Part shown: in pieces, positions 1 to 64,000 of the stretch
How the letters are laid out: each line of letters starts with the position of its first letter
Position numbering within the stretch: position 1 is the stretch's first letter
Source: Diplonema papillatum
Lineage: Eukaryota > Euglenozoa > Diplonemea > Diplonemida > Diplonemidae
Assembly (NCBI GenBank): GCA_030068145.1
Contig: JAPJBO010001131.1
Coordinates: 1-64,000 of the forward strand
Direction: 5' to 3'
Length of the DNA: 64,000 bases
The notes under the pieces: generated by a model
What the model was told of the DNA's origin: nothing
Seen by the model: only the letters and a program-made list of their open reading frames with translations
The model's database searches: none
Program-made: the position numbers and the translations under genes

Positions 1-1640
1 TCAAAGCCAAGAAACATTTTCCCCCCGTTGAGACCTGCCGGCCCTAAAACGGCACAGGACTGGTTCTCCATTGACAAACGCCTTGCTTAAGCTCGGCACC
101 CGGTTGCTTTGGCAACCTGTCGCTTTTGTGACGCCACAAACTTCGTTTCCCGAGACGTTACCATACGGCCCAACCCCCGAACACCAAGAGAGGTACAGTT
201 TGGAAGGGACTGCATGTCAAAGCAGGAAAAGGCATATGGAAACGCTCAGAACCGACAAATATCAAAAAAAAGTCGTAACCCAACACAGGACGAGAAGGAA
301 GGAGCAGCACCACCAGAACCGAGAAAGAACAAAAAAAGAAGAATACTACGCACCAAACCCACCACCCCCACCAACCCTCCCCAACCCGGGCTTCCTTTTT
401 ACCCCTGCAAACCCGTGAATAGGTGCTACGGGAGTATCTGGCAACCGCTGCTTAACAGTGCTCACGTGGGCGGTGTCTTCGGACAGCACCTCGTGATGTT
501 CGCATCACAAAACAAAGAAGACAGTGAAATGGTCGTTACCTGGTCGGGTTTCGCTCGCGACCGTTTCCTGAACAATCCTTCACTAAATCCGCGGTTAAAT
601 AACCTGGCCTCAGTGGTGCAAGCACCACGCGCTCTTCAAACCCAAGAAACATTTTCCCCCCAACACACTTTGAACCGCGACGAAGTTGGACGAGAGGCGC
701 AAAAAAATGCGATGTCGTTTCGCGGTTAAAAGACGGACCTAAACTCACTTTCGATGGTTTCAATGAACTCAAGCAGCTCAAATTAGTCACTTTCCCTGTG
801 GGGAACTTTTTGTCAAAGGGTCCCCCTATGCAATTCGTGCCAGTTGCCAGAAAAGCGACAAAGGGGATCATCAAAAGCGACGTCCGCAACACTCACACCG
901 GCCTGTGAACACTCTCTCGCTAAGGGGGGCCACGTTACGAGTCCGCAACACACACACACACTCCGAGGCACCACCCCCAGTTGAGTACGGCCCCTACTCG
1001 CAACCTGCGGGAGCATCAGCGGTTACTTGAAACTATGAAACTATAGGAGGCGTGGACGCCTCTCGCACAGGAAGGCACCACGTAAAAAACAGGCCTACAC
1101 CACACAACCCTCACCGACAGGGCTACACGACGCGAAAGCACGAAAGGCCGTTGCTGGCGCCCCACGTGCGGACGTGCCACCCGCGGCCGCCTCCGACAGC
1201 TCCGAGGACGCGGAAGTACAAACGCGTGGCGCGCCGCCCGCAGTACACCAACAAGCCCCTCCCGCAATCACGGCCCGTCAAGCACGCCGCACCTGGCCCG
1301 GATGCATCAGCTTCCCTACCTCCTTCTGCCCTGCCTGAGATGAATGAAACGTCGAATAGCCAGCACACGTGAGCTCAGTCGTGGCGGACAAGTCAAGACC
1401 GTGTACAGGGTACCAACGGCAAGGCGGTGAAGTGGGGTCGTCTCGAAAGCGTGCAAGAATGTTCTTCACAGAATCTTTTACCTCAGGCTCGCTTGCACAG
1501 GCTGCGGTGCTGACCTGAATCTCTGCACTCGTGTGCTAACAGAAATGACGTAATGGCAAACCACGCTAAACCAAGACGAAGATACGAATCCTACTCCACG
1601 CCGTGATCTGCCGCCCGAACAACGCAGTTTTGCGGGCTTT
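1..1640. other. Retroelement debris, no confident gene
   Basis: No gene is recognised. Positions 1-25 are repeated with small changes near 636-660, so the left part looks internally duplicated. Open frames at 71-418 and 109-729 encode lysine/proline-rich, low-complexity protein; the second begins with a CRFC...C cysteine pattern that could be a degraded retroelement zinc motif. The segment near 440-475 resembles the 'cagccgctgcttaac' tail seen at 7.4 and 55.36 kb. A short CA run lies near 950-960. Inference: remains of retroelement 3' ends. Confidence 0.35.
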
Positions 1641-1644
1641 GCTG

Positions 1645-1776
1645 CCTCTGCAGTCTTGCCATTGGGCAGTTTGCGTACCTGCGGCGATCCTCAAATGTGG
1701 TCGTTTCTCAGGCTTTCTCCTCTCCGGAATCGAACCCTGATTATCCGTTACTCGTTACAGGCGCGGTGGTCCACTC
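1645..1776 (-). pseudogene. Antisense fragment of 18S ribosomal RNA gene
   Basis: Read on the minus strand, this segment matches a conserved part of the eukaryotic small-subunit rRNA 5' domain. The clearest block is around 1708-1745, where the plus strand carries 'ctccggaatcgaaccctg' preceded by 'tttctcaggct', the complement of the universal 18S segment around 'ggttcgattccggag'. Flanking bases (1661-1700) still follow the 18S order but with many substitutions and small indels. It is a short, diverged, isolated piece with no other rRNA around it, so it is a pseudogene fragment rather than a working gene. Confidence 0.68.
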
Positions 1777-2578
1777 CGGTCAAGATCTGCAATTCCAGGA
1801 ACCTCTCAACGAATACCACTGGTGGAAACTACTTGACCGCCGTGGGAAATTGACTACCGCCGTTTCAACTTCTTGATCGCTGCGGGAAGTTTCCTTCCGC
1901 AGGTTCAGGTTCCACTGGTGGAAACTTTTTGACCCCTGCTGCAACTGAGCACCTTCGTGGACGACACGTGGGGAAGACCTCCTTGCTGTCGCCCTCGCCT
2001 ACGTGCAGCGTGGACTGGTAGGGGCGCTGCATGCGTTGCTGCGTCTTGCCTACGAGGATCCCGAGCGCTACCGTCTTCTTCACGTTGAGGCGCATGCCCG
2101 TACACCGTCGCGGAACCGGCTCACAACGTCGACTGCCTTCTGCACAGCGGGGTCGTTGGGTGCTAGCGGACTTACCTCGACGCCAGTTGTGTCCCCAAGC
2201 AGCTTGCGCCACATTCTGGATATCCGTAGAACACCGGTTCAGGCTTGGGCTCTGCCCTGTTCACTCGCCGTTACTAGGAGCATCGCTGTTGCTTTCTTTT
2301 CCTGCGCTGAGTGATATGCTTAAGTTTAGCGCGTAGATCTTCGTGTGGCGTCGTCGGCATACGCTGCCCTAAAGAAATCAGCGGCTGATCGACCACCCGG
2401 CCAAAGTTACACTCCAGTCCGTAATTAATCCAGTAATTTCTTGTGGAATTGTATTTTGCGAAGAGTTATTTCTCGGATTTCACGGATTTGGCGGTCTTCA
2501 CGAAACGCCATGACGGCAGCCCCATCCTGAAGTGCAAAATATGCCGACGCGTCACTGCTGCTGTGTGCGCTCGGATTG
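1777..2578. other. Unassigned region with one GC-rich repeat relic
   Basis: No gene is recognised. Positions 1855-1935 contain units ('ttccgcaggtt', 'ccactggtggaaactttttgacc') of the array found at 20.1-21.5 kb, so this is a small outlying copy. Open frames at 2003-2336 overlap on both strands and show no known motif. Confidence 0.4.
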
Positions 2579-2700
2579 GCGCCGCTCAAGCGGCCACCTT
2601 AAGTCACTCGTTTGTTTGTAAAGATTGCACCGTTCTTCTCCCTGACTTGTTCCCGGATTAGGATGACCCATACTACTACTACTACTACTACTACTACGGA
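2579..2700 (+). repeat. Dispersed repeat family D, copy 1
   Basis: The segment from 2579 ('ggcgccgctcaagcggcc') to about 2654 is repeated nearly identically at 5378-5456. It is followed by 'ggattaggatgacccatac' and a (CTA)n run. A related end with the same CTA run occurs at 5622-5660 and another near 43391-43440. The recurring order (body, 'ccggattaggatga' segment, CTA microsatellite) suggests a retroposon with a simple-repeat tail. No coding capacity is visible. Confidence 0.6.
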
Positions 2701-3310
2701 TTTGGCGGTCTTCACGAAACGGACTGGAGTGTAATAGATCCGAGCCACGCGCCCCCCGCCTCGGTCCTGTGGTATGCTTCCGCAGGGTTCAAGCCTTCTG
2801 GTTGAGGGTTTGGGGGTTAGGGACCGAGATTCAAACCGATTTACATGCCGCCAAAAAAGCTGATGTGGCAGGGATTCCGGCGCAAACCGAACCGCCGAAA
2901 ACCCGTGCAGCTTCGCTCGTCCAGGCAGGCGTCGGCACGCGCGCCTGGTAAAATACACAAACCCACCACAAACCCCTTCCTTCTCGTTCTGACCTATCTT
3001 CAGTGTGCAACAGAGCTTCCGTCCGCGGGGTGCTTTCCAGCACTCGCGGACGAGACGACCGCCGAGTTTCTTAACCAGGCCGTTTTACCTGAAGCGGGCT
3101 ACTTCCTCCACGGCAAATCTCCCATGGGCACGGGGCAACGCGCTCCTCCAGAGGCGTTCTGGAGGAGCGCGAAGCTTCCATCCGACCACCATATGAGACG
3201 GTGCAAAACCCCCTATATAACCAGCTGCAGTCGGAAAGGACGCTGCAGCTGAACGTGAAGGGTTGCCGGCAATCGCAGTTCCAGACCTTGGGCGAAATCG
3301 AAGATCGCCT
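2701..3310. other. Unassigned region
   Basis: Only overlapping small frames on both strands are present and none has a recognisable motif. The last 100 bases lead into the 54-bp minisatellite. Confidence 0.35.
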
Positions 3311-3676
3311 TGGAAGTATGCTAATACTGCAGGGAATAGTCGACTGGACCTCTTGACTCACACAGGAAGTATGCTAACACAGTTGACTGGACCTCTTGAC
3401 TCACACAGGAAGTATGCTAATACTGCAGGGAATAGTTGACTGGACCTCTTGACAGGAAGTATGCTAGTACTGCAGGGAATAGTTGACTGGACCTCTTGAC
3501 TCACACAGGAAGTATGCTAACACAGTTGACTGGACCTCTTGACTCACACAGGAAGTATGCTAATACTGCAGGGAATAGTTGACTGGACCTCTTGACTCAC
3601 ACAGGAAGTATGCTAATACTGCAGGGAATAGTTGACTGGACCTCTTGACTCACACAGGAAGTATGCTAATACTGCA
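3311..3676. repeat. Minisatellite with ~54-bp unit
   Basis: About seven head-to-tail copies of a unit containing 'ggaagtatgctaatactgca' and 'tgactggacctcttgactc'. Several copies lack the 'tactgcagggaatag' part, giving 43-bp variants. A single diverged unit sits at 38968-39012, so the sequence is also dispersed. Confidence 0.85.
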
Positions 3677-3739
3677 CATACTTGTAGTAATGAAAGCGCG
3701 CATCAAAAACAAGCATCTAACAGCCCAAGACCAAGGCCA

Positions 3740-4448
3740 CCCATGACTTCGAAAAGTCAGAATCTCAAGTGAACTCGTCGTAGTCAAGCAATAAACAGCC
3801 ACGAGATAACAGTCTAAAAGCCAGAATCTCAAGAAAACCTCAGTCAGGGGGATCAGAAACGCAGGAAGCAAATAAACAGTCACGAAAAGCAGTCTAAAAA
3901 GCCAGAATCTTAAGAGAACCTCAGTCAGGGGGGATCAGAAACGCAAGGAACCAAATAAACAGTCACGAGAAGCAGTCGAAAAAGCCAGAATCTTAAGAGA
4001 ACCTCAGTCAGGGGGGAACAGAAACGCAAGGAACCAAATAAACAGTCACGAGAAGCAGTCTAAAAAAGCCAGAATCTCAAGAGAACCTCAGTCAGGGGGG
4101 ATCAGAAACGCAAGGAACCAAATAAACAGTCACGAGAAGCAGTCGAAAAAGCCAGAATCTCAAGAGAACCTCAGTCAGGGGGATCAGAAACGCAGGAAGC
4201 AAATAAACAGTCACGAAAAGCAGTCTAAAAAGCCAGAATCTTAAGAGAACCTCAGTCAGGGGGGATCAGAAACGCAAGGAACCAAATAAACAGTCACGAG
4301 AAGCAGTCTAAAAAAGCCAGAATCTCAAGAGAACCTCAGTCAGGGGAATCAGAAACGCAGGAAGCAAATAAACAGTCACGAAAAGCAGTCTAAAAAGCCA
4401 GAATCTCAAGAGAACCTCAGTCAGGGGGGATCAGAAACGCAAGGAAGC
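3740..4448. repeat. Minisatellite with ~79-83-bp unit abutting the ALYREF-like gene
   Basis: About eight copies of a unit that starts 'agccagaatctcaagagaac', continues through 'cctcagtcaggggg' and 'atcagaaacgcaagg', and ends 'cacgagaagcagtct'. Units begin near 3822, 3901, 3984, 4068, 4151, 4229, 4314 and 4396; a degenerate unit starts near 3750. The final unit ends only a few bases before the ATG at 4454. The 5' untranslated region and core promoter of that gene must therefore lie in repeat DNA or upstream of it. Confidence 0.85.
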
Positions 4449-4453
4449 TAACA

Positions 4454-5155
4454 ATGGCGATGATAGACAAGAGTCTCGACGACCTGATCGCGGAAGCAGG
4501 GATCAACCGGAAGTCCGGGCGGCGCGCCGGCGGCGGGTCGAAAGGGGGAGGAAAGGGAGGCAAGGCGGGGTTCGACAGAGGCGAGCGGCACCGCTCCGAA
4601 GCCAGCGACCCGTATCCCGTGAACCGCAAGGGGGGCCGGGGCTCCGGCAAGGGCTTCGCGGCGGCGCGGGGGGGTCCGGCCGAGTCGCACCCGCGCCCCG
4701 GCAACCGGCAGCGGCCGGGGCTCGAGCCGAGCGTCGACGACGTGTGGGTGCACGACAAGTACGAGTCGTCGTCCGGCACCCGGCAGTTCCACAAAGTGTC
4801 GGCGCGAGACGCGCCCGCTCCTATGTCGTTCCGGGTCCACGTGAGCAACCTGCCGTGGGACTGGGAGGAGCCGGACGTGAAAGGCGTCGCGGAGACCGTC
4901 GCGCCGGTCGAAAAAGTGACCCTTTACTACGACGCCGCCGGCCGCCCGACAGGCGCCGGGATGATCACGTACCGGTCCGAGGAGGCCGCGCGACAGGCCA
5001 TCAAAGACCTCGACACGGCGACCCTCGGCGCGAACGAGATCAGCGTCGCTCCGGCGAAGATGAAGTCTGCCCCCCCCCCCCCCCCTCCGCGCGTTTTTCT
5101 TTTTAGCCACATGCAATGTGTGAGGAAACTGAACCGCCCAAGTAGGACCTTCTGA
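4454..5155 (+). CDS. ALYREF/Yra1-like mRNA export adaptor, 3' end altered
   Basis: The 233-residue product has the layout of REF/ALY adaptors, which bind spliced mRNA in the nucleus and recruit the UAP56 helicase and export receptor. Residues 2-12 (AMIDKSLDDLI) match the N-terminal UAP56-binding motif. Residues ~16-95 are Gly/Arg/Lys-rich, as expected of the RNA-binding linker. Residues ~125-204 form one RRM: RVHVSNLPW corresponds to RNP2, TGAGMITY to RNP1, and ISVAPA to the last strand. The start is the first ATG after the minisatellite. Oddity: after the RRM the frame enters a poly-C tract (about 5065-5085, read as prolines) and then dispersed repeat C from 5104, so residues ~217-233 are repeat-derived and the usual C-terminal UAP56 motif is absent. 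Either the gene is truncated or the real 3' end is reached by splicing that is not visible here. Confidence 0.8.
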   Translation: MAMIDKSLDDLIAEAGINRKSGRRAGGGSKGGGKGGKAGFDRGERHRSEASDPYPVNRKGGRGSGKGFAAARGGPAESHPRPGNRQRPGLEPSVDDVWVHDKYESSSGTRQFHKVSARDAPAPMSFRVHVSNLPWDWEEPDVKGVAETVAPVEKVTLYYDAAGRPTGAGMITYRSEEAARQAIKDLDTATLGANEISVAPAKMKSAPPPPPPRVFLFSHMQCVRKLNRPSRTF

Positions 5156-5232
5156 TCATGATCATTTGCCAAATTTGCCACCTGAAACCACGTCCAGGAT
5201 TTGGGCTCAGGGTAGTGCGGTCAACGAAAACC
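5104..5232 (+). repeat. Dispersed repeat family C, copy 1
   Basis: About 128 bp running from 'tagccacatgcaatgtgtga' to 'gtgcggtcaacgaaaa'. Near-identical copies lie at 13472-13598 and 20833-20960, and a partial copy at 5655-5705. This copy supplies the last codons and stop of the ALYREF-like frame. Confidence 0.85.
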
Positions 5233-5889
5233 ACTTCATGTAGGCAGCAGCAAGATTAGTAGCTTTCTGGCTTCACCTTTTTACTCCAACCATACGGCGC
5301 GCGGCAAGCAGAGCAGGAGCGGTGGACGAGAGTGACAGACACAAGCATAGGAGTGAGGATTTTATTACTTAGCCACATTGGCGCCGCTCAAGCGGCCACC
5401 TTAAGTCACTCGTTTGTTTGTAAAGATTGCTCCGTTCTTCTCCCTGACTTGTTACCGTGTGCTGTGGGACGTTTGAATCATTATACGGGCCGTCGACTGT
5501 CCAAATCCAGAAACCCACACCTGATTCGGATCCGGATGTCAGATCCGGACTCATTTGGTATGTGGGTTTCTGTGTACAGCCCAGGGAACGCGTGCGGGTT
5601 TCTCAAAACAAGGTTCCAAGGGCCCCGGATTAGGATGACACATACTACTACTACCACCTGCAACCACGTCCAGGATTTTGGGCTCAGGGTAGTGCGGTCA
5701 ACGAAAACTCTAGTTTCCCTTTCTACTTTCTCCTACTCTCGCGGTGTTACGCTGGCAGCGTGTTTGGGAGATGATTAGCCCAACGAACATATTCACTCAC
5801 TACCATTCACTGCATTCACTCAGGCTAATAATCCTCCGCCAGGCACGTACAAACAAAAACACGCCCATTCTTTTTTGCTATTAACACGT
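5233..5889. repeat. Repeat mosaic (D copy 2, C partial copy, dispersed segment)
   Basis: Family D recurs at 5378-5456, a 'ccggattaggatgaca' plus CTA segment at 5622-5655, and a partial family C at 5655-5705. Positions 5748-5850 ('gctggcagcgtgtttggg' ... 'caggctaat') recur at 39160-39240. No gene is recognised; the 148-codon frame at 5332-5778 runs through repeats. Confidence 0.65.
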
Positions 5890-6965
5890 TCGAAGAAGAC
5901 CTGCTTCTGTCAGTATCAACCATGCAGGCAGGGCAGTGTCCTGCCTAAACATGGAACTAAGATTTTCTCCCCTTTCCCGACTTGTGTTTTTCAGAATCAG
6001 ACTTAGGCGGCTTTTAGATTTTCGTCCGAATGTCACTCAACACGAAACAAGTCGTATGTTAACGAAGATACATCAGTCATTCTCCTGGCGACCGTTCAAA
6101 TATGGAAGAAACCATCTGGAGGTCAACCCCTCGCCATTTTCTTTGGTCCGAGGGCGTTTTTGAACTGTTTTGGATCAGATCTTTTCATTCCGACCCTCGG
6201 TGGGCTCCGAAGCTCGATATTGACGGGCTTAAACCCAAAATTAGGTTTTGCGAAAAACGCATTCTCGTGTTTTGCCATCGAGGGGGTCGCCAGTTTTTCT
6301 GTAGCACCCCGGGAACAGAGTTCCCAGGCATGCTCCGGATTAAAACCATCTTTGATTGACCAAATTAGAGGCGGGGATGGTGGGTGTATAGGCTGCAACA
6401 GCTTTTCCCCTGTGTCACCGTACTATACCACAAGGGGCACCACGAGGGCCTAGCACCCTGTGGGCTCAGTACCCGCCATCCCAGTTCTGAAGTGCGTTCA
6501 TAGGGTGATGGTAATTGCCTGGTGAAGTGGGGTGCAACAGGAGGGCCATGGGGGTCAACCTTTTGTGTGATCCGACGTGGTATTTTGACGATTTCGTGAC
6601 CGATCTTTCCATTCCGTGTCTTCTCGGGAGCAACAGGCACGTATCACACGCGCCCCCGGTATAATCTAAGTATAATTATATCGGGCCGAACTTGTCCAAG
6701 GGGGGTTTTCATTTTTTTCTAAACCCCCGGAACAGAGAGATCAGGGACACCTGCGCTCATAGCATCAAAGATTGGTCGATTTAGCGACACCTTTGGTGAC
6801 TGTATGCGCTGCAATAGGATGGTCATTTTTGAACGGTCGCCAGGAGAATGACTGACATAAAAGTCAAGCGAACAACTACGCAAGAAGAAGACTTGATGCT
6901 AGCATCAAACATGCATGAGAGGCAGAAGGTTACTGCCTAAACACCAAACTAAGATCCCCCCCCCC
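5890..6965. mobile_element. Possible non-autonomous element bounded by ~80-bp related ends
   Basis: Positions ~5890-5972 and ~6884-6960 are diverged direct repeats (shared blocks 'gaagaagac', 'catgca', 'ctgcctaaaca', 'aactaagat'). Just inside, 6068-6095 ('atcagtcattctcctggcga...') reappears inverted at about 6833-6860 ('gaacggtcgccaggagaat'). The interior contains small frames only, with no recognised protein, and a poly-C tract follows at 6957-6975. Mixed direct and inverted ends could indicate a transposon relic or nested insertions. Confidence 0.4.
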
Positions 6966-7472
6966 CCCCCCCCCCACACGACAGCCACCAAAGAGAGTAA
7001 AAGAGTGAAAGAGGACGTACAGGAGTGAGTAGAAAAGAGAACGAGTGTAAAAGAAAGAAGGTAGCACGGGCTACCAGACCAGCGGAGACCACCGCAAAAA
7101 AGAAACCCCCTTGTTTCCTCACCTTATCCCACAAACCAGCACCAATAACAACGCCCCCCCTCCCACGACAGAGACGCGGGAGGCGAGAATACGAAGAGAA
7201 CTGCTGGATTCGGTCGCGCGGTCTCGCGGTATCGCAAGCCGGACTTGCCGGTTCGCGGCCGAGAGGAGCCTGAGAGGAAGGCATCCAGGGAGCCCGGCCG
7301 ACCCCGCGCCCACGAGCCGGAACAAAAGTATGGGTTCAACAACAAAATGTCAATTTCCCACTTACTTCCAACCTTCTCCTTTACCTTGCATCAAATAGGT
7401 GTCACGGCAAGTTTTGGCAGCCGCTGCTTAACAACTTCCTGGCACTTGCACTTTACCGCACTCGAAGCTTAA
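6966..7472. other. Low-complexity coding remnant, probable retroelement tail
   Basis: Frames at 7025-7273 and 7111-7398 encode Lys/Arg-rich protein without known domains. The segment 7395-7440 ('ggcagccgctgcttaac') matches tails at about 440 and 44990, so this is probably the 3' end of an old retroelement copy. Confidence 0.35.
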
Positions 7473-8220
7473 CATGTGTGCTAATCCATGTGGTTCATGT
7501 ACTTACAAAAGAACTCAATGCTAAACAAGACGAAGGCGACCACCCCCGACTCAGGGGTGCATCGAAGGAAGAAGAAGGTTCCGAGGGCAAGCAGCTCTCA
7601 GAAACGACCGGGGACCACGGGCACGCCAATGCCCTCGAAAGTGAAAAACGGGCACACGAGCCCGCCCTCGTATTCGCCGACTCAGTCTCTGGAATCACAA
7701 GAAAGCCAAACTCCGCTAGCTCCACAAATGCTCGACCTTGACGACGCAATGGCAGGTGACGACGTCATCCGATAACCTGACTTTCAAGGCAGTGCATGCT
7801 AATCCATGTGGTTCGTGTACTTAAAAGAACTCAATGCTAAACAAAATTTGACGTGGGAGAGCCCGATCGCCGGCCGCAAGCGGAAGAAGGCGAAGGCGAC
7901 CACACCCGAGTCAGGGGTGCAACGAAGGAAGAGGATGGCCCTTAAAGCAAACAGCTACCAGAAACGTTCGACGTCCCCAAGCACTCCAGTGCCCTCGAGA
8001 GTGAAAAACGTGCAAGATTGTCCGCACCTGTGCCCCTCCACGCAATCTCCAGAACCGCAAGAAAGCCCAGCGCCCCTGGCGCCACAAGTACTCGACCTTG
8101 ACGACGCAATGACAGGTGACGACGTCATAAAGTAACCTTAAGCGGCGACACAGTGCATGCTAATCCATGTGGTTCATGTACTTAAAAGAACTCAATGCTA
8201 AACAAAATTTGACGTGGGCG
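7473..8220 (+). mobile_element. Two 5'-truncated LINE 3' ends in tandem (family L)
   Basis: Two head-to-tail copies of the 3' end of the element at 45.06-46.5 kb. Copy 1 (about 7519-7790) ends in the frame ...LDLDDAMAGDDVIR-stop and copy 2 (about 7851-8140) ends ...LDLDDAMTGDDVIK-stop. Each is followed by the shared 3' tail 'gcatgctaatccatgtggtt' ... 'catgtacttaaaagaactca', and the same tail also precedes copy 1 (7476-7518). The C-terminal frame is Lys/Arg-rich and then Ser/Pro-rich. No reverse transcriptase remains. 5' truncation with a constant 3' tail is typical of non-LTR retrotransposition. Confidence 0.65.
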
Positions 8221-8332
8221 GCTTTAGATCTACATCTGAATGGCACCTCAACCACAAAACGTTGTCGACAACAAACAAGTAAAATAATAAAGCAAAACTA
8301 CGCATTTCTTTTCGTTCCTTCCAAGCACGTCA

Positions 8333-8632
8333 GGTACCAGGGAAAGCCTGCTACACGGGAGCCAAGCTTCACGTGTTCGGCGGTACTGCAGAGCCACGGG
8401 CCTACGGGTCAAGTGGCTACCGATTTCCTAAACCAAACTAAAACATCAAGGCGTGACGCACCTTGGGGCTTAGCGCTTGCGCTGAACACAAGCTCGTCGA
8501 GACGGTCAGCCACAGGGCAGAGTGGACGGGGTTGTGGCACTGTGCTGCCTTCGTCGAAACTAAGCTTTTGCAAGCTGTGGTTGACCGTCACGTTCCTGGA
8601 CCCGGAGCGGCCTTTATCTTTTTCTTCTTCTG
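8333..8632 (+). mobile_element. Retroposon family A, copy A1
   Basis: About 300 bp from 'ggtaccagggaaagcctgct' to 'gagcggcctttatcttttt', ending in a pyrimidine-rich tail. The same body recurs at 9979-10284 (minus), 19731-20006, 27236-27543, 63154-63449 and from 63841, with truncated copies at 39284-39400 and 52902-53009 (minus). Long frames across it on both strands are incidental to its GC-rich composition. Confidence 0.8.
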
Positions 8633-9123
8633 CTTGTTCTTCTCCAACCAACGAACCAACGGTGAATTTTGGCAGCAGCATCACCGGAACCGAGCTACAC
8701 CTCTCACTGTTTTCAACTCCTTCAACCCTCCTCCGCACCCGAGTCTACGGTCAACCGGAGACGTTGAAATACCGGCCTTCTATGGTGCGATCCACAGAAA
8801 ACTTAACCTCCCATGAACTTCCTAAAAACTTCCCGAGTACTTACCAATTACACCCCATGTAAACTCCAAATAGTGAAATGGTGATTTCTGGCGATTTTTG
8901 GTTATCTTCTGTATAGCATGCAGGGTCAAAACCTTGTGTCTTTTTAAAACGCTCCCGCGGGGCGATCCCCCAAAAAAAATTTTTGGAAAAAAAAAGAATT
9001 GCTCAACTTCCTCAAAAATTACCGCAGTTTTTGTTCCAAAATTTTAAAATTCAAAAAACCCATTTTTTTTCCGGAAATTTTTTTTTGGCCATTTCCAAAA
9101 AGACACAAGGTTTTGACCCCGCA
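8633..9123. other. Unassigned, AT-rich
   Basis: Small frames only. The part from 8940 to 9123 is poor in G and rich in A/T homopolymer runs, and holds 'gacacaaggttttgacccc' in both orientations (about 8932-8945 inverted, and 9101-9120), a short inverted repeat. Confidence 0.35.
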
Positions 9124-9275
9124 TGATAAGCACCTGCTTTGTAGGAAATGCTTGAGGGAGACTGCCGAGCTGCGATAGATCAAAAGGAAGTACATGTGCT
9201 GTAGCCCACACGAAACACAGGTATCAGGTATATCTGGGTTTAGTGGCGGGCGTAAGCGTTCAACAAAAAATGCCG
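9124..9275 (-). mobile_element. Poly-A retroposon family B', copy
   Basis: Matches 42617-42752 and, in opposite orientation, 47793-47956. Read on the minus strand it starts near 'gttgaacgcttacgcccgcc', passes 'ctttgatc', and ends 'tacaaagcaggtgctta'. This copy lacks a long A tail. The 3' end is shared with family B, so B and B' probably used the same retrotransposition machinery. Confidence 0.65.
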
Positions 9276-9344
9276 AAAGCAACTCGACAGGTCGGGTGTG
9301 GTGAGCTGGGTGAAGTGGGTGGTCGGGACTGATGTCCCGTCCTT

Positions 9345-9530
9345 TTTTTTTTACAAAAGCACCAGCTTGAAAGGAAATGCTCGACGATGCTGCCCGACAA
9401 AGAACAGAAGGAATCCCAAGTGCTGTAACTACCGAACCACGTGTTGAATGGACGTGAGGTCGTGCGGGTCTACCCCTACACGACAAATCACACAAACACA
9501 ACAGGTCAAAGTCCTGACTTGGGTGTACTT
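9345..9530 (-). mobile_element. Poly-A retroposon family B, 5'-truncated copy
   Basis: Read on the minus strand it ends 'tttcaagctggtgcttttgt' followed by a run of A (plus-strand T tract 9344-9353). Fuller copies lie at 38445-38760, 54668-54978 and 60241-60536. Positions 9675-9750 carry the 5' part of the same family in plus orientation ('aaatactcgacgtagctgct'). Confidence 0.65.
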
Positions 9531-9960
9531 GGGAAGTACTTGGGAAGTTCACGGGAAGCACTAAATGAAATACTCGAGGGACTGCCTTGTGCTCATTTCG
9601 AACGAGACTAGAAGGGGAGAAAACAATACAACTACAAAGCGGGTCTTTTTTGGTGAACGCTGACGCGTTGAATGAAAATACTCGACGTAGCTGCTTCGAC
9701 TCCGAATGGAAGGGAGGAAATATAGAGGTAAGGGGCAAATACAATCTCACTCAGTAAGGTCGCCGGATCATACCATTCCAATCCACAAATAACGCTCGAA
9801 ACCCCGAAAACACCGCAGGATCAAAGCGTCGAAGGAAGATCTCGACGGCCAAATGGAAGCTTTCCTGCAGACCACAGCCAGCGACTAGCTTGCCGGCGGC
9901 GCCGCCGACCGCCGCCCGCCAGCCAACTGGGATTTACTACGCTAAGGTTAGCAGTGGTGA
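9531..9960. other. B-family 5' piece and unassigned sequence
   Basis: Contains the plus-strand 5' piece of family B (9675-9750), a 16-18 bp segment near 9780-9810 resembling the family G tail ('ccacaaataacgctcgaaac'), and a GCC/GGC-rich stretch at 9890-9925. No gene is recognised. Confidence 0.4.
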
Positions 9961-9978
9961 CCCACAACCCCTTCTCCA

Positions 9979-10284
9979 CCAGAGAAGAGAAGAAGAGAAA
10001 AAGAAAAGAAAAAGGCCGCACCGGGTCCAGGACGTGACGGTCAACCACAGCTTGCAAGGCTTGAGTCGGAGGCAGCACAGTGCCACAACCCCGTCCGCTC
10101 TGCCCTGTGGCTGACGTCTCGACGAGCTTATGTTCAGCGCAAGCGCCAAGCCCCAAGGTGCGCCACGCCTTGATGCTTTAGTTTGGGAAATCGGTAGCCA
10201 CTTGACCCGTAGGCCCGTGGCTCTGCAGTACCGCCGAACACGTGAAGCTTGGCTCCCGTGTAGCAGGCTTTCCTGGTACCTTCT
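9979..10284 (-). mobile_element. Retroposon family A, copy A2, with 18-bp target-site duplication
   Basis: A full-length minus-strand copy: plus strand reads from a purine-rich tail (9979-10014) to 'gcaggctttcctggtacc' at 10280. It is flanked by perfect 18-bp direct repeats, 'cccacaaccccttctcca', at 9961-9978 and 10285-10302. Their position at the element ends is the signature of target-primed reverse transcription. Confidence 0.88.
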
Positions 10285-10302
10285 CCCACAACCCCTTCTC
10301 CA

Positions 10303-11768
10303 AGAAACAGAGGAAAAAGAAAAAAAAAATCACCGATTCAAGGTCGTTCCTTCCGGTGGTCAGGCTTGTTCAGGGGACAATCAGGCGTACCCAGACAGCC
10401 CAGGACCAGCAGGCTCACCTGGACAGGTCGTGCATTTTTTTCAAGGACCGGCAACAAAATTTGACGTGAACACGGCTACCGACGCGGGGGTCTTTTTGTC
10501 CAAGAAGGATATTGGACGAGAACCACTTCCATAGCACCCAACGAGGGAAGCTCTTCCGGCCGTATGAAACCTTGCCGTCAGCCCGCGACGAAGGTGTTGC
10601 AACGTTGTGAGGGAGCGTAGAGGTTTGTGTGTTGCCGCCAGTGCGTCATGCATGTTCGTTAGGAAATTATTGTATCGAAAGCATGTGGGCCTGTAGCCAG
10701 ACGTGGAGAAGGAATGGGCCTGCCAGGAACGTACCAGGAGCGCGTAACGCAAGAGAAGAACCGTTGTTCGAACACAAAACGTCGAAAGACACCAATCTGT
10801 ACGCCCATGCGGCATCGTAGGAAACACAAAAAAAGCTTGTAGCTTTTTCATCTTCGCCAGCTTGATGTCGCAAGACAACATTGCATAGGATGCAGCTGGG
10901 TGTCCTAGCTTTCGGCGGTCGTATTTGGTGTTTCCATCGAGCACGAAGCTGCAACGCCGATCCCTTGCGCAGGCGGGAATCCTTCGGGCGAGGAGGGAGG
11001 TGGAGACCAGCCAGCAGAAGCTGGGGTGAAAGAGGGTGTGTCCGAGTCACACCCGAAAAGCAGGCGGGACTCCACCAAGTATGAATGCAGCTTCACGAGC
11101 TCACGAAAAGCAGCAACTTGGTCTCGCTTCAAGTCTAAACCCAGCTCGCGTTCCGTTGTATTCGGTGAACGACCCTTCGACAATGCTGCTTGTCTCGGTG
11201 AGGAAGAGCCGACATCGAAGGATCGATAGCAACGTCGCTAGTGAACGCTTGACTGCCACAAGCCGGCTATCCCTGTGGTAAGCTTTCAGTTTCCGGCTGC
11301 GTCCCTTGAACAGTCGCGAGAGAGGTTACTGATGGTGAGAGACAGAAGGGAATTCTGCTTACTGGTCTGCTTTTGTTCGCTGGCGTAAAGTCTGCGAGAT
11401 ACTTGTTGGTACAGTGACTGCAAGAAAGAACGAAGAGAAATTAAACCATCAAGGGTAAGCCTATCGCCAGGGCTTACGCGGCTCTTTTGTCTTGGAGCTA
11501 AATACCTGCTGAAAATCAGTACGTAGGGTCAGGCAGAAAAGAAATAGAGCATAGGTCTCACCCACTCACCTGCCAGTGTTGCATGTCTTTGCCTCTGCCT
11601 CCTCTCCGGCCTCAACCCTCCAGTGTCGTGGTGGTAAGCAACAGCAGGATCTGCTGACCGGAATCCCCGGTACTGCGGTTGATTCCCCAGATGAATCTGC
11701 AGAGAAGATAGGACGTGCTGATAACGTACCGATTTCAGCACGTGCACACGTACTGATTCAGCATGTGT
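10303..11768. other. Unassigned region
   Basis: No confident gene. The longest frame is minus-strand 10441-10944 (167 codons), which overlaps plus-strand frames and has no recognised motif. A segment at 11036-11071 ('cgagtcacacccgaaaagc') recurs at 47208-47240. The (A)n at 10318-10330 may be the end of a small retroposon. Confidence 0.35.
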
Positions 11769-11851
11769 ACAAGAACACATTCGACGAAGGGCACCCGGAG
11801 ACTCTAAAATCCCGGATTCTCAAGCGAATTATAACTCTAAAATTAACGTGC
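11769..11851 (+). repeat. Dispersed tail repeat family G, copy
   Basis: A ~70-80 bp segment with 'cacattcgacgaagggcacc', 'cggagactctaaaat' and 'ctcaagcgaattataactct'. Related copies lie at 19628-19698, 29976-30045, 38037-38107, 44765-44817 and 55517-55570. It often follows retroelement coding remnants, so it is probably the 3' untranslated tail of one or more non-LTR families. Confidence 0.65.
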
Positions 11852-12135
11852 TGAAATCAGTACGCTCAGCATGCTGAACGTAAGGCCTGCCTATCGCGAA
11901 CATTGCGTAGGGGCAAGATGACAATACCCGTCCTGAGGACTTACGGAAATAAGCTTGTCTGGACAAGGTCACGGGGAAGGGAGGGTGGGGCTCCCTCTTC
12001 TCGTCCAACGACACCACCTGGTTCTTGGGCGGCTTGACGACTGCGCTGGTTCCGTCGAAACTCTGCTTTTAAGTATCCTTTTCGACTTCCCCTTCGTCCT
12101 GGACGAAGGAGGTGCGTTGCTAGAGAAGTCACAGC
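11852..12135. other. Unassigned spacer before the ATGCAT satellite
   Basis: No gene. Long frames on both strands continue into the satellite and are artefacts of its stop-free composition. Confidence 0.4.
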
Positions 12136-12590
12136 CATGCATAGCCGTATGCATACGCATGCATACGTATGCATACGCATGCATACGTATGCATAGCCGT
12201 ATGCATACGTATGCATAGCCGTATGCATAGCCGTATGCATACGCATGCATACGTATGCATACGCATGCATACGTATGCATGCGTATGCATACGTATGCAT
12301 AGCCGTATGCATACGCATGCATACGTATGCATAGCCGTATGCATACGCATGCATACGTATGCATACGCATGCATACGTATGCATAGCCGTATGCATACGC
12401 ATGCATACGTATGCATAGCCGTATGCATACGTATGCATACGTATGCATACGTATGCATACGTATGCATAGCCGTATGCATACGCATGCATACGTATGCAT
12501 AGCCGTATGCATACGCATGCATACGTATGCATAGCCGTATGCATACGCATGCATACGTATGCATAGCCGTATGCAGCGCCGTATGCGTAT
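12136..12590. repeat. Palindromic ATGCAT satellite (~455 bp)
   Basis: An uninterrupted array built from 'atgcat' alternating with 'acgc', 'acgt' and 'agccgt' linkers. Many units are perfect palindromes, such as 'atgcatacgtatgcat', so both strands read alike and the tract could form cruciforms. The tract keeps several frames open on both strands, producing spurious Met-His-Thr-Tyr-rich proteins up to 291 residues. A degenerate end continues to about 12640. Confidence 0.93.
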
Positions 12591-12640
12591 GCGTATGCAG
12601 GTTTGGGTGCATAGGCGTGTGCAGCCGTATGCAGCCACCA

Positions 12641-13471
12641 CAGCCCTAGCCAGCCCGGATCATACCCGCACGTGTGATTTCGGAGCGGCACACTTCGTGT
12701 GGCTACACCACATATTCCTCCTTTTGAGATGTCGCAACTGGCAAGCCTCCTCCAGTATTTCCTACAAAGCAGGTGCTTTGAAAAAGAAATACTCGACGTA
12801 GCTGCTTTGTTCTTCGCTTGCACCACCGTGTGTTGTTTTCTCACTCAGGACTTTGAGCTGTCGTGTTTGTGTGACTACCGCATCGAAAACAAATAAAAAG
12901 ACCCCATCCCGTCTCAACCGACTGACCAAAAAAAAGAGGGGGAAAAAGCACAAAGAAAAAAACGGCGAATCAAGTTGCGTTTTTGTTCGAGCGATCTCAT
13001 TCGCCAGAGAGCAACTCACCGAGGGGGTGTGTGTGTGTGTGTTCGTGTTTTCTCCACTTGCCCTCTCATTATTTGATCGGCCACAGTCGCAGCGGCGCGC
13101 CGAAGAATCTGCAGACGACCGTCCCTGCATATCGGGTAATGGATAGGTGTGAAGGTCTGGGAGCTGAACATGTGCAAGAGGGGGAGATGCTCCGTTAGGC
13201 TATACCCGCCATCCGTTTTTTTTTGTCGTATAAGATCGCAGATCTTAGAAGATTCATATATCCGACGAATACCTAACACTCGTTACAAGGTTAAATAACC
13301 CCGTCGCTATCCCGAACACATCGTAACTTCACCCCTCGCTTTTGAGACGATTGTGACAGGCACACCGAATCACTGCCTGACCTTTCTACTTTCGATTTAT
13401 GCATCATCCACGACGGTGAAGACGAAGCAGCATACGGAGCCAGTATACGCAGTAGGAGGAGGATGTATTAT
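12641..13471. repeat. B/B' retroposon pieces and unassigned sequence
   Basis: 12745-12783 is the 3' end of family B' and 12789-12876 the 5' part of family B, both plus strand. A GT run lies at 13026-13045. Positions 13216-13290 ('agatcgcagatcttagaag') recur near 43826-43880. No gene is recognised. Confidence 0.5.
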
Positions 13472-13598
13472 TAGCCACATGCAATGTGTGAGGAACCTGA
13501 ACCGCCCAAGTAGGACCTTCTGATCATGATCATTTGCCAAATTTTCCACCTGAAACCACGTCCAGGATTTGGGCTCAGGGTGGTGCGGTCAACGAAAA
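13472..13598 (+). repeat. Dispersed repeat family C, copy 2
   Basis: Runs from 'tagccacatgcaatgtgtga' to 'gtgcggtcaacgaaaa' and is nearly identical to 5104-5232. Confidence 0.85.
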
Positions 13599-13724
13599 AC
13601 AATTCCCTTCCCTCATTGTGATAACCAGGAACCACCTCCTTAGCGAGCATACTTATTACAGCTAAAAAGGAACGCTGGCAGCGGTTTGACATGACGCGTA
13701 CAGGTCAAATTGCACAAACAAAAA

Positions 13725-14317
13725 ACGATGTCCCCACTGCCACACACGCACAACAACCACCGGCATCAAACTGAAGGGAAAACAAGGATTACGGACGCAC
13801 CTACGTTACTGCAAGAAAACCACCCAGAACTAAGTCAGAAGCAGAAACAACGCTGCGAAGCACCACCCAGAAACGAGAGAGATGTCCCTACTGCCACAGC
13901 GACGGACGAACCGTGGGGAAACCACTCTCAAAAGTCTACGCCACCATAAGCCCTGGTGCAAAAAGAAGCACTGTAAACGACGCACAGCAACGACGACTCC
14001 ATCAGACGAATAACCTCACTAACCACGGGTACCCAGAGTGCCTCAACTGTGGCGAGCAACGAACAGTTTTACCCTGCAAATCTACCCAAAAAAGAAACCT
14101 TATATTAGGCGGAAACAACCCGCACCACATGACGCGCCGCAAGCGTCACGAAACCCAAGCACTCCTCTACGAGAAAATACATAAAAACGCGGACAACAGA
14201 CCGGTACGGGCTACAAGGCAACCCCCTGCTCAACTTGTAGAACGTGGGGGGCCCAAGACTACACTCCACGAAGGAATGGACTTGGTGTCAGTCACAAACA
14301 GTCCCGGACATGGCTAG
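13725..14317 (+). pseudogene. Decayed copy of the C2H2 zinc-finger retroelement ORF
   Basis: This is a broken relative of the 3' half of the element at 28.0-29.9 kb. Three fingers can be traced: CPHCHTRTTTTG...KGKQGLRTHLRYC from about 13730, CPYCHSDGRTVGKPL from about 13870, and ECLNCGEQRTV from about 14036. One base is missing after 'GKPL' compared with the 29.48-kb copy, so the second finger is split over two frames. The following sequence to 14317 corresponds to 29.7-29.9 kb, including the segment about polypyrimidine 'ctcaacttgta'. It cannot make an intact protein. Confidence 0.7.
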
Positions 14318-14397
14318 CCATAGCCCAGAACGAAAGCGTGCACCAAATATACACCAAATATACAACCCGTAACCATATGCACGGTGGATAGGGTACT

Positions 14398-14470
14398 GGT
14401 CATTGACCGCACCCATGCGGTCATTGACCGCACCCGTGCGGTCATTGACCGCAACATTGCGGTCAATAAC
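14398..14470. repeat. Short array of GCGGTCATTGACCGC palindromes, locus 1
   Basis: Three or more copies of the 15-bp palindrome 'gcggtcattgaccgc' (7-bp arms around one base), spaced by 'acc' or 'aca' linkers, followed by a partial one. The same word forms a second array at 17218-17325. Confidence 0.8.
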
Positions 14471-15805
14471 CGGTACTTATGACAGTTTGCAAGGTAAAAT
14501 AGGCAGGAAAGTGTACCCACGCAAGGCCTAATTCTCGAAGTACGCACTTACAACTATACGTACCCCCCCCGTGTAAGTGGCTCACCCTTTTTATCCGTGA
14601 AAGCGTCTCAAACCGACCTCGCAGAGGAGTGAGACACTTTCACGGGCAGCTGACAGTTTTTTGATTGGCAACGAGCCTGGTGGTGAAGCTCTCTCAAACG
14701 ATGCGACGGTGAGCCCGTGCGAAGAAAGACACGGGACGCCACGCACTTTCCATCGTAACAGACGATGTAAAACCCAAGGTTGACTGTCGACCTTTGCAAA
14801 CTCTTCGATGCAACGAGTGCCTCCAGTCTCGCAAACAGTTGTGTCCGGCGTACACAAAAATTAGTGTGGCGTCCACTACTATGCGAACAGATGATTTCAA
14901 CAGGAAGGCAGCCTTTGCAAATAGCACAATATCTCTTCAACGAGAGAAAGTGCGAACAAAGGCTGCGAGCGCACAAACGAAGGCAAGTTGTCGACAAAGA
15001 TTCTACTTGTCGACAGCGGAGTCGCAAACTTTGCCGTCGTCAGCTCGGCAAAGAAGATGTGCTGCGGGACATCTCTACGGGGCCCACATCGCCATGGAGT
15101 TTCTGCTCTTCGTATTGTCTGACGAGAACTGCCCAGAAGAAAGGGAAAAGTAAGAACACGTCTTTGTAACTGATATCACTAGCGCAAGGGAATGTTGAGT
15201 GACTGCCTTAACCCGGGAAACGAGCTTGGGCGAGGTCACCTTCCATCCACCACAACGCCAGTGAGAAAATTCCTCACCGTAAGTACAATCGAATCGAGCA
15301 TCAGCGCCAATCATGGTCAGCGGATTGAGGGAACCGATTACTGACTCGGTTTCCACATGAGGGAACAACGTTGCTCGCCACGTATCGTCAAAGCGACAAA
15401 GAGCACACCCGGAATGCTACCTGAAGCAGCAGAAGACAAGCAACATCAGAGACCCGCAACATCAACATTAAAGCCAGCGGCGAGGGTCAAGAAGACGGCA
15501 CTGACGCGAGCGAAGAAGCGGACGAACTCTGCGTCGGAGCCGACAACAAAACGGCGTAGAAGAGCGCCCATCGAAGCGCGGCCATCGCCCGAGGGGGCTA
15601 AAGAGGCGAAAACATGACACATCACGTGCGAACCGGCGATGCAGATTATCGCTACAGATTCTTGCATGCTATCACAAATCTCTTTTCAGCTGCGTCTCCA
15701 AGACTCCCATCGTCTCCTCGCCGCCGCGGAAAATTGGCCTCATCTCGTAGCCCGTTGGGCTCCCCGGCGTCGGCCGTCCTACTGGGAATTGGAAGAAATA
15801 GGACT
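14471..15805. other. Unassigned region with basic frame
   Basis: Frames at 14780-15169 and 14608-15027 (minus) overlap and show no known motif. The frame 15357-15617 encodes an 86-residue Lys/Arg/Pro/Ala-rich protein resembling the basic tails of retroelement ORFs, or a short nuclear protein; neither can be supported further. Confidence 0.3.
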
Positions 15806-16259
15806 TCAGGTCCCGAGCAGTTGTTGGTACTCGTGGCCCGGGAAAAGCAGGAGGTTCGGGCCCGAGATCCCATCGAGGTGCCGCAGCACGATGCGGACAG
15901 AGGAGCGGCAACGAGTCCGCACCGCCCCTTGCCACATCAAAGCCTGGGCGGCGGCCGTCGGCCAAGCTCCCCAGGCAGTGATCTGGTCTGCCAGGTTCTT
16001 CGGTGGCGACGGCACCGAGTCCAGAAAAACCTGAAAACTCGTTAACACGGTCCGGGTGGCAGCTGAGTGATGGCCGCCGCACCCAAGCTGCGCCATGTAC
16101 TGCGCCATCTGCAGGGGGTCGTCGGTGTTCACCCCTGAGACCGATAAAGCTGTCCCCTTTGGCTCTGATCTTCACCCGTCGATGAAGATTCGGAGGACGA
16201 GAGCGTTGACGGGTTTGCGTTGACGACCAAAGTGAACTGGGTGCGGATGAGCAGGACAA
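15806..16259 (-). pseudogene. LINE-type ORF1 fragment, related to the intronic element
   Basis: The minus-strand frame ending at 15806 reads ...DDPLQMAQYMAQLG... and then ...AAAQALMWQGAVRT..., which aligns in order and spacing with the minus-strand frame at 31461-31736 (...GEEMAQYLQRMG... and ...GIWEANAAHRGTVKRW...). In the 31-kb copy this segment lies just before an apparent endonuclease domain. I therefore read it as an ORF1/linker fragment of the same retrotransposon family, interrupted by stops and frameshifts. Confidence 0.45.
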
Positions 16260-17217
16260 GAAAGAAAGGTGCTGGGAAATACAAGCTCTGGGAGGCCTTT
16301 ATCCTCTTCTGCCAGACGAGTCGAGGAGTCGCCTCGCTCGCGGCTGGGAACGGATCTACCTGGAAAACAGTAGAAAGTGTGTTCTATGCCCGTCCCTGTC
16401 GGGCTCCTGGAGCGCTCCGGGGCTGAGCCCCGGGCACCGACCAGCCCCGGGGCTCCCTGCTCCGAGAGCCACGGACAACAGGCCCAAGTGTCGAGGCATG
16501 GGCGTCGGGCCCTACGGTGGCGGTGGTCGCCTGTTGCTGATGGGCGACAATGGGCCTATGGGGTGCCCCTAAACATCATGGCGTCCGTGCTGGCGGAGAA
16601 CAAAGCGGCGGTGTGTGTCCTCGACGACCCGCTCAATGAAAGAGCGTGAGTAGGATGATGGCTGTCCTCAGGAGGAGTCGCCGGACCCACGGCGGACGAA
16701 GCCGCCGGGCGTGAAGGAGTTCAGGACGATCTTCGATGCCGTCCATGACCACGGCGCTGCTCCGCAGATTCTGAGCGAGTTTCTGGCGCTGCTTAGAACC
16801 TCGAGTATGCGGGCGTCCAGGGCGCACAAGGTTCTTGACGTATGAGGCCATAAATTTGGTGGCTCCGCTCGCGCCCCGACTACTTGGCACAGATCGGAGC
16901 GAGCGGCCAGGCGAGTCCTGGTCAAGACCGCGGCACTCCAACGTCTACAACTTCGAAGCCATCTAAACTTTACAGGTGCAGGTGTGTCACCCGCAAAGTG
17001 GACTGCACAGTTCACCCGGTGCTGGAGCACACCGTGTGATTGTGACCGCAGAAATCCCACCAAAAAGCTCTGTATGTGACACCCAACATACCTTTTCTCC
17101 AACCAGCGTTTCTGACCCCCGAAACGCAGAAGCACGTTTACCAGAAAAGAGAGAGACCGAGACCGGGTGATTTTCAACCCAAAAAGGCAGGAATCCTTGT
17201 GGCTTACCACAGGATGC
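16260..17217 (+). other. Possible coding fragments, unassigned
   Basis: Plus-strand frames at 16377-16649 and, without an ATG, 16650-16840 (includes VKEFRTIFDAVHDHGAAP) look protein-like in composition but match nothing recognised. Several stops separate them. They may be further retroelement remains. Confidence 0.3.
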
Positions 17218-17325
17218 GTTCAATGACCGCAACATTGCGGTCATTGACCGCAATGTTGCGGTCATTGACCGCAAGGGTGCGGTCATTGACCGCAAGGTAT
17301 GCAGTCAATGACCGCATAACTTTCT
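17218..17325. repeat. Array of GCGGTCATTGACCGC palindromes, locus 2
   Basis: About five copies of the 15-bp palindrome in two linker contexts ('aacatt' and 'aaggt'), continuing with degenerate units to 17360. It ends beside 'tgggtcaatgccaaac' and a poly-C run of about 22 bases, which matches the outer end of the foldback element at 18.96-19.60 kb. Confidence 0.8.
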
Positions 17326-17519
17326 CAGCTGACCGGTCAAACATGCGGTCATGACCATGACCGGTCCACCGTGTGGGTCAATGCCAAACCCCCCCCCCCC
17401 CCCCCCCCCCCCGAGAGACTCGTATGTGTCCGTGGCTTAAAGGACCGAAACACGGCGCGGACGGGACCAGTGCGGTGTTGAGCACATACCCATTCCAAGC
17501 ACGTTCTTGCAATCCCCCC

Positions 17520-17960
17520 GAGAGACTCTTTCCACCCCCGGCCGAGGTTTTTTACCCCCGGGTTAAAAAGAGATTTTCGGGGGGTGGAAAAAGATTTTCC
17601 GGGGGTGGAAAGAGATTTTCGGGGGTAAAAAACAGCTCGGGGGTAGAAAGAGATTTCCCCGGGGGCAGGAAGAGATTTTCCCGGGGATGGAAAGAGATTT
17701 TACGGGGGTGGAAAGAGATTTCCCGGGGGTGGAAAGAGATTTGGGGGGGTGGGAAGAGATTTTCCGGGGGTGGAAATTTTGGTGAAAATTCTTAACTTTT
17801 TTTGGATTTTTTTGTTGTAGTGCCTCATCAATCGGGGGGTCGTGTGGGGATCATACTGTGGTCATATTGGGGTATTGGGATCATGTTGGGTGCGTATATG
17901 AAGGTGGAAAGAGATTTCCCGGGGGTTGGAAATTTTGGTGAAAATTCTTAATTTTTTTGG
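17520..17960. repeat. G-rich array 'ggggtggaaagagatttcc'
   Basis: About 12 imperfect copies of a ~21-bp unit with G4-G6 runs; a second cluster lies at 18598-18690. Two copies of the flank 'gaaaattcttaactttttt' ... 'cctcatcaatcggggggtcg' (17778-17870 and 17938-18025) show that a larger block was duplicated. Closely spaced G runs could form quadruplexes. Confidence 0.75.
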
Positions 17961-18035
17961 ATTTTTTGTTAGTGTTTCCTCATCAATCGGGGGGTCGTAT
18001 GGGGATCATACTGTTGTCATAATGGTCATATTGGC

Positions 18036-18205
18036 GCAAACCCGCATACCCTAACCTGCAAACCCCGCAATCCCGTTCCCGCATACCCGCAAAAACCTGC
18101 AAACCCGTTCCCGCATACCCTACCCCGCAAACCCCGCAAACCCGCATACCCTAAACCCGCATACCCTAACCCGCAAACCCCGCAAACCCGCATACAAACC
18201 CGAGG
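18036..18205. repeat. CCCGCA/CCCTAA-rich degenerate repeat
   Basis: Alternating words 'cccgcataccctaa', 'cccgcaaacccc' and 'cccgttcccgcatac'. Words equal to plant/algal-type telomere units (CCCTAAA, CCCTAA) occur within it but are not tandem, so this is telomere-like rather than a telomere. Confidence 0.6.
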
Positions 18206-18960
18206 CTGGAACTGTTTTGCAAATACACACAGCAGATCAAAGAAGGGGGGGAAAGGTGGAAAATGCAGATCAAACGGGAGTAGAACGTGCACATGCTTAT
18301 CCGTCTCTTGACTTACTATTCCGTGTTCTGAAAGCTGTCGAGGGGCCCTCCATAGGTTCTCGCATGATTCGTTCGCCTTTGTAACACTATCCGTTTGTAG
18401 TACGCTTCGCAATTGTGTTCTTGCACTCTAGCCGAATGGCGGGTGGCGGATTTCCGCGCTCGGGCGCAAGACACAATTATGCTGCTTTTGCAGTGCAAGC
18501 CGAACCCGGTTCGCGACTTCGGTTGCGGTAAAGTGTTACAAAGTCTTCGGCTTTCAGATCCGGATACGCGTATGCAACAGATAGTTAGAGGTCACTTGAA
18601 GGAAAGAGATTTCCCGGGGGTGGAAAGAGATTTTGGGGGGTGGAAAGAGATTTTCCGGGGGTGGAAAACCTCGGCCGGGGGTGGAAAGACGCAAGTTCAA
18701 AAGATTTCCCATCCTCTTCAAGATAGGTAGCCGGAAGGCTCTCAAACTCGTTTAATGCGTCAGTGTAGTGCGCGTGCAGCCTAGGACATTTAGGAGCATC
18801 ACAGACCTGCTATTGACTCGCTCTTCCGCGCGCTATAAGTCGCGCGCAGTCCCCTTAGTAGTGCGCGTCTCGGGTAAGCAGCAAGCCGCCGATGCCAAAA
18901 GACACCCCCTACAACGACACGCCCACCTATTTAAGGGTCGAGATCTCGTTCGTTAGCATC
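18206..18960. other. Unassigned spacer
   Basis: Contains the second G-rich cluster (18598-18690) but no recognised gene. Confidence 0.35.
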
Positions 18961-19604
18961 ACCCCCCCCCCCCCTTGCACTTCTTCAGATCAAAAAAAAT
19001 CCAAGTCAAACCCGGGTATTTCTGGGCCCAGGATCACCCCAAAAACAACTTCTGAGTGTTATTTCCTACCAGATGGGCCACCGTGCCATGCATAGGAGCT
19101 CACAGACCCACACAGATGGGGGGTATGGTACCCCCACCCCCCCCCTCCCGCATGATCCATGAAGCCCCTAAATGTGTCTCAAACCCCCCGGCTGGTGCGG
19201 TGAACAGGCAGGAGTCTTGGGAGCTGGCAATGAGGAATCTGCACGTAAAAACAAGAGTCTCCGAGGCTAATTTGGTGCGCACATGGTCACCCGGAGCGGA
19301 ATCCGCTTTTCTTTCTCCAGGTGCTGACCCTTGCCGCCCATTCCCAGACCACAGTGGAAAATCTGAGAAAATGCCTGTTTTTGGCCCTATTGTGGATCAT
19401 GCGGGAGGGGGGGGTGGGGGTACCATACCCCCCATCTGTGTGGGTCTGTGAGCTCCTATGCATGGCACGGGGCCCATCTGGTAGGAAATAACACTCAGAA
19501 GTTGTTTTTGGGGTGATCCTGGGCCCAGAAATACCCGGGTTTGACTTGGATTTTTTTTGAGCTGAAGAAGTGCACAGGGGGGGGGGTTTGGCATTGACCC
19601 ATAT
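18961..19604. mobile_element. Foldback element with ~200-bp inverted arms
   Basis: The left arm 18961-19165 and right arm about 19390-19592 are near-perfect inverted repeats. They include 'ccaagtcaaacccgggtatt', 'acttctgagtgttatttcc' and 'gtgccatgcataggagctca'. Poly-C/poly-G tracts cap the outer ends. The spacer of ~220 bp has no motif. The outer right end ('tttggcattgaccca') is also present, inverted, at 17367-17384, suggesting a second end-copy. This is the structure of a non-autonomous foldback or MITE-like transposon. Confidence 0.75.
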
Positions 19605-19627
19605 AGCCTTTTCTTGCTCTAAGAGAA

Positions 19628-19698
19628 CCCATTCATGAACGGTCACACGGAGACCCTAAACCCCCGGAATTTTAAGCGTACTTTAACTCTAAAAAATG
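19628..19698 (+). repeat. Family G tail, copy
   Basis: Contains 'cattcatgaacggtcacacg' and 'cggagaccctaaac', matching 38037-38107 closely; the preceding 'ccttttcttgctctaagaga' is shared too. Confidence 0.7.
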
Positions 19699-19730
19699 GG
19701 CCTTGTGCCGAAACAGATTTAAGTAAACAT

Positions 19731-20006
19731 GGTACCAGGGAAAGCCTGCTACACGGAAGCCAAGCTGCACGTGTTCGGCGGTACTGCAGAGCCACGGGCC
19801 TACGGGTCAAGTGGCTACCGACTTCCAAACTAAAGCATCAAGTGGCGCACCTTGGGGCTTGGCGCTTGCGCTGAACACAAGCTCGCCGAGACGGTCAGCC
19901 ACAGGGCAGAGCGGACGGGGTTGTAGCACTGTGCTGCCTCCGACCCAAGCTTTGCAAGCTGTGGTTGACCGTCACGTTCCTGGACCAGGAGCGGCCTTTT
20001 TCTTCC
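19731..20006 (+). mobile_element. Retroposon family A, copy A3
   Basis: Full body from 'ggtaccagggaaagcctgct' to 'gagcggcctttttcttcc'. Lacks the long pyrimidine tail and has no obvious target-site duplication. Confidence 0.8.
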
Positions 20007-20100
20007 GGGCCAGAGAAGCGCAAACGGAAACGGAAACGCCTTACCTCTGGACTCTAATACCCTGGGTCAGGGGTCTGTAGTGAGAAGAAATTCACTTCGG

Positions 20101-21520
20101 GGCCGGAAGTTTTTGCCGGATTGTCACTGTTGGAAATATTTTGCCCGCCGCGGGAAATTTTCTTCCGCAGTTTGAACTGGTGGAAACCTTTTGACCGCCG
20201 CGGGAAATTTTCTTCCGCAGTTTGAACTGGTGGACACCTTTTGCCCGCCGCGCCGCGGAAGTTTCCTTCCGCAGGTTGCGCTGGTAGAAAGTTTTTGACC
20301 GCCGCGGGAACTTTCCTTCCGCGGTTTGCGGTGTCGGAAGTCTTTCAACCGCCGCGGGAATTTTTCCCGTTTTCACATTTCTTCCGCAGGTTGCACTGAT
20401 GAAAACCTTTTTTTACCGCTGCGGAAATTTCCTTCCGCAGGTTCTACTGGTGAAGACCTTTTGGCCGCCGCGGGAAATCTCCTTCCGCGGGGTCCACTGG
20501 TGGAAAAATTTTGACCGCGGGAAATATTTTCCGCAGTTTGAACTGGTGGAAATTCTTTGACCACCGCGGGAAAGTTTCTTCCGCAGGTTGCATTGGAAAC
20601 CTTTTGATCGCCACGGAAGTTTTCTTTCGCAAGTTCTACTGGTGGAAACCTTTTGACCGCCGCGGGGAACTTTCTTCCGCAGTTTGAACTGGTGGAGACC
20701 TTTTGACCGCCGCGCCGCGGAAAATTTCCTTCCGCAGGTTGCACTGGTAGAAAATTTTTGACCGCCGCGGGAAGTTTCCTTCCGCGGTTTGCGGTGTCGG
20801 AAGTCTTTCAACCGCCGCGGAAATTTTTCTTTTAGCCACATGCAATGTGTGAGGAAACTGAACCGCCCAAGTAGGACCTTCTGATCATGATCCTTTGCCA
20901 AATTTGCCACCTGCAACCACGTCCAGGATTTGGGCTCAGGGTAGTGCGGTCAACGAAAAACATTATGTCGTTCGAACGAACTGATGCGGTCGCCCTCGTA
21001 AAGAAGGTGACGGGTGGACGTTCCGTCCGCTTTCTTTGCACTGATGGAAACCTTTTTTACCGCTGCGGAAATTTCCTTCCTTCAGGTTCTACTGGTGAAG
21101 ACCTTTTGGCCGCCGCGGGAGATCTCCTTCCGCGGGGTACACTGGTGGAAATCTTTTGACCTCCGCGGGAAATTCCTTCCGTAGTTTGAACTGGTGAAAA
21201 TTCTTTGACCACTGCGGGAAAGTTTCTTCCGCAGGTTGCATTGGTGGAAACCTTTTGACCGCCACGGGAATTTCCTTCCGCAGGTTGCACTGGTGGAAAC
21301 CTTTTGACCTCCGCGGCTCCGCGGGAAATTTCCCTCTTCAGGTTGCACTGGTGAAAACCTTTTGACCGCCGCGGGAAATTTCCTTCCACAGTTTCAACTG
21401 GCGGAAACTTTTTGGCCGCCGCGGGAATTTTTCCTCCCCACTTTCCACTGGTGGAAACTTGACCGCCGCACAAATTTCTTCCGCAGGTTCACTGGTGGAA
21501 GTTTTTTGACCGTCTGACTC
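20101..21520. repeat. GC-rich ~46-bp minisatellite split by repeat C
   Basis: About 25 imperfect units of the form 'ccgccgcgggaa' + 'ttccttccgcaggtt' + 'gcactggtggaaaccttttg'. The array runs 20101-20832, is interrupted by repeat C and flank (20833-21040), and resumes to 21520. Minus-strand frames of 60-170 codons across it are translations of the repeat, not genes. Confidence 0.9.
20833..20960 (+). repeat. Dispersed repeat family C, copy 3, inside the array
   Basis: Near-identical to 5104-5232. Its position inside the GC-rich array dates its insertion after array formation, or marks a duplication joint. Confidence 0.85.
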
Positions 21521-21782
21521 GCACGAAAAAGCGGATCTGGCGCTTCCTTTGTTTGTGCGCACTTACGGTACAAAATTGGGTCATGTGCAAAAGCCGATAT
21601 GAAAGCGTATCTTCTGAAACAAACATCTTCCCGCCCCGAAATCGTAGCGGTGTGGCTGGTGGCCACTGTGACGGGCAAGTCTACTCACTGCACAGGCCGG
21701 TGTTTGGGTTCGGAAAGTGGTCTCAAAACAAGACACTCGTTGCTCGGGCCAACGACTATAAAGGAAGGACACGAACTGCGTG

Positions 21783-24700
21783 ATGCGCATTGCTGCTTTG
21801 GAAGAGGCCCTGCTCAACGAAAGGTTAGAGCGCGCGGCTGCGAGCGTCCGAAAAGCGCTCGACACCGAGCGGCGGCCTCGTCTTGCCAACGACGTGGACC
21901 ACACGTACGATGACAAGTATCGTCTGATGGAGTTCGTAATGAGCGCCGCCGTGCAGTCCTTGCAGGCACCGCTTGCGGGCTTGGGCATCTGGAAAGGCGA
22001 CACTTGGCAGACGCTGCAGCAGTGGGCCGCCAGCGGCCAACGGGTGACTCTGCGGCTCGCTGCAAGCGAAATGTGCGCTTTCGACAAAGAGACGAAGAGG
22101 GACGAAGTGGTGTCTTCCGCTTCCGGATCCTTCGTCGGATCGTTGGTGTCGCGATCAGTGGTTACGGCAGTGACTGAGTACTGGTGGGACGTCTCTGTGC
22201 GGTTCGGGTTGTCGATCTACCGCGGGTCGGATCCGGAGGATTGCATTGATGTTTTCTCAACGAAAACAGACGCACCGAGTGTCCGATCTCGAGCTGGAGC
22301 TGGCAGCGCAGAAGGCGCGCCGAAGGAAAGCATCGGTGGCACGCAGACCGAACGCACGGATCCTGCAACCGCAGACAGTTCGTCGCCTGGCGTCGGCGGT
22401 CACCTTGACCGGCGTTTGAAAGTGCTGACGCGAACGAGGGACTCACCCAGATCAGAACGTCGGGAGAGGGATGCGCGAGAGGTAGACCTGACGTGGCTTC
22501 TGAAGGGCACCGACGAGACGTCTGCTGAGTTCAGGATTGACAGGGACGGCCCTCAATGCAGGACGCCGCGGCGCAATCCTGAAGTCGACGAGGCAGTCGC
22601 CTTCTTCGAGAGTCTGAGCGGTTGGTGCACCGGAGTGACAGACGAGTTCTTCTTCGGCGACCTTGTAATGCTCGCGAAGGAAGGTGTCGAAGCAAGCAGC
22701 GCGGCACACGCGAAAGACCGCTTGAGCGTGCCCCGACAGCTGACCAGATTCCTGGACGCTCTCGGTTGTGATCTGGGGCCGAGTGTCCTCCCCGTGGCTC
22801 CTGTCTTTGACGATCGTCGAAACGGTGTGAACAGCGGCACATTGCAACCAATCGAAGGGAATAATCCTTCGGAGACGACTGATGACGGCACGCAAAGCAC
22901 GAAGCTGCTGACCGCTGACGATGTCGGGACGCTGACGAGGGAGCAGCGGAGACAAATGCTCGAGCGTATCAAGAAAAGCGAACGAGCATTCGTATCTTCG
23001 CACTATGCCGACGTGGCGACAGGTGTCGACGATGCTGCGTTTTTTACACCCGAAGATGCAGAGCTTGTTGTGACGGTGCTGCATGTTTTAGATGTTTGCG
23101 AAGCGGTGATCGCGTCGGCGAACTACGTCGAGATGCTGCTTCGGAATCAGCTACTGCGTGTGGTGGGAAGTGAAGTATCGGGGAGTGACGTGTCCCGCCG
23201 AATGGCACTTCGCTGGCGGTCGTTGTTCAAAGACGAGTACCGGCCGAAGCCAGCTTGCTTCGCTGTTGGCTGCGAGGGGGGCGATGCGGACGGGTTCGTC
23301 GAGTTGAGAGACAGCAAAGGGAACGGCCTGATCGATGTTTTCACGAGAGAAGTCGGGGTGGAGGGAATGCGGTTCGAGTTGAACGCGTCGGTCACAGTGG
23401 AGATCGAGGGACGAACGTTCTTGCACACGTTCTTGAGACAAAAGTTCGCCGAAGGCGCCGACTGCGCAGGAAACGAAGATGGTGACTTGACGTTGAGGCT
23501 GTCGTCGAAGCCTCTGACAGGATACGTTGCGGTGCTGGGCAGAATCGGCGGGACACGGTTGTTCCTGCCAAGCCACGCATTGATTGTGCGTGATGGGTTT
23601 AGTGTCAGCATTCCGTTGACGCTCGACGAAGTTCCCTCAGCGCGGGAGTTCAGGGACGCGACTGCGGCTCTTTCGCCGGAGCAGCGTCGATTCGCCGAAG
23701 CCTTCCGCGCCATGCAGTTGGAGGCTACTCTGTTTGGCGTCCTCGTTGCGCCGATCATGCCGCAGTTGGAAGCTGCGCTCTACCTCCCTCCGCAGTCCCT
23801 CACCCGAGATCTCAGTCTGAGACATGATCTGGTCGAGACGTTCGCTGACAGTCAGATACCGGTGGACCTGCTAGCATTTGACGAGGTGTCAACTGCTGCG
23901 CACGGCACAGCGGGCGTGCTGCCCGCTGCCACTCCTGCACAAACGAAGGAGTCGGACAAGGTGGCCGCAGTGCGGCAGAATCTGAACGCCGTGAACACGT
24001 ATGTCACCGCGCGCAAAGTGGAGGAAGCTCTGGAAAATCTCGCACGGGCGGAAGAGGGGGCGCGGCGAGCCGTCGAGGCACTTGAGTCCTTCGCCTTCGT
24101 GGGATACGCAGCTCCCTACCTCATAGGACGGGGCGCAGCGTTGCGCGCGGAACGGAAAGTAAAGCTGACCGAGGAGCTTCACTTCCAGTGCGACCGAATT
24201 CTCGAGAGAGGAGAGACAATCGACATGCTTTGGGAGAAAAGTTCCGGCCTGGAGGAGCTGGCGGTGCATTTCCAAGCCAAGTCAAAATCATTGCATCGGA
24301 AGAGTGTCTTCAGCAACGTGCGAGCACCATTTTCGGTCAAGTCAACGCCGCGTTCAAGCCGGTCCAGTGCACACCAACCGGCCAACGCGTGTTCGACAGC
24401 AGATACGGCCGATGTGAAATGTGCGAACAGCTTCGAAGAGGCACCCAGTGAACCCGCGGCTGTTGCGCACTCCCAAGAGACCCAAGGCATCGAGGCTGCT
24501 GCAGACGGCATAACAGCGGGTGAGGAGCACCCCTCCGTCACAAACGATGGAGATCCTGCACCGGAAGATGACCCCCCCGATACAAACGTTGGCGAAGTTG
24601 TCACAAGCGACTCGTGCAGCGCGAAGCCACCGTCAGCTGTGTTCGATCTTCCATCGGTACCTCGGTTGCTGGAGGAAGCAACCGATGCGCTAGGACCAAC

Positions 24701-25085
24701 CGTAAACGTTCGTCCTGTCATTGTCAAAGTGGGCACTTCGTGGCGGGCGTCCGAACTGGAGGCCACGACGCTTCCAGGATCAACCAGACGGCCAGGGCAG
24801 CCAGATCCCGGCTTCCGGAAAAAAGCAGACTGGCAGCGAGCGGAGAAGAACAAGGCGTTCGACCTTATAGACGCCGTGACGCGGTCAGGCAGTGCCCAGT
24901 TAAAGAAGGGGACAATGCACGTGTTCGTCGGCGGTGCGCACTGCTTCGACACATCGGTTGTCGATGCAGTTGTCGTCCACAACGTCGACCCTATCGAGCG
25001 CATTGACGCAGCCTGCATTGCCACCGTTGCAGCCCTCCACGACCAACCAGCCTCCTTCATCCGGACAACCACGCACTTATCCTGA
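21783..25085 (+). CDS. Large conserved protein of unknown function (1100 aa)
   Basis: A single intact ORF, by far the longest in this part. I place the start at the ATG at 21783; the frame extends one GTG codon further upstream, and a TATA-like 'gactataaagg' lies about 30 bp upstream. No catalytic motif or membrane segment is seen. The order of blocks resembles a family of large uncharacterised proteins that I recall from stramenopiles and other microalgae: an N-terminal segment with RLMEFVMSAAVQS and VTLRLAASE (residues ~40-110), DLTWLLKG then TPRRNPEVDEAVAFF (~235-275), and LSPEQRRFAEAFRAMQLEA followed by IMPQLEAALYLPP (~625-680). Residues ~850-950 are Ser/Pro/acidic and probably disordered. 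Helical, charged segments at ~720-830 could form coiled coil. Role and location are unknown. That the ORF survives intact amid repeats argues it is under selection. Confidence 0.82.
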   Translation: MRIAALEEALLNERLERAAASVRKALDTERRPRLANDVDHTYDDKYRLMEFVMSAAVQSLQAPLAGLGIWKGDTWQTLQQWAASGQRVTLRLAASEMCAFDKETKRDEVVSSASGSFVGSLVSRSVVTAVTEYWWDVSVRFGLSIYRGSDPEDCIDVFSTKTDAPSVRSRAGAGSAEGAPKESIGGTQTERTDPATADSSSPGVGGHLDRRLKVLTRTRDSPRSERRERDAREVDLTWLLKGTDETSAEFRIDRDGPQCRTPRRNPEVDEAVAFFESLSGWCTGVTDEFFFGDLVMLAKEGVEASSAAHAKDRLSVPRQLTRFLDALGCDLGPSVLPVAPVFDDRRNGVNSGTLQPIEGNNPSETTDDGTQSTKLLTADDVGTLTREQRRQMLERIKKSERAFVSSHYADVATGVDDAAFFTPEDAELVVTVLHVLDVCEAVIASANYVEMLLRNQLLRVVGSEVSGSDVSRRMALRWRSLFKDEYRPKPACFAVGCEGGDADGFVELRDSKGNGLIDVFTREVGVEGMRFELNASVTVEIEGRTFLHTFLRQKFAEGADCAGNEDGDLTLRLSSKPLTGYVAVLGRIGGTRLFLPSHALIVRDGFSVSIPLTLDEVPSAREFRDATAALSPEQRRFAEAFRAMQLEATLFGVLVAPIMPQLEAALYLPPQSLTRDLSLRHDLVETFADSQIPVDLLAFDEVSTAAHGTAGVLPAATPAQTKESDKVAAVRQNLNAVNTYVTARKVEEALENLARAEEGARRAVEALESFAFVGYAAPYLIGRGAALRAERKVKLTEELHFQCDRILERGETIDMLWEKSSGLEELAVHFQAKSKSLHRKSVFSNVRAPFSVKSTPRSSRSSAHQPANACSTADTADVKCANSFEEAPSEPAAVAHSQETQGIEAAADGITAGEEHPSVTNDGDPAPEDDPPDTNVGEVVTSDSCSAKPPSAVFDLPSVPRLLEEATDALGPTVNVRPVIVKVGTSWRASELEATTLPGSTRRPGQPDPGFRKKADWQRAEKNKAFDLIDAVTRSGSAQLKKGTMHVFVGGAHCFDTSVVDAVVVHNVDPIERIDAACIATVAALHDQPASFIRTTTHLS

Positions 25086-27195
25086 ATGAAAGAGCGCAGC
25101 GCCATCATGCACGTGTAGTCTGCGGACGGTTTACCGCAATCAAACGTCCACAAAGGTACTGACGTCTTCGAACGCAACTACAGTTCTTATAGCGAACCAT
25201 GGACGGCCTGTGCGGAAGCGAAGCTGCACATGTTCAACGGACAGTGAATAGTTGGAAGGAAGTTGACAAATAGCTTATTCTCGAGAGAAAACCACTTTTT
25301 CGAGTGAAGATGGGGTTTCTACCACGGAGCGCGTCTTTTCTGAACTCGTGGGGTGCGCACACTTTTGGAAACACAAACGGTTCAGGCCGGTCTGTAGCAG
25401 CACTTCGGAGTTTTTGCGGCTGGTCAAGCCCAAGACTTGTCCATCAGTGTATTGATCAAAAGCCTTGTGCCGCTTCCAAAATTGCGAGACTTTGACAAGG
25501 AAGTCAACAGGGGGGGGGGCAGGTGATGTTCGTGAGGTCCAAAAAGGAGTCGCACCCAGCCAGCAGCTGTCTACAACATCGGTGGTACGGTTTTCTGCTA
25601 TTCACTCTCAAAACCGACCCGTGCCGCACAGGCATCTAGACTTGTTCTTGCCTCTTTCTGCGTCATTTCGCAGGTGGCACGGTTTCATGCTATCCACTCT
25701 CAAAAAGAAGCCATGCCACGGCCTTTTGCCAGCAAAGATTGCCAACTTTGCTCTTTTGTCCATTGCGATCCTGTGTTCTTGTGATGCATTATACTGGAAA
25801 ACAGCATCGGCTTGGAGTGTAGAAAAGTAGCACCCCGAGAGTGCAGAAAAGTCGCGTGCCAGGTAGAAAAGTTCTTTTTTTTTTTTGTACAAGCATGCTT
25901 TGTAGCAACTACTTGAGACTGCCAAAAACTTCTAAAGGAGATAGCATAGTGCGGCATCAGCATGCCGATGGCACCCCATTATCGCAACTCTGTTCCGGTT
26001 CAGGAGGTAAATGTGTAGCCCACACGAAACACCGAACCTCTAAACCACAATAAATGCTAGAAACCCAGGTAAATCTGGATTTAGTGACGGGCGTAAGCGT
26101 TCAACAAGACCCACTCTGTAGTTGTATTGTTTTCTCCCCGTCTAGCCTCCGTCGAAATGAGCACAAGGCAGTCCCTCGAGTATTTTGTGTACGAAGTAGT
26201 AGATTGCCACCGGAGACCGTAGGGCTCGACTAGCAATCTGGAAAACCGAGGGCAAGCATACAATCTGGAGGTAAGAAGATTGCTTGACTGCCACATCGTC
26301 TGACTTTCCTGCGTCCGAGAGAGCTGCACAGAGAGGTTCGTCAAGAAAAAGCGTGGGGGATGATGCCGCAGGGGAATAAAGCCGTCACGGTTTAAGCCCG
26401 ACTGGCCCGCGAGGGTATCCTTCAGCCAGAAACAAGCAGGAACGAAAATACAACGTGCTCGTTCGTTCATGCGCGCTAATAAGCGTGCATGAGCAGCCAA
26501 GAAACCGCGCCCTACCGAAGATGACATGGAGACGACCAGTCTCATCTGCAGGAATCCGCTAGACGGGGTGTCCATGCCGCACGGCGTGTGGACACTGTGA
26601 TGGTCACGCGAGTCACCTGCATTGCACATGATTGCAAGCGGAAGCGTGTGGTCTCGAGGATGCAGAAAAGTCAGGTGACAGACGGTATTGATGGTTTGCA
26701 GTGGACGCAAGTCTTCCGGCCTTGTTGGCCAGGATTCATGGCCAGTACTCGATACTGCGAGAATAGATGAAAATGTCCGCGCCTCCTTTTTAGGGTCCCC
26801 TCTGTCAGCGAGGAAATATCTCCTCGTACTAGCTCTCTACACTGGTACCCCCGAAAACCGAAGTAACAAAGTACGCAAAAACTCGTGTCGAGTGAACAGT
26901 CCTGACAGGGCTTGTATAAACTTGCCACTGCGGCAAAGAAGTCCAGTACTGTACTGCGCTAATAAATGCAGCCCTCACCGACTTACAAACCCGCACGAAC
27001 TACGCACGAAGGGGAAGCGCGAAGCGACCAGCCCGGACGAACCCTCAAGACCAGGCGAAGAAGGAGGGGGACGCGACCCAGAGACCCGGGCTAAGTACTA
27101 GCCGGAACTAGTGTGACGGACCTTTGACTTATACGCAATACGGGGTTTTCGGGAGTACCATACACATGACCTTTTTTTTTTTTTCGCATGCAACA
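25086..27195. other. Unassigned intergenic region with B' remnants
   Basis: Contains a short duplicated segment ('gctattcactctcaaaa' near 25597 and 'gctatccactctcaaaa' near 25689) and rearranged pieces of family B' and G at about 25885-26110 ('aagcatgctttgtagcaact', 'cgaacctctaaaccacaata'). A minus frame of 209 codons (26081-26710) begins in unique DNA and ends in the B' piece; no motif. A Lys/Arg/Glu-rich frame ends at 27101. Confidence 0.4.
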
Positions 27196-27543
27196 CCCCG
27201 TGCGGGACTCGAAGTGTTGTTGTTGTTGTTCAACAGGTACCAGGGAAAGCCTGCTACACGGGAGCCAAGCTTCACGTGTTCGGCGGTACTGCAGAGCCAC
27301 GGGCCTACGGGTCAAGTGGCTACCGATTTCCCAAACTAAAGCATCAAGGCTTGGCGCACCTTGGGGCTTGGCGCTCGCGCTGAACACAAGCTCGTCGAGG
27401 CGGTCAGCTGCAGGGCAGAGCCGACGGGGTTGTGGCAATGAGCTGCCTCCGACTCAAGCTTTGCAAGCTGTGGTTGACCGTCACGTTCCTGGACCAGGAG
27501 CGGCCTTTTTCTTTTTCTTTTTTCTTCTTCTTCTTCTTCTTCT
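27196..27543 (+). mobile_element. Retroposon family A, copy A4, with 11-bp target-site duplication
   Basis: The family A body starts at 27236 and ends in a (CTT)n tail at 27543. Direct repeats 'cgcatgcaaca' lie at about 27185-27195 and 27544-27554. The left repeat is 40 bp before the usual 5' end, so this copy carries extra 5' sequence ending in a (TGT)n run. Confidence 0.78.
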
Positions 27544-28027
27544 CGCATGCAACAGATACGATTTGAATCCCCCTTCCTGGCCTCCCTACACCTAGCAAAC
27601 GCACGTCAAGTTGGACTCCCAACATCCCGAAAGAAACGGACACAGCACAGACCCCACCGCCACGGTTAGCCACGTTTTTGTGTTAACAATGCATTGTTGG
27701 TACTAAAAATCTGTAGTTGGCAGCGTACTACATGAAACTTGCCAAAGCAGGTGTGTTCCGCTAGTGCGCACAAACAAAAGAAATCGTCACTACTAATTTT
27801 TTTTGATCTTCCCTTCCCCCCCCCACAGCACCACACAAGCGTGACAAATAGAACGTGCGATTGCCTTGGTGTTATTCTTACTTTCCCGACCGTTTGCTTG
27901 CAGTCTTCAGCCAGAGCTACAGCTGAAGAGTGTACAACCCGACGTGATGGGAAGTTGAAGCAAAGCGCTGCAAACACGCAGACCCCATAAAGCTGTTTAA
28001 CCACTGAGCGGACGAACGACGTGTAGG
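27544..28027. other. Unassigned spacer
   Basis: No gene recognised; contains a poly-C run at about 27820 and an upstream flank for the USP-like element. Confidence 0.35.
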
Positions 28028-29895
28028 TTGTGCAAAACCTGGACCTCCTGCTCTTGTCCGCTGCCTCTCAGCCCCCCTTCCGGGGATCGCCGCCTTGTAG
28101 CGCTGCGGGCCCTCTTCTTTCTCGCGACTGCGCGGCCTACGGCGGCGGCTAACACCTTGATGGGCAACTTCAGCCAAACACTCTCAAAGCTCGCACGGTT
28201 CACTACAACAAACTCCTGCTTCCTTCAAGCCGCGTTGAACCTCGCCGCCACCGACATGGCCCAACAAGTGGTTACATACAACGAATGTGCATCGCACTCG
28301 AAGGGCGATTGTACGGCAGCCGTAAGCGATTGGGTTCCAGGAAGACGGACGCAAGCGACACTCCTGCATGTTTTCGCCAGCATCGAGCCCCTTCGGGGAC
28401 GGGCAGCAGTGTGATCTCGGGGAAGTCCTTCGTGCAATCACTGAACGAAAACGCAGCGCACCAAGCTTGTCAACAGAATCGGCAAGACGCATTCGTCGGC
28501 CTCCAGCACAACATCACAACTACCACAACCTGCAAACAATGCAGCCACTCCAAGTCCAACTCACCGGAAACCCAAGACATTACGTACCTTCCACCAGGCG
28601 GCAATTCGATACAGAGATGTCTGTACCTCTGGAGCACACCCTAACCGTCGACTACAAATGTGAAGCTTGCAAACACACCAACACCACTTTGACAAGACCT
28701 TGCTACCAACACATCAACACAATGCTGCTTATCCAACTTCAAAGGGCACGCAAAAACGACACAACAAACCGCACCGCCATACACGCAGACCACACCATCA
28801 CACTCCCAGGACGTAACGCCCCCCTCAATCTAAGAGCGATAGCCGTACACTCCGGCCACAACAATGCAGGCCACTACGTCATCCACGCCCTCAACGAGTC
28901 TGCAGACGCAGGCCAACGATGGTCATGTTTCGACGGTGTTCGGACGCACCACACAACGGCCCCGACGTACTCCAGGAACGAGATTTTCCTCTGCGTCTAC
29001 CAGCCTCAAGACGTCCAAGTAATGGAGGTCCCCCCACCAGTCTTCTTACCATTCAACGACCACAAAACTACACCCACCTCGCCGATAACCATGTCTGCAG
29101 ACGCGGGTTTAACCCAGGACCTCTTAGACGCCATACGAGAGACGAATTATCCGCCACTCAAACTGGAACGCAGCTCGACGAGCACACCGCCGCCGACAAC
29201 AGCAGAGCCACCACACCTACAAGTATAAACACCCCGCAAAGCACCACCTCTACCACGGAACCAGAATCTAGCAGCGACGACGACTTGCAATGCCCCTACT
29301 GCCACGCACGAACAACGGCAGCCGGACATCTTTTTAAAGGAAAGCAGGGACTGCGCGTGCACCATCGGTTCTGCAAAGAAAGACCACCAACGGTTCAACT
29401 AGATTACACACTGCAAGGTCCCGCGAAGAAACGAGACAGATGCCCATATTGCAACAGCGACGGACGAACAGTGGGGAAACCACTTTTCACAAGTCTACGC
29501 CATCATGAGCCCTGGTGCAAAAAGAAACACAAAGCAAAGCGACGCGCTACCTCTAAGAAACCGACGGACGAAAAACTAGATACACCACGGGTACCCAGTG
29601 TGCCCAGAGTGCCCTAACTGTGGCGAGCAACGAACAGTGCAAATACTTATCTTCTAAAAAAATTCAATTCCGAGAGCGACGACGTCACGCACTTCGAAAA
29701 GCGCAACGTTCGTTTCTACCCGCAAACCTCTCTGAGCTATTCTACACTCTTCTCTACGTAGAGCCATGGTGCGAACAATGGACCGGTACGGTTTACAGGG
29801 CAACTCCTGCTCAACTTGTAAGACGTGGGGAGCCCAAGAGCACTCACCTATCCTGGCGAGAACTTGGTGTCGGTCACAAACTGTTTCGAACCTGA
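28028..29895 (+). pseudogene. Mobile-element ORF: USP-like protease plus C2H2 zinc fingers, frame-broken
   Basis: Three frames in series encode one protein. Frame 1 (28028-28414) has NSCFLQAALN (Cys codon at 28217), the active-site Cys box of ubiquitin-specific proteases (family C19). The middle section lies in another frame (about 28440-28600): QQNRQDAFVGLQ, then CKQCSHSKSNS. A third (28620-29228) has DYKCEACKHTN and IQLQRARKND, then HSGHNNAGHYVIHALN with the catalytic His box (His codon about 28872) and WSCFDG. A last shift leads to the frame ending at 29617, with two fingers CPYC...GLRVHHRFC (from 29291) and CPYC...SLRHHEPWC (from 29441); a third, CPNCGEQ, starts near 29608. Family G tail follows at 29976. 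At least three frameshifts, or unrecognised splicing, separate the parts. USPs remove ubiquitin; within an element this would be accessory. A similar zinc-finger half occurs at 13.7-14.3 kb, supporting dispersal. Confidence 0.65.
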
Positions 29896-29975
29896 CTCGC
29901 CTAAGCGAGCAAATAAAGTGTACACGAAAGAATGCCCCCCCCAAAACCCACCCAGTACGTATTAGCTTTAAAAGA

Positions 29976-30045
29976 ACCCATTCGACGAAGGTCACCCGGA
30001 GATTCTAAAAACCCGGATTCTCAAGCGACCTATAACTCTGAAAAA
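29976..30045 (+). repeat. Family G tail after the USP/zinc-finger element
   Basis: Contains 'cccattcgacgaaggtcacc', 'cggagattctaaaaa' and 'ctcaagcgacctataactct'. Its place 80 bp beyond the zinc-finger ORF suggests it is that element's 3' untranslated end. Confidence 0.6.
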
Positions 30046-30212
30046 CCCTGGCCGGTACCAGTCGAAGGGGAACAATAGGTATTTTGGCCATTATGCCAAA
30101 CTAACGAGAAAGGAGTTCAAGTACACAGTGGACCGGACCGCGTCTTCGACTTGTCAGTTGTCGACAGCCAACCTTGCGGTCTAGTAGTTTACATAAGGGC
30201 CCTTGAACTCTA

Positions 30213-30245
<33 letters not shown>

Positions 30246-30369
30246 AGCGTGGTCGTACTTTCGTAGAGGGAGGCACCACGTTAAAACGGGTCCGAAACAC
30301 ACTCACACACACACGTTCCTTTCCAGGTGAATACAAGTTGCCGTTCCATTCACTCAGGGAGGGGTCAAC
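30046..30369 (+). promoter_or_regulatory. Upstream region of astacin gene 1
   Basis: Holds a (CA)n microsatellite at 30213-30245 and a CA-rich stretch at 30298-30315. The last ~35 bp ('gccgttccattcactcaggg' and on to the ATG) match the bases directly before the start of the second astacin gene, so the proximal 5' untranslated region is conserved between the paralogues. No TATA box is evident. Confidence 0.45.
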
Positions 30370-33300
30370 ATGCTGCGTTTTTGTGCATTGCTGCTGATTT
30401 GCAGCGCCGCTGAAAGCCGCAAGTCGACGCGAGAGCCGGACTACGTTTTGGCGGATGCCGTCGAGGAGCCGAAGGTGTCCACGCGGCGTGCGAACCCGCT
30501 GGGCGCCAGCATCGAGAGGTCGCAGCTCTGGGACTTGTCTGGGAAGGTGAACTACGTCATCCAAACGGAAGCGTCGAGCCCGGACGCCGGCTCACGGTAC
30601 CTTCCCGCCGATGACTCCCGCGTCCTCGCTGGCATTGCGGACTGGGAGGCGAAGACCTGCATCCGGTTCACGAGATGCCTCATCCAAGCCACCTGCCCGC
30701 AGCCGTACATGGTCTTCAGAGGAGGAGAAGGTTGCGGGGCCAATATAGGGCCAGGCTCAGGCGTCGTTTACATCACCCTTGAACTCAACAACTGCGGCGG
30801 TATGCACATCGTCAAGTTGGTCTCCCGCGCGGCGTGGATACCACCGGGGCTTATTGGTACTCTTGGAATATAATAGGCGTGGGCTTGTTTGTATACCATG
30901 CCAGTGAGTGAATATGATCGTTTCCGGCTAAATCTTCTCCTGAACACGCTGCCGGCGTTCTCGTTCGTGTTTGCAATGCGTTTGTCACTACCGAGGTGTT
31001 AATTCAAGAATACCCGTAGTCAAATCAAGACAAATGGTATTGAAAAAGGTTCCTTCATCCCACAGGGACTACTTTCCCAAGGCGCAGGACCCTTCAGCAT
31101 TACGCGCTAACTACGTAGAAACTACGCCGATTCTATAAGCTAGATGAAGATCTTTGCAGGCAATCTTTGACTAAGCAAGCACTGGATATGAGACGATGCC
31201 AAATTTAATACTTTTCGACGTCATCGCCACCTGGTCCGGCTCCCCGAAACTCCCCGACACTTCAATCGTGGCGACGTCTAGGTAGTGCTTCCGGTAGGAA
31301 GTCACGTTTACCGTCGCGACGGTTATCCCCCGCGGTCGGGTTGTCGTTCGCTTTGGTCTTTGTGAGGGCAGTGCCTGTTGTGGCTGCCGTGGCTGCGAGC
31401 TCGACTCCTCTCGGTGCGAGTGCGGTTGTTGTTGTGAGGGCGGTGTTCGTCGGGGTGCGATTAGCAGCCTGGCGAGAGGCACTGTGTTGGTGTCTGCCCG
31501 TTCCAGCAGCTGTAGACTTTGCAAGGGGAGCTGGAGCCGGTCGTAGTGTAGGTTATCACTACTGTCCGGTCCGCCCCGTCCGACCTCCACCGTTTCACCG
31601 TTCCACGATGGGCGGCATTCGCCTCCCAGATGCCGCACTTCAGCACTTGTGTCGCTGCGTTCAGCGTCAGCTCGTCTCCGTTAGTTCGGTCAGTTCCCAT
31701 CCTCTGCAGGTACTGCGCCATCTCTTCTCCTCCCAAGTAGTCGTAGTACCTTGCGGTATTCGCCTCGATGTTTCGGACCGCTCCCTTACAGTGCCTGCGT
31801 CGATTCCGCCGTAGCTGTCCGCTATCGCCGAGAGAACTGGCAGTTCCCGTCTCCCGGAACCTGTATGTACCTTGCGCACATACTGCGCGCCGTTCGCTCT
31901 ATCCACTCATAGTCGTTGTCGTTGTCATCTGCCCTTCCGGTTACGTCTCCTCCTCCGACCAAGCTGGCCTCGCTTCATTTCGCGGTCGACGATACAAAAC
32001 CGGCCAGCGTCGACTGCCTATCCGACTTCTTTGTCGAGGATGCAGCGGAGTTCTGCATCTTTCGCTGGTGGCCTCCGTTCTTGAGACGTCGACTCGGTGC
32101 CGGACCTCGCCCTCTTCTTCGCCCCCGGTCGCCTTCGGGCCTCCCGGTTTGGCACTTTTCGTCTTCTTTGTGTCTTCCCCCCCTCGCGGTCCATGCTCTG
32201 CTGTCGCCGCGGTGTTGGCGACTTCTGCGCTCCGGCCTGTTTCGTCTGCACCTCGGCCAGTCGCTTGGTGAGGTCCTCGGTCCGGCGCAGGGCCTCGTTC
32301 AGCTGCGCGTGCAGCTGCTCCACCTCGGTTGCCTCTGGTGCGCTGGTTGGTATAGAGCCTGCGGGCGCGGTCGCCGCTTCAATGTTGACGTTCTTCCCGC
32401 CTTTCCCGCCCTTCATCATAGTATTGCCCTTCTTTCCGCCGTCGTCACTCAAGCCCTTCGCTGCAACCCCTGTCTCGGGCAGTTGTTTCCCGGCCTCGCG
32501 CCACTGATCAGTCCCCCGTCTCTTTCCGTAGCAGCGCAAGAATTCCGCCCAGGTGTACCTTTCCTGCTCTCGTGCTGAGCCGACCTCTGCAGAATCACGT
32601 CTCTTTTCCGGAGCTGCCATCTGCACCCGCCTCTGCTCCGCATCGGCGATTGGCCGGGCCGTGGACACTTCGATGCTGGTGTCCGAGCCCGCGACTCCGA
32701 AGACCCATGCCGGCGGTTCCGAGCCCCTGACCACCGCGAGAGTCTTTCCTCTCTTTGGGATGACCTTTATCGCAGTCACTCCTTCCCATCCCGCGTTGCT
32801 CAGGTAACCCTGAGCTTGGGCGGTGGTGGTCCGTCTGGAAAAACCGAACACGTCCCACGTCTTGCCGTCCACCTTGGGTCCCCGCCGCGGCTCGCACCTG
32901 TTCTTCTGCGCCTGATGCCACACGAAGCCCATCATCACGGGCGTCGAAACGAGGGGCAGGGCCGAGGATCCAGCGCGCTCTCGCGGCGCGCTGATCCGCG
33001 TCAACGCGGAACAGGCAAGGAGACTGGAAGCGGCCTCGGGTCACCGTGGCGTTTTCGTGGTCCCGAAAAAGGATGCGGGCCCGGTCGTCTGGCTGTCCGC
33101 GGAGACAACGCTGGCCGACGCGAAGGCACTCGCGGGCCGTCTACCCACGCAGGTTAGAAGACTCGCCGTAAACAGGCGAGGACTTGCTCCGCGGCAAACT
33201 GCCCGAGGTAGGCCCGTCGCCTCTCCCCACTCGGTTGCCGTGGTGTATCGTCGAGGGACACATACCGACAGCCTCTGCACGTCCGGTTCGCCCGCGTCTG

Positions 33301-36300
33301 GCATCGCCACGCGGTTAAACGTCAGCTTCGAGCTGACCTTCTTCTCGCCCAGTTGAAAGACTGTTCCAGTCGTCATCTCGGTGCGGGTTCCGCGCCTGAC
33401 GACGACCGAGCACATCTGCCCTGCTTGGCCAGCTAATCCTGGCAACGCGGCCAGCACGACGACTGCACACGCCTCTTTCCGCTTGCCGTCGCCGATGGCC
33501 TTCTTGGCTTCCGAGCGGCTCGCGAAAGCCTCCCGCTTCGTCACAACTCCGCAGTTTCGACAAGTCGACGACTGGAACATCCCAGTCTTCGCTTCGCAGC
33601 TGCGCGGGTTGACGTTCTCTCTTTGCTGGCGCCCACTGCCATGGGGCCTCCGTCCCGGTCTGCGTCGGCCGCATAGCCTCATCAGAGGCAGTGCGTTGCC
33701 CGGGACCACCGCTTGGATGTGCAGACATGTTGTTGGTGAATCGTTTAATTTAGAGATTTTCTTTTTCTCCCAGTCCCCTTCTTGTTGCGTTGGTGGGGAG
33801 TCATTTGCATGCAAATGAGCACCACACTATGCCAGCTTTTCGCTACGTGACTCCAGAAGCAAAAATCACAAGAAAATTGTTCTAAATCACCAAAAATCAG
33901 CAAAACTCGTCTTCTTGTTGCGTTAGTGGGGAGTCATTTGCATGCAAATGAGTACCACGCTAACTAGCAAAAATCACGCGAAATCACAACAGATCACATG
34001 GCAGCCCATGATAATTTGTGATTCTCCCCGTCGACCCGATGACCATGACCACCCCAACTTCATACGATTCAACCCAACAGTGGCCGGAGCTGTCCACGAA
34101 ATCGGGCACGTCATGGGACTGGAGCACGAGCACACCCGGAGCGACAGAGACAACTACGTACGCATAGACCTTGATCAGTTCAGTTCGGACATGAAGCGGA
34201 GTATGGAGAAAGTACCTGACTTCCGCAACATCGGGGTATACGACTACGCCAGCATCATGCACTACTTTGCACATGCCTGGTCTGTTACCGGCTTGCCGAC
34301 CATCGTGACGACGGAAGTCGTTGGGGAGCACAGTGGTGGCTTGTCCGACGGTGACGTTGCCGCTATTGACTTCATGTACAACGGGTGTTCGAACACGTAT
34401 GCTGCGCCCAGGTGCATTACGAACGCGACGGCGGCTCTCTTGATTCCTCATTCGAAGGATTTCGTGGTCGAGTTCAATGCGGACTGGAACGCCGATTCTT
34501 CGATGACGATAAGCTACGGGTCCACCACTGCCTCGGGTGCTATCTTCCACACCGCGTCAGGAACAAATGTTGGCTACAGCGCAACAGAGTTCATCACGTT
34601 GAACCCGTCGCCCTCGGACGCGGGCAGCACTTTCGTGTTGGCGGCCACGTTCACTTCGACTGGTGCCGGCGCTGAGTCGAGCACGTGCCAAGTTGAGGTT
34701 AAAGTCGCAACAGGGGACCGCGTATGCTTCGGAATCTCGGCAGATGATGAGTCTGTCTGCGGTGGCGGTGGTGGAACGTGCACATCCGACTCCGGGATTC
34801 CCTGTCTGTGCACCGGAAAACACACCGGGAAGCAATGCGAAGAGCATACTTGCAAGTCTCAAACCGGTCCCACTTCACCGCCTTGCTATGAGTACCTGAT
34901 GCATGGCAGCTTGACTCGTCCCACGCCTGAAGATCTGATTGATGGAGGTCTGACGTTGACAGTCACCATTGCAGGCGGGGATGCCTGGGTTGACTCGGAG
35001 GCAACGAAACAAGCATTTATTGACGGTCTGACGGCTGACGCTTCTCCTTTGTCAAGTGGGTGGAGCGAGTTGAAGTCGACGATGGTGAACACGGGGTTGG
35101 TGACAATTTCGGGGTCCACGTTGATCCTGGGTCCTTTGAGGCCGGCAGCGTATCGCACGACAACTCCAAACGTTGTCTCGTTGGCTTTGGATGCCAGCAT
35201 GGTGACCAGCGGCACCCTGGGTGTTGGCAGCGACGATTTGTTCTTCGTCATTCCCGCGTCTTACTTTCCGACGTGCCCTGTGGGCGAGAGGCTGACGTTT
35301 GATTCCAGCTCATCGCCTTTCCCCTTTAGCGTTGTCGACACGTCGTTCAGCGTGGACGGAGGCGGCTCGGCGTACTTCGGCAGGCCGGAAGGTTCTTTAT
35401 CATACAGCTTTTTCAGTCTCCCGACTCCCGATGTATACACCAGCATCTCCTACTACGTTGCTATCGACGACACCGCTTCTCTTCCTGGCATTGACATCGT
35501 CCGTGGCGTCCAATCATGCTGGAGGATGAAGATCGCAACAACGGGGCTTATGTTTTCTTCTGATACCGATACTTTCGTCGACATGCACATGGAGGTCAAG
35601 CGCTTTTACTTTGTGGAGCACGTGATCGACTACTCCACTGGTATGATGACAGTCCGTGTGGACGGAGAGGTCAAGATCGAGAACGTCGCGAGCGCAAGCG
35701 ATCCGAATTGCGGCAGTGAGGGCTTCGATGCTGTCATCTTCTTGAACAAAGGCTGGCTCGACGAACTGCACGTGCAGCCGGCATGCCAAGGGTACGAACT
35801 GACAGGCACGCTGACGTCGCCCGTTCAGAGTGAGTTCGTGAATGGGGGTCTGATGCTAACCGTCAGCATAAAAGGCGGAGCCGCGTGGGTTGACACAGAG
35901 GCAACCAAGCAAGCATTCATTGACGGCCTGGTTGCAGACAGTTCCTCGACGGCGGCGACTGGGTGGAACGCGCTGAAGTCGACGATAATGGACACGTCCT
36001 TGGTGAGAATCGTGGGATCGAAGATGACGCTCGGTCCTTTGAGACCGGCGTCCTCGTTCTTCGAGCGAAGTTCCACGACTGTCTTCGTGGCGCTGAAGGC
36101 TAGCATGGTGGACAGTGGGTCACTGGGTGTAGGCAGCGGTGATATGTACTTCGTCCTTTCCTCGATGCCAACGCCGATTCCAACGCCAATGGCCACACCG
36201 TCATGCGCTGTTCATGAAGGGGCCACGTTTGATTTTGGGTCAGCTTCATTCCCCCACTCTGTAGTTGACACGTCTTTCAGCGCGGAAGGCAGTGGATCGG

Positions 36301-37601
36301 CGTACTTTGGTGGACCGGATGGGGCCCCGTCCTACAGCATTTTCACATCGGTTCTCGAGAAATACACGTCCGTCTCTTACCACATTGCCATGAGCGACAC
36401 CGCATCTCCTCCCGGCATCGACATTCTCCAAACCGACCACGGTTCGTGTTGGACGATGTATCTGACATCAACGGGGCTAGATTTTTTATCGATTACCCAC
36501 GTTAACGTCGACATGCCTCTCGAGCTGAATCGTTTCTACTTTGTGGAGCACCTGATCGACTACTCTACTGGTATGATGACAGTTCTTGTGGACGGAGTGG
36601 TCAAGATCGAGAACTTCGCGAGCAGAAGCGCTTCCACTTGCATCCGTGACGGCATCAAAAGCGTCGTCTTCTTGAGAAAAGGTTGGCTCGACGAACTGCG
36701 GCTGCAGCGGCCCTGCTTGCAGTACGAAATGACCGGCCCGATGGCATCTCCCCGTTACAGTGAGTTGGTTGGGGGGGGTCTGACGCTCACAGTCAGCATC
36801 GGAGGGGACCTGGAGGTGTGGGCTGACACAGAGGCAACCAAGCAAGCATTCATTGACGGCCTGGTTGCAGACAGTTCCTCGACGGCGCTAACTGGGTGGA
36901 ACGCGCTGAAGTCGACAATGATGGACACGTCCTTGGTTAGCATTTCGGGATCGGAGATGACGCTCGGTCCTTTGACACCGGCAGCTTCGTTCTTCGAGGA
37001 AACTTCCACGGTTGTCTCGTTGACGCTGGAGGATAGCATGGTGGCCGGGGGAACACTGGACGCACTTGGCCTCGACTTGAAGTTCGTCATCCCAGCTTCT
37101 TTGGTTTGTCTTGCAAGCGAAAGGGAGACCTTCGACGAAGTTTCCACAGCATTCCCTGGCTCTGTAGTTGACACGGCCATCAGGGCAGTGGGTGCAGGTT
37201 CTGCGTTGTTTAACGGGCCGTACAGTATTTATTCGGCGGCGACCTCGAAGCAAGTTTCGAGTATCTCGTTCTACTTGGCCCGGCGCGTGGCCAGTAGCAC
37301 TCCCGGCTTCGACATTTTGGATGAAAATTGGATCAGTTGCTGGCACATGTACGTGTCGAGCACGGAAGTTAGGTTCACGTCGGACACCACTGCCAGTGCA
37401 CCGCTGACCGTCGAACTGGAGGAGTTTCACTTTTTCGAACTCCTCTTCGACTATTCCAGCGAAACGACGACCGTTCGCGTGGATGGGCAGGTCAAGTTCG
37501 AGCACGCAGCGAAAGCGGGGTCCACCTGCTTCAGCGGTGGCTCCAGGCACTTCGTCTTCTTGGCCGAAGGATGGCTTGATGAATTCCAGCTGCAGTGCTA
37601 G
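30370..37601 (+). CDS. Secreted astacin metalloprotease with EGF-like and tandem modules, gene 1 (two exons)
   Basis: Exon 1 is 30370-30799; exon 2 is 34081-37601; joining them across GT(30800)...AG(34080) restores frame and gives 1316 residues. Residues 1-16 look like a signal peptide. Residues ~55-215 form an astacin zinc endopeptidase domain: NYVI and DWEAKTCIRF early, HEIGHVMGLEHEHTRSDRD at 149-167 (zinc His 149, 153, 159; catalytic Glu 150) and Met-turn SIMHY at 201-205. A Cys-rich EGF-like segment follows (CFGIS...CLCTGKHTGKQC). The rest is three copies of a pair: a ~100-residue unit (GGLTLTV...WVDSEATKQAFIDGL...LTLGPL) and a ~150-residue LamG/jellyroll-like unit (VVDTSF...GSAYF...YFVEHLIDYSTGMMTV...GWLDEL). 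Substrate is unknown. The inferred job is extracellular processing, with the C-terminal modules binding wall or matrix. Confidence 0.85.
30800..34080 (+). other. 3.3-kb intron of astacin gene 1
   Basis: Donor 'g|gtatgcac' and acceptor 'caacccaacag|tgg'. The equivalent intron in the paralogue is 506 bp and starts 'gtatgtgc', at the same codon and phase. The excess length is largely the antisense LINE fragment (31171-33814). Direct repeats of ~50 bp ('cttgttgcgttggtggggag', with the palindrome 'atttgcatgcaaat') lie at 33779-33829 and 33912-33961, next to the element's 5' side. Confidence 0.8.
31171..33814 (-). mobile_element. Antisense non-LTR retrotransposon fragment inside the intron
   Basis: Minus-strand frames run in order: 33814-33041 (257 codons, with a TCRNCGV zinc-type motif), 33004-32018 (328 codons; KTWDVFGFSRR...KVIPKRGKTLAVVRG...PPAWVFGV, then a coiled coil EVEQLHAQLNEALRRTEDL and a Lys/Arg-rich end), then a broken frame (31906-31461, EEMAQYLQRMG...LNAATQVLKCG). 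The last frame (31638-31171) reads GITVATVNVTSYRKHYLDVA, which resembles the start of an AP-type endonuclease domain of LINE ORF2 proteins. It stops at 31171, so most of the endonuclease and all reverse transcriptase are absent. Plus-strand frames here are shadows. Family assignment is inference from layout and the endonuclease-like start. Confidence 0.55.
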
Positions 37602-38036
37602 AAGCTGCACGCGAGAACTCGACACGACACGAACATACGAGTCAATCACAAGAACTTGCTCCAAAGTTGAGAGCGAGCTTTTGAGACTCGTATGCAATGC
37701 GTCGTCTGTTTCTCGTACCGACAATCTTGCGGGTTGCCCTTCAATGTTTTGTGCGTGCCGGTTGATCGTTTTCCCACTTGTATTTCCCCTGCGTCATATT
37801 CAGGTAAGGAATTCTGATCAACCACCAAAACACGCTGCCTGCGTCTTTTTAGTCATTTCCGATCGCAGGGTGCCCTGCCCGAAACGACGGCTATCTTGCT
37901 AACTGCAAAGCGCCTGCGAGAGTAGCCATTACCGTAATTGGATTAATGTTGTACCGGGCAACAAAACCGGGGGGGCACTCCAAAAAGTGCACCAAATATA
38001 CAACCCGTACGCATGTAGCCCTTTCTTGCTCTAAGA
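37602..38036. other. 3' flank of astacin gene 1
   Basis: No gene. A poly-G run (about 37970) and 'gtgcaccaaatatacaaccc' (also at 14339-14371) mark repeat material. Confidence 0.4.
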
Positions 38037-38107
38037 GAACTCATTCATGAACGGTCACACGGAGACCCTAACACCCCGGAATCTCAAGCGAGCTTTAACT
38101 CTAAAAA
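38037..38107 (+). repeat. Family G tail, copy
   Basis: Nearly identical to 19628-19698, including the preceding 'tttcttgctctaagagaact'. Confidence 0.7.
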
Positions 38108-38444
38108 TGGGGCTGGGTGTCCCAGGTTTTACCCGGTTCGGCTTTTTTTTTCGGGGTTTGCGACTATGCGTACGTTGCAGAATATCGCGACCCTCGTGCC
38201 TTCGGGTGCTCAACTCGACCCCTAGATGCCGCTGTCACAGGAGGCGCCAGGAGCACCACTGGTGCAGTCACGCAGGTGACTACTTGGTACACCCCCCGGG
38301 TGTCCCAGGTATTACCCGGTCTGTCATTTACGTTCCAGCTTTAGTCCAGTTCAACATTATTCCAATTCCGGTATGTAGGCCAAAGAATACGCATGCTGTC
38401 TTCCGTCCGTCTTCTTTCGTGTTCTTTTCTTCTCTTTTAGTCTT

Positions 38445-38760
38445 TTTTTTTTACACATAAGCGCCAGCTTGAAAGGAAATGCTCGACGATGCTGCCCGAC
38501 AAAGAACAGAAGGGATCCCAAGTACTGTAGCTACCGAACCACGTGTTGAACGGACGTGAGGTCATGCGGGTCTACCCCTACACGACAAATCACACAAACA
38601 CAACAGGTCAAAGTCCTGAGTGAGAAAACAACACACGGTGTGGTGTAAGCGAAGAACAAATCAGATTGTGTTTTGTATTGTATTTTGCCCCTCTACCTCT
38701 ATATGTCCTCCCTTCCACTCGGAGTCGAAGCAGCTAGGTCGAGTATTTTCTCTCGTATTT
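38445..38760 (-). mobile_element. Poly-A retroposon family B, near full length
   Basis: On the minus strand it runs from about 'aaaatactcgacctagctgc' through 'ctcactcaggactttgacct' and 'gatcccttctgttctttgtc' to 'tttcaagctggcgcttatgt' plus A tail (plus-strand T tract 38445-38454). Copies: 54668-54978, 60241-60536. Confidence 0.75.
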
Positions 38761-40808
38761 TTTTCAATTTTCAAATACAATTTCGGGCTCGAGCCTCCTC
38801 CCTCCGCCCCCATCTCACCCTCCCCGCGTTGGTCCGTGGCTTTGCAGGACCAGTGCGGCGTTGAGGCGCTCAGTTATTTCGAAAAGCACGTTTTCCCTTT
38901 TCCCTCCGTCCCCGCACTGTGTGGGTCCCATGCCCAGAGGTGCCGCATCCGGGCGTTTCGGGTTCTTGAAAGTATGCAAATACTGCAGGGAATAGTTGGC
39001 TAGACCTCTTGAGTTTGTGCTAACCACGAGTTGGGGAGTCGGGAGAACTCACAAAGCCAAAAGCAGGACCGACCCCCCCGTTCGTGAGAAAAAGCGAAGA
39101 ACACAAACACCTTCTTTTTCGTAGTAACAATGCTTTATAAACACGAAAGAGAAAGCTGGCAGCGTGTTTGGGTGAAGATTAGCCTACCGATCATATTCGC
39201 TCACTATCAATCACTAACAGGCTAATCCTCCCCCGGCACGCACAAGTGTCATTGTCAAGAGCTGACCTAACTATTCCCTCCAGGGCAGAGCGGACGGGGT
39301 TGCAGCACTGTGCTGCCTCCGACTCAAGCTTTGCAAGCTGTGGTTTGACCCGTCACGTTCCCTGACCCGGAGCCGCCTTTTTTCCTTTCCTTTTTTTTAT
39401 CCTTCCCTCCCGTTCATTTTCTGGCTTGCGTGCCGGGCCTCTGAAGTTATCAGAAAATGCCTCCCTCGCGCTGCTTCATTGCAGGGCCTCGCTGCAGAAC
39501 AGCAGCACAACCCAAAACCTGGATCACCATTCGGGGAGAGCGCCGCCACAGGACTCTCGACCGAGTGATGATTGCCGTACAACCAGGGATTATCCTGCAT
39601 GGTTAAAAAATTATTTCAAAACAGGCCGGTTTACAAAAGGTATTTTAACCACGGGACTTTCTGGTGAAAATTTTTTTTGTTCCTGCAAGGCGAGTGACAC
39701 GGAGGCTACAGGACCCGCAAGACCCACAGGTGGGGTCTACAACAAAGTGGCGAAGCAGGAACACTCCCACGAAGGTTGCATACCGGGATTGCAGGTCATC
39801 GAAATTTTTTTTTTCTTCCCGGTCATGCTACAGACTTTTTAACCATGATTTTCCCGACTTTCGGGCATTAGAATAATCCCTGGCCCGTACCAGTGCTCCC
39901 GCTAACGAAAAAGTGCGAGGAATTCCTCAAAAAAAAAGAGGCTCGAAAAAAGAGGGTGAGGAATTCCTCACCTTTTTCCGATTGGTGGTATCGTGTAGCC
40001 AAAGCACTGCATCACGGTCTACTCTCTGCTGGGCATGGTGGGCTGGCGGGTAGAAGTTGGGGGCTGAAGCTGAGAAAGAGAGTCGAGGCTCAGAAGCAGC
40101 CCCGGATTTCTTGACAGATTCTCTCCGAGTTGAAACAAATGCCTTGTTCCATGTGATCTCTGGTCTGCATCTACTCGTGGCAATGATTTACCAGCACACA
40201 GTATCGAGTGGTGATTGAATTTGAAATGGGATGTTGCCTTCAGGAATGTGCAGTGTTTATTGTGACAAACAGACTGAGAAGTGTAAACTTTCTCCACCTG
40301 TACCGTACCGTTCACCGGGGGGCAGACCCCCCGGACCCCCCTTGAAAGATTCTGGTGCTCCCCTGGAGAAAAGCTTCTCGGTCTTAGAAAGTTGGTCGAG
40401 AAACCGAGGCAGAAACGAAGCTAATAACCTGCGCAGCACAGGGGAAAAAAATGTGGGGGGCACGAAAAAAAAAAAGTCCAAAAGCAGGTTTTGGAATTCC
40501 TCACCAAAAGTGAGGTTAGCGGGAGCACTGGCCCGTACCAGTGATTTATATATGGGTCTGGGGCTCGGGGCCACCCCGAGCGCGAAAAAAAAAAAATTGA
40601 ATTAATTTTGGGCTGGGGGTTGGGGTAGGGCCGGGCACTACCAACCGGGATCAGCGGGGGTGAGCCACAGGGGAGGGACGAAGCCATGGCGAAGCCATGG
40701 CGAAAGCCATGACGGAGCCATGGCGAAGCCATGGGGGCAGGAAGAGTAAAAAGGAGGCGGGGAAAGAGGAGGCAGGAGGGGAGGGCCAAAGGGGGTGGTG
40801 GGAGGCGA
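38761..40808. other. Repeat-bearing intergenic region
   Basis: Contains one 54-bp minisatellite unit (38968-39012), the dispersed segment 39160-39240 shared with 5748-5850, and a 5'-truncated family A copy (39284-39400) with a pyrimidine tail and possible 8-bp flanking repeat 'ttccctcc'. Positions 39900-39990 contain 'gaggaattcctca' twice. 40435-40520 ('aaacaggttttggaattcctcaccaaaagtgaggttagcggg') recurs near 47690-47775. No gene is recognised. Confidence 0.45.
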
Positions 40809-42215
40809 GACGTTGACTACCAAGTCTAACTAAATTTGGATCCAAAATTGAACGTTGACTACCAATTCTAATTAAATTTGGATTCAAAATTGGACGTTGA
40901 CTACCAATTCTAATTAAATTTGGATTCAAAATTGGACGTTGACTACCAATTCTAATTAAATCTGGATCCAAAATTGGACGTTGACTACCAATTCTAATTA
41001 AATTTGGATTCAAAATTGGACGTTGACTACCAATTCTAATTAAATTTGGATTCAAAATTGGACGTTGACTACCAATTCTAATTAAATTGGATCCAAAATT
41101 GAACGTTGACTACCAATTCTAATTAAATTTGGATTCAAAATTGGACGTTGACTACCAATTCTAATTAAATTTGGATCAAAATTGGACGTTGACTACCAAT
41201 TCTAATTAAATTTGGGATCGGAAATTGGACGTTGACTACCAATTCTAATTAAATTTGGATCGGAAATTGGACGTTGACTACCAATTCTAATTAAATCTGG
41301 ATCCAAAATTGAACGTTGACTACCAATTCTAATTAAATTTGGGATCGGAAATTGGACGTTGACTACCAATTCTAATTAAATTTGGGATCGGAAATTGGAC
41401 GTTGACTACCAATTCTAATTAAATCTGGATCCAAAATTGAACGTTGACTACCTATTCTAATTAAATTTGGAATTCGAAATTGGACGTTGACTACCAATTC
41501 TAATTAAATTTGGGATCGGAAATTGGACGTTGACTACCAATTCTAATTAAATTTGGGATCGGAAATTGGACGTTGACTACCAATTCTAATTAAATCTGGA
41601 TCCAAAATTGAACGTTGACTACCTATTCTAATTAAATTTGGAATTCGAAATTGGACGTTGACTACCAATTCTAATTAAATTTGGGATCGGAAATTGGACG
41701 TTGACTACCAATTCTAATTAAATCTGGATCCAAAATTGAACGTTGACTACCTATTCTAATTAAATTTGGAATTCGAAATTGGACGTTGACTACCAATTCT
41801 AATTAAATTTGGATCGGAAATTGGACGTTGACTACCAATTCTAATTAAATTTGGGATCGGAAATTGGACGTTGACTACCAATTCTAATTAAATTTGGGAT
41901 CGGAAATTGGACGTTGACTACCAATTCTAATTAAATTTGGATCCAAAATTGAACGTTGACTACCAATTCTAATTAAATTTGGGATCGGAAATTGGACGTT
42001 GACTACCAATTCTAATTAAATTTGGGATCGGAAATTGGACGTTGACTACCAATTCTAATTAAATCTGGATCCAAAATTGAACGTTGACTACCTATTCTAA
42101 TTAAATTTGGAATTCGAAATTGGACGTTGACTACCAGTTCTAATTACATTTGGGGTTCGGCATCAGACGTTGACTACCGGTTCTAATTGAATTTGGAATC
42201 AATACTGGTGCGGAA
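40809..42215. repeat. AT-rich satellite, ~43-bp unit
   Basis: About 32 copies of a unit with 'acgttgactaccaattctaa' and 'ttaaatttgg', followed by alternating variants ('gatcggaaattgg', 'attcaaaattgg', 'atccaaaattga', 'aattcgaaattgg'). Higher-order order of variants recurs (for example 41280-41470, 41580-41660, 41700-41780, 42060-42130). The array decays after 42130; an isolated unit occurs at 42358-42385. Confidence 0.92.
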
Positions 42216-42616
42216 ATTCTTCGCTGTATCGTACCGTGCGCTGGGGGGCGCTGCCCCCCAGACCCCCCCTCTCTTACAAATTAGCTTAACCATTTTGTCT
42301 GATTCTTATTACCAACACTGAGGTTGGGTTGTGTTGGGCTGGGCTGGCATGGTAGTGCTTGACTACCAATTCTAATTAATTTTGGATCCCACGCAGGACC
42401 CCGAGGGCGAAAAGGACTTTTCTACAGAGGAGGAAAAGCTATATAAACCCCTGGCCCGTACAGCCAAAAAAAAAAAAAATCAAGCAAAGAAACAAAGTTG
42501 TCAGACATCAGAACGACGTATGTCGTCGACCGCACAAAATAAGAGCTCGTCACTCGCACAACCGCAGCTGATACAAAACTAATGATGATGATGATAATGG
42601 GAAGAGCGTTGTTTTT
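42216..42616. other. Unassigned spacer
   Basis: Contains 'gcgctggggggcgctgcccc' palindromic sequence at 42238-42260 and poly-A at about 42465. No gene seen. Confidence 0.35.
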
Positions 42617-42752
42617 GAATAAGCACCTGCTTTGTAGGAAATACTTGAGGAGGCTGCCAGCTGCAAACGATCAAAGGAAGTAAATGTGCCGTAGCCACAT
42701 GAAACACAGGTGAATCTGGGTTCAGTGGCGGGCGTAAGCATTCAACAAAATC
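42617..42752 (-). mobile_element. Poly-A retroposon family B', copy
   Basis: Minus-strand 3' end 'tacaaagcaggtgctta' at 42617-42635; 5' end 'gttgaatgcttacgcccgcc' near 42750. Matches 47793-47956. Confidence 0.7.
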
Positions 42753-42837
42753 AGGGGTTTGCTCCCTGTCACCCACTCGAAAGCAACACCTAGCTCACTT
42801 GGGTACGTGAACTTGCTCTTTCTCGACGGGGTGCGCC

Positions 42838-43331
42838 ATGGGAAGGTGTAAAAAACATTTTGGTAAACATTGTTTACCGATTTTTCAGAAAAGGGGGGGG
42901 GGGGGTCGGTAAACATTCACTGTACTGTGGGTCGGGCCTGGCGTGTCGCTCTCTATAGTGCGTCTTCGTCACAACCACGCAGCCTGTTTGAGGCGGGGGG
43001 GCCTCCAAGCGAACACTTTTGAAGCGGGACAACCTGCATACGTCTGTTTTTCAGTGGGGACAACCTCCGAACCTTGGCCTTGTACGTGTGGTAACAACGT
43101 CCCAACATTGGATAGGTAGGATTTAGAGGTGCTCTTTTTGGTCTTTCTGAGCCCAAAACGCCTCAAAAAAAAGTTCGCGCCTGCGGCGCGCTCTATCTCA
43201 GTCTACCTGGTAGTACCAGTAGGTCAGGTGAAAAACCGCGCCGTGCGCGGCAAACTATGCCGTGCGGCCAAGAGGGGGGGGGGGGGGTGGGTAAAAAATG
43301 TTTACCAAAATGTTTTTTACACCTTCCCCAT
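42838..43331. repeat. Inverted pair of 'gggaaggtgtaaaaaacatt' ends with poly-G tracts
   Basis: The ~33-bp segment at 42838-42870 is inverted at about 43297-43331, each next to a poly-G tract (42890-42905; 43273-43286). A third copy lies at 59705-59738. This could be a foldback element of ~490 bp or two retroposon ends. The interior (e.g. 42990-43100) is unassigned. Confidence 0.5.
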
Positions 43332-45007
43332 GACATGAGACATTTAGGTTTTACATTTTTTCCGTTGAGCGCAGTACCTGATCGTTTTTTATCTCCCTGT
43401 CTTGTTCCCGGCTTAGGACGACACATAATACTATTGTGCAGTCTATCGTCACAGATTTTTGCTGCATATCAAGTTCAAACTGCTACTACTACTACGTTGA
43501 ACGCAGTGCCTGATACGGGTTTTAAGTAAAGCTGCAAGTGAAAACGCCACGGTTTGCGGCGACGAGCTTCTCATTTCCTCCAACGTTTCATGTTTGGTAA
43601 AAAAGAAAATCGCATCTCTTTGATTCCGCTCGATTACTGGACGAGGGGAGACTCGTCCCTGCCTGAAGGAACCTACCACCCCCGGGTGGGCTAGTCGGAC
43701 ACAAGTTAACACACAGGAAAAAAAGGAAGCAAAAATTCCAACCCCCACCCGCATGAAATGCCTCCCGATCCAGTTTGTGTGACCAGCCCGTCTGAGCACA
43801 ACTGGGCGCTTCTTGTTTCCGCCGAGGTCGGCAAAGATCGCAGATTTCAGAAGATTATAACATGTCCCGACGAACACCCAGCACTTGTACACCCCCCCAT
43901 GTATTGGGCAACAACCAGGAACACACTGGTAGGAGCAGCGACACCTCCTGAAAGTGAGCCAAGGGCGAAGGACGTATCTGCGGCTGCTGCGGCAGTTGCC
44001 CGGTGGCAACCCCACACGCAGAACGCGGGGAAGGGGAACGCGTTTCCCAACTACACTGAAACCCCTTCCCGACCGTAGCATCCGAGGAAGGTGCAAACAT
44101 GGGTGCGACGGTAGCCGTGCACGGGTCTTGGGCGCGTGCCTCGTGCAGGGCGGGTGCTTTGTGATCCGCCGCGAAGATCTCTGCTGGTGCAATCCGTCGA
44201 GTTTCGGCTCACAGCCGGTTCCCTCGGGCGGCAACCCTAAGGGAGAGAGAGCGCCAGACACAATCCATCTTAAACAGAACCACACACACAACATACATGT
44301 AGGCACGTGGGGCGGCCCAGGGCAACATTCATTGCGAATGTGTTCGTGTTGTCGGTCACAGGAGTTTTTTGCCGTATAAGATCGAAGATCTTACAAGAAA
44401 AATAAATAAAATTTTTTTTCTAGCAGCAAACAGTTCACACATAAACTACAGCTAGGTCTACAACCAGTTGCTGAGTTTTCACCACTACTACTACACCTGC
44501 TGTTGCCAAACCTTCTCTTTCTACTACCCGACCCTCCCCACCGCACGTCCTCCTCAACCTAAAAGAAAGTAAGAACGCATATTACAGACCGATACGAGCT
44601 GCATGGCAACCCCTGCTCAACATGCATGCGCGTGGGGGGCCCAAGGCTAAATTCAAAGCGAATTTCTTCTTGGTGTCGGTCGCAACACTTACAAACATGG
44701 CTAGCCGTAGTTAAAGTGTATAAGCATACCTACTACCCTCATACCACCCGCCTCACAGCCTCAATGGTCAACCGGAGACCCTAAAACACCGAACCTCTAA
44801 ACCACAATAAACGCTAAATACTAGTCCGACGAGAACTAACACTTGTACAAAGGTTATTATCACCCCATCGCTCCCGAGAAAAACACCGTAATTTTACCCC
44901 TCGCTTGCCCACCCACCCTTTCCCATTTTTTCGCAGCAATCGAAAAGAAAACAAAAGAGCGTTTTACCACCTTGCGCGGTGTCACGGGATGTTTGGCAGC
45001 CGCTGGC
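43332..45007. other. Repeat remnants and unassigned GC-rich segment
   Basis: 43391-43500 resembles the family D end plus 'cagtctatcgtcacagattt' seen again at 47050-47150. 43826-43880 matches 13216-13290. The frames at 43758-44379 (plus) and 43449-44306 (minus, 285 codons) overlap and show no known domain. 44571-44712 is the decayed 3' part of the zinc-finger element ('gcaacccctgctcaacatgc', compare 29790-29880). 44765-44817 is a family G tail. Confidence 0.45.
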
Positions 45008-45063
45008 ACTGCATGCTAATCCATAAGCTTCATGTACTTAAAAGAACAAAATGCTAAACAGAG

Positions 45064-46445
45064 ATGATGGCTGAAATTCTTGCGGAACGGGCAGGGCTCG
45101 AAGCACGTGGCTGGGTAGCCAGGAACCCCACGACCCCCTGGTCGAGAGCGGATGCGATGCCTGCCGAGAAATTGACCACCCCTTTGCGCGGATTGCCCCG
45201 GCATGGACGTGGGAGCGGAACAAGACCTGGGGGCTACCGACGTTTTATGCGTTGGTAGCGTGGCTGTCGGACATGCAATGGACCGAGAACGGGCAGGCGT
45301 CAATGCTAGAGCTTGCGATCGACTTTGAACTCTTCTCGGGCTGCATGATGAGCGCGTTGGACAAGCTGGCGGCACAGCAAGGGCTGGGAAGCTGCATGAG
45401 AGGGGAGAGGGTGTGCCCGACGACGTCGCTGTCGTTCATGGGCATCACGGGGATATCGGGTATACGGCCCAGGCCACGCTTTCGCGAGGCACACACGGGG
45501 ACGATACTTGAGGAACAAGTGAAAGGAAGCGATGTAGGGACGCAGTGCCCGACGTACCCTGACTGGACGATCGGGAGAGCGGCGAGGTGGGCCCTGCCTG
45601 CACCACCACAACTGCACCCAGACCCCGTGCATATGCCGGGTGTCGGTATAGAGAAGGCACTCGTCACGTGCGCGACCCATCACAAAGGGAAGTGTGAGGC
45701 GTGCAGAGCACTCGTCCGAAGGGACGCACCATTACCACGCGAACGATGGGCAGCCGATCGCGGTGTGCACAGAGCACAGCACGACGAAGTGTGGCGAGTG
45801 CAAGACGGGCGGCGGCAGCGGGCATCATGCCTGCCGCACACATGGCAGAGGAACCTGCCAAGAGTGCAAAAGGCTCCCTACGCTGACGCAGAGGCGACCG
45901 GCGGCATGTTGCCGCCGCGGCCACCACCAGTCCAACGAGCCGAACGTCCCGTCAACCCCCGGACGCAACAAGAAGAAGAGGCCCTCCTCACCCACCCAGG
46001 TGGGCGTACAACGGGAAACGCCAGTAGGAAAGCGAGCGGCGCGAGCGCCGCCCGCGGCAACGAAAAAGGAGACGGCGACGACCGGACGGGCGACCAAGAG
46101 GCCGCCACCAACGCCAGGAACCAGCGAACGACCAGCGCTGAAGAAGAGGGTGCTCGGCACCCCGAAGGAAGGCCCGATCGCCGGCCGCAAACGGAAGAAG
46201 ACGAAGGCGACCACACCCGACTCAGGGGTGCATCGAAGGAAGAAGAAGGTACCGAGGGCAAGCGGCTCTCAGAACGACCGGGGACCACGGGCACACCAAT
46301 GCCCTCGAAAGTGGAAAACGGGCACACCTGCCCGCCCTCGTACTCGCCGACTCAGTCTTTGGAATCGCAAGAAAGCCAAATCCCGCTAGCGCCACAAATG
46401 CTCGACCTTGACGACGCAATGGCAGGTGACGACGTCATCCGATAA
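45064..46445 (+). pseudogene. C-terminal part of a LINE polyprotein with three CxxH/CxxC zinc motifs
   Basis: The frame reading HPFARIAPAWTWERNKTWGLP...FYALVAWLSDMQWTENG...MLELAIDFELFSG (to about 45350) resembles the C-terminal end of LINE ORF2 proteins from protists. After a frameshift near 45680 three similar motifs follow: CATHHKGKCEAC, CTEHSTTKCGEC and CRTHGRGTCQEC (C-x2-H-x5-C-x2-C). Then comes a Lys/Arg-rich region and a Ser/Pro tail ending LDLDDAMAGDDVIR. Compared with the copy at 7519-7790, one A is missing near 46272 (in 'ctctcagaacgacc'), which breaks the frame again. The 5' part with reverse transcriptase is absent (5' truncated at about 45062, abutting an older tail at 45008-45060). 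Not functional. Confidence 0.55.
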
Positions 46446-46503
46446 CCTGGCCTTCGAGGCAGTGCATGCTAATCCATGTGGTTCATGTACTTAAAAAACT
46501 CAA
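46446..46503 (+). repeat. 3' tail of LINE family L
   Basis: 'gcatgctaatccatgtggtt' plus 'catgtacttaaaa' follows the stop codon here, as after the two copies at 7791-7850 and 8141-8200. Isolated tails occur at 45008-45060 and 55276-55320. Confidence 0.7.
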
Positions 46504-47040
46504 TACTACTACGGGCGAGCGTGTGCGCCTCGAAGGTGCCAGAACCGAAGCCGCGGCCTCAGGGCCCACAACTTCCTCCCCCACTACTACTACGGGCGAG
46601 CGCGTGCGCCTCGAAGGCGCCAGAGCCGAAGCCGCGGCCTCAGGGCCCACAACTTCCTCCCCCACTACTACTACGGGCGAGCGCGTGCGCCTCGAAGGCG
46701 CCAGAACCGAAGCCGCAGCCTCAGGGCCCACAACCTTCCTCCCCCCACTGCTACTACGGGCGAGCGCGTGCGCCTCGAAGGCGCCAGAACCGAAGCCGCG
46801 GCCTCAGGGCCCACAACCTTCCTCCCCCCGCTGCTACTACGGGCGAGCGCGCGCCTCGAAGGCGCCAGAACCGAAGCCGCAGCCTCAGGGCCCACAACCT
46901 TCCTTCCCCTACTGCTACTACGGGCGAGCGCGTGCGCCTCGAAGGTGCCAGAACCGAAGCCGCGGCCTCAGGGCCCACAACCTTCCTTCCCCTACTGCTA
47001 CTACGGGCGAGCGCGTGCGCCTCGAAGGCGCCTCGAAGTC
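46504..47040. repeat. Minisatellite with 81-83-bp unit
   Basis: Seven units containing 'acgggcgagcgcgtgcgcct' and 'gaagccgcggcctcagggcc'. Unit starts (the 'acggg' word) are at 46511, 46592, 46673, 46756, 46839, 46920 and 47003, so spacings are 81, 81, 83, 83, 81 and 83. Open frames on both strands result from composition; 81 is a multiple of three but 83 is not, so a coding role is unlikely. Confidence 0.88.
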
Positions 47041-47792
47041 TGTAGCGGCTTGTGCAGTATCGACACAGATTGTTGCTGCATAACAAGTTCAAACTCTACA
47101 ACTAGTACTAACAGTTGCGCAGTCTATCGTCACAAATAGTTGCTGCATAACAAGTTCATACTACTAGTATTCTATTTGACAGCCCCAGAATTTGGAGCGT
47201 AAAGAGGGTGCCCGAGTCACACCCGAAAAGCGGGTGTGTCACCCGCTTTTTTAACTCCAGCTTTAAATCCAGTTTCTGAGGCTGCTCACATCCCCGACAG
47301 GGTGTGTCAACTTGCAGCCAAAACCGAAAAGACTGTCGCGCATACGAACCTTGTTGTACGAAAACCTTACGGGGAGGTCTCCAGGCCCAATTCTCTGAGT
47401 ACTTGGTTTCCACCACTACGAAAGACCGCGCAGGTCGGGACTACTTCGGAGACAGCGTTTGCACAGATAAATTTGTTTTGCTGGCTCGTTGGGAAACACC
47501 CCTAAAAGATTTTCCCCCCGCCCATCCGAGGTGTGGTCACCTTACACACTGCAATCTGCAGCAGCCGTTTCCCAAATAAGGAAACGCCGTTTCCTTGAAA
47601 GTATGGAAACGGAAACGGAAACGGGAAACGTTTCCGTTTACTTGCCATCATAGCCCTAGGGGGGGGGGGGGGGGGGGGAACATTTTGGGGGGCACAAAAA
47701 AATGTTAACGGTAACACAAAATAAGCCCAAAAACAGGTTTTGGAATTTCTCACCAAAAGTGAGGTTAGCGGGGGCACTGAACAGTTGCTTCG
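47041..47792. other. Repeat-bearing spacer
   Basis: 47045-47165 contains two copies of 'cagattgttgctgcataac' type sequence. 47215-47250 has a hairpin ('aaaagcgggtgtgtcacccgctttttt'-type, arms of about 10 bp). 47607-47640 has 'ggaaac' repeats and a palindrome around 'gggaaacgtttcc'. A poly-G run of about 22 lies at 47659-47680. No gene. Confidence 0.5.
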
Positions 47793-47956
47793 ACATTTTT
47801 GTTGAACGCTTACGCCCGCCACTGAACCCAGATTCACCTGTGTTTCGTGTGGGCTACAGCACATTTACCTCCTTTGATCTTTTGCAGCTGGCGGCCTCCT
47901 CAAGTATTTCCTACAAAGCAGGTGCTTATACAAAAAAAAAAAAAAAAAGCAAGTGC
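47793..47956 (+). mobile_element. Poly-A retroposon B' inserted just upstream of astacin gene 2
   Basis: Sense copy from 'gttgaacgcttacgcccgcc' to 'tacaaagcaggtgcttatac' and an A tail of about 19 bases ending at 47948. The A tail is followed at once by ~30 bp that match the bases upstream of the first astacin gene's ATG; homology stops exactly at the A tail. Confidence 0.82.
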
Positions 47957-47981
47957 TGTTCTATTCATTCAGAGGAGCAAC

Positions 47982-50900
47982 ATGCTGCGTTTGTGTCTCG
48001 CGCTGGCGATGCTCAGCGCCGCTGAAGGCCGGAAGTTGATGGGAGATCCGGACGACGTTTTGGCGAATGCCGTCGAGGAGCCGAAGGTGTCCACGGTGTT
48101 CACGCGGCATGCCAACCCACTGGGAGGCGGCGTGGCGAGATCGCGGCTGTGGGACCAGGGGAAGGTGAACTACGTCATCAGCACGCCGGTGTCGAGCCCA
48201 GGCTCCATCTTCCCGCACCTTGCCGAGGACGACCAACGCGTCTTCGGCGCCATGGCGCACTGGGAGGAGAAGACCTGCATCCGGTTCACAAGATGCCCCA
48301 CTGCAGCCGACTGCCCGCAGCCGTACGTGCTTTTCAGAGGATCGAAAGAGATTTGCGCGTCCGCGATGGGTCAGGAGTCTGGCATCAACCACATTGAATT
48401 GCACTCGGGGTGCACCGGTATGTGCTAAAGTTTGCTGCTTGCAGTACCCCCACTGACGCGTCTTGTGCATGTGCGCAGGTTCAATCATCATCTGACTCTC
48501 TCTGTTTGCGGTTGCAACCTTCGGTACCACGAGTTTGCCATTCTTATGTCAAACTCTCCAATTCCCTCTTGGGTTTTGGTTTGGGCAAGAAGTATTCGCG
48601 CCCGCCATCTCCGACGACCTCCTGTCGCTACCTGTGTCAAACCGTGTCAACCTGTACCTTTCAGTCTGTCGTTCCTTCTCAGCCTCTATCTTCGTCTTCG
48701 GGACATAGCCAAACCTGGGACCGCTTTGCGCAAGGTAGGGCCGTATTAGCGTAGCCCCCTCCCCGCCTTCGCCAAGGCCGGCTGCAGGGAAAGTGGTCGC
48801 CACAAAGGAAGTACCCCGAATTTCCCCGAATTTCCCCCGAACCTTCCCGATACTCCCCGATATTTTCGTCTGGACCAGGTGGTGTAGTCTAGAAAACTGA
48901 AAACGATACACCCCACACCGCAGTTATCGCAGCGATCCACGAGATTGGGCACAGCATGGGGCTGTACCATGAGATGTCTCGGAGTGACAGGGACAACTAC
49001 ATACGCTTAGATTTCGACCAAATCAAGTGGGCGTGGAGAAGCCAATACGACCTAGGCAGCGACGTCCGCAACATTGGAATGTACGACTACGCCAGCATCA
49101 TGCACTACGGTGCAGGTTCTTTTGCGATCGGCGACCTGCCGAGCGTCATCACGACGGAAGTCATCGGGGACCACAGAGGTGGCTTGTCTAAAGGTGACAT
49201 TGCCGTCATTGACTTCATGTACAACGGGTGTTCGAACACGTATGCTGCGCCCAGGTGCATTACGAACGCGTCGACCATTCACTTGATTCCTCATTCGAAG
49301 GATTTCGTGGTCGAGTTCAATGCGGACTGGAACGCCGATTCTTCGATGACGATAAGCTACGGGTCCACCAACGCCTCGGGTGCTAATTTCCACAACGCGT
49401 CAGGAACAAATGTTGGCTACAGCGCAACAGAGTTCATCACGTTGAACCCGTCGCCCTCGGACGCGGGCAGCACTTTCGTGTTGGCGGCCACGTTCACTTC
49501 GACTGGTGCCGGCGCTGAGTCGAGCACGTGCCAAGTTGAGGTTAAAGTCGCAACAGGGGACCGCGTATGCTTCGGAATCTCGGCAGATGATGAGGCTGTC
49601 TGCGGTGGCGGTGGTGGAACGTGCACATCCGACTCCGGGATTCCCTGTCTGTGCACCGGACAGCACACCGGGAAACAGTGCGAAGAGCATCCTTGCAAGT
49701 CTCAAGACGACGCCACTTCACCGCCTTGCTATGAGTACCTGATGCATGGCAGCTTGACTCGTCCCACGCCTGAAGATCTGATTGATGGAGGTCTGATGTT
49801 GACAGTCAGCATTGCAGGCGGGGATGTCTGGGTTGACTCGGAAGCAACCAAACAAGCATTTGTTGACGGTCTGACAGCTGCCGATGCCTCTCCTTCGCCT
49901 ACTGGGTGGAACGCGTTGAAGTCGACGATGGTGAACACGGAGTTGGTGACCATTTCTGGGTCGACGTTGACTCTAGGTCCCTTGAGGGCGGCAGGCTCGT
50001 TTTTCACAACAGTTCCAACGGTTGTCTCGTTGGCTTTGGATGGCAGCATGGTGACCAGTGGCGTTATGGGTTTTGGCAGCGCTGACTTGTTCTTTGTCGT
50101 TCCCCCATCTTTTACGTGCCCTGAGGGCATAAAGGTGACGTTTGATACCGACCCAAGCTTCTTTGACAACACGAAACTTGACACGGATTTCAAGGTTGAG
50201 GGCGCAGGCTCGGCATACTTTCCTATGAAAGAAGGTTCTCCCCATGGCTTTACTGTAGAGCTGTATGGCGACTTGTACACCAGCATCTCTTACTACATTG
50301 CAATGAACGACACGGAAAATCTTCCCAGCGTGGACTTTGTCCACGCGGACCCCGTCCAAGACGGTCTTTTATCATGCTGGAAGATTGCCGTCGCAGCGAC
50401 CGGGCTAACCTTCGTTGCGGGTACCGTTACTTCTTCCGTCGACATGCCTCTCGAGCTGAATCGCTTTTACTTTGTGGAGCACCTGATCGACTACTCCACT
50501 GGTATGATGACAGTTCGGGTAGACGGAGAGGTCAAGATCGAGAACTTCGCGAGCAGGAGCGGTTCCACTTGCCTCGCTGACGGCATCTATCGCATCATCT
50601 TCTTGAGAAGAGGTTGGCTCGACGAATTCCGGCTGGAGCTGCCCTGTCCCCTGTACGAAATGACAGGCACGCTGACATCACCCGTTCAAAGGGAGTTGGT
50701 TGCTGGGGGTCTGATGCTAACCGTCAGCACATATGACGACGTGTGGGTTGACACAGAGGCAACCAAGCAAGCTTTGATTGACGGCCTGGTTGCAGACAGT
50801 TCCTCGACGGCGCTGACTGGGTGGAACGCGCTGAAGTCGACGATGATGGACACGTCCTTGGTTAGCATTTCGGGATCGAAGTTGACACTCGGTCCTTTGA

Positions 50901-52432
50901 AACCGGCAGCTTCGTTTTTCGAGTCACCGACGGTTGTCACCTTGACGCTGAAGGCCAGCATGGTGGCCAGCGGGACACTGGGTGATCGTAGTGTTTTCTC
51001 CTTCATCATTCCCTTCCCGCCCGTTGTCCTGCAATGCCCTGCCGTCCACGAGCTGTCGTTTGATGATTCAACTGCATTTCCCCATTCTGTAGTCGACACG
51101 TCATTCAGCGCGGAAGGCGGAGGCTCGGCGTACTTTGGTAGGCCCGGAGATGTTCCTATCTTCAGCATTTTTTCGCCGGTTCTCGACCTGTACACCTCCT
51201 TTTCTTACTACGTCGCCATGAACGGCACGGAGTCTCCTCCCGGCATCGACATTCTCCAAGCCGACCAAGGCAGTTCGTGCTGGAAGATGAACTTCGCAAC
51301 AACGGGGCTAACCTTCACTTCTGATACCGTTGCATCCGTCAACATGCCTCTGGAGCTGAATCGCTTTTACTTCGTGGAGCACCTGATTGACTACTCCACT
51401 GGTATGATGACAGTTCGTGTGGACGGAGAGGTGAAGCACGAGAACTTCGCAAGCAGCCGTGGTAGCAGGTGTACCAGCACTGGCATTGGTCACATTGTCT
51501 TCTTGTATAGAGGTTGGCTCGACGAATTCGAGATGCAGCCGCCCTGCCCACATTATGAACTGACAGGCACGCTGGCAAAATCTGTGCACACGGAGTTGGT
51601 TGATGGGGGTCTGATGCTAACCGTCACCATCAAAGGAGACTTGGACGTGTGGGTCGACACAGAGGCAACCAAGCAAGCATTTATTGACGGCCTGGTTGCA
51701 GACAGTTCCTCGACGGCGCTGACTGGGTGGAACGCGCTGAAGTCGACGATGATGAACACGTCCTTAGTTAGCATTTCGGGATCGAAGATGACACTCGGTC
51801 CTTTGAAACCGGCAGCTTCGTTCTTGCAACTAACTTCCACGGTTGTCTCGTTGAAGCTGAAGACTAGCATGGTGCTCAGTAGGGGACTGCGGGACGGCAG
51901 CGGTGACCTGTCATTCGTCATCCCGCGTCGTGTAGTTTGCGCTGCAAGCGAAGAAGAGACCTTCGACGTAGCTTCCACAGCATTCCCTGGCTCTGTAGTT
52001 GACACGAAGTTTAACGCAGTGGGCGCTGGTTCTGCTTATTTCGGTGGAGGTTACAGCTTTTTTGTTACGTCAGCCTCGAAACAGTTCTCCAGCATCTCGT
52101 TCTACTTGGCCCGGAGTGATGATACTGATCCTGGTTTCGACATCTTGGACGATACCGGTGCTAGTTGCTGGGCCGTGTTTCTGGGGAAGACAGGCTTGAG
52201 CGTCTGGTCAGTCACAACTACCGATGCTCCGATGACCGTAGCAAACAAGAAGTTTTACTTCATTGAACTCCTGATCGACTATCGTGGCGGAACGATGTCA
52301 ACTCGCTTGGACGGGCAAGTCATGCACGAGCAGCTCACACCGAAAACTGGGTCGAAGTGCGTCAGTGCTGGTTTCGCGGCATTCGTCTTTCTGGCAGAAG
52401 GATGGCTTGACGAGTTCCAGCTGCAGTGCTAG
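47982..52432 (+). CDS. Secreted astacin metalloprotease with EGF-like and tandem modules, gene 2 (two exons)
   Basis: Exon 1 is 47982-48417; exon 2 is 48924-52432; splicing GT(48418)...AG(48923), 506 bp, keeps frame and gives 1314 residues. The layout equals gene 1: signal peptide (residues 1-16, LRLCLALAMLSAAEG), astacin domain with WEEKTCIRF, HEIGHSMGLYHEMSRSDRD at 151-169 (zinc His 151, 155, 161; Glu 152) and SIMHY at 203-207, a Cys-rich EGF-like segment (CLCTGQHTGKQC), then three pairs of the ~100-residue unit (CYEYLMHG, CPLYEMTG, CPHYELTG starts) and the LamG/jellyroll-like unit. Unlike gene 1, the third exchange position in the zinc helix is Y (GLYHE). All catalytic residues are present, so the enzyme should be active. 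The B' retroposon 26 bp before the ATG may have changed its promoter. Confidence 0.87.
48418..48923 (+). other. 506-bp intron of astacin gene 2
   Basis: Donor 'caccg|gtatgtgc', acceptor 'ccccacaccgcag|tta'; same codon and phase as the gene 1 intron. Small frames inside have no motif. 'ttccccgaatttccccgaat' repeats near 48818-48865 resemble 31240-31262 in the gene 1 intron. Confidence 0.85.
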
Positions 52433-52901
52433 AAGCCGTGACGGGTGCTCGCACTCATCTCCATTCAAAAATCAAGGTCTTGGGCCAGTAACAATTCATG
52501 GAACAATCAAAACAACTGTCGGGAACGCCGAGAAGGGAATCTAGCCCTGCACATAATATGGGGCAGATTTTTGGTTGTGGTTTCCATCATGTCTCAGGAG
52601 AAGGCAAGGTTGCTTTCCCGTCGAAAAACTTCGCATCCCAATGCACGCTCTCAACCAGTTCGATGCCGAGCTTCCGGTCAATTCTGTTGGCTTGCATTTT
52701 GGACTGCACGCAGTCCCAGGCGTCCGAAGTTATCGGAAGATATATTCACTCATGCGGGGTGAGACGTGGAACCTCATCATCACCATCGTTCCCCCGCTTC
52801 GCCTCATCGCAGTGCACCACTGCGAATCCGCAGGACAGCAACCAACCCAATACTTTGATCTCTGTATACCGTAATTGGGTTGATGTTGAACCGAGTAAAA
52901 A
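52433..52901. other. 3' flank of astacin gene 2, repeat E copy
   Basis: Positions 52755-52870 ('gtgagacgtggaacc' ... 'caacccaatactttgat') recur at 60538-60645 and partly at 53535-53610 (repeat E). No gene is recognised. Confidence 0.5.
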
Positions 52902-53009
52902 CCTGCCCCAAGGTGCGCCACGCCTTGATGCTTGGGAAATCGGTAGCCACTTGACCCGTAGACCCGTGGCTCTGCAGTACCGCCGAACACGTGAAGCTTG
53001 GCTCCCGTC
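52902..53009 (-). mobile_element. Retroposon family A, internal fragment
   Basis: Minus-strand piece from near 'gccccaaggtgcgccacgcc' to 'cgtgaagcttggctcccgt' with both ends missing. Confidence 0.75.
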
Positions 53010-53062
53010 GCAGTTCCTCCTAGCGTTGACTTTGCCGCTAGCGATTTCGAAAGTTGTTGGCT

Positions 53063-53204
53063 GACGGAGTTCACATCAATGGGGCTGGTCTTCTCTTCGG
53101 ATACAGTTGTTTCCGTCAGCATGACTCTGAAGGAAGGTCAGTTTTACTTTGTGGAGCAATGGTTCGACTACTCCACAGGTACGATGAGTTTGAGTTTGCA
53201 AACA
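53063..53204 (+). pseudogene. Orphan astacin-module fragment
   Basis: The frame reads FTSMGLVFSSDTVVSVSMTL...FYFVEQWFDYSTGTMSLSL, clearly the core of the LamG/jellyroll-like module in the two astacin genes (TTGLTFTSDTVASVNM...RFYFVEHLIDYSTGMMTV). It lies 630 bp after gene 2, after the A fragment, and is cut off at both ends; a homologous continuation is not seen. It is a remnant of a third module-bearing gene or of a duplicated exon part. Confidence 0.85.
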
Positions 53205-54667
53205 TAACGTGCGTGGTCCATGGGTTCTTACAGGATGCAGAGCACCGGGCTTGGAAACCACCCTGAGTGCATTGAGCAGGACGGGTATCGATCCCCTGGT
53301 GGTGGCATTTTTGCTCGCGATCAGCTCCGATGAAGAGATCCGTGAAAAATAGAATCAGGGACCATCCAGTATGTGCGTGGTTCGTGGGTCCTTACAAGAT
53401 GCAGGGCACCGGGTGTGGAAACCGCACCAGGTTTGCAGTGGGAAGGACAGGAATCGATCCCTGGCTGGTGACATTAATTATTGCCTCCTTCATTGGGGTT
53501 CATGGTTGAGACGTCCGGACCTATTCGGATCGTCACTCCTTCGCCGCTGCGGATCAGCACAATAACAACCCAACACGTTGACCTCCATTCAAAAAAGAGC
53601 GCCCGTCGCAAGAGCTCGACTGAAGCGGCGATCCAGTGGGCTGTTATATCTGCTGATGGCCTGCATCAGTCACCAGGTGGCTACCCACCTCTTCGATCGT
53701 ACCGTGTTCGTGCTTCTGGCGTTTGCACTTATTTGGATTAGAAATGCGAAGAATCTGTGGCGATATTCTGCATCAAGCGACAAGCGGCTCCACTCATGCC
53801 AGCTCGCAAGTGCCCGCATGTATCTCTGTTGGCAGGTTCCTCGGTAATGGAGTCATCCTGCTTCCTTGCAGAATCGGGATATGACTTCATTATCGTATTC
53901 AAACATCAGTCATGGTCTTGAATATCAGATGTTGCTGCATCAAGAACACCCTCGTGTGCGGGAGATGCACGGAAGAATATTGGAAGACCTGAGCTGGGAA
54001 AGGGATCAAACCATAGGAGGATGCAGAACGTCGAATGATACAGACATCATACGTCAGCACAAGAGTCGCTTGCCGTCAACAAGTTTCTCAATCCTACGTT
54101 CTCAAACAATACACGTAGAGAAGTGTGGTGTAGTCCAGCTTCCACCTTGATGACTAGCTCGTTCTGGTCATAGCTCTTGGCTAGGGTCTTCAACTGCACG
54201 CAGTTCACGCCTCCGAAGTTTACAGATGTAATCAGTCGCGACATCTTCTCGTGAAGGATGAGGCGCGGAAACTCTTATGAGTGACACGGCACCACCAAGC
54301 TGATGACGGCTAATAACACTGTACGGACCGGCCGTGTTCCATCTTGGAAGGAAAAAAAGGTCTCGCCGAAGCTCTTCTGCTCTTTTGCCCCAAACCCCCT
54401 GACAACCTACTATCGTTGCGAACCAAGTCGGTTGCGCCGAAGGACTTCTCTAAATAGTACCGGCGGGGGGGTTTTCGAGCGAACTTTCGACTCCGGAAAA
54501 GAAAAAGAGCGTGACTCTCTGCCGTTGAAGACCCACCTCAGCCCACACACACACACATGCACCTCAACCACATCAATTCGCCCGAGCTCGGTTCGGGAAG
54601 GCCTGCACATGTCCCTATCATACGTTTTTCGGTTCTGCTAGTGCGCACAAACAAAAGAAAGCGCCAT
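53205..54667. other. Unassigned region with duplicated segments
   Basis: 53210-53290 and 53378-53460 are diverged direct repeats ('gtgcgtggt', 'ggttcttacaggatgcaga', 'gcaccggg', 'ttggaaac'). Repeat E recurs at 53535-53610. The minus frame 54047-54244 (65 codons, starts MSRLITSVNFGGVNCVQL) is protein-like but not recognised. No gene is assigned. Confidence 0.4.
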
Positions 54668-54978
54668 ACTTTTTTTTTTTTTTACATAAGCGCCAGCTTG
54701 AAAGGAAATGCTCGACGATGCTGCCCGACAAAAAAACAGAAGGGATCCCAAGTGCTGTAACTACCGAACCACGCGTTGAACGGACGTGAGGTCATGCGGG
54801 TCTACCCCATACACGATCAAATCACACAAACACAACGGGTCAAAGTCCTGAGTGAGAAAACAACACACGGTGTGGTTTAAGCGAAGAACAAAACAGATTG
54901 TGTTTTGTATTGTATTTTGCCCCTCTACCTCCCTTCCATTCGGAGTCGAAGCAGCTACGTCGAGTATTTCCCATCTGT
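54668..54978 (-). mobile_element. Poly-A retroposon family B, copy
   Basis: Plus-strand T tract of 16 bases at 54669-54684 precedes 'acataagcgccagcttgaaa'; the 5' end ('gaaatactcgacgtagctgc' on the minus strand) is near 54970. Nearly identical to 38445-38760. Confidence 0.78.
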
Positions 54979-56091
54979 AGAAGCTGGTTTGCTCCAACCT
55001 CTACAACCCAACGCCTTCGTAACATTAGCCGCCTTACACGGTAGACCGGTCATGTGCTAGCAAACGTCTGCAGAGGAGATTCCTATTCACTACGTGAACG
55101 AGATCGGGAAACAAAATTGGTCCCTTTTTTGCAGGCACGTGCGTCTTTTGAGCCAGTCGGGGCCTTGGCTAAGTGGAAACCACCTGCATGCGGCTTTAAA
55201 GATTTGTGGCGTCGCAAAGATTTGCGGCCCAAAACTAAATTCAAAACGAACCAGTAAGAGTGCCGCTTAACGGTGTGCATGTTAATCCATGTGGTTCATG
55301 TACTTAAAAGAACTCAATGCAAGCTTACCCCTGTGGTACCTGCATTTCAAGTTCACACTGCTTAACGGCTATCACGTGGGCGGCCCTGAGATTACCCCCT
55401 CAGATGACACCGCTTTATCTTTAGCCATACTTCAACCTTCTTGCTGTCGGTTGCAACACTTAGTGTTAAAGTGTTTAATCATGCCCACATCCCTCATACT
55501 ACCCGCGTCACAGCCTCAATGGTAAACCGGAGACCCTAAAACACCGAACCTCTAAACCACAATAAACGCTAAGAAATGCGGCTCTTTAGCAGACCTACTC
55601 TCGGGCTCTTGCTGCCAACAGCTGACCGATGAAAGTGGCGGTCGGTCTACTGTGTACTTGAACTTCCTTCCCGTTAATTTGGCGTTGGCCAACCTATCGT
55701 TTCCCTTCCATATTTCTACAGGCAAACTCGTAGTTTGGCGTTGGCCACCCTCTCCGTTCGTCTTTTTGCAAGTGTGGGAGCTGTGAACTAACGACGGCAG
55801 TGGCCTGAGCGCGTACAGGTGCAAGCTGCACAACGGGATTGCTGCTTTGCACTCTGAAGGGTGCGGCCCAGTGTCTGGAAGACGGTCTTTGGAAAAAGGT
55901 GTTCGGAGGGTGGGTGCATGTCAGGAATAAGAGAAGAAAAGCCGCCGCAATATGCGGCGAGGTGACGAGGAGGAACCTCTGGACGTTGAGAAGGAGCTGG
56001 AGCTGCTTGATCGCTTGGGAACCGTCATTGATTTTGATGTTGAAGACAAGGCGGAATCTGCAGGAGCCAGCCAAGCCGCATAGGGTATTTT
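54979..56091. other. Unassigned region, LINE tail and family G
   Basis: 55276-55320 is a LINE L 3' tail; 55360-55385 resembles the element tail near 440-475; 55517-55570 is a family G tail. 55795-55860 ('gtacaggtgcaag', 'ggattgctgctttgcactctg') recurs with changes at 56835-56895, pointing to a local duplication. No gene is assigned. Confidence 0.4.
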
Positions 56092-56420
56092 GTGCTTGCA
56101 CAGTTCCTTGCTTTTGTTTTGGTGGGTACCACTTTCAGTCCTGCGTTCGTCCTCCTGACGGCTGTCATGAACGTTCTCTACGTCAGATTAAATCGCAGTG
56201 ACCCCGGAAGGCTGCCCAAGCGAGATGAGACTAGTTCCTTGCGCAGTCATGTCGAGCTATTAGGAATCAGGATCTGCGGCAGAAGTTGTTTTGCCGATAC
56301 TGCAGGGTTATCCGTCCTCCGAGGGCAAAACATTGCACACAAATGTGGCTGTTGTGTGGCGAAGCTCGATCATCACTGCTTCTGGTTGAAGAATCGCGTA
56401 GGATCCGCGAAGGATTCGCG
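56092..56420 (+). pseudogene. DHHC palmitoyltransferase fragment with two frameshifts
   Basis: DHHC enzymes are membrane proteins that attach palmitate to cysteines. Here frame 1 gives a hydrophobic run (FLAFVLVGTTFSPAFVLLTA) and NRSDPGRLPKRDE, matching the DPG motif after a membrane segment (about 56092-56220). A shift then gives LFCRYCRVIRPPRAKHC (56286-56335), the first half of the zinc-binding Cys-rich domain. Near 56337 one extra base returns the reading to frame 1, giving CGCCVAKLDHHCFWLKN (56345-56395) with the catalytic DHHC at 56368-56379. The next residues are RVG where the family has CVG. The downstream membrane segments are not visible. Non-functional. Confidence 0.75.
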
Positions 56421-58237
56421 GTTACATGGACACGCGCGCCATGTAGCGTGCCACCACGCCGCATCTTCCAGACTCTATCTGTCCTTTGTAGGATGCAGCC
56501 GCGCTGCGTTTTCGAGAGGGTCGCAGGACCCAAAAGCAACTTGTTGACATCGACACTATGCGGAAATGCCCGCTTCTGAGTCGCTTGGTTCCTGAGACCG
56601 AACATCCCAAAAGTCTGATGACTTCGATGCTGGGCGGTGCGGTTTAGGATCGATAGCCAGGACATCAGATTCTGAGGCTTCACGTACCATACCGTCTCCC
56701 AGGGGGCGGTGGGGCCCCCCCTAACTATCTACACTATTTTCTAATTTTTACCAGAGGTCTGTAGCCAGCATTAGTTTCCTGTTACAGGTTCGTAGCAAGA
56801 CTACTAGCTAACTAAAAGGTAACGTTGCCAGTGGTTCCGCCTGCGTGCGTACAGGTGCAAGTTTGCGCCACTGGATTGCTGCTTTTCTGCGCTCTGAAAA
56901 ATGGTAAGATTGGCGTTGGCATGGACACGCGCGCGGTGGAGATGCCAGCACGCTGTATTCCGAAAGATACGAGTCTTCGAAAGGTGTGTGTCGCAGGACC
57001 CTATAGCAGCGTGCGTCGACAACTCAAAACCGATCGTAGAACGTGACGAGCCCCCTCTTCGCTTCAACAAAGCCCTATCTTAAGCCGCAAGTGAACGGAG
57101 ACTCTGTTCCAACCAGCCGAACACAACCGTGGCGTTTTCACTTGCGTCGTGAATCCTGGGGCAGCATCGTGATTTGGCGTCGCCCCTGCTGGGTCACGAC
57201 AGGTGAGTGGCGTCACCTCCCCATAAGCGAGCAAGGCGAGACGCGACGGGAGACACCACCCCACCGCCTGATCAACGGGCGGAATCCGTAGCGCGGCTGA
57301 AGATGCTGGGTAGCGGATTATAGAGCGGCTCTGTCCCACAGCTTTAGTGCATTTGATTAAGGGGATTTGCTGTGGGATCGTTGCTGCTCTGGTTTCACCA
57401 AGGTTGGAGAAACAACCCGGTGAAGTCACTTTGGGGGTGGGCAATTTTCCAACGGTTAGCTAGGAGAAACAACCCACTACCTGTGTTGTTCGTACGAAGC
57501 GTCTTTGATGTGGATCGGTCTACCATGATGCAGGCCTCCAATATGTATGCGCCCAAGACGCCGCCGGCCTAGTGCAGATGGAAGAGATCGGCAGGTTTGC
57601 ACGGGACCCTCGAGCATCAGAGGAACCGCAGACTCCGAGAGCGACTAAACGCGCCACAGAGCAGCATCAACGGCAAGACGCTGCACCAACTCCGGAGGTC
57701 CAGCGGAGCAGTGCGCTAGTGAGGCAATCGATTCTACAAAACGGCACAACGGAGATATGTGGTTTAGGAGGGTGCAACGAGAAGGCCACCTCATCAACAC
57801 ATTCTGACAGCGGGCGACACAGCGCACCTTAGATGGTTTCAGCCGGAGGCGGACCAAAGGCCGGTGTTCGGGCATCCACCCGAATGCAGGCCCTGGACGC
57901 CTATGCGAAGGGAACCACGCGGTAATCCGGAGTGTGGCTCTACGCGTGCCAGCTGCCCGGGAGACAAGTGCGCTGAATGGGCAACATGGGCCCTACAAGC
58001 ATAGGAAGAAGGTGAGAACGCAAGCACAGCAGCAACACCCCAATAATCAACGACAATAAAATGAAGCAGTAGGCACACCGCGTTCGTTCCCAACACCCCG
58101 ACCCGACCAAGCAACCGCCAAACCCCAAGAAGTACTAATCTCACGGCAACAGCCCAAACAACTTCCCCTAGCACCCTCGTGTGACAAGAATCCTCCAGTC
58201 CTCGAAACCCCCCGTGGATCTTCCATACCATAAGCAG
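56421..58237. other. Unassigned region
   Basis: 56830-57075 is a partial repeat of 55795-56530 (shared 'atggacacgcgcgc' and 'gtcgcaggaccc'). The plus frame 57372-57572 (66 codons) is protein-like but unassigned. 57040-57340 has overlapping frames on both strands only. Confidence 0.35.
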
Positions 58238-58350
58238 AAGAAAGTTGGACCGGAAAATATGTTGGACCGAAATATGTTGGACCGGACAAAAGTTGGACCG
58301 CGGACGACCAAAACAATTGGACCATTTTGTCCGGTCCAACATATTTCCGC
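58238..58350. mobile_element. Small foldback sequence 'ttggaccggacaaaa'
   Basis: 'cgaaatatgttggaccggac' near 58269 and its inverse 'gtccggtccaacatatttcc' near 58328 form a hairpin with arms of about 24 bp. A related hairpin with 'ttttgtccggtccaactta' lies at 58850-58925. Two dispersed hairpins with the same arms suggest a MITE-like element. Confidence 0.55.
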
Positions 58351-59439
58351 CCAGGCACGTATCCACTTAGGCGGGGTTGGGTCGATGGGCATGAGGTAGA
58401 AAGTCCCTTGACAAATGGGTAGTCAGGCGCGAGAGATGCGTTGGGTTTCTTCTTGAGCGTACCAAGATCGTCGTTTATTGGCGGCTCATACTTTTTCCTT
58501 CACTGTCAGCCAACCTCGAGCCACTTCGTTTGCACTCTGCATTTTTGCGTTTGCACTCGTTGGACGCACCTTGGTCCACCCTCGGCACTGACCAACCGCA
58601 ACCGGTCGCGATCAAACATCCTTCCACGCAAGGAAGATCTTGTGATTCCACCACAGGGCCATGGCGACCAATGGCTGGACCATGGCCAGGGTGCTTCGTT
58701 GCGAGTTGCTGGAGGGAACTCAGCGGGTTACGCAGCGCCGCGCAGTGTTCGGGAACTCCTGGCGGCGGACCCATGCGCGACTACGGAGTGGAGCGAGTGC
58801 TGGCCAGCCGCAAAACTGCACCAAGTACACAGAACCCCCCGAAAAAGGTTGGCCGGACAAAAGTTGGACCACCAGAGCCCAAAATAGGTGAGTTGGACCA
58901 TTTTGTCCGGTCCAACTTATTTCCGTTTACGGTATTTGCCTTTCAGAGTTGACCGCACTGTTGCCCACGACTCAGTCCAAAAAAATGGATGCCAAGCCTG
59001 TCCGGCATAAGACGCACGCAGGCAGAGATATTCGTAACCTCCTGGGCCAAACGCAAGATACCAGAGCGTCTTTTGCCGTGCAACTCTATTTCTGGTACCA
59101 GGACGTACCTGTGCACGACTCTGCTCTGAGAGGACAAGGACGCCTCCTCCCTCGCGCTCCGTCTCTTCCGATGTTATTGTCCCGTGTTCCCACCGCATCG
59201 AGCCACAGGGGGGTCGTGTTCGAGTGTTCACGTTTGCCTTGGAGTGGGGGAAACCTGGATTGACGCGGTCTGCCTACGCGCGGGGCTCTCAAGCACTGGG
59301 TTGACACTTTGCTCTGCTCTCCCAGCCCCATTTTGACGAGTTAGGTGAAAAAGAAGCCGGTTCTTCTGAATGTGTGCTTCACTTGCCACAGTTTCTTCTT
59401 GTTTCACCCCAAAACACCTGCCAAAACACCTGAAATCAC
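58351..59439. other. Unassigned region
   Basis: Overlapping frames (58441-58952 plus, 58475-58774 minus, 58917-59331 minus) show no recognised motif; the second hairpin copy at 58850-58925 interrupts them. Confidence 0.35.
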
Positions 59440-59540
59440 TTGTAGATTTTACTAGTGCACTTGTAAATTTTACAAGTGCACTTGTAAAATTTGCTAGTGC
59501 ACTTGTAAACCATTTTCACTTGTAAAACCACTAGGAAATT
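59440..59540. repeat. 'cacttgtaaa' palindromic short repeats
   Basis: Four to five imperfect units of 'agtgcacttgtaaaattt', many forming short palindromes with 'tttacaagtg'. Confidence 0.7.
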
Positions 59541-59619
59541 TACTAGTGAAAGCCTTTACTACTGCACCGTGGGGGCACAAAAAAAAAAAAGGTGTAATTC
59601 CCTTATATCCCAACACTTG

Positions 59620-59695
59620 AAATTTTGTTCCCTTATATCCCAATGGGATTGCCTTGGGCAAGGCAATCCCATTGGGATATAAGGGAACAAAATTT
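59620..59695. repeat. Perfect 36-bp hairpin
   Basis: Left arm 59620-59655 and right arm 59660-59695 are exact reverse complements with a 4-base loop 'gggc'. The outer arm begins 'aaattttgttcccttatatc' and the inner end is 'atgggattgcctt'. One further arm-like segment, 'ttcccttatatcccaacac', lies just upstream at 59598. Confidence 0.93.
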
Positions 59696-59737
59696 GTTGG
59701 TTGGGATGGGAAGGTGTAAAAAACATTTTGGTAAACA

Positions 59738-60012
59738 TGCCGCAACCCCTTAACCCGGGCGGCGGCGCTTTGGCATGAGCCAGGAACCTCAAGGGGAGCA
59801 GCGCGAGAGGCATCATCCACGCTTCAGAGGCCCACACACTAATGCAACAATATGTGGTGACCCCTCCGAACAGCCTCCCTGGCCCTGGCCCGCGCCTGAT
59901 GCCGCAACCCCTTTACCCGGGCGGCGGCGCTTTGGCATGAGCCAGGAACCTCAAGGGGGGCAGCGCGAGAGGCATCATCCACGCTTCAAAGGCCCACACA
60001 CTAATGCAACAA
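59738..60012. repeat. 115-bp direct duplication
   Basis: 59738-59850 and 59898-60012 share 'gccgcaaccccttaacccgg', 'catgagccaggaacctcaag' and 'cacactaatgcaacaa' with only a few changes, separated by ~47 bp. No frame is supported. Confidence 0.85.
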
Positions 60013-60240
60013 ATTTCCAACCTGCTGAAGGAAGCAACTGCAACCGCTGTCTAGTTTTGTCGCAGCCCAGTGGCGACAGCAAAACACAGAACGACGTATA
60101 TCGACATCAAAGCAAACTCTCGCTCTTGACTACTGAGTACTATCAGTTTTTGTTTTCAAACACACCGCAACTTCGGAAAACGGTAGAGGCTCTACCTGCT
60201 GGAGGAAGCAACCACCCCTGGGGCGTCTCTCTCTCCCTCT

Positions 60241-60536
60241 GTTTTTTTACATAAGCGCCAGCTTGAAAGGAAATGCTCGACGATGCTGCCTGACAAAGAA
60301 CAGAAGGGATCCCAAGTACTGTAGCTACCGAACCACGTGTTGAACGGACGTGATCTACCCCCTACACGACAAATCACACAAACACAACAGGTCAAAGTCC
60401 TGAGTGAGAAAACAACACACGGTGGTGTAAGCGAAGAACAAGTCAGACTGTGTTTGCATTGTATTTTGCCCCGCTACCTCTATATTTCCTCCCTTCCACT
60501 CGGAGTCGAAGCAGCTACGTCGAGTATTTCTCACCA
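60241..60536 (-). mobile_element. Poly-A retroposon family B, copy
   Basis: Plus-strand 'gtttttttacataagcgcca' start to 'agcagctacgtcgagtattt' end; same body as 38445-38760 with small deletions. Repeat E follows directly at 60538-60645. Confidence 0.75.
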
Positions 60537-60645
60537 GGTGAGACGTGGAACCCCGCCATCATCACCCCGCACCGCCTCATCGCAGTGTATCGCTGCGGAT
60601 GAGCGGCGCAGCAAGCAACCCAATACTTCGATCCCCCAATTAAAA

Positions 60646-61393
60646 AGAGCGCCGGCACATGCACTCTGGACGCATGCACCCGCCCGACCTCTACTTCGCC
60701 ACATCACGAATTCGGCGAATCACGCGGCGCGGCCATCGAGCATTCTTACACCCACGAAGGACCCGTTTCACCACTTCATGTGGACGCTCTTCACCACTTC
60801 ACTGCTGCATGTGGACTACTACCTACTACCGTGACTCGCCGCTTCGGATGTATTCACGCCAGCTTGCAAGAAGTTCGCGGCAGCATTGAAAAGTGCAAGG
60901 GTGTCGTGTGTGGTACTCATCGGCGATGACTCCCCACTATCGCAACAATATTCCAAATTTCAAAGGAGGAAAATGTGCTGCAGCCCACAACGAAACCCAG
61001 GTAAATCTGGGTTTGGTGGCCAGAATCTTCGGGAGAGGTATGGAAAAGATCAAAAGTGGGCCCATGGCAGACCCCTTTCATGCCAGCCCCGCAGGTGTCC
61101 GTACTTGTGCTCTGTGAGAATCGGGATGTGACGCACACGTCACAGCAACGGAAACCGAATCTAAACACCGGTCACGTCGTTTTTTGAAAGTTGCATGTTT
61201 CTGCAGACTCGACTGTATGCATGCAAGAAGCGGTACACGGAAGACCTGGGGTAGGAATTTAAGGGATGCAGAAATTGGTCGAACTTTGTTCATATGTTTT
61301 AAACCACAAACGCAGGAAGAAAAGCGTGCCATTCCGCACGAAATAGCACACACAGGCTCAGTTTTGCGCGTTATTAAAAATACACACTCAACG
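60646..61393. other. Unassigned flank of the solute-binding gene, with B' piece
   Basis: 60940-61013 is a partial B' ('caaaggaggaaaatgtgctg' ... 'ggtaaatctgggtttggtgg'). No TATA box or gene is recognised before the ATG at 61394. Confidence 0.4.
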
Positions 61394-62275
61394 ATGCGGT
61401 CGCCGATCTTGTGGGTGTCAGTATTCGCGATATGCGTTTTTGAAGGCACTGCAGAGTGTTTGCAGTGCAAGGACTGTTTGGGAAACGACTTGCCGTTCGA
61501 AGGTATCACTGACGGACCAGAAATCTCGGTTTTTACGAGAGTCATCAACTACGTCATGTACAACTGTTCATTCTTGGAATCGGTAAACGAGAGGTATCCC
61601 GGCCTAAGGATTAACGTTGTGGACCGGGCTACGTTGGTGCCTGAACGTGGCAGCTACGATTCAAAGTTCTCCGTGTACAGCGACCTGATGGAACTTGAAG
61701 ACGCCAGACTCGAAATCGTCGACATGGACATCCCGTGGATTGAAGCAATAAGTGACCAGCTGGTGCCCATTCCTGAGACAATTCTCAGCAACACGCGCGA
61801 GAGGTTTCTAACCCGAAGATATGATGGCGAAGTTGTTTCGCTTGTAAGCGAGCCATCAACGTTTTACCTATTCTACCGCAAAGACCTCTTCGAACTGCAT
61901 GACATTCCCTATGATACTACCTCGTGGGATGCATGGACCGACTGCGCGATGAAACTCCAGAAGGCTGAGCAGGAGAGACTGAAGGATCCAAGCTGGCGGG
62001 CGATCCACATTCCGGCGGCAGCTGCAGCCAACACAGTGTACTCAGTCTTTTTGTCATTAATCCTCAGTGGCGAGAATGCGGGCGAGGTCGTAGAAAGTAA
62101 CGGGACAATTTCTATCAACACTCCTCGAGCTGTGAAGGCGTTGAAAATGATCCAGTTTTGGTGTGTTTCTATTTTTCCTTGTATCACACAGTGGATTAGC
62201 TACACAAGTTCCATTCGGTGCTCCCAGATAGAAATTGCCAACCCAGCGTTTCTGGACGTGTGCTTTGGTTGGTAG
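61394..62275 (+). CDS. Extracellular solute-binding protein domain (family 1 type), partial gene
   Basis: The visible product is 293 residues. I start at the ATG at 61394 because residues 1-22 (MRSPILWVSVFAICVFEGTA) form a convincing signal peptide; the frame continues upstream without one. The mature part follows bacterial-type sugar-binding proteins: a first domain with DLMELEDARLEIVDMDIPWIEAI (split here for length: DLMELEDARL, EIVDMDIPWI), then FYLFYRKDLFELHDIPYDTT and SWDAWTDCAMKLQ, which match the usual 'YYRKDLxxKxGxxxPxTWDE' region, then TISINTPRAVKALKMIQFW and NPAFLDVCFGW near the end. In eukaryotic algae such domains are often the receptor part of larger membrane signalling proteins. 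Here the fold is incomplete: the second lobe is missing, and a donor-like 'g|gtaggt' sits at 62275. The gene is either spliced onward or truncated. Ligand unknown. Confidence 0.7.
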   Translation: MRSPILWVSVFAICVFEGTAECLQCKDCLGNDLPFEGITDGPEISVFTRVINYVMYNCSFLESVNERYPGLRINVVDRATLVPERGSYDSKFSVYSDLMELEDARLEIVDMDIPWIEAISDQLVPIPETILSNTRERFLTRRYDGEVVSLVSEPSTFYLFYRKDLFELHDIPYDTTSWDAWTDCAMKLQKAEQERLKDPSWRAIHIPAAAAANTVYSVFLSLILSGENAGEVVESNGTISINTPRAVKALKMIQFWCVSIFPCITQWISYTSSIRCSQIEIANPAFLDVCFGW

Positions 62276-62417
62276 GTTCTTTAAATGCTTTACGTTTCAC
62301 CCACCCCAACCACTACCCTGGATCATGGTGTATGCTTGGAAAGTCACCTCAGTGCGGCCATTTTCGGGTCGTTGATTCCCCCATAAATCAGCAGAATCAT
62401 CTCTCCTGCCATTCTAG

Positions 62418-64000
62418 CCGCGTCATAAACTCGAAAGGGAAGAGAAACGCGAAGCAACGGGCTGGTTCGTAAACACAATAACAGTAAACACAATAACAAA
62501 CGAAGAGGAACAACGAGAAAGCCTTGCGAACAACAAGGTCGCATCCCGCCTCCACTACGCCGGTCCTGTGAGAAAGCTCCACACTTCGGCAGGCAACAAA
62601 GAACGTGGTCAGTCGCAGGGTCTTCAGTCACAAACTTGCGATTTGGCTCCAAAGAATGGAGGGGGCGTTCAGGAGCCGCACGCCTGGCTTAACTCAAATA
62701 AATTAGCTTCAATTGCCCGCGCGCAGGCTAGCCGCCTTTGGGTCTTGCAATATAGTTTCCTTGAGGCATTTACGCGTTCGAAGCTCCCGGGGAGAACTTT
62801 CGCCGAGAAGGGGCTGCAAATTGGGTACCTTGTGCGAGCCATCAACGACCTGTGCTGCGCCGACTCAGGAGTCGCCTCCTTCCCTGGGGAATGGCGGCAG
62901 GGGGTCTGTTCCCTCCGCTGTTTGGGTGCGCCGTTGGACAAGCTGGAAACAATTTGCGCCCGTAACAGCTGGAACGATGCCGTGCTTGAATATCCGCACG
63001 ACGTACCCTTTGTTCAGTGGGAGTTGAGATTCTCCGTCAAGATGCTAGCCGCCATAGGGCGGGCTATTGCCAAAAGGAGGAGAGCCCGCGCGCAGGCTAG
63101 CAATACCGCCTTTGGGTCTTGCAATATAGTTTCTTTGAGGCATTTACGCGGTAGATACCAGGGAAAGCCTGCTACACGGGAGCCTGTTCGGCGGTACTGC
63201 AGAGCCACGGGCCTACGGGTCAAGTGGCTACCGATTTCCCAAACTAAAGCCTCAAGGCGTGGCGCACCTTGGGGCTTGGCGCTTGCGCTGAACACCGGCT
63301 CGTCGAGACGGTCAGCCGCAGGGCAGAGCGGACGGGGTTGTGGCACTGTGCTGCCTCCGACTCAAGCTTTGCAAGCTGTGGTTGACCGCTACGTTCCTGG
63401 ACCAGGAGCGGCCTTTTTCTTTTTTCTTTTTTCTTTTTCTTCTTCTTCTGAGGCATTTACGCGTTCGAAGCTCCCGGGGAGAACTTTCGCCGAGAAGGGG
63501 CTGCAAATTGGGTACCTTATGCGAGCCATCAACGACCTGTGCTGCGCCGACTCAGGAGTCGCCTCCTTCCCTGGGAAATGGCGGCAGGGGGTCTGTTCCC
63601 TCCGCTGTTTGGGTGCGCCGTTGGACAAGCTGGAAACAATTTGCGCCCGTAACAGCTGGAACGATGCCGTGCCTGAATATCCGCACGACGTACCCTTTGT
63701 TCAGTGGGAGTTGAGATTCTCCGTCAAGATGCTAGCCGCCATAGGGCGGGCTATTGCCAAAAGGAGGAGAGCCCGCGCGCAGGCTAGCAATACCGCCTTT
63801 GGGTCTTGCAATATAGTTTCTTTGAGGCATTTACGCGGTAGATACCAGGGAAAGCCTGCTACACGGGAGCCTGTTCGGCGGTACTGCAGAGCCACGGGCC
63901 TACGGGTCAAGTGGCTACCGATTTCCCAAACTAAAGCCTCAAGGCGTGGCGCACCTTGGGGCTTGGCGCTTGCGCTGAACACCAGCTCGTCGAGACGGTC
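62418..64000 (+). CDS. Long stop-free frame across tandem duplication, unknown protein, runs off the window
   Basis: After a stop at 62415 this frame has no stop for at least 527 codons up to the window end. There is no ATG until 63042, so it could be an internal exon. Protein-like stretches include AWLNSNKLASIARAQASRLW, FAEKGLQIGYLVRAINDLCC and VPFVQWELRFSVKMLAAIGR. A 687-bp unit (62763-63449) repeats from 63450 onward; 687 is a multiple of three, so the frame continues through both copies and through the retroposon A inserts (63154-63449 and from 63841), which it reads as GKPATREP...GLALALNTGS. No family is recognised. The openness over the A inserts may be compositional, so the real coding part may be only the ~120 codons before each insert. 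Confidence 0.4.
63154..63449 (+). mobile_element. Retroposon family A, copy A5, with 14-bp target-site duplication
   Basis: Body from 'gataccagggaaagcctgct' to a (TTC)n tail. It lacks 'aagcttcacgt' in its 5' part compared with A1. The direct repeat 'gaggcatttacgcg' lies at 63137-63150 and 63450-63463. The same word at 62763-62776, continuing 'ttcgaagctccc', shows the empty target. Confidence 0.88.
63841..64000 (+). mobile_element. Retroposon family A, copy A6, cut by window end
   Basis: Identical in arrangement to A5, being part of the second 687-bp unit. Confidence 0.85.

Follow-up and report, generated by a model that had tools for sequence, protein, structure and literature searches.

In the diplonemid Diplonema papillatum, a ubiquitin-specific protease (C19/USP) domain is carried by eight families of multicopy elements (A1 to A3 and B to F), in seven of which a reverse transcriptase (RT) was seen in the same open frame. 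Judged by domain layout and motifs, this lineage very probably consists of USP-carrying retroelements of the Penelope-like kind (Penelope-like elements, PLEs). Our starting point was a family-B copy in the window, that is, the whole 64,000-nucleotide stretch analysed here (contig JAPJBO010001131.1 of assembly GCA_030068145.1). An earlier note made from the letters of this DNA had proposed a mobile-element frame joining a C19/USP-like protease to zinc fingers, which open frames and profile scores bear out, and had placed it at 28028–29895; genomic matches instead put the element portion at 28172–30045.

A truncated family-B copy in the window

The stretch at 28172–30045 (+) is a frame-broken, 5'-truncated copy of a multicopy retroelement; it begins at the start of all full matches and ends where copies share their 3' end (30043–30046). 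When window positions 28000–29960 were compared with the 271 Mb assembly, at least 52 matching pieces were found, its own included, with the best 40 of 2,487 candidates scored. The common 3' end recurs in 26 of the 29 loci that were fetched and set against the window; loci L021 and L042 end before it, and the match in L038 runs off the end of the sequence retrieved. Flanks differ among the 23 tabulated 3' ends, except for the identical flanks of L017–L020, which are probably duplicates of one locus, and 11 other tabulated family-B copies begin at varied internal points, from 28232 to 29421. A variable start with a fixed 3' end is the pattern of 5' truncation. Relative to L017, to which it is 96.4% identical by BLAST, the window copy has eight deletions over 28172–30045, and the length of seven of these is not divisible by three.

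The order read in the earlier note, namely Cys box, C-x2-C pairs, His box, WSCFDG and fingers, is present in full between 28202 and 29518 on the forward strand. The Cys box TTTNSCFLQAALN lies at 28202–28240, the QQxD box FGDGQQCDLGEVL at 28392–28430, the two Cys pairs at 28531–28548 and 28659–28673, and the His box VHSGHNNAGHYVIHALN at 28845–28895; the catalytic Cys, the Q and D of the second box, the Cys pairs and the GH of the His box are kept in all nine aligned sequences, and the third catalytic residue, the Asp of RWSCFDG (28917–28937), is kept in eight of nine and is Asn in family E. The continuous reading claimed for these boxes exists in other copies only, as here they are spread over several frames. 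An open frame at 28326–29228 (+), which contains the second half of the USP, reaches 24.6 bits with the Pfam UCH profile (cut-off 23.9 bits), and the window frame containing the Cys box, scored alone, gave no profile match. Two fingers stand of the "two or three" C2H2 fingers proposed, at 29291–29374, aligning with the A1 and A2 finger, and at 29441–29518, found in families B to F and absent in A; they are not classical C2H2 fingers but follow C-x2-C...H-x4-C spacing with Cys as the final ligand (C2HC).

Several observations concern insertion sites. Three family-B insertions (L035, L041 and L037) have one flanking motif in common, AGCAGGTGCTTATACAAAAA, at or close to their 5' junctions, which hints at a preferred target. 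Several other family-B copies adjoin A-runs, and A copies end at C-runs; an insertion bias for microsatellites is a trait of PLEs with an N-terminal endonuclease. At L046, an 18S rRNA fragment (3237–3499, minus strand, 65 bits) ends three bases before the family-B copy starts at 3502, a junction that may have arisen by integration next to rRNA or by a template switch at the 5' end; a 774-aa open frame (24–2345) lies upstream of the same copy. At L012, a 456-base A2 3' piece (5130–5585) is repeated inverted at 6434–6889, 849 bases downstream, with 99.8% identity.

The surroundings show other features. A 1,107-aa open frame at 21762–25082 adjoins the element, long open frames at 33927–37598 and 48893–52429 contain HExxHxxGxxH and by eye have the look of astacin-type metalloproteases, and a tandem repeat at 11944–12844 (−) encodes repetitive frames rich in His, Ala, Tyr and Cys (HAYAYGYAY-like). 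A 20-mer that we take to be the diplonemid spliced leader occurs 624 times in the assembly, against 0 for its reversed control, and the cox1-like sequence found is fragmentary and scores under the cut-off. A 28S rRNA fragment at 11115–11314 (−; Rfam, 101.5 bits) agrees with the scattered 28S pieces of D. papillatum, whose genome, according to its published description, spans about 280 Mb, with some 3,600 pieces of 28S scattered through it and rDNA clusters dispersed at 13 places (PMC10161547). Against those 13 published clusters, we found the 18S stretch in at least 40 places on many contigs among the best 40 of 247 candidates.

Domain architecture of the longer copies

A single open frame of the longer copies encodes a GIY-YIG endonuclease, a CxC motif, an RT, the C19/USP domain and zinc fingers, so that the linked RT for which the note had advised a search was found in the frame itself. 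Intact frames measure 1,562, 1,585 and at least 1,889 aa. The 1,562-aa protein of A1 combines GIY-YIG (22.9 bits), CxC, RT, UCH (82.2 bits, E 5.7e-23) and one finger, and the 1,585-aa protein of A2 matches GIY-YIG with 22.4 bits and UCH with 74.4 bits. In family B, the frame of longer copies extends upstream into the RT (for example, frames of 969 and 974 aa) and then into GIY-YIG; in the C77 copy it runs unbroken from 37799 to 32133 (no fewer than 1,889 aa, and 1,904 aa in the genome search) and encodes GIY-YIG, CxC, RT, USP and two fingers behind an N-terminus rich in Pro and Thr. In copy L046, the endonuclease is not in the frame of the RT. The RT frame also runs into the USP frame in C (one copy), D, E and F.

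Copy numbers were gathered from genome-wide searches. Among the best 149 of 935 candidates scored with the UCH profile, all above cut-off and host USPs among them, A1 (85.3–85.9 bits) accounts for at least 54 places and A2 (76.5 bits) for at least 41, assigned by score alone and possibly including redundant contigs; with the same proviso on contigs, the 1,562-aa frame occurs at no fewer than 13 places and the 1,585-aa frame at no fewer than 12. Two A1 copies are 99.9% identical across 5,353 bases, and two A2 copies have a sharp 5' end and a 3' end in common, with different flanks, which sets the element length at about 6.5 kb. Family A3 has a USP 78% identical to that of A1, and the frame read there, covering the USP region only, has no finger. 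A search with the RT yielded at least 98 matches among the best 98 of 664 candidates, with 58 to 100% identity and frames of up to 2,762 aa, including a 2,210-aa frame common to at least 13 places. At five of the RT-search places, representing families C (two copies), D, E and F, the 3' part encodes a UCH domain above cut-off (35.6–62.1 bits) and two fingers in every case. A single fortuitous capture of a USP is ruled out by the presence of the module in eight families.

Only A1 passes the Pfam GIY-YIG cut-off of 22.6 bits, B scoring 18.8 bits, and the motif residues align in A1, A2 and B; the CxC motif lies between endonuclease and RT in all five families whose sequence was read there, A1, A2, B, C and E. 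In the RT, KLHK and GIPMG-type motifs were recognized by eye, RVT_1 matched four of seven members below cut-off (best E 0.0096), a group II RT profile gave a sub-threshold match (E 0.0073), and single-sequence and profile searches of the PDB with the element RT returned nothing. No hammerhead ribozyme was found with Rfam at gathering score in the window or in seven element loci, and no pseudo-LTR in the one A2 copy examined. N-terminal-endonuclease PLEs, reportedly described by Craig et al. in 2021 as Naiad and Chlamys, have a CxC motif between the endonuclease and an RT of PLE/telomerase type with an insertion-in-fingers domain, lack the canonical hammerhead ribozyme, and form pseudo-LTRs and tandem or inverted partial copies. 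An N-terminal GIY-YIG and CxC beside the RT thus point to Penelope-like elements rather than a conventional LINE.

The USP domain: active site, selection and origin

C19 similarity, without which the earlier proposal would have failed, is significant: all eight families exceed the UCH cut-off, with 80.7 bits in A3, 62.1 in F, 53.4 in E, 48.7 in C, 36.1 in B and 35.6 in D besides the A1 and A2 values above. A1 to A3 have canonical USP boxes, and the Cys box of B to F is divergent. The position five residues before the catalytic Cys, which we take from USP7 to be that of the oxyanion Asn, is occupied by Asn in A1, by Ser in F and by Thr in the four families B to E.

Ratios of non-synonymous to synonymous change (dN/dS, Nei–Gojobori) in the USP are 0.117 for A1/A2, 0.177 and 0.179 for A1/A3, 0.141 for B/C, 0.158 for B/D, 0.236 for B/E, 0.309 for E/F and 0.079 between the two C copies (C/Cb); synonymous change is saturated in C/D and D/F and dS exceeds 1 in most other between-family pairs, which makes the values rough. 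Young pairs within A1 give 0.29–0.32 from few changes. For comparison, the RT gives 0.053 in A1/A2, the linker 0.607, with 0.260 for the tail, in A1/A2 and 0.20–0.95 in pairs of B to F, and the fingers 0.10–0.30, apart from 1.2 in C/Cb with few changes. The linker ratio is higher than that of the USP in all six pairs for which both could be computed. On these ratios, the USP is under purifying selection, and chance resemblance to USPs is ruled out by the UCH E-values together with dN/dS. From its sequence, the domain is probably an active deubiquitinase or a protease of a ubiquitin-like modifier.

With a profile built from A1, A2 and two B copies, whole-domain matches to USP12 (1e-16) and USP36 (1.9e-16) are obtained. 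A profile of B to F scores A1 at 53.7, A3 at 42.5 and A2 at 41.0 bits, and the best of nine host USP loci at 36.9 bits; with a profile of A, the B to F and host USPs are intermixed. The shared order RT–USP–finger and a first finger that can be aligned across A1, A2 and B to F would make a single USP acquisition before the A/B split the simplest reading.

A pseudoknotted RNA in the 3' UTR

The 3' UTR of the window copy contains, at 29777–29888 (+), a conserved RNA of about 110 bases with a pseudoknot, recognized by family comparison, covariation and a covariance model. It is common to families A, B, C and F, and is kept between families whose RTs are 37–39% identical. The fold is closed by a stem of 9 bp and also contains a hairpin and a 7-bp stem, the loop of which forms a pseudoknot with a G-run lying downstream.

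Covariation was assessed in nine of 22 distinct sequences, those lacking part of the stretch being excluded and near-duplicates kept. Paired cells amount to 94.2% against 88.2% in shuffled alignments, cells changed on both sides to 18 against 6.3, pairs with a change on both sides to seven against 3.8 (as high in two of 500 shuffles), and the covariation measure to 0.253 against 0.142 (none of 500); further pair types are not in excess (12 against 12.2; 378 of 500). The 7-bp stem and pseudoknot are paired in all nine sequences and the hairpin in 79% of cells. When the structure is slid along the alignment, 27–48% of cells pair, a control that favours the structure because it was drawn from one of the nine sequences.

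A covariance model run over 31 sources also found the RNA in C (two copies), in F and in two remnants of the window. It found none in ten other loci (L001–L008, L048 and L058), and in D and E, searched unfiltered over 756 and 1,071 bases of 3' sequence, no match reached an E-value under 0.8. An HDV-like ribozyme was considered for this RNA and is not claimed, with no conserved first-stem partner visible by eye and no Rfam match of any kind at E up to 5. We infer that the element protein recognizes the RNA at the onset of reverse transcription; the shared pseudoknot is a concrete candidate for self-RNA recognition by such RTs.

The same window holds further remnants, all on the forward strand. 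The decayed zinc-finger copy that the note had seen at 13.7 kb is a real remnant (13702–14347, about 72% DNA identity) with fingers and a 3' UTR, the RNA lying at 14195–14306, but looks like an older copy of a sister family, C. Likewise, the 3' remnant reported at 44.6 kb is genuine and belongs to sister families: the RNA at 44583–44694 matches the model over its full length, and 44586–44684 is nearly the same as family F and 88% identical to the A1 3' UTR. A partial RNA lies at 44273–44370 (36.1 bits, E 1.4e-8; DNA match 44295–44371). We also found 3' ends of A1 at 6988–7164 (86.6%) and of family B at 11768–11842 and 19616–19696 (89% and 79% to the window copy). A weak match to the RNA model lies at 418–519 (19.4 bits, E 0.0023).

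Proposed mechanism and alternative explanations

The reading we favour, with some reservation, is that of a truncated copy of an N-terminal GIY-YIG Penelope-like retroelement whose protein ends in a USP and C2HC fingers, the USP being a cis-acting deubiquitinase. In such an element, the GIY-YIG endonuclease would nick DNA, and the RT would recognize the 3' RNA structure and then copy the element RNA from the nick. The USP would act in cis to remove ubiquitin or a ubiquitin-like modifier. Its target would be either the element's own protein–RNA complex, whose very long protein would thereby escape the proteasome, or the proteins of chromatin and repair at the nick, and the fingers may tether the USP module to RNA or DNA. 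To protect the element's own complex in cis would be its single likeliest role, with chromatin or repair targets close behind. The domain make-up suggests that these elements may tamper with the cell's ubiquitin system to spread, and we infer, as the earlier note did, a part in countering host ubiquitin control. In favour of this explanation are the RT, USP and fingers in one frame, the GIY-YIG and CxC motifs, UCH above cut-off in all eight families, the whole-domain match to USP12, the conserved catalytic boxes, USP ratios of dN/dS below those of the linkers, the near-identical intact copies and the covarying 3'-UTR RNA; against it are the sub-threshold RT with no PDB match, a GIY-YIG above cut-off in A1 only, oxyanion Thr or Ser in B to F, dS above 1 in most comparisons, no pseudo-LTR in one A2 copy and an RNA not found in D and E.

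The oxyanion replacements lead to an alternative that we consider unlikely, in which catalysis has been lost, at least in B to F, and the domain has become a binding module for ubiquitin or a protein like it, with docking on ubiquitinated histones or PCNA as one conceivable use. The divergent Cys box and the Asn for Asp in E would fit; the catalytic Cys and His, however, persist in nine of nine sequences although other parts diverge strongly, and the boxes of A1 to A3 are canonical. We think it quite unlikely that the fold is a polyprotein-processing protease with no ubiquitin role, one that, like the papain-like proteases of viruses, releases RT, endonuclease and fingers by cleaving the element protein. 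Single frames of up to 2,762 aa, a position at the RT–finger junction and conserved Cys, His and Asp agree with such a protease, but the match spans whole USP domains, including the Cys pairs, in a fold known to recognize folded ubiquitin.

Other alternatives concern the element itself. That RT and USP define a separate class, Penelope-like in layout only, seems improbable: the RT is above no curated profile cut-off and no pseudo-LTR was seen in the one A2 copy, yet the N-terminal GIY-YIG, CxC and the KLHK and GIPMG-type RT motifs, as well as the inverted 3' copies, fit N-terminal-endonuclease PLEs. A host USP gene or pseudogene outside any element is practically untenable. Host USP genes do top the genome-wide UCH search, but they are weakly similar to the element USP, and the 52 or more matching pieces with variable 5' and fixed 3' ends, together with RT and GIY-YIG in the same frame, refute this explanation; the single-copy host gene that the note had named as fatal to its proposal fails likewise, the copies being multicopy with open frames.

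Returning to the favoured cis-acting deubiquitinase, a broader claim, for and against which we see the balance as even, is that Penelope-like elements of diplonemids have radiated into eight families or more, near-identical intact copies being present in several of them, and depend on an active deubiquitinase of their own (or, in B to F, a protease of a ubiquitin-like modifier) that acts in cis on the retrotransposition complex, and that in several families a pseudoknotted 3'-UTR RNA tag lets the protein recognize its own RNA; these would be the first USP retroelements known. If true, a ubiquitin-system enzyme would sit inside the working protein of a telomerase-related retroelement class, under selection across deep family divergence, offering one molecule with which to test whether mobile elements need to counter or use ubiquitin at integration, and diplonemids would join the hosts of Penelope-like elements.

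Comparison with known systems

The closest parallel is with the N-terminal-endonuclease PLEs Naiad and Chlamys, which share the N-terminal GIY-YIG, CxC, RT, inverted partial copies and a hammerhead not found; the diplonemid elements add a C-terminal USP and fingers and, in B, a Pro/Thr-rich N-terminus, and a pseudo-LTR was not seen in the one A2 copy. Among host enzymes, USP12/USP46 and USP36 are alike in the whole-domain profile match, the Cys, His and Asp boxes and the Cys pairs, and the element USP differs in its low identity, its place inside a retroelement and the Thr or Ser for the oxyanion Asn in B to F. Canonical Penelope/Poseidon elements, as far as the accessible part of their description goes, likewise join RT and GIY-YIG in one frame, but have the endonuclease at the opposite end and no USP; their hammerhead and pseudo-LTR were not found here (PMC11167929).

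Among the papers listed in a literature search that covered published main texts, including few subscription papers, none describes a USP in a PLE or in any other kind of retroelement; among possible relatives in IMG/VR, 21 pattern matches were found, none confirmed. The words 'Penelope' and 'ubiquitin' are absent from the main text of the D. papillatum genome paper (PMC10161547). The planarian giant Gypsy element Burro is also a retroelement with ubiquitination-linked domains; it is an LTR element with MATH/TRAF-type domains, and the available portion of its report does not mention a USP (PMC6431247). According to a further report, DNA transposons, Ginger1 included, may carry OTU or Ulp1 domains, and a Trichomonas protein joins transposase_11 to peptidase C19, so that C19 in a mobile element has a DNA-transposon precedent (PMC2836005). 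Like the diplonemid elements, Ginger1 and the Trichomonas protein fuse a ubiquitin- or SUMO-type protease, C19 in Trichomonas and OTU or Ulp1 in Ginger1, to a mobile-element enzyme, with the difference that theirs is a DNA transposase without RT.
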